In this document: positions 1 through 27,963 of the stretch, one piece after another
How positions within the stretch are numbered: the first letter of the stretch is position 1
Layout of the letters: every line of letters starts with the position of its first letter
Virus record (IMG/VR): IMGVR_UViG_3300035666_002348
Coordinates: 1-27,963 of that record
Reading direction: 5' to 3' (one strand)
Source of the DNA: a virus
DNA: 27,963 nt
Notes under the pieces: model-generated
Seen by the model: the letters and a program-made list of their open reading frames with translations, nothing else
Told to the model about the DNA's origin: nothing
The model's database searches: none
Position numbers and translations under genes: made by a program

Positions 1-255
1 GCCGCCTGGGTGTACCTGTTCGCGGCGCACGGGCGCGTGAAGATCGGGCACAGCGTCAACCCGGTGACCCGCGCCCGCAACCTCTCCACCACCGAGGAGG
101 TGACGGTGCTCGCCAGGAAGCGGTTCCGGTCTCGCCAGGACGCTCGCGCGGCCGAGGTCGAGCTACACCAGCGCTTCGCCCAGCACCGAATCCGTGGCGA
201 GTGGTTCGAGGATTGCGAGCTTATCCGCGAAGCATTCGGCGTGTCCTGTGGCTAA
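1..255 (+). CDS. GIY-YIG family protein (T5orf172/Mug113-like), 5' end cut by window edge
   Basis: The reading frame is open to the left edge, and the first residues seen are AAWVYLFAAHGRVKIGHS. This matches the core of the T5orf172/Mug113 branch of the GIY-YIG nuclease superfamily: a Y-L strand, then VKIGHS with Asn-Pro and an RxxxLS turn, then a basic helix, then an H-x-x-F helix ending in GEWFE. A GTG at 10 could start an 81-residue protein. I prefer a start outside the window, because homologues have residues before the YLF strand. Such proteins are frequent in phages and their role is usually unknown; DNA nicking or binding is inferred from the fold. The gene ends at 255, just before a non-coding regulatory stretch. 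Confidence 0.72.
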   Translation, partial: AAWVYLFAAHGRVKIGHSVNPVTRARNLSTTEEVTVLARKRFRSRQDARAAEVELHQRFAQHRIRGEWFEDCELIREAFGVSCG

Positions 256-481
256 GTTTGCCAAAACTGGTATGGCCCAGCCGCTGGCCCAACCTCCTCG
301 ACGACCCGCACGGGAGGCTGACGTGAGCGATTCCCCTTGGGAGTACTTCGGAGGGGCAGGATCAGCCTGCCAAGCGGATCGTAGCCCCGACTGGGCCAGC
401 CCGGGAGCGCCCACCGGGGCCGAAGCTGGCCCACGTCTGGCCCAGCTCCCGCCGGCCCGGTGAGGGTGCGTCGGTGAGCGT

Positions 482-499
482 CGCGAATATATTTTCGCG
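482..499. promoter_or_regulatory. Inverted repeat, candidate operator
   Basis: The arms CGCGAA and TTCGCG flank a 6-base AT-only centre (TATATT). The left half (GCGAATATAT, 483-492) is repeated exactly at 527-536, 44 bp away, which is close to four helical turns. In a genome of about 70% GC this arrangement upstream of a promoter-like sequence suggests a repressor or activator site. Seen: the repeats. Inferred: regulation. Confidence 0.45.
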
Positions 500-505
500 T
501 GAGGG

Positions 506-537
506 TTGACGGTCCCCCTCCAGCGTGCGAATATATA
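506..537 (+). promoter_or_regulatory. Candidate sigma70-type promoter for the 581-1615 operon
   Basis: TTGACG at 506-511 is a good -35 match. An 18-base spacer leads to AATATA at 530-535, which overlaps TATATA at 532-537, the clearest AT-rich patch in this part of the window. Transcription would begin near 545, leaving a short leader before the ATG at 581. A copy of the palindrome half-site lies over the -10 region, so the promoter is probably regulated. Confidence 0.5.
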
Positions 538-580
538 TCCATCGGAGGGCGAACGAAGCCCCCGAGCGGAGACACACCCC

Positions 581-793
581 ATGGCGAACGTCACTTACAC
601 CACGATCGGCAGCGTCCGCGGCTCCTGTGGCCACGCCCACCGCACCATCGCCACCGCGAAGGCGTGCGCAGACGCCGATCAGCGCGCGTGCAGTCGGCAC
701 GGCGGCTACTCCGACCGCTCCATCTGCCACTCGGACGGCTCGCGCCTCTCCGAGCGTGAGTACGAGCGCCTCGAGGACCTCCAGGGGGCCTGA
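581..793 (+). CDS. Small Cys/His-rich phage protein
   Basis: This 70-residue protein begins at an ATG with GCGGAG about 9 bases upstream. It is the first gene after the promoter candidate. It has several Cys/His clusters: SCGHAH near residues 15-20, ACSRHGGYSDR near 36-46, and a later ICH. Their spacing would allow a small zinc-binding fold. The pattern of a CGH-H-R segment, a central Cys-rich helix and a GGYSDR motif recalls an uncharacterised family of short phage and bacterial proteins, recognised from memory and not searched. No function can be assigned. The C-terminus (LSEREYERLEDLQ) looks helical. The gene is followed by a hairpin and then the next operon member. Confidence 0.6.
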   Translation: MANVTYTTIGSVRGSCGHAHRTIATAKACADADQRACSRHGGYSDRSICHSDGSRLSEREYERLEDLQGA

Positions 794-813
794 CCCTCGG
801 CCGCCCTCCCACC

Positions 814-838
814 AGCCCGTACCCGCAAGGGACGGGCT
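814..838 (+). terminator. GC-rich hairpin with GCAA loop (attenuator or mRNA structure)
   Basis: The arms AGCCCGT (814-820) and ACGGGCT (832-838) enclose an inner CCC-GCAA-GGG, giving a strong stem with one unpaired A and a GNRA-type tetraloop. It sits between the genes ending at 793 and starting at 865. There is no following T-tract, so a classical intrinsic terminator is unlikely. Partial termination, mRNA protection or control of the next start are alternatives. Confidence 0.4.
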
Positions 839-864
839 TCACCCGTCACACCCCAGGAGCCACC

Positions 865-1134
865 ATGCCGACCTACATCAGCGAACGCCGCCGCGCCCAC
901 CTCCAGTCCCTCGCCGCCGATGTCGCGTGGCCGCCCGGCTCGACCGCCGACCGCGCGTTCGCGGAGCTGCAGGACGAGTGCGCCGACTTCGCCGCCACCT
1001 CTGCCACCATCCCCGAGGGGCAGCCCTGGCCCAAGAGCCTGACCCACGGCCTCACGCCCAGCGGAGACGCGGCGCCGGTCCGGGTCGCCGCCGAAGCGTG
1101 GGTCGCGGAAGCGCGCGCCCGGCGGACCTCGTGA
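865..1134 (+). CDS. Hypothetical 89-residue phage protein
   Basis: The ATG is preceded by CAGGAG at good spacing. The protein is soluble and acidic in the middle (AELQDECADFAAT), with an ERRRAHL basic helix near the N-terminus and an Arg-rich C-terminus. I see no known domain or catalytic motif. The stop overlaps the GTG start of the next gene (GTGA at 1131-1134), so the two are translationally coupled. It is the second member of the plus-strand operon. GC-rich third codon positions support it as a real gene. Confidence 0.6.
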   Translation: MPTYISERRRAHLQSLAADVAWPPGSTADRAFAELQDECADFAATSATIPEGQPWPKSLTHGLTPSGDAAPVRVAAEAWVAEARARRTS

Positions 1135-1433
1135 CCCCCGACCTCCGCGCCCTCGCCGAGTCCGGGCTCTCCGCCGCCGAGATCGCCGCGCGCACGGGCC
1201 TGTCCCTCTCGGCGGTCCGCGGTCGCCTGCGTCGGCTCGGGGTCCGGCTCGCGAGCGCGGGGCCGGGGCGCCCCAGGAAGGACGGCACACGCTCCCGGGT
1301 GGTGCTGCAGCTGCCCCTCTCCGCCGAGGAGCACGCCGGGCTCGTGGTCGCAGCCGCTCCCGAGGACGTGGCGACCTGGGCGGTGCGCCAACTGCTGGAC
1401 GCGGGCGATCGCGTCGCCGAGGCGAAGCCGTGA
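1131..1433 (+). CDS. Helix-turn-helix DNA-binding protein
   Basis: This 100-residue protein starts at GTG 1131, overlapping the previous stop. Residues about 8-35 (AESGLSAAEIAARTGLSLSA then VRGRLRRLGVRL) form a textbook helix-turn-helix: a GLSAAEIA first helix, a turn at TGLS, and a recognition helix rich in Arg. A basic GRPRKDGTRSR segment follows. The rest (LPLSAEEHAGLVVAAAPEDV then a WAVRQLLDAG helix) resembles a small dimerisation or ribbon-helix-helix-like tail. It probably regulates transcription, possibly of its own operon through the repeats at 482-536; that link is inference. The next gene overlaps its stop by GTGA. Confidence 0.65.
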   Translation: MTPDLRALAESGLSAAEIAARTGLSLSAVRGRLRRLGVRLASAGPGRPRKDGTRSRVVLQLPLSAEEHAGLVVAAAPEDVATWAVRQLLDAGDRVAEAKP

Positions 1434-1615
1434 CCGCCCCGCTCGTGTGCGTCGCCGTCGTCCACGAGACCGGCACCCGTAGCCGTCGCTGCGGAGGTCC
1501 GGCGGTGGCCGTCGTCCACCGCGACGGCCAGCACCTGGAGCACCCTGCGTGTGCGCGCCACCTGGACCTCGCGCTCTCCGCCGGGTGGACCGGGCGACCC
1601 CTCACCCCTCGCTGA
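1430..1615 (+). CDS. Small Cys-containing protein, last gene of plus-strand operon
   Basis: This 61-residue protein starts at GTG 1430, coupled to the preceding stop. It has Cys at residues 7, 21 and 41 and a His just after the last (PACARHL), with an RRCGGPA turn. The layout suggests a small zinc-binding protein of the kind common in high-GC phages, but the family is not identified. The last 14 bases overlap the 3' end of the minus-strand metalloprotease gene, so the two operons converge with no intergenic terminator. Confidence 0.5.
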   Translation: MTAPLVCVAVVHETGTRSRRCGGPAVAVVHRDGQHLEHPACARHLDLALSAGWTGRPLTPR

Positions 1616-2234
1616 CCAGTCCCTCGTCGCCCCACCCGCCCTCGCTGTACCTCGGGTGCATCAGGTGGCCCGCCTTCGGCACGATGAGCCGAACCGCCCG
1701 CTCGTGGGCGTGCTTCCTGCCGAGCCGCGCAGTGACGTGGAGGTAGCCGAACGCGGCGTGGCCCAGCTCGTGGGCGATCACGCGCGCCACGTCGATCCCA
1801 GGGCGCGACAGCCGCTCGGGGTCGAGCACGATCGTCGAGGAGCGGATCACGCCGTCCACCGCGTCGACCTCGTGCGCGTCGTCGACGTCGGGGTCGTCCT
1901 CCAGCTCGGCGTCAACCTGCGCCGTCGCGAGGTGCCCGGTCCGGACCCAGCCGGGCGGGGGAGGGATGAGCATCACCGTGCCGGGGCCGGCGGTGTCCCC
2001 GTCGGTGAGCCACGGGCCGGTGACGCCGTGCCCCCGGGCGGCCCACCATGCGATCGCGTCGTACAGCGCATCTTCGAGCGCCAGCAGGTCACGGTGGAGG
2101 ACGATGCGCGGCGCCTCGGGGCCGAACCGGGCCACCCGCGGCACAACGGCCCGGCCAGCGCGGAGGGCGGCGATGGAGGCGGCGGTGAGGGCGGAGACGC
2201 CGTAGCCGACGACGGCGATCAGGGGGAGGGGCAT
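1602..2234 (-). CDS. Membrane-anchored zinc metalloprotease (HELGH, metzincin-like)
   Basis: This 210-residue protein has a good Shine-Dalgarno (AAGGAG) before the ATG. A hydrophobic segment at residues about 4-24 could be a membrane anchor or signal anchor. The zinc site is HELGH at 155-159 with Glu156 as the catalytic base. A third His at 166 and the Met-turn-like HLMHP at 190-194 follow. In metzincins the third ligand is at +10 from the first His (HExxHxxGxxH); here it is at +11 (HELGHAAFGYLH), so one residue is inserted. It is the last gene of the minus-strand block, next to the endolysin and small membrane proteins, so a role in cell-envelope breakdown or exported proteolysis is plausible. 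Specific substrate unknown. Confidence 0.7.
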   Translation of the reverse strand: MPLPLIAVVGYGVSALTAASIAALRAGRAVVPRVARFGPEAPRIVLHRDLLALEDALYDAIAWWAARGHGVTGPWLTDGDTAGPGTVMLIPPPPGWVRTGHLATAQVDAELEDDPDVDDAHEVDAVDGVIRSSTIVLDPERLSRPGIDVARVIAHELGHAAFGYLHVTARLGRKHAHERAVRLIVPKAGHLMHPRYSEGGWGDEGLVSEG

Positions 2235-2238
2235 GTGG

Positions 2239-2439
2239 TCACTCCTTCTTCTGGGGCACGCGCTTGGCGAAGTGTTCGCCGACGTTGGCCCCCATCGCGG
2301 ACCCGGTGAGGAACACCACGGCCCACGCCAGGGTGTCCAGGGCGTCCTGCGGCAGGTTCCCCATCACCGTCAGCGCGGCGAGCGTGAGCAGCGACCCCAG
2401 GCCGCTCGCCAACATCACGAGCTTGCGCTGGCTGATCAC
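2239..2439 (-). CDS. Small two-helix membrane protein, holin candidate
   Basis: This 66-residue protein uses a GTG start at 2439 that overlaps the endolysin stop (GTGA). A short basic N-terminus (ISQRK) is followed by a hydrophobic helix (about 8-26), a polar turn (NLPQDALD), a second hydrophobic helix (about 36-51) and a basic tail ending KRVPQKKE. Two membrane spans, small size and a charged tail beside an endolysin fit a class II holin. Other small membrane genes nearby compete for that role, so it may instead be an antiholin or accessory lysis protein. Confidence 0.6.
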   Translation of the reverse strand: MISQRKLVMLASGLGSLLTLAALTVMGNLPQDALDTLAWAVVFLTGSAMGANVGEHFAKRVPQKKE

Positions 2440-3176
2440 GGCAGCACTCCCAGCGCGCCGAGCGTGATCGGCCCCGCCTCGCCGTCGGGCACGAGCCCGC
2501 GGTCGATCTGGTACGCCCGCACGGCCTTCGCCGTCCGCGGCCCGTAGTCGCCGTCCGTGGGGCCGGGGTCGTAGCCGCGGGTGCGGAGGGCGACCTGCAG
2601 CCGCTCGACGAGGAGCCCGCGCTGCCCCTGTCGGAGCACGCCGGCCGGAGCGGCGTAGCCCTGGGTCGGGCCCGTCGCGAGGTATTGCACGCCGCGCACA
2701 CACACGCCCGCCGACCACCGACGCTGGTGGGCGTCCTGCCGCTCGACCACGCCGATGGAGGTGGAGTGCGCCTCGACGATCCCGCGCCCGTTGCCGGTGG
2801 CGATCCCGATGTGGCCGCCGATGTCGCCCGCGGGAGCCCTGAGGAGGATCGCGCCGGGGGTCTGGAGCGCCTCCGCCACGGGGATCCGGTACGCGGGGCC
2901 GGTGTCCGTGGCGATCTCCTGCGCCCAGTGGCCGGTGTAGGGCTCCACGCCGTCGGGCCCGCAGCCGACGCGCTTACCGTCGCACACGATCGACACCGCC
3001 CAGCTCACCAGCTCGGCGCAGTCCCACGCGCGGTCGGTCGTGGCGTCGAGCGGGGCCGGCGTGCCGTGGAGGCGGCCATGGTACTCGGGGTCGTCGAGGT
3101 CGACGGAGACCCCGAGGCGGTAGGCCTCGCCGATCCGGGTGCGGGCGAGGGCGAGGATCGCGGCGCCGGTGCTCAT
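2436..3176 (-). CDS. Endolysin: NlpC/P60-type hydrolase with C-terminal peptidoglycan-binding domain
   Basis: This 246-residue protein starts at an ATG (3176). The N-terminal part looks like an NlpC/P60 Cys peptidase: Cys53 in the DCAELVSWA helix start, His122 in GGHIGIATG, and His137 as a possible third residue. The C-terminal part, residues about 182-244, is a PG_binding_1 domain, with LRQGQRG then LQVALRTRGYDPGPTDGDYG, TAKAVRAYQ and DGEAGPITLGAL. It would cut peptide stems of host peptidoglycan at lysis. No signal peptide is seen, so release through a holin is expected. It sits inside a cluster of small membrane genes and overlaps its neighbours at both ends. Confidence 0.85.
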   Translation of the reverse strand: MSTGAAILALARTRIGEAYRLGVSVDLDDPEYHGRLHGTPAPLDATTDRAWDCAELVSWAVSIVCDGKRVGCGPDGVEPYTGHWAQEIATDTGPAYRIPVAEALQTPGAILLRAPAGDIGGHIGIATGNGRGIVEAHSTSIGVVERQDAHQRRWSAGVCVRGVQYLATGPTQGYAAPAGVLRQGQRGLLVERLQVALRTRGYDPGPTDGDYGPRTAKAVRAYQIDRGLVPDGEAGPITLGALGVLP

Positions 3177-3412
3177 GGCTTCTTCTCCGCAGGCCGGGCG
3201 GCGATCGCGAGTAGGGCCGCAGCGCCCATCAGCGCGGACAGCGAGCACACCCAGCCCGTGGCGGCGACGGCACCGCCTACCAGCGCGAGGAACGGATCGA
3301 CCCCTGCGGCGTACAGCACCCCGCCCGCGATCGCCATGTTCACGAGGTAGCGAAGCTGCCTGCGCCACCCTTTCGCATCGGCGAACTGCTCCCGAAGCTG
3401 TTCCTCGGTCAT
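3173..3412 (-). CDS. Small membrane protein, holin candidate
   Basis: This 79-residue protein starts at ATG 3412 (MTEEQLREQF). A charged, helical N-terminus of about 27 residues with a basic WRRQLR patch precedes two or three closely spaced hydrophobic stretches, at about 28-46 and 48-72. It ends RPAEKKP. The stop overlaps the endolysin start. Topology and position immediately upstream of the endolysin make this the best positional holin candidate, but several neighbouring genes look similar and none can be singled out from sequence. Confidence 0.6.
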   Translation of the reverse strand: MTEEQLREQFADAKGWRRQLRYLVNMAIAGGVLYAAGVDPFLALVGGAVAATGWVCSLSALMGAAALLAIAARPAEKKP

Positions 3413-3413
3413 G

Positions 3414-3518
3414 TCAGGGCTCCACGCGCGAGAGGATGGCGGCCACCACGACGAACGCCAGGGCGAGGGAGCAGGCAACGCCCACGGCGATCGCCACGGC
3501 CTCGCCCTGCGGGGTCAC
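3414..3518 (-). CDS. 34-residue single-span membrane peptide
   Basis: A GTG start at 3518 overlaps the preceding stop (GTGA), and the TGA at 3414-3416 lies one base before the next ATG. The peptide starts VTPQGEAVAIAVGVACS, continues with a hydrophobic run and ends SRVEP. It is one transmembrane helix with a short polar N-terminus and a single Cys at residue 16. It exactly fills the gap between two coupled genes, which is strong support despite its length. Possible roles are antiholin, pinholin-like peptide or lysis regulator; none is shown. Confidence 0.6.
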   Translation of the reverse strand: MTPQGEAVAIAVGVACSLALAFVVVAAILSRVEP

Positions 3519-3796
3519 GGCGCACCCGTCACGACGCGCCACACGTCGGGCAGGGACACCCCGAGCCCGGCGGCGATCGAGGCCAGCGCAACGAGGAACG
3601 CGAGGTGGTCGATCCGGATCCGGTCGCCGACCTTCGACTCCGCGAAGCTGCGCAGGTACGACCGCTCACCGGCCTTGGTGATCAGCTCCTCGAGCGCTTG
3701 GAGGATCAGCACGTCGCGCGCCTCGGGGGAGAGGGCGCGCGGGGTCGTGGGTGGCCCGTCGCTGCCGGCGGCGGGCGGAGGGAGGAGGTCGGGCAC
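3515..3796 (-). CDS. Tail-anchored small membrane protein in lysis region
   Basis: This 93-residue protein starts at GTG 3796, beginning two bases after the previous stop. A Pro-rich N-terminus (PDLLPPPAAGSDGPP) is followed by a soluble helical part (ARDVLILQALEELITKAGER, then YLRSFAESKVGDRIR). One hydrophobic span at about 63-80 and a short tail follow. The layout puts most of the protein in the cytoplasm. It is unlike a spanin, which would have an N-terminal span and periplasmic coiled coil. Function unknown; gene context suggests lysis control or membrane association. Confidence 0.55.
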   Translation of the reverse strand: MPDLLPPPAAGSDGPPTTPRALSPEARDVLILQALEELITKAGERSYLRSFAESKVGDRIRIDHLAFLVALASIAAGLGVSLPDVWRVVTGAP

Positions 3797-3797
3797 G

Positions 3798-4232
3798 TCA
3801 CGCCTCCGCGTGGTTGCGGTGGTCGCGTGCTTCGGCTCCGCGCCGTGCGTCCTCGAGGCGGCGCAGGATGGCGGCGCCCTGCTCCACCCTCGAGCCCGCG
3901 TCAGCCAGGCGGTGCGTGCGCGTGACGCCGGGCGCGGTGGTGTGCGAGGCGGCCACGAGGGAGACGGCGATCGCCCCGTCGAGGAGGGCGGACAGGGCGG
4001 CGGCGACCACCAGCGCCATCAGCGCGAGGTGGCAGCCCTGCGCCATCGCGAGGAGGGCGCCCGCCGCCGACACGAGGCCGGCCGGGATGACGAGCCGCTC
4101 CCGCACGGCGATCACGAGCCGGACCCCGGACGGGATCGACACCGCCGCGCGCATCACCCGCCAGTGCGCCGCCCCGTAGGCGCTCGAGCTCACCGCGTAG
4201 ACGAGGAGCACGACCCCCAGGGCGGCGGTCAT
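3798..4232 (-). CDS. Multi-span membrane protein
   Basis: This 144-residue protein starts at ATG 4232, overlapping the upstream stop (ATGA). Hydrophobic segments are at about 1-20, 48-64 and 68-97; the last may be two spans. A polar C-terminal third, from about residue 103, contains RVEQGAAILRRLEDARRGAEA, a likely short coiled coil. It could be a holin with an extended regulatory tail or an exclusion-type membrane protein. I do not recognise the family. Confidence 0.55.
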   Translation of the reverse strand: MTAALGVVLLVYAVSSSAYGAAHWRVMRAAVSIPSGVRLVIAVRERLVIPAGLVSAAGALLAMAQGCHLALMALVVAAALSALLDGAIAVSLVAASHTTAPGVTRTHRLADAGSRVEQGAAILRRLEDARRGAEARDHRNHAEA

Positions 4233-4852
4233 CACGCGCTCCGGTAGGCGAGCAGGGCGCCCACCACCGCGCCCGCGTCCGAGGCGAGCCGGACGGAGAC
4301 CTCGGCCGCGTTGGCTGCTTCGTCGCGCGCCACCATGGCCCCGGTGATCGGGCTCATCAGGGCGTTGTACGCGGCGCGCCCGGGGACCGCGACGGAGACG
4401 CCGTTGGCGGACAGGACGGTCCGGGGGAAGCCGGAGCCCGGGGTGACCTGGTCGTGGTGTTCGATGGTGAACATCCGGAGGCGTCCGCGGGTCGAGAGGT
4501 CCCACACCCGGTTCGAAGCGTCGGTGAAGGTCCAGCGGGTTTCCTCGATGCGCCGAACCTCGACGATGGCGGCGGCCCGGACTTCGGCGAGGTCGGCCGC
4601 CTGGATGGGCACCGCTGGCCCGCCGAACAGCAGGGCGTCGTCCGCCACGGGCCCCTGCGGGTCGTCGACGCACACGACGGTGGGCGCCAACCACGTCCCA
4701 TCGGCGCGGAGCTCGGGGGCCCCCGACTCGGGGCGCAGATCGAGGAGAACGGACCCAGGCACCAGGCCGGCGACGGGCACGCCCGCGTAGGCCAGGAGCT
4801 TCGCCCCGGTGGAGGGGAGCACGATCAGACCGGAACCGGCGACGGAACGCAT
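4232..4852 (-). CDS. Hypothetical protein, probably structural
   Basis: This 206-residue protein starts at ATG 4852 with GAGGAGG five bases upstream. It has mixed beta-type sequence, including ADGTWLAPTVVCVDDPQG and a RWTFTDASNRVWDLSTRGR segment typical of small beta-domains. A helical Ala-rich C-terminus (MVARDEAANAAEVSVRLA) ends near a weakly hydrophobic AGAVVGALLAY. No signal peptide or catalytic motif is evident. It lies between two signal-peptide proteins upstream and the membrane-protein cluster downstream. A tail-associated or host-surface role is possible but unsupported. Confidence 0.5.
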   Translation of the reverse strand: MRSVAGSGLIVLPSTGAKLLAYAGVPVAGLVPGSVLLDLRPESGAPELRADGTWLAPTVVCVDDPQGPVADDALLFGGPAVPIQAADLAEVRAAAIVEVRRIEETRWTFTDASNRVWDLSTRGRLRMFTIEHHDQVTPGSGFPRTVLSANGVSVAVPGRAAYNALMSPITGAMVARDEAANAAEVSVRLASDAGAVVGALLAYRSA

Positions 4853-4861
4853 GGGGCCTCC

Positions 4862-5359
4862 TCAGGCGACGCGGCGGCAGGTCATGACGACCCGGCCCGC
4901 TTTCATGGTGACGGCGGACGCGCCGATCTCGGAGCGAGCGCGGAGCTTGATGTCGTTGCCGGAGCCGGTGACCATCGCGGTTCCCCAGAAGGGATTGCCG
5001 GCCGTGGCCGCCGTGCCGGTGCCGGCCGCGAGGGTGCCCGCGGTGATGGACTCGAGACGGTTGACCAACGCCGTCCCCGAGGTTGGGGCGACCGCCCAGA
5101 ACGAGCCCGAGGCGCCCGCGCTGGTGATCGTCCACTGGAGGCCGGTGGTCGTCGCCGCCGTGTCAAAGTCGCCGGCCACGGTGACCATGTAGGACGCGCC
5201 CGACACCGTTGGGCAGGCCATGCCCGTCACGTCCGTGAGGGTGTTGGCGCTCTCCACGAAGTCGTTCGCCAGCACCACCATCACGTCGGCCGAGACCGGC
5301 GGGGAGTAGGACGGGCCCGCGAACGCCGACCCGACGAGGAACAGCAGGGTGCGCAGCAT
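4862..5359 (-). CDS. Signal-peptide protein with phage fibre-type beta domain
   Basis: This 165-residue protein starts at ATG 5359, two bases after the previous stop. The N-terminus MLRTLLFLVGSAFAG is a short signal peptide with a likely AFA/G cleavage site. The rest has a run found in many phage tail-fibre-associated beta-sandwich domains: NTLTDVTGMACPTVSGASY, then DTAATTTGLQWTI, and near the end SAVTMKAGRVV. That resemblance is from memory of the family. A structural-type domain with a Sec signal is unusual, because virion proteins normally assemble in the cytoplasm. Two Cys (49 and 161) could form a disulfide after export. It may be secreted or surface-displayed on the host. Confidence 0.6.
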   Translation of the reverse strand: MLRTLLFLVGSAFAGPSYSPPVSADVMVVLANDFVESANTLTDVTGMACPTVSGASYMVTVAGDFDTAATTTGLQWTITSAGASGSFWAVAPTSGTALVNRLESITAGTLAAGTGTAATAGNPFWGTAMVTGSGNDIKLRARSEIGASAVTMKAGRVVMTCRRVA

Positions 5360-5361
5360 GG

Positions 5362-5766
5362 TCACTCCGGGGTCTCGAAGACGATGAGCTCGACAGGAAG
5401 CGACGCGGTCGCGGAGGCGAGCGGGATCACGAGGTGGAGCGCGTCGGTGGTCGCCACACCGGGCGACACCGGGAGGACCAGCACACCACCAGCGGGGATC
5501 GTGAAGTACTCGTCGGTGGCGCCGACGAAGGCCCCGGTCTCGGTGTGCTTCCCGACGTACAGGACGCCGGACGAGTGGGCGTTGCGGATCATCACCTGCC
5601 GCGCCCAGACGGGGACGGTGTACGCCTCCCAGTCGGTGGCGGAGGGGAGCGCCACGCGCTCGATCAGCCAGGGGCGCGGACCTGCGATGGTGGTGGCGCT
5701 CCACGCAAGCGCCGGACCCAGCAGGGCCAGCACGAGTACCAGCAACCGCATCACCTGTACCAGCAT
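5362..5766 (-). CDS. Signal-peptide protein with beta-sandwich-like body
   Basis: This 134-residue protein begins at ATG 5766; a second ATG, five codons on, is also possible. The N-terminus (MLVQVMRLLVLVLALLGPAL then AWSATT) has a basic-hydrophobic-polar layout typical of signal peptides, with cleavage near ALA or AWS. The body contains VPVWARQVMIRNAHSSGVLY, DEYFTIPAG and a closing PVELIVFE. This pattern is common in short phage structural beta-proteins that present an oligomeric jelly-roll-like fold. It is coupled to the next signal-peptide gene. The pair may work together outside the cytoplasm. Confidence 0.58.
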   Translation of the reverse strand: MLVQVMRLLVLVLALLGPALAWSATTIAGPRPWLIERVALPSATDWEAYTVPVWARQVMIRNAHSSGVLYVGKHTETGAFVGATDEYFTIPAGGVLVLPVSPGVATTDALHLVIPLASATASLPVELIVFETPE

Positions 5767-5828
5767 CAGACCACCTCGCACCAGGAAGTTACCACGCAAC
5801 GAACACAACTGCTACCGAGGCGCCAGCG

Positions 5829-6053
5829 CTACGCCGTCAGCAGCGCGACCGCGACGGCCTCCGCCTCGGCGGCGCTGGCGATGCCCTCGTGCCGCCGTAC
5901 GTCGCCCGGCAGACCCTCGAGGTACACCGCCCACGCGCCGTCCGCCGGCGCCACCCACACGAGCAGCGTCTCGTCTCGCTCGTCACCGGCCGGGTACCAG
6001 GCCACGCACCCGCCGCCGAGGTCTTTCCGAGTCGTCTCCACGCGCGCCTCCAC
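5829..6053 (-). CDS. Small acidic hypothetical protein
   Basis: This 74-residue protein uses a GTG start at 6053 immediately after the preceding TGA. The middle reads as beta strands (GGCVAWYPAG, then TLLVWVAPADGAWAVYLEGL) and the C-terminus as an Ala-rich helix. No known motif. The length, tight junction and GC-rich wobble positions favour a real gene. A short non-coding gap (5767-5828) that is less GC-rich follows. Confidence 0.5.
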   Translation of the reverse strand: MEARVETTRKDLGGGCVAWYPAGDERDETLLVWVAPADGAWAVYLEGLPGDVRRHEGIASAAEAEAVAVALLTA

Positions 6054-7256
6054 TCACTGCACCCGCTCGACGACGGCGCCGCGGATCTGCGGCCCCGAAG
6101 CCGTGGCGGCGTTGAGCGACAACCACAGCAGCAGGCAGGACCCATCGTAGCAGCGCGGGCCCACGGCGTTGCTCTGTCCGCCGATCGCGAGCGTGCCCGT
6201 GTTGACCGCCGAGAACGGGACTGCGGCGACCTCGCGGTAGATCAGGAGCGAGATCGTGCCCGTGGCGAGGCTCGTCCCGAGCGTGATCGACTGGATGGAG
6301 CGCACCCCACGCGAGCCCGCTGGCTGCAAGAACGGCACCACGGTGCCGATCACCGGCGTCGCAGGGATCACGGTCGGGATCACGGCGGACAGCGTGGCGA
6401 CCCGCGCGTTCCCGTCGCTGTCGGTGTAGTTCACCGTGGCGTTGCTGATGGCGCCGGCGTTGGTCGCAGCGGCCACGAACAGCAGCGCGATCCCGTAGCC
6501 CTCTCCGTTGCTGCTGCCGTTCACGTCGCGCGCGGGCAGCGTCGGGGTCGTGATCGCCTGCGCGGTGGTGGTCGTGACCACGAGCCCGGAGTTGCACCAG
6601 ACGACATCCACCAGCATCGCGCCGCCGGCGATCGAGTTGGAGCCGCTGAGGAGGTCCAGGCTGGTGACGTAGCCGGACGTGGCGTTCGCCCACGGGATGC
6701 ACCCGGCGTCCGTGCTGGTCGTCCCGTCGGTCACGCGGCCGTTGACCCCGGGCGTCCCTGGTGCCCACGGGCCCGGGATCCCGGCGTCCTTCGCCGTCGA
6801 GTACCAGTACCCAGCGGCCTCTGGGACTGTGCAGGATTTCTGCACCATGAAGGGGCGGCCCGCGCGTGCCGTCCCGACTCCGGGGCGCGGATCGCCGCTG
6901 GCCATCAGCACCCGCCAGCCCCCGCCGGCCTCGTACTGCAGGGCCTCCCCGGGGCCGAGCCGGCAGGGGCACAGCGGGCGGGCGGTGGTCCCGTCCCACA
7001 GGTCGATCGAGGTGGTGACGGTGGCGCTCGACGAGGTGTTCCGCAGGGTGAGCGACTTCACCACGCGTTTCCCGCTCGCCGGCGAGCCCACGATCGTGGT
7101 GGTCGTCGCCGAGGAGATCGAGCCCGGCGCCACCGCGTCGATCGTGATCGAGCTCGCGGCGTCGTCACCGTAGCTCGCGGCGTAGTGGAGCACGTCGGTG
7201 GTCGTCGTGGTGACCCGCAGCGTGGTGGTGGTCGTCAGGACGATGCCGAGGGACAT
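6054..7256 (-). CDS. Tail-associated structural protein, Thr-rich
   Basis: This 400-residue protein starts at ATG 7256, overlapping the fibre gene stop. The N-terminus is Thr-rich (VLTTTTTLRVTTTTTDVLHY) and is followed by beta-type sequence such as SLTLRNTSSSATVTTSIDLW and RLGPGEALQYEAGGGWRVL, typical of small phage beta-sandwich modules. A short Gly/Pro stretch (AGIPGPWAPGTPG) sits near residue 170. The C-terminal part has RGVRSIQSITLG, a run of strands, and ends GAVVERVQ. A pattern of two or three stacked beta domains suggests a fibre or tip component. No enzymatic motif is seen. Confidence 0.6.
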   Translation of the reverse strand: MSLGIVLTTTTTLRVTTTTTDVLHYAASYGDDAASSITIDAVAPGSISSATTTTIVGSPASGKRVVKSLTLRNTSSSATVTTSIDLWDGTTARPLCPCRLGPGEALQYEAGGGWRVLMASGDPRPGVGTARAGRPFMVQKSCTVPEAAGYWYSTAKDAGIPGPWAPGTPGVNGRVTDGTTSTDAGCIPWANATSGYVTSLDLLSGSNSIAGGAMLVDVVWCNSGLVVTTTTAQAITTPTLPARDVNGSSNGEGYGIALLFVAAATNAGAISNATVNYTDSDGNARVATLSAVIPTVIPATPVIGTVVPFLQPAGSRGVRSIQSITLGTSLATGTISLLIYREVAAVPFSAVNTGTLAIGGQSNAVGPRCYDGSCLLLWLSLNAATASGPQIRGAVVERVQ

Positions 7257-7909
7257 CAGAGGCCTCCGAACAGGGCGAGGCGCCGAGCGCCGGTGACGAG
7301 CGCGGACCCCGCCGTGCTGACGAAGGCCTCCGACGCGAGCTGCTCCCACGCCGCGCCGGAGTAGTACTCGAGCACGCCGAGGGTCGTGCTCGCCCGGAGC
7401 CGGCCCGCGGTGCTGGCGCCGCGCTGCCCGGTCGTCCCGATCGGCAGGACCATCCCGCCGGTGCCGGGGACCGTCGGGTTGCTCGCGAGGCCGATCGTGG
7501 GCGCGCCGGACACGCCGGATCCGTTGGCCACCGCCACCTCGTCGGTGGTCCCGGCGATCGTGCGCACCGTCCACCCCGAGCCGGTCCGAACGGCGACGCC
7601 GGTGGACGCCAGGGCCGCGATCGCGGTCAGATCGGCGTCCAGCGGCTGGTAGTGGGCGGCGTAGTCGGTAGACAGGGCGGTCACGACACCGGTGCGGCCG
7701 AACACCGAGGACACGGAGCCGCCCCCGCCTCCGCCGCCCGACAGCAAGGTCCACGTCCCCGTCGTGGCCTCCACGAGGACGTACGGGTCGTTGGTGGTGG
7801 TGTCGACCCAGTGGTCGCCCAGGCGGTACCCGGCGGCCGAGTCCTCGGCGGTCGTGGGCGCCACGCTGTCGGAGTACCAGCGGCGAAGTCCGAGCCCGCG
7901 AACAGCCAT
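7256..7909 (-). CDS. Tail fibre protein
   Basis: This 217-residue protein carries recognisable phage fibre features: an N-terminal GDHWVDTTTNDPYVLVEATT segment, a run of eight Gly at about residues 58-65, then VSSVFGRTGVVTALSTDYAA and YQPLDADLTAIAALA. These are typical short repeats of receptor-binding fibres. The C-terminus (GRLRASTTLGVLEYYSGAAW) resembles the common fibre end pattern. It probably attaches to the tail tip and contacts the host. It starts at ATG 7909, just downstream of the hub-like gene. Confidence 0.75.
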   Translation of the reverse strand: MAVRGLGLRRWYSDSVAPTTAEDSAAGYRLGDHWVDTTTNDPYVLVEATTGTWTLLSGGGGGGGSVSSVFGRTGVVTALSTDYAAHYQPLDADLTAIAALASTGVAVRTGSGWTVRTIAGTTDEVAVANGSGVSGAPTIGLASNPTVPGTGGMVLPIGTTGQRGASTAGRLRASTTLGVLEYYSGAAWEQLASEAFVSTAGSALVTGARRLALFGGL

Positions 7910-7912
7910 CGG

Positions 7913-9469
7913 TCAGCCCTCCAGCCGGACGGTCAGCAGCGTGCGGCGCGTGGTGCGCACGACCCCGGGGCGGACCAGGCCGAGCCGGGCCGTCCCTCCG
8001 TCCCGCACCTCGACGGTGTCGCCGGCGCGGACGACCCGGCCCAGCTCGACGGAGCCCTCGAACTCCGCCACCACCCCGGGCAGGGTGAACAGCTCGACGT
8101 GGCGGCGGGCGATGGCCCACGCGGTGGCGACGTCGCTCGTCTGCGCCCACACCTCGCGCACCGGGAGCGCGTCGGCCGGCGCATCGGGAGCCAGCAGCTC
8201 GCGCGCACGGATGCAGGTGGGGTGCACGATCTGCCTGCTGAACGAGCCCGGCGCGAACGTCAGCTCCGGGACGTACTCGACGCGCAGCGCCCACGAGTCG
8301 GTGCCGTGGCGGCCGTACCAGACCCGCGTCACCACGCCGGGGGTGTCCAGCTCCTCGTCGGCGTAGGGTCCCGTCCGCGTGACCTGGTACCCGCCCGAAG
8401 AGCCGCGCGTCGACAGCACCGCCCGCAGGCGCGTCACGTCGGGGGCGGTCTGGCGGGCGCGGTAGTAGACGCCCGCGGGGCCTTCGACGCGGTCGACAAG
8501 GCACGCCGCGAGGATGCCCTGCGACGCCCACTCTTCCCAGGTGATGTCCGGGTCGTTGATCGCGGCGTCGACGAGGAAGCGATCGAGGTCGACCCGGGCA
8601 GCGCGGATCGCCTGCAGGTCGTACTGGACCCGGCCAGGGCGGAACAGCGCGCCCCACAGGAGGACCGAGCCGAGCCCCCGCACGAGCTCGCCCTCGAGCA
8701 GTACACCGCCGCCGTTGGGCCAGGCCGCGAACAGGTTTGAGCCGCGATCGGGGGCGAACGTGCTCGGCACCAGCACCGTCGCGACCGGGGACCCGTCGGC
8801 GTCGACGGACTGCTCGATCGGCATCGACTGCCCGGTGAGGGAGGCGGCGACGGTGAAGTCGTACACGGTGACGTCGGTGGCGTGCACGACGTGCGAGGCG
8901 ACAGCGTACCGCGTGACGAAGCCGAGGATGGCGTCGAAGTACATCGGCGTGACCTCGACCAGCGGGGAGCTGGGGATCGGCAACGTGCCGGCGCCTGGCG
9001 TGCCGATGACGACCGGGATCCCCTCGCCGTAGCTATCTTCGGGCAGGGAGCTCCACCCGATCGTACTGGCCGTGGCGTGGGGGGCGAGGACGCGGGCCGA
9101 CAGGTCGGCGGCCGCCAGCTCGAGCCCCAGCACCAGCCGCCCCGGTGCCTCGGGGTCGTCCCAACTCGCGGTCGACACCACGCCGCGCATGAGGACTGCG
9201 GCGTCCTCGAGCTGCTGGCCGGGGTGCCACATCCGCAGCACCGCCTCGCGGCCGACCCACGGACCCGCCACCCGCCGCACGGTGTCGGCGTCCGCCAGGC
9301 GCACCGCGACCACCACGGCTTCCACGTCGTCGGGTACCTCGGGCTCGTCCAGGCCCGAGGGGAACCGGACCGTCCCGCCCGCGCTCGGCACGTCCACCGC
9401 CGACGTCGCGACGCGGACCGACCCGCCGCCGCCGAGCACCTCGAGCAGCATCGCCGGGACGTCCGCCAC
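7913..9469 (-). CDS. Tail tip/hub-like structural protein
   Basis: This 518-residue protein starts at GTG 9469, one base after the upstream stop. It is made of beta-rich domains without a catalytic motif. Examples are VLMRGVVSTASWDDPEAPGR near residue 92, GIPVVIGTPGAGTLPIP near 149, and a C-terminal FEGSVELGRVVRAGDTVEVR module that looks like a tail-hub beta-barrel. Its position between the large tail-tip protein and the fibre is where siphoviruses encode the baseplate hub or Tal-type protein. Assignment rests mainly on position and fold style. Confidence 0.6.
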   Translation of the reverse strand: MADVPAMLLEVLGGGGSVRVATSAVDVPSAGGTVRFPSGLDEPEVPDDVEAVVVAVRLADADTVRRVAGPWVGREAVLRMWHPGQQLEDAAVLMRGVVSTASWDDPEAPGRLVLGLELAAADLSARVLAPHATASTIGWSSLPEDSYGEGIPVVIGTPGAGTLPIPSSPLVEVTPMYFDAILGFVTRYAVASHVVHATDVTVYDFTVAASLTGQSMPIEQSVDADGSPVATVLVPSTFAPDRGSNLFAAWPNGGGVLLEGELVRGLGSVLLWGALFRPGRVQYDLQAIRAARVDLDRFLVDAAINDPDITWEEWASQGILAACLVDRVEGPAGVYYRARQTAPDVTRLRAVLSTRGSSGGYQVTRTGPYADEELDTPGVVTRVWYGRHGTDSWALRVEYVPELTFAPGSFSRQIVHPTCIRARELLAPDAPADALPVREVWAQTSDVATAWAIARRHVELFTLPGVVAEFEGSVELGRVVRAGDTVEVRDGGTARLGLVRPGVVRTTRRTLLTVRLEG

Positions 9470-9470
9470 G

Positions 9471-12400
9471 TCAGACCGCCTCGACGATGATCAGCGTTCC
9501 GAACCGGACGAACTCGCCGTCGTCGGGGTCGTCGCGCCCGCCCTGCTGCGTACGGACCTCGCCCTCGACGTACCCGACGAGCCACCGCGTGGGGTCGGTG
9601 ACCGTGCCCACCGACTCGCTCGCGTGGTCGCCGAGGAGCACGAGCACCGGCAGGGCCCCGCCCTCGGCGCTCTCGATCAGACCCTCGACCTGGCCGCGCA
9701 CGTCGTCGCGGGCGACCCGGGTCGAGCCGCTGGCGGTGCCGAGCCAGCCCGCCGTCGCTGCGGTGTTGTCGACGTGCCGCGCCTCGAGCTGGCCCTCGTC
9801 CCAGTTGAGGGTCAGCGACCGGCGGGAGGGGCCGAGCTGCGTCCGCCGGTCGGTGTTCGCGACGTCGAGGTCGCTCCCCACGTTGGGCGCGCGACCCCAC
9901 TCGTAGCCGGGGCTCCACTGCTTGCCGAGCGGCACGCCGCCGAACAGATACGCCGCCCCGATCTGGTAGTAGTCGTTGGCGGCCTCGGTGGACGCGATCA
10001 GCAGCGACCACCACCGGTAGCGGATCGTGGCGCTCGGCGAGGCGTGCGCGACCGCCACGCCCGCGGGCCACACGAGCTCGCAGTCCGCCGTGGCGCCCGG
10101 CGAGCCGGCGATCTCGGCGCGCTCGACGTACACGGTGACGGTGGGCCCCGTGGCGGGGTCCGACCAGTAGCCCGCGGTGTTGTCGCGGATGGTCGCCACG
10201 AACGGCCCGCCGGCCGAGGCGTTGGCGTCGTACACGATGTGGCCGCCGCGGAGCTCCCCTCGGCGGATGTACCGGGCCCCGACCACGGTGCCGGCGACTG
10301 GGCGGAGGGTGTCGCCGACCAGGGCGCCGGTCAGGCCGGTGAAGCCCTGCGCGAGGTCGACCACGAGGATCGACTGCCACGTCGGGGACGCGTCGTCCGG
10401 CGCGGCTTCCAGCGTGATCGTCCGCACGTTGCACCCGCGGACCGCCAGCGCGATCGTGCCGCCGCCGGCCCCGATCTCGGTGTCGTAGCCGAGGTCCAGC
10501 GCGATCCGCTGGTCGGCACCGGGCGCCACCGACCGCCAGGCCACCGACGGCGAGGGCTCGACGGTGGGCAGCAGGGCCTCGACGGGGTGGCCGTGGGCCG
10601 CCGGGAGGCCGTACACCTCGCCGGGGATGGCCGGACCACCTCGCACCCGGGCCAGCGCCAGGCGCTCGCGGACGGGGTCGTGCAGGTCGGGCAGGTAGTA
10701 GCTCGACGCGCCCACGCCGGTCTGGTCGAGGCCCTCGACGAGCGCGGTGTACACACCCTTCGCGCGGACGTACCACCAAGAGTGGATGCAGTTCGCGACG
10801 CCCACGATCTGGCCCCACCGACATCGAACGTTCGATGACGCGGAGGCGCCGGACCCCTGCGTCGACCACGTCAGAGCCACCCACTTCGTGGTCCCGTCGG
10901 TCCGGTGCGCGACGTACCCGTCCGCCCCACGGAACGCGACGCGCACGTGGTACCGGCCGGAGGCGGTGACCTTGCCCGTCAGCCACGCGGCCCCCTCCTC
11001 GTCGCGTACGCGGTATCCGCCCTCGTCGTGCCACACGGTGAGGCGCCGCACGGCCGCGCTGTTGCGGGCGCGGAGCTCGAGCCCGATCCCCTGGTCGTTC
11101 GGGGTCGTGTCGGTGGTCCCGCCGTCGTTGGTGACCTCGATGCAGTACTCCGCCGACGCCTCGTTCTCGTCGCCGGTGTAGACGTCCAGGTCGTAGCAGA
11201 TCTGATCCGCGGCGCCTCCGCTGTACAGCGTGAGCCCCAGCGCGGCGCCGATGAGGCTCGACGTGCCGGGGCCCGTGAGGGTCCAGGCCGGACCGTCGAG
11301 GAGGATGCTCGTCGGGTCCAAGGAGCCGGACCACACGCCGTCCGTGCGCCCTGCACCGGATTCGGCCCAATCGTTGCCGTCGCGCCCCGGGCCATGCCAG
11401 CCGCCAAGGTGGACGTAACCGTAGCCGTACGACCGGTAGGCGCAGGCGAACCCGCCTGCGGGGTGAGGAACCGCGCGCACGCTCCAGTTGTCGGTGCGCG
11501 CCACGGCCGAGGCCGCCGTCCAGGTGACGCCGCTGTCGACGGAGAACTTGACCGCGGTCTGCGCCCCGCCGCCGCTCCCGCTGTACCAGACCCAGATGGA
11601 GCCGTTCGTGTCGATCCCGATACTGCACGCCGAGCACGTCGGGATCTTGACCACCTCGACGTAGTCGACGGCGCTGGGGTCGTCGAAGGCGGACGCGAGG
11701 CGGCGGAACCGGATCGAGTCGTCACCGGCGTCGTCCTCGTTCGTGATGACCCCGAGCCATCCGTCCGGGTGCCGCGCCACGTCGACGGAGTAGGCGGTGA
11801 TCGTCCCGGTCTGGCTCCACGTCCGCCCGAGGTCGTAGCTCGCCGCGAACCGCGCCGCGGGCGCGCTCGAGATGCCGACCCACAGGACGGCGCCGGCGGC
11901 GTCGAAGGCCGCGCGGTGCTTGATCTGGTGGTCCACACCGGTCGCGGCGGTGAACGTCGGGGTCCCGGTGAACGCGTCGTACAGCGCGCCGGAGGCATCG
12001 ACCGTGGTCCAGGTCGCGCCGTGGTCGTCGGTGCACACCACCAGCGTGGGCGCGAAGCTCCAGAGGCGGCCGGTCCCGGGCTGGTACGCGATCGCCGCGG
12101 CGTCGCCGAGGTCCGGCGTCGTGCCGGCACTGGTGAGCGTCCCGAGCCCGAGCGCTCCCCAGGGGTCGAAGATGCCGAGCTCGTCGGCGGCGGTCGTCCC
12201 GAGGAGGATCGCGACACGGCCCGACACGTCGTCGAACGCGGCGTCGTGGCGCGTCGACGGGGCCGGGGACGTGGTCGTCCAGCGGCGGTAGTCGGTGATC
12301 GTGACCGGAGGCTGGTACCCACGCAGCTCGGCGAGGGTCTCGCCGTCCAGGTAGTACCCCCAGCCGAGGCCATCCCCGCCGGGGGTCGGGTACCCAGCCT

Positions 12401-12596
12401 GGGTCGTGACGAGCGTGGCGTCGACGTACTGCGCGCCCACCACCGCGGGGTCCAGCCGGCCGCCGGTCGGTGGCTCGGCAAGGCCGGGGCGCGGGTCGCC
12501 CTCGGTCGCGTCGCTGTTCACGTCGTCGACGAACGCTGCGCGCCAGCGGGGATCGAGGACGCCGAACAACCGAAGTGGACGGTCTACCTGCGCCAT
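9471..12596 (-). CDS. Large tail protein with three Asp-box (sialidase/BNR-type) repeats
   Basis: This 1041-residue protein starts at ATG 12596 (ATGA overlap with the tape measure stop). Asp-boxes of the S-x-D-x-G-x-T-W type occur at about residues 188-196 (CTDDHGATW), 252-260 (ASYDLGRTW) and 352-359 (SVDSGVTW), so residues about 100-400 probably form a beta-propeller. A LamG-like lectin region may follow (about 430-590, with GIGLELRARNSAAVRRLTVW). The C-terminal third has tail-type domains, including QIGAAYLFGGVPLG and EWGRAPNVGSDLDVANTDRR. The known role of Asp-box propellers is glycan binding or cleavage; the sialidase catalytic Arg triad cannot be confirmed. Likely host-surface recognition at the tail tip. 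Confidence 0.7.
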   Translation of the reverse strand: MAQVDRPLRLFGVLDPRWRAAFVDDVNSDATEGDPRPGLAEPPTGGRLDPAVVGAQYVDATLVTTQAGYPTPGGDGLGWGYYLDGETLAELRGYQPPVTITDYRRWTTTSPAPSTRHDAAFDDVSGRVAILLGTTAADELGIFDPWGALGLGTLTSAGTTPDLGDAAAIAYQPGTGRLWSFAPTLVVCTDDHGATWTTVDASGALYDAFTGTPTFTAATGVDHQIKHRAAFDAAGAVLWVGISSAPAARFAASYDLGRTWSQTGTITAYSVDVARHPDGWLGVITNEDDAGDDSIRFRRLASAFDDPSAVDYVEVVKIPTCSACSIGIDTNGSIWVWYSGSGGGAQTAVKFSVDSGVTWTAASAVARTDNWSVRAVPHPAGGFACAYRSYGYGYVHLGGWHGPGRDGNDWAESGAGRTDGVWSGSLDPTSILLDGPAWTLTGPGTSSLIGAALGLTLYSGGAADQICYDLDVYTGDENEASAEYCIEVTNDGGTTDTTPNDQGIGLELRARNSAAVRRLTVWHDEGGYRVRDEEGAAWLTGKVTASGRYHVRVAFRGADGYVAHRTDGTTKWVALTWSTQGSGASASSNVRCRWGQIVGVANCIHSWWYVRAKGVYTALVEGLDQTGVGASSYYLPDLHDPVRERLALARVRGGPAIPGEVYGLPAAHGHPVEALLPTVEPSPSVAWRSVAPGADQRIALDLGYDTEIGAGGGTIALAVRGCNVRTITLEAAPDDASPTWQSILVVDLAQGFTGLTGALVGDTLRPVAGTVVGARYIRRGELRGGHIVYDANASAGGPFVATIRDNTAGYWSDPATGPTVTVYVERAEIAGSPGATADCELVWPAGVAVAHASPSATIRYRWWSLLIASTEAANDYYQIGAAYLFGGVPLGKQWSPGYEWGRAPNVGSDLDVANTDRRTQLGPSRRSLTLNWDEGQLEARHVDNTAATAGWLGTASGSTRVARDDVRGQVEGLIESAEGGALPVLVLLGDHASESVGTVTDPTRWLVGYVEGEVRTQQGGRDDPDDGEFVRFGTLIIVEAV

Positions 12597-14338
12597 CAGC
12601 CTCTCCTCCGCACGTACCCAGGAGGGGGACCGGCCGACACGCCACGTCCCGAGCGCGCCGCCCTGGCCATCGACCGGCCCACCTGCCGCCCGTCGAGGTA
12701 CACGTCCGCGGGCCCGCCACCGGCCCCAGCCCCCGACAGGCTCCGCAGCGGGGACAGACCCTGGTTCAGCACGCGCACGAGTTGGTCCATGGCGCGCTGG
12801 TTCAGCACGCCCTCGCCCTTGTGCAGGAGGACCGCGCCCTCGCCGTCGCCGCGGTCGGTGCCGCCGCCGAACAGGCTGGGGATCTTGGTGCTTGCGGCCT
12901 TCCCGATCTGGATGCCGGAGGTCACGGTGGCCGTCGCGATCGCTGGGATATTGAAGGGTGGAGGCGCGGAAGCGATGGCCTGCGCGACGGCGGTGATCCC
13001 GGAGAGGATGGCGCTCGTGACAGCGACCTTCTTCTGGAAGATCGCGAGGTCGCGTGCCGACATCTTCCCGGCCTTCGCGTTCTTCTCCGCGTTCTCGACC
13101 GCGAGCTCGCCGAACTCGGCGTACACGTCGGACAGGGAGCCGACCGCGTCCAGCGCGAAGTCCCGCGCCGCCCGGTCGGCTTCCTTCTTCCTCTCCGCCG
13201 CCGCCTCGTAGGCCGCGATCTGCTTGTCGATCTCCGCGATGATGCCGTCGGTCCCGGCCTGGAAGCTCTCGACCTGGGACGCGATCGTCGCCTCGGTGAT
13301 CGCCTTCGCCTTCGCCGCGGCCTCCTCCTGCATGGCCGTCGTGCTGGCGTACAGGCCCCGCTGCATGGCGAGGTCGCGCTCGTAGTAGGTGGCCTTGTCC
13401 GCTTCGAGCGCTTTCAGCAGCTCGGCGTCGGCGGTCTCTTTCGCCTTGCGAGCGTCGGCCCCGGCCTTGGCGGCCGCCTTCTCGACCCGCTCCTCGTCCT
13501 TCCCGTGCTCGATCATGGCCGCGATGCGGGCCTTCTCGGCGTCCTGCAGCGAGACGACCGCGCGCACCTGCGTCTTCGTCGTCTGGACGTGGGCCTCGCC
13601 CTTGGCGGCCAGCGAGCCGAACGCCTTCTCGACCGCCCACAGCTCCCAGGAGATGGGGCTGATCCACCCCGCGATCTCGCGGATCGGCTCGAACGTGTCG
13701 TACACGGCCTTCGTGCCGACGGCGACGGAGCCGAGCGCGTCGATCAGGCCGACCGTGGCGTGCGCTGCGTCGGTGAGCGCGGGGGCGAACTCCGACCCGA
13801 CCGCCACCGTGAGGAGGTCCACCTCCCGGCGCAGGTCCTTGTTCGCCTCCTCGTAGTCCTGCAGCGACACGAGGGCGTCGTGCGGCAGCATCGCCGCGAG
13901 GCCCTGCTCCTTGAGCCGGTCGCGGGCCTCGACGGCGGCGTCCGCCATCGCCATGCTGGCCATGGCCAGGGCGCCGGCGACGACGACGGCCCCGGCCAGC
14001 CCGGCCCCGGCGATGGCGACACCGCCCAGCGCCGCGCTGGCCTGCCCCGCCTTCGGCACCAGCTCGAAGATGGCGTCGCCGAACTGGGCGAACGGCCCGC
14101 CCGCAAGGCTCGACACCTTCTTCCCGACGTCGCTCCACGACTTCGCGACGTTGTCGGCGACGCTGGCGTTCGCCTTGCCGAGCCCTGCGGCGTCCTTCGC
14201 GGCCTGCACGTAGAGGTTCTTCTGCAGCGCCGCCGCGCTCTTGTCCGCCGCCTGCGCCGTGATGCCGGGGATCTTCCCCATCTCGGCGCGGAACTTCTCG
14301 ATCTTCGCCTGAATCTCGAGGTCGATGCGCTCGCTCAT
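12596..14338 (-). CDS. Tape measure protein
   Basis: This 580-residue protein starts at ATG 14338. The order of features is characteristic: an N-terminal helical region, a hydrophobic Gly/Ala segment at about 103-131 (GGVAIAGAGLAGAVVVAGAL), long Ala/Lys/Glu-rich coiled coil from about 255 to 430 (AKAGADARKAKETADAELLK), another weakly hydrophobic stretch (AILSGITAVAQAIASAP), and a C-terminal KGEGVLNQRAMDQLVRVLNQ motif common in tape measure proteins. It sits downstream of the tail chaperone genes. By the usual rule of about 0.15 nm per residue the tail would be at most about 85-90 nm. Confidence 0.88.
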   Translation of the reverse strand: MSERIDLEIQAKIEKFRAEMGKIPGITAQAADKSAAALQKNLYVQAAKDAAGLGKANASVADNVAKSWSDVGKKVSSLAGGPFAQFGDAIFELVPKAGQASAALGGVAIAGAGLAGAVVVAGALAMASMAMADAAVEARDRLKEQGLAAMLPHDALVSLQDYEEANKDLRREVDLLTVAVGSEFAPALTDAAHATVGLIDALGSVAVGTKAVYDTFEPIREIAGWISPISWELWAVEKAFGSLAAKGEAHVQTTKTQVRAVVSLQDAEKARIAAMIEHGKDEERVEKAAAKAGADARKAKETADAELLKALEADKATYYERDLAMQRGLYASTTAMQEEAAAKAKAITEATIASQVESFQAGTDGIIAEIDKQIAAYEAAAERKKEADRAARDFALDAVGSLSDVYAEFGELAVENAEKNAKAGKMSARDLAIFQKKVAVTSAILSGITAVAQAIASAPPPFNIPAIATATVTSGIQIGKAASTKIPSLFGGGTDRGDGEGAVLLHKGEGVLNQRAMDQLVRVLNQGLSPLRSLSGAGAGGGPADVYLDGRQVGRSMARAARSGRGVSAGPPPGYVRRRG

Positions 14339-14748
14339 CGGCCACCACCAGCCGCGCCACGGCGGATCTTGTCGGCGATGCTGCGGAGCGCGTCACGCAC
14401 CGGCGTGTACACCAGCCGGATCGAGGGCAGCTTCGGGGACTGGTTGTGCTGGACGATGGCCCGCGAGTAGGGTGCGTCGTTGCGCAGCCGCCACGCCGGG
14501 TTGTCGGGGGTGCCGCTGTCGGTGAGGGAGAACGAGGCCTTGGAGCGCCCGGTGTCCACGGGCCACTGCCGAACGGCGTTGGCCTGGACCACCTTGAGCA
14601 TCGCCGCGATCTCGTGGTCGGCGGCGTCGCTGGTCCGCTCGACGAGCTCCCCGACGAGCGCCTCGACGTCGGTCGCCACCGTGACCGCCGCACCGCCACC
14701 ACCGCGCACGGCAGGAGCAGCCCGCGAGCCGGCGGGGTCAACGCGCAT
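14335..14748 (-). CDS. HK97 gp10-like tail/head-tail joining protein
   Basis: This 137-residue protein starts at ATG 14748 (an in-frame GTG at 14754 is an alternative). The core pattern is that of the HK97 gp10 family: a helix with IAAMLKVVQANAVRQW, then PVDTGRSKASFSLT, then RLRNDAPYSRAIVQHN. Members act in head-tail joining or tail completion. The start overlaps the end of the chaperone extension by 11 bases and the stop overlaps the tape measure start. Its place between chaperones and tape measure is unusual; it is more often found before the tail terminator and major tail protein. Confidence 0.75.
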   Translation of the reverse strand: MRVDPAGSRAAPAVRGGGGAAVTVATDVEALVGELVERTSDAADHEIAAMLKVVQANAVRQWPVDTGRSKASFSLTDSGTPDNPAWRLRNDAPYSRAIVQHNQSPKLPSIRLVYTPVRDALRSIADKIRRGAAGGGR

Positions 14749-15354
14749 CGGCACCGCCCCGCCAGAGGCGCACGAGGTCGATCTCGTTGTCGAGGGCGGC
14801 GATCACGATCTGGTCCTCCTCGTCGAGTCGCCACAGCGCGCCCGGACTGCCCAGGTAGAGCAGGCCGATCAGGCTGCCCCGGAGGCGATGGGCGCCGCCG
14901 GGGCCTTCGGAAAACCCCTCGCTTCCGCGCTCACCGCAGCTGCGCGGCTCGCGAGGCTCTCGGTGCACGCCTTGAGGAGCTTGCTGCCGGCGGCGGAGAT
15001 CTCGCCGATGTCCCGGTACCCGGCCTCCCAGAGCGCCGTGATCACGAGCTCGCCGTACCGCACCACGTCGCGGCCGACGTCGCGCAGCTTGCCGGCGCTT
15101 CGGAGGTCGAGCCCCGACGCCACCGACAGCCCGATCGCGGCCACACCGACCATCACCAGGGACTCCCCGTCCGCCTTGCCCGAGGCGGTGACGGTCGTCC
15201 CCTCCGGAGCTGCGGCGAGCGCGGCCTCGTCGCCCTCGGTGAAGCCGGAGGCGGCGCGCTGGGCCCGGTGCAGGGTGAACCGCTCGGGAAGCGTAGGGAG
15301 CGTGCAGGCGATCACGTCGCGCTGCCCGGTGTCCCTCGTGAGAACGATGTCCAT
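14738..15354 (-). CDS. Tail assembly chaperone fusion (gpGT-like) made by -1 frameshift
   Basis: If ribosomes slip -1 at GGGTTTT (plus-strand AAAACCC, 14911-14917), the first 148 residues of the short chaperone join 57 residues from the other frame. These include GSLIGLLYLGSPGALW and EEDQIVIAALDNEIDLVRLW, ending at 14738. The extension has no good start of its own and falls just where lambda-type gpG/gpGT proteins do, before the tape measure gene. Known role: the minor fusion product loads the tape measure for tail tube assembly. Product length would be 205 residues. Confidence 0.72.
14869..15354 (-). CDS. Tail assembly chaperone (gpG-like), unshifted product
   Basis: This 161-residue protein starts at ATG 15354 shortly after the tail-tube gene. 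It begins MDIVLTRDTGQRDVIACTLP and has a helical second half (LRDVGRDVVRYGELVITALW, then AAGSKLLKACTESLA). Similarity at residue level to named chaperones is weak. The identification depends on position, size, helical character and the in-frame slippery heptamer 13 codons before the stop. The major, non-shifted product would help coat the tape measure protein during tail assembly. Confidence 0.7.
   Translation of the reverse strand: MDIVLTRDTGQRDVIACTLPTLPERFTLHRAQRAASGFTEGDEAALAAAPEGTTVTASGKADGESLVMVGVAAIGLSVASGLDLRSAGKLRDVGRDVVRYGELVITALWEAGYRDIGEISAAGSKLLKACTESLASRAAAVSAEARGFPKAPAAPIASGAA
14911..14917 (-). promoter_or_regulatory. -1 ribosomal frameshift site GGGTTTT
   Basis: On the minus strand the heptamer G-GGT-TTT fits X XXY YYZ in the chaperone frame (codons 147 GGT and 148 TTT). 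After slipping, GGG-TTT is read and the new frame stays open to 14738. GC-rich sequence follows that could form a stimulating structure. Frame alignment was checked by codon arithmetic from the start at 15354. Confidence 0.72.
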
Positions 15355-15379
15355 GGCGTGCCCTCCAGGTCAGGTCGAG

Positions 15380-15853
15380 TCAGGCGCGGGTGGGCGCCTG
15401 GTAGTTGGTCCAGGTCAGCGTCAGCGTGTTGCTGGGGAAGCCGTGGGCCTCCGCCACTCCGCCGCGGCAGTAGGGGTACGTCTTCGTGTAGGTGCCGGCC
15501 GGGCCCGTGTAGGTCAGGATCGCCTTCCAGGCCCAGACGGACGCGTCGACGGACTGCGCCGCGGAGAACGCGCCGGTCTTCATCATGAAGTCGCGCACGC
15601 GGTTCGCGAGGGTGGTGGTCAGCGACTGCGCGATGTCTCGCACGGTGATCGAGCATTCCTGCGCGATGTCCTGCGTCTTGTTCAGGCCGTCGAAGGCGCC
15701 GCGGTCGTACACGGCGACGGCCTCGGCGTTCTCCGCGTTCTCGTCGCCGCCGGAGAACTGGCCGTCCCCGGGGCCGATGGTCATGCCAAGGCCGGCGGCG
15801 TCTTCGTAGCGGAGCTGGACCAGGCGGGGGGTGAAGTCGGGTGCGGTGGGCAT
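15380..15853 (-). CDS. Major tail (tube) protein candidate
   Basis: This 157-residue protein starts at ATG 15853 with a GGAGG-type ribosome binding site. Sequence is beta-rich with one helix (SLTTTLANRVRDFMMKTGAF) and a closing strand set (ILTYTGPAGTYTKTYPYCRG, then NTLTLTWTNYQAP). That helix-strand layout and its position just before the tail chaperones support a tail tube protein. The gene immediately upstream (15863-16351) is an alternative; one of the two may be a decoration or minor tail component. Confidence 0.62.
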   Translation of the reverse strand: MPTAPDFTPRLVQLRYEDAAGLGMTIGPGDGQFSGGDENAENAEAVAVYDRGAFDGLNKTQDIAQECSITVRDIAQSLTTTLANRVRDFMMKTGAFSAAQSVDASVWAWKAILTYTGPAGTYTKTYPYCRGGVAEAHGFPSNTLTLTWTNYQAPTRA

Positions 15854-15862
15854 GCTGCCTCC

Positions 15863-16351
15863 TCAGGCGGTGGTGCCGACGAAGATCACGTCGTAGGTGG
15901 CGGTCTGGCCGGAGGCGTTGCTGATGTCGATCACCTTGTCGGAGGCGGTCGTCGGCATCTTCGCGTCGAGCGGGTTGGTGATGCAGAACCACGTCCCGGC
16001 CGGGAGGGTCATCGTCCACGCCGAGCCGAGCCCGGTCCAGCCGTTCGCGGCGCCCTTGGCGAAGGTCAACGCGTAGTCGCGGCAGCGGATCATGATCAGC
16101 CGCACCTCGACGAACTGCTGCGAGACCCCCAGCGGGGTCGTCAGCGACCGCAGGTCCAGGTTCCGGGTGCTGGCAGTCGCGAGGGTGACGCCGGTGTCGG
16201 CGTAGACCTGGTCGGCCGTGTTCAGCACGGTCCCGTCGGGCCACGTGAAGTCGGGGATCCCGGGCATCGTGGCGCGGGCGCTGATCTCGTAGTCCAGGGA
16301 GGACCGGTGTTCGCAGTCGAACTGCACCTTGAGCGAAGTGCGCAAACCCAT
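15863..16351 (-). CDS. Structural beta-sandwich protein near tail tube
   Basis: This 162-residue protein starts at ATG 16351. It contains VQFDCEHRSSLDYEISARAT and FVEVRLIMIRCRDYALTFAK, then GSAWTMTLPAGTWFCITNP and a closing ISNASGQTATYDVIFVGTT. The last pattern is shared with small virion proteins that form jelly-roll or immunoglobulin-like domains beside tail tube genes. Probably a minor tail or decoration protein. No catalytic motif; four Cys (13, 90 and 123 among them) are of unknown importance. Confidence 0.55.
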   Translation of the reverse strand: MGLRTSLKVQFDCEHRSSLDYEISARATMPGIPDFTWPDGTVLNTADQVYADTGVTLATASTRNLDLRSLTTPLGVSQQFVEVRLIMIRCRDYALTFAKGAANGWTGLGSAWTMTLPAGTWFCITNPLDAKMPTTASDKVIDISNASGQTATYDVIFVGTTA

Positions 16352-16359
16352 AGAGAGCC

Positions 16360-16836
16360 TCAGCTGTTCGGGACGGTGATGGGGGAGATGGAGAGGGTGA
16401 AGTCGACGGCGAAGCGGAGCGCCACCGTCATGAATCCGTCCACCGTGGGGCCTGGGGACCACAGCACGAGGGGGCGGCAGTTGACCTGCGGCCACAGGGC
16501 CAGGACACAGCCGGCGATGGCGCGGGCGGCCTCGGACGCGGCGCGGTAGTCGGAGAGCTGCGACGCCTCCGCGGGACGGATCCGCCAGCGGTACAGGACC
16601 GCGAGCTCTCCGGAGCACGCGACCTCGTCGCCGGCGAAGTCCTGGTGTCCGCGGGCGTCGACACCTTCGACGGACGCGGAGAACAACATGTGCGCCTTGA
16701 GGGCGCTCTCCCGGCTGGCGGTGAGGGGCATCGGCGACTCGCGCCACGTCTCGCCGGCCGCCTGTCGGTAGGCGGTCGTGTCCAGCTGCGCGATGCGCCG
16801 GGCCACCTCCTCTTCGATGTAGGCGATGGTCACCAT
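16360..16836 (-). CDS. Tail terminator/minor tail protein candidate
   Basis: This 158-residue protein starts at ATG 16836, overlapping the previous gene by seven bases. It has an N-terminal helix (YIEEEVARRIAQLDTTAYRQ), a strand region, a helix (SDYRAASEAARAIAGCVLAL) and C-terminal strands (TVALRFAVDFTLSISPITVP). This alpha-beta arrangement and a position between the connector and tail tube genes fit a tail terminator, which caps the tube and joins it to the head. Assignment is by order and predicted fold only. Confidence 0.5.
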   Translation of the reverse strand: MVTIAYIEEEVARRIAQLDTTAYRQAAGETWRESPMPLTASRESALKAHMLFSASVEGVDARGHQDFAGDEVACSGELAVLYRWRIRPAEASQLSDYRAASEAARAIAGCVLALWPQVNCRPLVLWSPGPTVDGFMTVALRFAVDFTLSISPITVPNS

Positions 16837-17591
16837 CTGTGCGCGCTCGGCAGTCGCACGCGGGGCGCGCTGTTGGTGTGGACCTGGAGGGTGACGGCCT
16901 CTTTCCCGAGGGCATCGGCCACGCCGTCGCGGTCGCGGTCGACGGTGACGCGGAGGGCGCTCCGGGCCTTGAGCGCCTCGGCCTCGTGGTACCGCCACAG
17001 CTCGAGCCAGCGCTGCGACTCCTGCGAGCCGTAGAACGCCTTGAACACGCGGCCGAGGCCCTCGTGCCGGTACCAGTCGTAGAGGTCGGACGGCTCGCAC
17101 AGCACGTCCGCGGGCGTGCCCTGCCGCCACAGGTACCGCAGGCAGTACGCCCAGGCGCCGTCCAGGAAGCCCTGCAGGCTGGTCCCGAAGTCGCCCATCT
17201 GGCGCACGACGTCGGGGTACTCCTGGGTCACCAGCTCGCTCTCGAGCACGGGCGGGTGGAGCTCGAAGCGCGCCACCGTCGCCTGCCGGCGGAACGAGCG
17301 CACCACGCCGCCGACGGTGAGGGTCCACTCCTCGCGGTAGCCCTCCCCGTACGCGAAGGTGGCGGGCACGTTGACGGTGGCCCGCGCAACATCGGAAACG
17401 ACCGAGACTGTCGGGTCGTCGACAAGGTCGCCGTTCGGCGCGTACAGGGCGTAGGTCCCGGCCGACGGCGCGGTGAGCGCCCCGTCCACCATGACCGCGA
17501 CCGACGACACGAAGTCACGCCCCCGGGCCAGCACAAGTGGCGCGGAGAGTGGCACGTAGCCCAGCGTGTAGACGGTCTCGGACCCTGCCAC
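16830..17591 (-). CDS. Head-tail connector region protein, hypothetical
   Basis: This 253-residue protein starts at GTG 17591 with a GAGGTGA-like ribosome binding site. The N-terminal half reads as a beta domain (TYALYAPNGDLVDDPTVSVV, then YREEWTLTVGGVVRSFRRQA). The C-terminal half is helical (YPDVVRQMGDFGTSLQGFLD, then FYGSQESQRWLELWRYHEAE). It lies where siphoviruses encode adaptor or connector proteins, upstream of the terminator candidate. I do not recognise the family, and a minor virion protein is an alternative. Confidence 0.5.
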   Translation of the reverse strand: MAGSETVYTLGYVPLSAPLVLARGRDFVSSVAVMVDGALTAPSAGTYALYAPNGDLVDDPTVSVVSDVARATVNVPATFAYGEGYREEWTLTVGGVVRSFRRQATVARFELHPPVLESELVTQEYPDVVRQMGDFGTSLQGFLDGAWAYCLRYLWRQGTPADVLCEPSDLYDWYRHEGLGRVFKAFYGSQESQRWLELWRYHEAEALKARSALRVTVDRDRDGVADALGKEAVTLQVHTNSAPRVRLPSAHRW

Positions 17592-17599
17592 CAGTCACC

Positions 17600-18250
17600 T
17601 CACCCGAGGGTGCAGCCGTTGTTCACGACGACGCGCCAGAGGAGCGCGCCGGCACTGCCGACGATGCCGCACAGCTCGATGGAGTCGCTGGCATCGTTGA
17701 GGGTGATCGTGGTGTTGCCGGTCATGTTGATCGCGGCCGCGACGGTCACGACACAGTCGCCGCCGTCGGTGCGCATCGACAGGATCAGCCGCTGGCCTGC
17801 GTGCGTCGGGATCGCGAGGGTCCGGGTCTCGGCCCCCGCGGTCACGATCGGCAGGTGTGCGTTCATCGAGGCGACAGAGATCGCGCCCGCGTTGCCCGGG
17901 TCGGTGAGCGTCGCGAAGCCCGAGGCCCACATCGCGGACCAGGTCCCGTCCTCGCACACGAACACGCCGAGCGCGCCCGGGGCGAGGGTGGCGAGGAGCG
18001 TGGCGGAGGGGTTGTTCACCAGCAGGTTGAAGCTGCCCGCGTTCCGGTAGATGCGGAACTGTCCATCCTTGCCGGTCGGCAGCGTGATCGTGCGCGCCGC
18101 AGAGGTCGGGGTGAACGTCACCACGTAGGCGTCGGCAGGGTGGAGGGTCAGGTCTCCGGCGAGGGAGCCCGACCCGATCGCGCCACGCAGGGCCAGCGCA
18201 CCGACGATGGTGTGCAACCCCGAGTTGATCAGCTTGCGGAGGTGTGCCAT
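17600..18250 (-). CDS. Structural/decoration-type beta protein
   Basis: This 216-residue protein starts at ATG 18250. It has two similar beta modules. The first has VVTFTPTSAARTITLPTGKD, GQFRIYRNAGSFNLLVNNPS and CEDGTWSAMW. The second has AIPTHAGQRLILSMRTDGGD, AAINMTGNTTITLNDASDSI and GALLWRVVVNNG. These repeat the scheme 'ITLP-then-xxF-xI-xNxG-then-DGTxW' seen in many phage head-decoration and fibre proteins. The next gene upstream carries one copy of the same scheme. It probably coats the capsid or sits on the virion surface. Confidence 0.58.
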   Translation of the reverse strand: MAHLRKLINSGLHTIVGALALRGAIGSGSLAGDLTLHPADAYVVTFTPTSAARTITLPTGKDGQFRIYRNAGSFNLLVNNPSATLLATLAPGALGVFVCEDGTWSAMWASGFATLTDPGNAGAISVASMNAHLPIVTAGAETRTLAIPTHAGQRLILSMRTDGGDCVVTVAAAINMTGNTTITLNDASDSIELCGIVGSAGALLWRVVVNNGCTLG

Positions 18251-18260
18251 GGCGCCCTCC

Positions 18261-18620
18261 TCAGGTGATCGTGGCGGTGAAGATCGTCAGGACGTGCCAG
18301 GTCGTGCCGTCGCACCACAGGAGGATCGACTCGTTCTGGTCCACCGTCTCGACGGTCGTTCCGCCCGCGGCTTCCTTGATCGTGATCGTCTCGGCGGCGT
18401 TCGCCTTGTTGGCGATGAAGAACCAGAGGCCGACCTGCAGCGCGGGCAGGGTGAGGTCCCGGGCGCCGGCCGGGTCGATGCACTGCACGGACCGGTACTG
18501 GTTCGTGAGCGTGATGTTGCCGCTCGCGGTGTAGACCGCCGCCAGCTCGGACAGGAGCATCGGGCCGATGCGCCCGAACTCGAGCGGGGTGGACGTGGCG
18601 AGGCCGTCGGTGAGAGACAT
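18261..18620 (-). CDS. Structural/decoration-type beta protein, paralogue of the following gene
   Basis: This 119-residue protein starts at ATG 18620. Key patterns are NITLTNQYRSVQCIDPAGAR, DLTLPALQVGLWFFIANKAN, ETITIKEAAGGTTVETVDQN and LLWCDGTTWHVLTI. The scheme matches one module of the downstream 216-residue protein, suggesting duplication. Likely a capsid decoration or head fibre protein because it lies between the major capsid gene and the connector genes. Trimeric jelly-roll assembly is inferred from similar phage proteins. Confidence 0.6.
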   Translation of the reverse strand: MSLTDGLATSTPLEFGRIGPMLLSELAAVYTASGNITLTNQYRSVQCIDPAGARDLTLPALQVGLWFFIANKANAAETITIKEAAGGTTVETVDQNESILLWCDGTTWHVLTIFTATIT

Positions 18621-18622
18621 GC

Positions 18623-18928
18623 TCAGCTCCTGGGGGGCGCGGTTCGGTTGAGGGCGAGGCCGACGCGAGCCGCGGCGTCCTCGTGGGAGAGGTCGACGCC
18701 ACCACGGCGGGCCTCGGTCTGCAGAACGTTCGCGGTGCCGTGAAGGCCCCGCATCTTGCGGGCATGCCGCTGGGCGGCGGTGTCGGTCCCGACGAGGCCG
18801 AGCTCGGCGAAGTGCCGGGCGGTCTCCGCCTCGTGCGAAGCGGGCTGGTCGGCAGGAGGCGTGGAGGGCTGCTCTGCGTCTCGCCAGACCAGCCCGCCGG
18901 AGCCGAACAATGGCCGGTACCAGCCCAT
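18623..18928 (-). CDS. Hypothetical protein in head module
   Basis: This 101-residue protein starts at ATG 18928 (ATGA overlap). A short aromatic N-terminus (MGWYRPLFGSGGLVW) precedes a Pro-rich linker (EQPSTPPADQPASHEAE) and a helical body (ARHFAELGLVGTDTAAQRHA then ARKMRGLHGTAN). The body is Arg-rich. No known motif. Small basic proteins in this place can be minor head proteins; nothing here allows a firm role. Confidence 0.5.
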   Translation of the reverse strand: MGWYRPLFGSGGLVWRDAEQPSTPPADQPASHEAETARHFAELGLVGTDTAAQRHARKMRGLHGTANVLQTEARRGGVDLSHEDAAARVGLALNRTAPPRS

Positions 18929-19674
18929 CAGGTGGCCGCCGGGGCCGGCTTGGCCTTCGCCTTCGCCTTGCGGACGGGGACCATCTCCTCGCGCTCGACG
19001 GGCTGCGCCTTGGCGACGCGGGCGGCAACCTCGACGGCCTCGCCGACGTGGCCCTTCTTGATCTCGGGGTCGAGCGGCAAGCCCTTGCGGCGCTCCACCA
19101 TCTCGACCACGCGGGCCTGGTTGATCTCGACCATCTGCGGATCGGGCGCGGGAAGCACGCCGGCCCGGTGGAGAGAGAGCAACCAGCGCGCGAACCGCTG
19201 GCTGTCGAAGTCGAACTTGATCCGCTTGCCGCGCACGACGGGCCGAGCCTTCGACCAGGCGTCCAGGTGCATCACGCCGGAGGCGCCGGTGCGTGGGTGG
19301 GTCACGGGGACCGGCACGCAGTACTGCGGCTGCTGCTCCTCAAGCACGATCCCGCCGTCCTCCCGGATGTGGGCGTGGGCCTGGGCGTAGACGTGGCTGT
19401 CCTTGTCGCCCGCCCGCTTGCCGCGGTGCCCGTTGACGCCGCGTTGGCAGGGCTCGCGCTGCGGGCGGAGCAGCCACCACACGCCGACGTCGTCGGGGTC
19501 GACACCCTCGTCCGCCTTGATCTCCGCGGGGAACCAGTTGCCCGGGTCGTCCGGGTAGGCCACGAAGAAGAAGTCGGGCGTCGGGTGCGCCACGAGGCGG
19601 TTGTCCCGCGGCCGCCGATCGAGCGGGGTCGCGGAAGGCTCGGCAGGCGCGAGCAGGTCGGCAGGTACGGTCAC
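18928..19674 (-). CDS. Hypothetical protein after major capsid gene, Lys/Ala-rich tail
   Basis: This 248-residue protein starts at GTG 19674 with GGAGGG upstream. It has aromatic-rich N-terminal sequence (TPDFFFVAYPDDPGNWFPAE), a His-rich middle (DSHVYAQAHAHIREDGG), and a helical region (DFDSQRFARWLLSLHRAGVL). The C-terminus is basic and repetitive (VRKAKAKAKPAPAAT), suggesting nucleic-acid or capsid-interior contact. It lies directly downstream of the major capsid gene. No family is recognised. Confidence 0.5.
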   Translation of the reverse strand: MTVPADLLAPAEPSATPLDRRPRDNRLVAHPTPDFFFVAYPDDPGNWFPAEIKADEGVDPDDVGVWWLLRPQREPCQRGVNGHRGKRAGDKDSHVYAQAHAHIREDGGIVLEEQQPQYCVPVPVTHPRTGASGVMHLDAWSKARPVVRGKRIKFDFDSQRFARWLLSLHRAGVLPAPDPQMVEINQARVVEMVERRKGLPLDPEIKKGHVGEAVEVAARVAKAQPVEREEMVPVRKAKAKAKPAPAAT

Positions 19675-19705
19675 AGGCCCTCCAGAGACTGCAGCGGGTG
19701 CAGCC

Positions 19706-20674
19706 TCAGTCGTTGACGCTCAGGAGCTTGAACTGCGGGAACAGGCTCGCGCTCATCTTGGCGACGCCGAACCACGCGTTGACGTTGAACCTGGCCGTCG
19801 CGACGTTCCCGTCCGACTTGCGCTCGATCATGATGCCGTACTCGGGCACGTAGATCGTGGCGGCCGGGTTCTCCACCTGGACCGGGGCGGTCGAGGCGAC
19901 GCAGTAGGCGATCGCGCCGGGGACGTAGGCGCAGCCCACGTGGTCGCCGGCCGAGGTCGGCACGTCGAACGAGGCGAAGTTGCGCAGGCCGAGGAAGTCG
20001 GCGGCGCCGCCCGGGCTCTTGTTGCCGAGGCCGAGGAGCGACGCCATCAGCTCGGCGTTGCCCTGGAGGGAGGGCTCGTTGCGGATCGCGTTCCGGAGGT
20101 CGGTGAACTGCTCCGGGTGGCGGATCGTGACGGGCATCATGCCGGCTTCGAAGCCCTCCGTCTCGTGGAACGCGGCGATGAGGGCCAGCTCGTTGTCGAA
20201 CGACCAGGCCACGCCGGTCGCGCTGATGGAGCTCGAGAAGGTCGACCCGGTGGTGGCGACGGACGCGCGCAGGGTGGCGAGGTACGACGCGGGCACCAGG
20301 GCGATCATGTCCTGCAGGCTCAGCGACTGCGCCGGGATCTGGAGGATCTGATCCTGGTACGACTGCTCCTTGCCGAGCGCGTACCGGGCGATCGTCACCG
20401 AATCGGTGTTGATCGTGGACCCGGTGTAGGGCACGGCCTGGGTCTCGTCGACCGCGGTCATCACCTCGGCGAAGCCCACCGCGCCGAAGCGCGTCATCCG
20501 CAGCGTGTCGGACCCGGAGCCGACGAGGTCGCCCTCGCCGCGGATGAGCCCCATCTGCAGGACGTCGAGGCGCTCGGTGAGCTCCTCGCGGATCTGGGCG
20601 CCAGCGAAGACGTAGGCGAACCCATTGGTGGACTCGACCTGGGCGTGAGTCTGCGGCGAAGTGACCGTTGCCAT
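19706..20674 (-). CDS. Major capsid protein
   Basis: This 322-residue protein starts at ATG 20674 with GAGG seven bases upstream. It follows the scaffold gene and precedes the decoration-type genes. Sequence is consistent with a HK97-fold capsid subunit: an N-terminal helix (AQIREELTERLDVLQMGLIR), a FGAVGFAEVMTAVDE strand region, a long spine-like helix (FDNELALIAAFHETEGFEAG), and a C-terminal beta domain (VPEYGIMIERKSDGNVATAR then FNVNAWFGVAKM). There is no long N-terminal delta domain, which agrees with a separate scaffold. Position in the operon is the strongest evidence. Confidence 0.78.
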   Translation of the reverse strand: MATVTSPQTHAQVESTNGFAYVFAGAQIREELTERLDVLQMGLIRGEGDLVGSGSDTLRMTRFGAVGFAEVMTAVDETQAVPYTGSTINTDSVTIARYALGKEQSYQDQILQIPAQSLSLQDMIALVPASYLATLRASVATTGSTFSSSISATGVAWSFDNELALIAAFHETEGFEAGMMPVTIRHPEQFTDLRNAIRNEPSLQGNAELMASLLGLGNKSPGGAADFLGLRNFASFDVPTSAGDHVGCAYVPGAIAYCVASTAPVQVENPAATIYVPEYGIMIERKSDGNVATARFNVNAWFGVAKMSASLFPQFKLLSVND

Positions 20675-20792
20675 GGTGAAACCTCATTCCTGGTGAGGTC
20701 CCCTTGCAGCGAGTAACGGCCCGCGAGTCGATCGGAGACTGGTTGTACCTGCAGGCTACCCGGCTTGCGGTACAACCGTCAAGCCCGGAATC
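20675..20792 (-). promoter_or_regulatory. Candidate promoter/operator before the major capsid gene
   Basis: This 118-bp gap is one of the few breaks in the minus-strand block. On the minus strand TTGACG (20782-20777) is followed after 17 bases by TAGCCT (20759-20754), a weak -10. A perfect 9-bp inverted repeat, GGTTGTACC at 20742-20750 and GGTACAACC at 20769-20777, brackets the spacer; its inner part adds GCA/TGC pairing with a bulged T. It could be an operator or an mRNA leader hairpin. There is no T-tract, so a terminator is less likely. Confidence 0.38.
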
Positions 20793-21413
20793 TCAGGAAG
20801 TCGACACACCCACTGCCGCCTGCAGGCGCGACAGTTCGGCCTGTCGCTTGTCCTTGGGCAGCGCCTTGAACCCCGGACTGTTCAGGTGGGCCTGCAGCTC
20901 GGCGGGCGTCTTCGGGACCACGGCGCCGCCGGCCGGCGGGTCGCCTGCTCCGGTCTCGGTGCGCGTGGTGACCTTGGGCTTCGCGGCGGGCTGCTGGGTC
21001 TGGCCTGCACCCTGGGCGGCCGGCTGCTTGTAGTGCGGGGCGAGGAACGGGTCCGTGCGCGTCTCCTCGGCCTCCATCCACGCGCCGAAGTCCACCGCCT
21101 CGCCCTCGGCCTTGCCCGCCTGCTCGGCCTCGAAGATGGCGGCGAAGCGGGCGCGCACCTTCTCGTCCTGCGCGATGCCCGCCTTGTCGAAGGCTGCGTT
21201 GCGCACGCCCGCCTTCTCGATCGCAGCGAGCTTGCCGGCCACCACGTCGTACTGCCCCGCCTTCTCCTCGGCGACCTTGGCGCGCTTCTCCGCCTCGGTG
21301 GCGGCGTCCTTCACGGCCTTCAAGGCTTCGGCGTTGCTCTTGACGCGCTCGTCGAACGCCTGCTTGGATACGGCGTCGATCGCCTCGTTGCACTTCGGAC
21401 AGTTGTAGCCCAT
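20793..21413 (-). CDS. Scaffolding protein
   Basis: This 206-residue protein starts at ATG 21413, three bases after the portal stop. It begins MGYNCPKCNEAID with a CxxC pair, then forms a long Ala/Lys/Glu-rich coiled coil at about 10-70 (KAVKDAATEAEKRAKVAEEK). A low-complexity Gln/Ala/Pro segment follows near 130-165. It ends in a basic helical region (FKALPKDKRQAELSRLQAAV). A helical protein with a disordered middle and basic C-terminus located between portal and major capsid genes is the usual scaffold layout. The CxxC N-terminus is unusual for scaffolds. Confidence 0.7.
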   Translation of the reverse strand: MGYNCPKCNEAIDAVSKQAFDERVKSNAEALKAVKDAATEAEKRAKVAEEKAGQYDVVAGKLAAIEKAGVRNAAFDKAGIAQDEKVRARFAAIFEAEQAGKAEGEAVDFGAWMEAEETRTDPFLAPHYKQPAAQGAGQTQQPAAKPKVTTRTETGAGDPPAGGAVVPKTPAELQAHLNSPGFKALPKDKRQAELSRLQAAVGVSTS

Positions 21414-21416
21414 GGT

Positions 21417-23180
21417 TCAGCCCTCGGGGTCGGTGTTGGCGGGGTTGTCGTTGGTCGGAGGCGGGGGAGGCGGGCGCGGCGGTGTCGGCGTCGGCGTCGG
21501 TTCGGGTGGCGCGTCGCCGGTGACGCCGAGCAGGCCGCGCGCTTCCTCGCGGGACAGGATCCCCGCGTCGACGAGGGCTGGCAGGCCGACGGAAGCGAAG
21601 GGGTTCGCGCTCGTCTTGTCGCCGGCCGGCAGGACGCCCGCCGTGGCGAGGGCCTCCTGCACCTTCGCGTCGATGATGGCCGCGTCCACCCGAGCCTGCA
21701 CGATGTCGGCCTGCGCCTGGGCGCGGGTCTTCCCCGGGTTGAGGCGGAGGTGCACGTCGATCGGGCTCACCTGCCCGTTCTCCTCCTCCCACTCGAGCTC
21801 GGCGCGTAGGTCTTCCTGCTCGGTCGGGGAAAGCGGGATCGTGTGGTACGTGATGGCGTAGCCGCGGGTCGGCACCTTGATCCCGTCGGCGACGAGCAGG
21901 AGCGCGCAGATCCGGATCAGCTCGAGGTCGGCGTCGCGGAACAGGGGCGCCACCTGGACGCTGAACTCCCGCCGGCTGGCCGCGCTGATCTCGAGCGCCG
22001 CGCCGGAGGTCGGGTTCGCGCTCTGGCGGGTCGCGTCGCTGGGCTGCAGACCGTCGCCGATCGCCAAGGTGAGGTGGTACTGGTTCGCCCACGACGCGAG
22101 GTTCGGGAGGTTGACGCCGGGCCCGATCTTCAGGCTCTGCATCGTCTGCCCCTCGAGGAGGGGGATCGACGTCATCGTGTTCGGGTGGAACCGGATCGAG
22201 GCGGCGGGCTGCGACGAGCTGTTCTGCGCCCCCTTCGGGCCGTTGCTCACGACCGCGCCGGCCATCCCCGACAGGTCCACCCCGGTGAGGATGTGGTGCT
22301 CCCCGGTGGCGAACAGGGCGGAGTGACCGGTGTACGTCCAGTAGGCCAGGGCGCGGAACGACCCGCTGTGCATCCCCCGGCGCCACACGGGCCAGAAGGT
22401 GCCCGGGTCCGACGCGCGGCGCACGTTCCACGGCAGGTACGGCACGCCGTCCTCGTCGAGCCACTCGTAAGTCCCGGCCTGCGTGGTGAGCGCGCCGAAC
22501 ACGAGGTCGCCGTCCACGGACGCGGACAGGAGGCGTTCGCTGATGTCGTCGCCGAGCCCACCCTCGCCCTTGAGGGACCGCGCGCGGTACACGCGGTACG
22601 ACGCCTGGGGCACACCCTCCGCGTCGGTCCCGATCTCCCACACGTCCCAGCAGTAGGCGGTGTGCGTGCCGTCGGCCTCGACCAGTCGGCGGGTGCGGAG
22701 CTCGCACAGGCGGACGATGCGCATCGGGTCGTCCTCGGCCACGTCCACGCAGACGTTCTGCGGCAGCACCACGCGGTCGACGATGCGCCCGTCCACCCGC
22801 GAGAGGCGGCGGAACATGATGCCCATGCCCACCGTCAGGTACGCCACCCACTGGCTGCGGCTCCAGATGCGCGCTGCGTCCATCGCGCCGTCGGGGCCGA
22901 TCAGCACGTCCGCGTTCGCCGACGCGTGGATGGTGGGCTTCCGCCCGTACAGCCCAGGCGTGACGAGCTGTCGCGTGGTGGCCGCCATCGGGTTCAGCGC
23001 GGTGTCGGGCGCGCCCCAGTGCCCGACGACCTCGTCGCCGGCCTGTTCCTTAATGAACTCGAGCACCGCCTCGCTGCAGTCCTCGGTGAGCAGCGCGTAC
23101 CGAGTCGCTTGGTACTCGGACCGCAGCTGGTCGGCCTGCGTCAACATCGGCGGCCGAAGCTCCAGAACGGATGAAGTCAC
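21417..23180 (-). CDS. Portal protein
   Basis: This 587-residue protein starts at GTG 23180, overlapping the terminase TAG stop. Location between large terminase and scaffold is diagnostic. The central part has mixed strands and helices (SQWVAYLTVGMGIMFRRLSR, then PWNVRRASDPGTFWPVWRRG). The stem and crown region includes LASWANQYHLTLAIGDGLQP, SGAALEISAASRREFSVQVA and a helical RLNPGKTRAQAQADIVQARV. It ends in a Pro/Thr-rich tail (EPTPTPTPPRPPPPPP). Role: ring of subunits at the capsid vertex for DNA entry and tail joining. The tail extension is longer than needed for a portal core. Confidence 0.82.
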   Translation of the reverse strand: MTSSVLELRPPMLTQADQLRSEYQATRYALLTEDCSEAVLEFIKEQAGDEVVGHWGAPDTALNPMAATTRQLVTPGLYGRKPTIHASANADVLIGPDGAMDAARIWSRSQWVAYLTVGMGIMFRRLSRVDGRIVDRVVLPQNVCVDVAEDDPMRIVRLCELRTRRLVEADGTHTAYCWDVWEIGTDAEGVPQASYRVYRARSLKGEGGLGDDISERLLSASVDGDLVFGALTTQAGTYEWLDEDGVPYLPWNVRRASDPGTFWPVWRRGMHSGSFRALAYWTYTGHSALFATGEHHILTGVDLSGMAGAVVSNGPKGAQNSSSQPAASIRFHPNTMTSIPLLEGQTMQSLKIGPGVNLPNLASWANQYHLTLAIGDGLQPSDATRQSANPTSGAALEISAASRREFSVQVAPLFRDADLELIRICALLLVADGIKVPTRGYAITYHTIPLSPTEQEDLRAELEWEEENGQVSPIDVHLRLNPGKTRAQAQADIVQARVDAAIIDAKVQEALATAGVLPAGDKTSANPFASVGLPALVDAGILSREEARGLLGVTGDAPPEPTPTPTPPRPPPPPPTNDNPANTDPEG

Positions 23181-24589
23181 TAGTACCTCGCTTGCAGAAT
23201 CGGGCCGACCGATGCAGTTATACCGCGCTCGACTGCATACCGTCCAGCATCGAGAACGTCTTTCACGGGGTCGTGCGGGTCGCCGGCGAACACGTTGAAC
23301 GATGCAATCAGCTTCGTGCAGCATGGCCGGATCCGGGCATCCTCCCGGTGTAGCAGCGTGTTGATGGTCCGGCAGCCGGCGCTCGGGCTGTTGCTTCCCT
23401 TCGTGGGGACCGTGAAGGATCGGATCGAACGCAGCGGCCGGCCGAGCTGGGCGGCCAGCTCCTTGCGGATCTCCTCGTTCGACTTCCGGACGTGCTGCCG
23501 GCGCGACTCGGTGGGCACGTCGCCGACCCACTCGTCGACCGAGTCGTACATGAGCCCGTTCCGGCGGAGCATTTCGAGGATGTTGGCCGCGTCCTCCTCG
23601 GGAGCCGTGAAGCCCTCGGAGACGCTCTCGTCGAGGAACACCACCTTGGGCCGCGAGGTGCCGCCGCCAGCGACCGCGACCAGGACGGCGCACTGCTTGC
23701 CGTCGGCGGTGCCGTGGTCGAGGCCGACGATCAACGTCCAGCCGGCGAGCTCCTTGAGTCCCACGTTGCGGACGTGGCGCGTGGCGTCGAACGCCTTGAG
23801 CCACCGGCCGCGGACGACCGGCTCGAGGGACCCGTCGATGCGCATCGCGCGCTCGTGGTCGAGGAGGTTGGCCGCGTACGCGTCGATCTCGGCCTGCCAG
23901 AACCAGGGCACCGGGAACCCAGCGGGATGCATGTTCTCCTGCCGCATCCCGACCGTGTGCTTCACCATCGTCCCGCGCTCGAACCGCCGCCGAATCCAGC
24001 TCTGGTCCGGCATGTCGGGAACGGGGGTGAACCCCAAGCGGATGAACCCGCGGCGGCGCATGATTCGCGGCCTCACCTCGCCGAACACCTCCTCGTCGCT
24101 GGGCTCGTCCATGACGACGAGGTCGTACTGCCCGCCGGCCACGCGCCGGGCGCCGCTGCGGTACGTCGCGAACACGATGACGGCGCCGGCGGCGGGGCCC
24201 GTGGTGAACACGAGGCGGGGAGGCTTGCCCGTGATGCCGCGCCCTTCGTCGAAGCCGCAGCGCGGATCGAGCTCCGCCTTGCACGCGAGCTGCCACAGCT
24301 TCTCCATCAGCGGGACCATCTGTTCGTACGACGTGCCCATCACCAGCACGCGGGCCGCGCCGGACGACCGCCGCCGCATCGTCGGGTGCTCACCCCGCAC
24401 GAACCGGTGGACGAGGTACGCGAGCTCGAACGACTTTCCCACCGCGTTGCCGTCGACCCACGCGGCCTCGGGCGCGTCGATCTCGTCGAAGGCCGCCTGC
24501 GCCTTCGTCAGCGCGACGTGAACGAGCGGGCGCGCCTGGTGCCGGGCGACGGAGGCTTGGGCGAACTCGAGGGCGCGAGGTGCGACCAT
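23180..24589 (-). CDS. terL: Terminase large subunit
   Basis: This 469-residue DNA-packaging ATPase/nuclease starts at ATG 24589. Walker A is DGNAVGKS at about 46-53. Walker B is YDLVVMDEP at about 155-163. A coupling-type motif (GFTPVPD) follows near 186. The C-terminal nuclease half begins with the strand WTLIVGLDHGTADGK (Asp291), with further acidic residues at FLDES (320) and VGDVP (357), as in RNase H-fold terminase nucleases. It cuts concatemers and pumps DNA into the prohead. The gene lies between the small terminase candidate and portal and is coupled to both. Confidence 0.88.
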   Translation of the reverse strand: MVAPRALEFAQASVARHQARPLVHVALTKAQAAFDEIDAPEAAWVDGNAVGKSFELAYLVHRFVRGEHPTMRRRSSGAARVLVMGTSYEQMVPLMEKLWQLACKAELDPRCGFDEGRGITGKPPRLVFTTGPAAGAVIVFATYRSGARRVAGGQYDLVVMDEPSDEEVFGEVRPRIMRRRGFIRLGFTPVPDMPDQSWIRRRFERGTMVKHTVGMRQENMHPAGFPVPWFWQAEIDAYAANLLDHERAMRIDGSLEPVVRGRWLKAFDATRHVRNVGLKELAGWTLIVGLDHGTADGKQCAVLVAVAGGGTSRPKVVFLDESVSEGFTAPEEDAANILEMLRRNGLMYDSVDEWVGDVPTESRRQHVRKSNEEIRKELAAQLGRPLRSIRSFTVPTKGSNSPSAGCRTINTLLHREDARIRPCCTKLIASFNVFAGDPHDPVKDVLDAGRYAVERGITASVGPILQARY

Positions 24590-25326
24590 CAGGCGTCCTC
24601 CTCGTCGCGGTCGTCCTTGATGCGCCGGATCTGCGCGGGGTCGGGCACGACGAGCAGGCGGTGGCGCTCGAGGTACACGTCAACGAACGCGCGCAGGTGG
24701 GGCTCGGGCATCTCGCTGGCCGCGCCGCGGAGCTCGTGCAGGAACTGCTCTTCGGTCGCGTCCTCGAGGCCGCGTGACGCAGGCGGGCGGAGCTGCACGA
24801 TCCGGTCCTCGGCGATGGCGACCTGGCGGGACAGTGACGCGACGGCGGCCACGTTGCCCGTCTTCTCCGCGCGGCTCAGGCCCCGGCGCAGCTTCGCCAG
24901 GCGACCCGCCACGATCTCCTCCTCGGTGGCGGTGAGGGGGTCGACCTCGTCGTCATCGTCCTCGGTGTCCTCGACGGCGGCGATCTTGTCGTACTCGCCG
25001 CGGGTGACGCGGGACTCCCGGAGGAGCTTCTCCGCCACCGACGGGTCCACCACCGTCAGCAGCAGCCGATCGAGCTGGTCGAGCCGTTGCTCGAGCCACG
25101 CCCGCCGGGAGGTCTGGGCGCGTTGGGGAGCGGCCGCCGGGGCGGTCACTTCGCGCGCGCGCGAGGTCGGCGCCTTCTTGGCTTCTCGGCCCCATTCCCG
25201 CACCGTGTCGTATGGCAGGCCGAAGTGTGCCGCGGCCTTGCGGTACCCCTGCCCGGTGTCGGCCAGCCACGCGACCACGTCGTCCCGCGTCGGTTCGGCT
25301 GTTGCTATGGGTACGCGACGCGCCAA
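24589..25326 (-). CDS. Terminase small subunit candidate
   Basis: This 245-residue protein overlaps the large terminase start (ATGA). The N-terminus has a helix-turn-helix (DVVAWLADTGQGYRKAAAHF, then GLPYDTVREWGREAKK), as expected of a DNA-recognising small terminase. The middle is helical (RRAWLEQRLDQLDRLLLTVV) with an acidic stretch (EDTEDDDDEVD). The end is helical and charged. The frame has a stop upstream and only TTG at 25326 as an early start, with GGGAG four bases before, so a TTG start is likely. Confidence 0.72.
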   Translation of the reverse strand: MARRVPIATAEPTRDDVVAWLADTGQGYRKAAAHFGLPYDTVREWGREAKKAPTSRAREVTAPAAAPQRAQTSRRAWLEQRLDQLDRLLLTVVDPSVAEKLLRESRVTRGEYDKIAAVEDTEDDDDEVDPLTATEEEIVAGRLAKLRRGLSRAEKTGNVAAVASLSRQVAIAEDRIVQLRPPASRGLEDATEEQFLHELRGAASEMPEPHLRAFVDVYLERHRLLVVPDPAQIRRIKDDRDEEDA

Positions 25327-25460
25327 GGGGCTCCCTGTCGCTTGTGAATCACCATGTTAGCCCGGAAAACCTTTGGCGCGCGCGGAAGAATGCCCTTCGC
25401 GAACCCCCCGGGGGGCCGTTTCGGATACACGCCCCCTGCCGCCCCCTTCCGGCCCTCCCC
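25327..25460. other. Non-coding gap upstream of terminase genes with C6G6 palindrome
   Basis: No gene is seen. The gap holds a perfect 12-bp palindrome of six C and six G (25404-25415), an adjacent TTCGCGAA palindrome (25396-25403), and a less GC-rich patch (25354-25372). Sites for terminase binding or cutting (cos or pac) often lie just upstream of the small terminase gene, so this is a candidate; a promoter for the packaging genes is another. Neither can be shown from sequence. Confidence 0.35.
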
Positions 25461-25913
25461 TCACGGCACGTCCCCGCCACCGATGGCCAGGAGGCGCGTC
25501 TGCAGGCGCAGGGCACCGCACACGAGCTGGTCGACGCTGCCCTCGCCGAGCGCGTACGCCGACCCCGTCGCGCGGCCACGGTGGGCAGCGGCGAACGCCA
25601 GTCCGATCACGTCACCCGACTCGGCGCGCGCGAGCAGGTCGCGGCACAGCGCCACCACCTCGGGCACGGGGCCCGGGGCGGGCAGGGCGGCGAGCGATCG
25701 AGGGCGGGCGAGCTTCCACACGGTGCGGCGCCCGACCTTCTCCGGCCTCACCACGCCCTCGTCGACCATCCGCGCCCACGCAGCCTTCGCCCTGACGCTG
25801 AGCTGGTACGTGCGCCGGCTCGCCTCCTCGCCGCTCCGCTCCCCACCACCTGCTGCCACCCAGTCGGTGAGCACCTGCACCCACTCGTCCTCGGTGCGCT
25901 GCGGGCCCGTCAC
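25461..25913 (-). CDS. Hypothetical protein, possible winged-helix N-terminus
   Basis: This 150-residue protein starts at GTG 25913, overlapping the previous stop (GTGA). The N-terminal half (TYQLSVRAKAAWARMVDEGV, then VRPEKVGRRTVWKLAR) looks like a winged-helix unit with a basic wing. The C-terminal half (EVVALCRDLLARAESGDVIG, then LAFAAAHRGRATGSAYALGE, then DQLVCGALRLQTRLLA) has the pattern of a small domain seen in other phages, where a 'helix, GxIxGLA strand, GTGYA, helix' unit occurs; function unknown. It is located between replication and packaging genes. Confidence 0.55.
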   Translation of the reverse strand: MTGPQRTEDEWVQVLTDWVAAGGGERSGEEASRRTYQLSVRAKAAWARMVDEGVVRPEKVGRRTVWKLARPRSLAALPAPGPVPEVVALCRDLLARAESGDVIGLAFAAAHRGRATGSAYALGEGSVDQLVCGALRLQTRLLAIGGGDVP

Positions 25914-26062
25914 CGGCCACCGTCCACGCGCCGCAGGGACGCTGCCGTGGTGCCCCGCAGGCTCGCCTGTACCTCGCCCGCCCTCGCGGCCTGGGTGGCG
26001 TTGGGCGCCTCCACGGTCGAGGTCTGGCCGTTCGCGAACGTGATCACCCACTTGCTGCTCAT
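25910..26062 (-). CDS. 50-residue hypothetical protein
   Basis: ATG 26062 follows a GGGAG ribosome binding site and overlaps the previous stop region. The sequence begins MSSKWVITFANGQTSTVEAP and ends with an Ala/Arg helix (NATQAARAGEVQASLRGTTA). The strand-rich N-terminus (KWVITFANGQTSTVEA) and following helix resemble small DNA-mimic or modulator-size phage proteins, but no family is recognised. The GTGA junction with the next gene supports translation. Confidence 0.5.
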   Translation of the reverse strand: MSSKWVITFANGQTSTVEAPNATQAARAGEVQASLRGTTAASLRRVDGGR

Positions 26063-26757
26063 GCGCTCTCCCTGCGGGGGTTGTTGCTCAACAGACGGGG
26101 CCTCGGCCCACCACCGAGCAGGGCGGCCACGCTGGCCTCCTGCCCCTCGAGCTGCCGGCGCTTGGCGGTGCCGCGGAACGCAGCCCGGAACGCAGCCCGG
26201 TGCGCCACCAGGTCCTCCGACACGGCGAGCCCGCGCCACCCACCACAGGCGGACAGGCCCGCGAACACGGCGACCAGCCGCGCCTCGGGCCCCTTCGGAA
26301 GCCCCTGACGCCGCCGCTCCTGCTGCTCGGCGAGAAGCGCGTCCCCACGGGTGCGGAGCTCCTGGGTGCGGGTCCGCATCGCCGCCTCGAGCTCGAGCAG
26401 GTGCAGCACCGTCGGCACGCTGCGACAGCACCAGTCGCGCCCCCTCGACTGCAACAGCGCCAGCACCTCGCCCCACGCCTCGTCTGCCTCGTCCGTCTCG
26501 ACGTTGTCCCCGAGGGCGTGGAGCAGCGTGCCCGGCATCGGCCACTTCGATCCGAAGCGCACGTCCGCCGACCGCAAGAACGCCGTGGCCATCAGCAGCA
26601 CCCGGGCCGGCTCGACGTCGGCCAGAACGAGGCCCCACGTGTCGAGGGCGTTGGCGAGCTCGTGGTCGCTGGTCCAGGGGCGGCGGAGGCCCGCGCCCTC
26701 CAGCACCTTCCACGCGCCGAGGATGGCGTCCCTGAGGCTACTCTTCGTCGTCTTCAT
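26059..26757 (-). CDS. Helicase-loader/replisome-organiser-like protein
   Basis: This 232-residue protein starts at ATG 26757 with GGAGG upstream, inside the end of the initiator gene. The N-terminal half has a pattern seen in phage helicase loaders and G39P-type proteins: WTSDHELANALDTWGLVLAD, VEPARVLLMATAFLRSADVR and FGSKWPMPGTLLHAL. The C-terminal part has SACGGWRGLAVSEDL and HRAAFRAAFRG. No Walker A motif is present, so it is not a DnaC-type ATPase. Pairing with the upstream initiator supports a replication role. Confidence in the exact function is moderate to low. Confidence 0.45.
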   Translation of the reverse strand: MKTTKSSLRDAILGAWKVLEGAGLRRPWTSDHELANALDTWGLVLADVEPARVLLMATAFLRSADVRFGSKWPMPGTLLHALGDNVETDEADEAWGEVLALLQSRGRDWCCRSVPTVLHLLELEAAMRTRTQELRTRGDALLAEQQERRRQGLPKGPEARLVAVFAGLSACGGWRGLAVSEDLVAHRAAFRAAFRGTAKRRQLEGQEASVAALLGGGPRPRLLSNNPRRESA

Positions 26758-27742
26758 CGGGTCCTCCGTCCTCTGCCAGTTTCCGCGCCTGTTCCTTCGC
26801 CCACAGCCGGTCCAGTGCTCCATCGCCGGCGGACGGCGGCGCAGGGCCTCCGAAGCGGCGCTGCTGCGTCCCTCCGGCCGGGTTGTCGCCGAACTCGCGC
26901 CACAGGCCGGAGTAGGCCTCGACGTGCCGCAGCACGGTGTCGAGGTCGTACCGCTCGCCTCGGAAGTGCAGTGCGCGGCTGTGCTGGCTCCACGCCACGA
27001 ACCGCAGGGCGTCGAGCACGGCGTCGGCGTCGTTGCGGACCGCCGTCATCAGCTTGGAGCCGATGCCCTTCGACGGGCTCTCGGGGCCGCTGCTGGGCTT
27101 CCTGCCGCACGCTGGGAGGACCTGGGAGCCCCAGAACAGCGCTGCCGTGTGCCACGCCTCGCGGTGGGGGTCGACCTTCGGCGGTGCCGGGGGTCCGACG
27201 AGCGTAGGCTGGACCGGCGGAGCCGGGACGCTGTCTTCCTTGTGGTGGGTGGTGGGTGGGTTTGTGGTACAAGGAACCGCGCGCGATGGCGGTGGGCTGG
27301 CGGTCGGCTGGCGGAGCGCTGGCGGTGGGCTGGCGGAACCGTCGGAGTCTTCGGCGTTCACCGGTACCTCGGCTGGTGGTGCGCTGGTGGTCGGCTGGCG
27401 GCCGGCTGGCGGAGCGCTGGCGGTGGGACGCTGGGCACCCCACCGCGCGGAGTCCCACCAGAGCTCGGGGGCTGCCCGGAGCTGCTTGACCGCCCAGTCG
27501 CTCCAGCCCCAGCGCTTCACGAGGGCGGGACGGCCCGGGAGGGCGGCACGGATGGCCTCCCGGTCGGCGTCGGTCACCTGCTCCGTCCGCAGCTTCGACA
27601 CGCCCAGGCGGAAGGCTGCGGCGTCTGCGTAGAAGCGCAGGTCCGTGATGGCCGCCGACTCGGGCCAGCGCTGACCCGACGCGGTGAGCATCTCCGCGAT
27701 GAGCGGCCAGCCGTCGGCGGGGGTGGGGATGAAGCCGCTCAC
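26738..27742 (-). CDS. Phage replication initiator candidate with internal iterons
   Basis: This 334-residue protein starts at GTG 27742, coupled to the preceding gene. Residues about 71-99 (RPALVKRWGWSDWAVKQLRA) form a helix-turn-helix like those of phage initiators. A Pro/Thr/Ser/Ala-rich linker runs from about 104 to 190 (PTASAPPAGRQPTTSAPPAE). A helical C-terminal domain follows (KGIGSKLMTAVRNDADAVLD, then ERYDLDTVLRHVEAYSG). The linker is encoded by ten 11-bp repeats whose length is not a multiple of three, so the repeats are probably kept for DNA function. A lambda-O-like arrangement, an initiator gene containing its own origin, is inferred. Confidence 0.55.
   Translation of the reverse strand: MSGFIPTPADGWPLIAEMLTASGQRWPESAAITDLRFYADAAAFRLGVSKLRTEQVTDADREAIRAALPGRPALVKRWGWSDWAVKQLRAAPELWWDSARWGAQRPTASAPPAGRQPTTSAPPAEVPVNAEDSDGSASPPPALRQPTASPPPSRAVPCTTNPPTTHHKEDSVPAPPVQPTLVGPPAPPKVDPHREAWHTAALFWGSQVLPACGRKPSSGPESPSKGIGSKLMTAVRNDADAVLDALRFVAWSQHSRALHFRGERYDLDTVLRHVEAYSGLWREFGDNPAGGTQQRRFGGPAPPSAGDGALDRLWAKEQARKLAEDGGPDEDDEE
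27238..27274. other. GT-rich, lower-GC segment inside initiator gene
   Basis: Six-base inverted repeats CCTTGT (27238-27243) and ACAAGG (27269-27274) flank a strand made almost only of G and T with five G-runs (27244-27260) followed by TTTGTGG. It lies next to the iterons. It may be an unwinding element or a G-quadruplex-capable stretch on the plus strand. It also encodes NPPTTHHK of the initiator linker. Confidence 0.4.
27286..27427. repeat. Ten 11-bp iterons, candidate replication origin
   Basis: On the plus strand the consensus is CTGGCGGNNGG. Block one: 27286, 27297, 27308, 27319 and 27330 (the first begins AT, the last ends AACC). Block two: 27373, 27384, 27395, 27406 and 27417 (the first two have CTGGTGG). 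Blocks are separated by 32 bp. Within each block units are head to tail at exactly 11 bp. A 25-base run is identical at 27305-27329 and 27403-27427. The period does not preserve the reading frame of the surrounding gene, which argues for a DNA-level role such as initiator binding. Confidence 0.65.
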
Positions 27743-27963
27743 CGGAGGCGCCCGTGGACGTCCGTGGACGCCCGCTCGAGGTCGTCGAGCCCATCGCCCG
27801 ACGGGCTACCCGCCACTTCGGCGCGGCCCACCCCGTGCACCCCTTGGGCAGCGTGCACACCCTCCACCACCTCCGCGACCTCCACCGCCCGGTACAGGCT
27901 CGGCTGGACGCCACGGGGCGCGTAGGTGTGGCCGGCGTGCTCGACCAGGCCGGCCTCCACCAG
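27739..27963 (-). CDS. Partial protein, possible winged-helix C-terminus
   Basis: The reading frame is open through the right edge, so the start is missing. The visible part begins LVEAGLVEHAGHTYAPRGVQ then PSLYRAVEVAEVVEGVHAAQ. The first section resembles the last helix and wing of a winged-helix regulator, in which 'LVEAGLVE' is followed by a turn and beta hairpin. The end (STDVHGRLR) is low in features. It overlaps the initiator start (GTGA at 27739-27742). A regulator or replication accessory role is possible; the evidence is thin. Confidence 0.35.
   Translation of the reverse strand: MVEAGLVEHAGHTYAPRGVQPSLYRAVEVAEVVEGVHAAQGVHGVGRAEVAGSPSGDGLDDLERASTDVHGRLR

Follow-up and report, generated by a model that had tools for sequence, protein, structure and literature searches.

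Adjacent phage genes with Sec-signal-like N-termini between tail and lysis genes, one of them encoding a stand-alone predicted TNF-like module

Introduction

The usual assumption for tailed phages is that virion proteins are both synthesised and assembled within the cytoplasm. Two neighbouring genes of a phage record, here called A and B, raise the question of why proteins that resemble parts of a particle would begin with what looks like an export signal. An earlier note on this DNA had described the pair as virion-type beta proteins with Sec signal peptides that might be exported to block receptors at the cell surface or be released, and had suggested that they could form an undescribed system. 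We have followed up these claims in the record itself and in other phage loci.

Results

The window, that is, the whole stretch of 27,963 bases analysed here (IMGVR_UViG_3300035666_002348), has a GC content of 72% and carries nearly all of its genes on the minus strand. The genes run in the order terminase, portal and capsid region, tail, A, B and then lysis genes (Table 1), the names terminase, portal and capsid being based partly on gene order and weak profile hits. Terminase and tail queries from the window matched none of 50,697 phage records, capsid queries likewise returned nothing, and by its sequence this phage is distant from everything in the phage collections searched. Elsewhere in the window, a minus-strand gene adjoining the lysis genes (1602-2234) has a hydrophobic N-terminus and a HELGH zinc-protease motif with weak family hits, a small plus-strand ORF (10-255) matches endonuclease-containing PHROGs, and the product of 26738-27742 (minus strand) contains imperfect proline-rich repeats of the RQPTASAPPA type in its middle.

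Table 1. Positions of genes A and B, their parts and other features discussed in the text
Feature	Position	Strand	Description
A, whole gene	5362-5766	minus	134 aa
A, Sec-signal-peptide-like N-terminus	5704..5766	minus	MLVQVMRLLVLVLALLGPALA, then predicted cleavage before WSATT
A, mature part	5362..5703	minus	orphan of about 113 aa; model beta-rich and of low confidence
B, whole gene	4862-5359	minus	165 aa
B, Sec-signal-peptide-like N-terminus	5318..5359	minus	MLRTLLFLVGSAFA, then predicted cleavage before GPSYSPP
B, TNF/C1q-like module	4862..5317	minus	Cys49 and Cys161 unique to B
Separate N-module gene	6054..7256	minus	lacks a signal peptide; holds the module that relatives have fused to a B-type module
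Probable lysis genes downstream of A and B	2239..4232	minus	small membrane proteins and endolysin with PG_binding_1
Tape measure	12596-14338		PHROG E 7.6e-10
Signal-bearing genes of G001, about six (L120 = G001 1-20000)	315-1118, 9834-11222, 11955-12785, 14180-15691, 15714-16481, 16478-18094		structural region

Gene A starts with an ATG at 5766, with GAGG 7 bases upstream, and gene B with an ATG at 5359, with GGAG 5 bases upstream; a gap of 2 bases separates B from the stop codon of A. Later in-frame starts of B (codons 26-29), which would lie past the signal, were rejected because they have no ribosome site. The GC3 of the signal-coding parts (0.81 in A and 1.00 in B) is close to that of the bodies (0.93 and 0.95) and of coding type. 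The ORFs, ribosome sites and GC3 confirm the adjacent pair described in the earlier note as genuine genes, packed closely together between those for tail and lysis.

Signal peptides were judged not by SignalP but by a hand-made rule, consisting of a positive n-region, a hydrophobic core and an AxA-type site, which recognised 6 of 7 E. coli controls. By this rule both proteins have the Sec-signal-like N-termini first noticed in the sequence: each has a positive n-region and an AxA site, with a mean hydropathy of 3.65 over the 8-residue core in A and a core mean of 2.38 in B. The 14-residue signal option of B is unusually short, and a second candidate cleavage site, which follows residue 24 between VSA and DVM, lies where the folded domain begins. 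Among 902 genes called in other loci, 18 reach the score of B and one that of A; it is unlikely that both neighbours pass the rule by chance, although these loci do not sample phages at random. As a rough base rate, signal peptides occur in one of the 82 genes of one phage and in none of the 86 genes of another (PMC4615864). The mature part of A also includes a hydrophobic beta stretch, whose maximal 19-residue hydropathy of 1.89 exceeds the cut-off applied to exclude membrane proteins in other loci. We looked for a membrane anchor or an outer-membrane route for A and B and found neither, and no lipobox was found in either protein. Because the lipobox is absent, identities as a superinfection-exclusion lipoprotein or an outer-membrane spanin were rejected.

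Protein B carries the pattern DVTG-x21-AATTTGxxW, which we take to be a signature of phage proteins. A search of viral contigs with this pattern returned 38 loci with one protein family throughout, and the profile built from them detects B at E 1.2e-15, at an identity of 29-36% to most relatives. Since the pattern itself had selected these sequences, parts outside it were tested as well: the stretch after the pattern alone ranked B at the top of 2001 sequences, with a weak score, and no signal for B came from the short stretches before and within the pattern. Residues S143, E144 and A149 of B, outside the search pattern, are invariant in the alignment. A wider profile scan gave 101 distinct domain matches, some of which are to the partner N-module and do not represent new proteins. 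In most relatives the B-type module forms the C-terminal half of a structural protein, after another module or collagen-like repeats, and in the approximately 100 loci with this two-module protein a signal peptide is nearly always absent. B is neither fused to the N-module nor preceded by a collagen-like stalk, and because the N-module sits in a separate gene of the window (E 5e-25), B is the C-module on its own. By homology B is thus firmly assigned as a stand-alone variant of the C-module with a predicted signal peptide, not as the full two-module protein. Searching directly for B, with exact peptides in viral and genome contigs and with tblastn in phage records, yielded no relative, and PHROGs and Pfam hold no family for it. 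In two MAG loci labelled Chitinophagaceae and Sphingobacteriales (L044 and L045), the same TNF-like module is located at the C-terminus of signal-peptide proteins, which may be encoded by host or by prophage genes.

The model of B (pLDDT 79) is a TNF/C1q-like jelly roll. Among solved structures it is matched best by the TNF-like lectins PLTL and BC2L-C (Z 13.9, for the monomer fold), and phage fibre and collagen-like proteins were matched also; a PDB sequence search with the B family had no lectin among its matches. Where B has Cys49, all 33 aligned relatives carry a Phe, and none of them has Cys161. In the model Cys49 is on strand 42-49 and Cys161 on or near strand 158-164. A disulfide between them is plausible because these strands presumably neighbour each other in a TNF-like fold.

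Much less can be said of protein A, whose model (pLDDT 62) is beta-rich after an N-terminal helix. Its top-ranking matches in BFVD are phage proteins that are small and unnamed, and its PDB fold matches on this poor model, including YomS (Z 6.8) and XepA (Z 6.5), are at background level only. No relatives of A were found by exact peptides in viral contigs or by tblastn in phage records, and PHROGs and Pfam have no family for it. Its identity as the missing N-module is unsupported (hhalign E 0.055, probability 1). The earlier note had given virion-type beta bodies to both proteins and proposed structure prediction as a check; this description holds for B, by both profile and model, and is only suggestive for the orphan A.

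Genes in other loci were called with a codon-model gene caller, because choosing the longest ORF missed genes in GC-rich loci. In L007, a phage with an HK97-like order of terminase, portal, protease and capsid-like genes, a 170-aa gene (L007:5779-6291) directly before the two-module protein has a predicted signal of about 27 residues, and a PHROG head protein aligns with residues 25-156 of its product (E 3.6e-25). Homologs of this protein in cultured phages start where its signal ends and lack its two cysteines. In G001, a podovirus-type phage in which terminase, portal and head-closure genes were confirmed, the signal-bearing set of about six genes includes a tailspike-type N-terminal domain, whose CAGC motif is absent from homologs, and a beta-helix protein immediately before the two-module protein. 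These six genes encode 25 cysteines in 2157 residues versus 12 in 3963 for their neighbours, an approximately fourfold excess that is found mostly in four of the six. L086 and L087 share a conserved body, with N-termini that have diverged yet still look like signals. Signal-bearing genes also follow the portal in the complete public genome MW202554, without significant cysteine enrichment, and the tail collar protein of this genome has a signal-like start without positive charge. Signal-like N-termini are seen in MW202554.1 at 13349-14374 and 25674-29579, on tail collar, glycoprotein-repeat and concanavalin-like lectin proteins. Three signal-bearing members of the B family (L113, L044 and L069) have zero cysteines in the domain. 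Judged from these sequences, signal-bearing versions of recognised virion-type domains recur in unrelated phages (L007, G001 and MW202554).

Discussion

Most likely, A and B are exported appendage-type proteins that would be released at lysis. Our preferred reading, to which we give a probability of about 0.45, is that they are late proteins leaving the cytoplasm via Sec before lysis, B as a free TNF-like trimer binding envelope glycans and A as its exported neighbour or partner. Counting against this reading, three signal-bearing members of the B family are without a cysteine in the domain and MW202554 is not significantly enriched in cysteine. We infer that both would be expressed with the tail and lysis genes, exported, cleaved and held outside the cytoplasmic membrane until lysis. 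B would be a TNF-like knob that was split from its N-module and given a signal peptide; it would trimerise outside the cytoplasm, where the Cys49-Cys161 disulfide could form. When the neighbouring lysis genes act, B would be freed together with the progeny, and the free trimer could bind envelope glycans; in this way it might, for example, cover receptors on debris to which progeny would otherwise be lost. In the case of a Gram-negative host, A and B would wait in the periplasm; blocking of receptors on the outside would therefore need a further step, whereas release at lysis would not. Of the two fates offered in the earlier note, release is plausible because A and B lie between tail and lysis genes, and surface blocking finds no support in proteins that show no lipobox, anchor or outer-membrane route. 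B is probably a glycan-binding trimer, and a free trimer of this kind is our first choice for a protein without the module that presumably anchors its relatives, although the shared TNF fold alone is no proof of lectin function.

Exported proteins could also be genuine parts of the virion: they would fold once outside the cytoplasm and be added to particles at the end of assembly, when lysis lets the compartments mix. We consider this possible for A and B, if unlikely, since the N-module that presumably anchors its relatives is missing from B. The other loci lend it more weight: the signal-bearing tailspike-type domain of G001 follows a long gene, in the position of tailspikes in PBR31 and Pam1, and has no other copy in the 40 kb examined of this partial locus, while the signal-bearing head-type protein of L007 lies between capsid and connector-type genes, again with no second copy in a partial locus. 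These two proteins are at least as likely to be added to particles after export as to remain free, because they hold the usual structural positions and no second copy occurs in the sequence examined. The general proposal that some tailed phages send genuine appendages via Sec to fold and form disulfides outside, with lysis joining the pools and completing assembly outside the cytoplasm, seems to us unlikely. It is rather unlikely that A and B are ordinary virion proteins whose hydrophobic N-termini stay uncleaved and unexported, for example as assembly or attachment segments. Their genes do lie in the structural region and the homologs of B are cytoplasmic structural modules, but both proteins have the positive n-region, core and AxA site, the same layout recurs on unrelated domains, and cultured-phage homologs begin where the signal ends. 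Lysis accessory proteins resembling XepA, which is encoded in the lytic cassette of prophage PBSX and is exported and absent from particles (PMC6834076), would suit genes that adjoin lysis genes, and the model of A matches YomS and XepA weakly; on this poor model those matches do not rise above background, and the fold of B is TNF-like, which makes this identity improbable.

With export and release at lysis as the preferred reading, some phages may export proteins of particle type ahead of lysing their host cell. If unrelated phages indeed bear signals on virion domains, this would point to exported lectins or decoys as a class that has gone unnoticed, or to an assembly that ends outside the cytoplasm; further cases could then be recognised simply by signal peptides on genes of the structural region. 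In the literature searched, which is not exhaustive, we found no description of tail-region virion proteins that bear signal peptides; within that literature the pair is undescribed, as the earlier note had suggested it might be, and so is the recurring variant.

Among known systems, the two-module phage structural protein (for example, L012:7249-8106 and L007:6298-7143) is closest, its C-module being homologous to B and its N-module having its counterpart in the window gene 6054-7256; B differs from it by standing alone, with a predicted signal peptide and two new cysteines. PLTL of Photorhabdus laumondii and the N-terminal domain of BC2L-C of Burkholderia cenocepacia have a fold like that of the B model (rmsd 1.9 over approximately 116 residues), a likeness to bacterial lectins known from fold only, at 17% identity. 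XepA (PBSX) and YomS (SP-beta) of Bacillus subtilis prophages are beta-sandwich phage proteins, as A is beta-rich, and form C2-like pentamers; the export of XepA is a partial precedent for A and B. The secreted endolysin Lys44 of phage fOg44 (PMC6116005) is a late protein whose signal peptide takes it out of the cytoplasm ahead of lysis; it resembles A and B, with their predicted export signals, in this respect, and unlike them it is a lysis enzyme rather than a virion-type protein.
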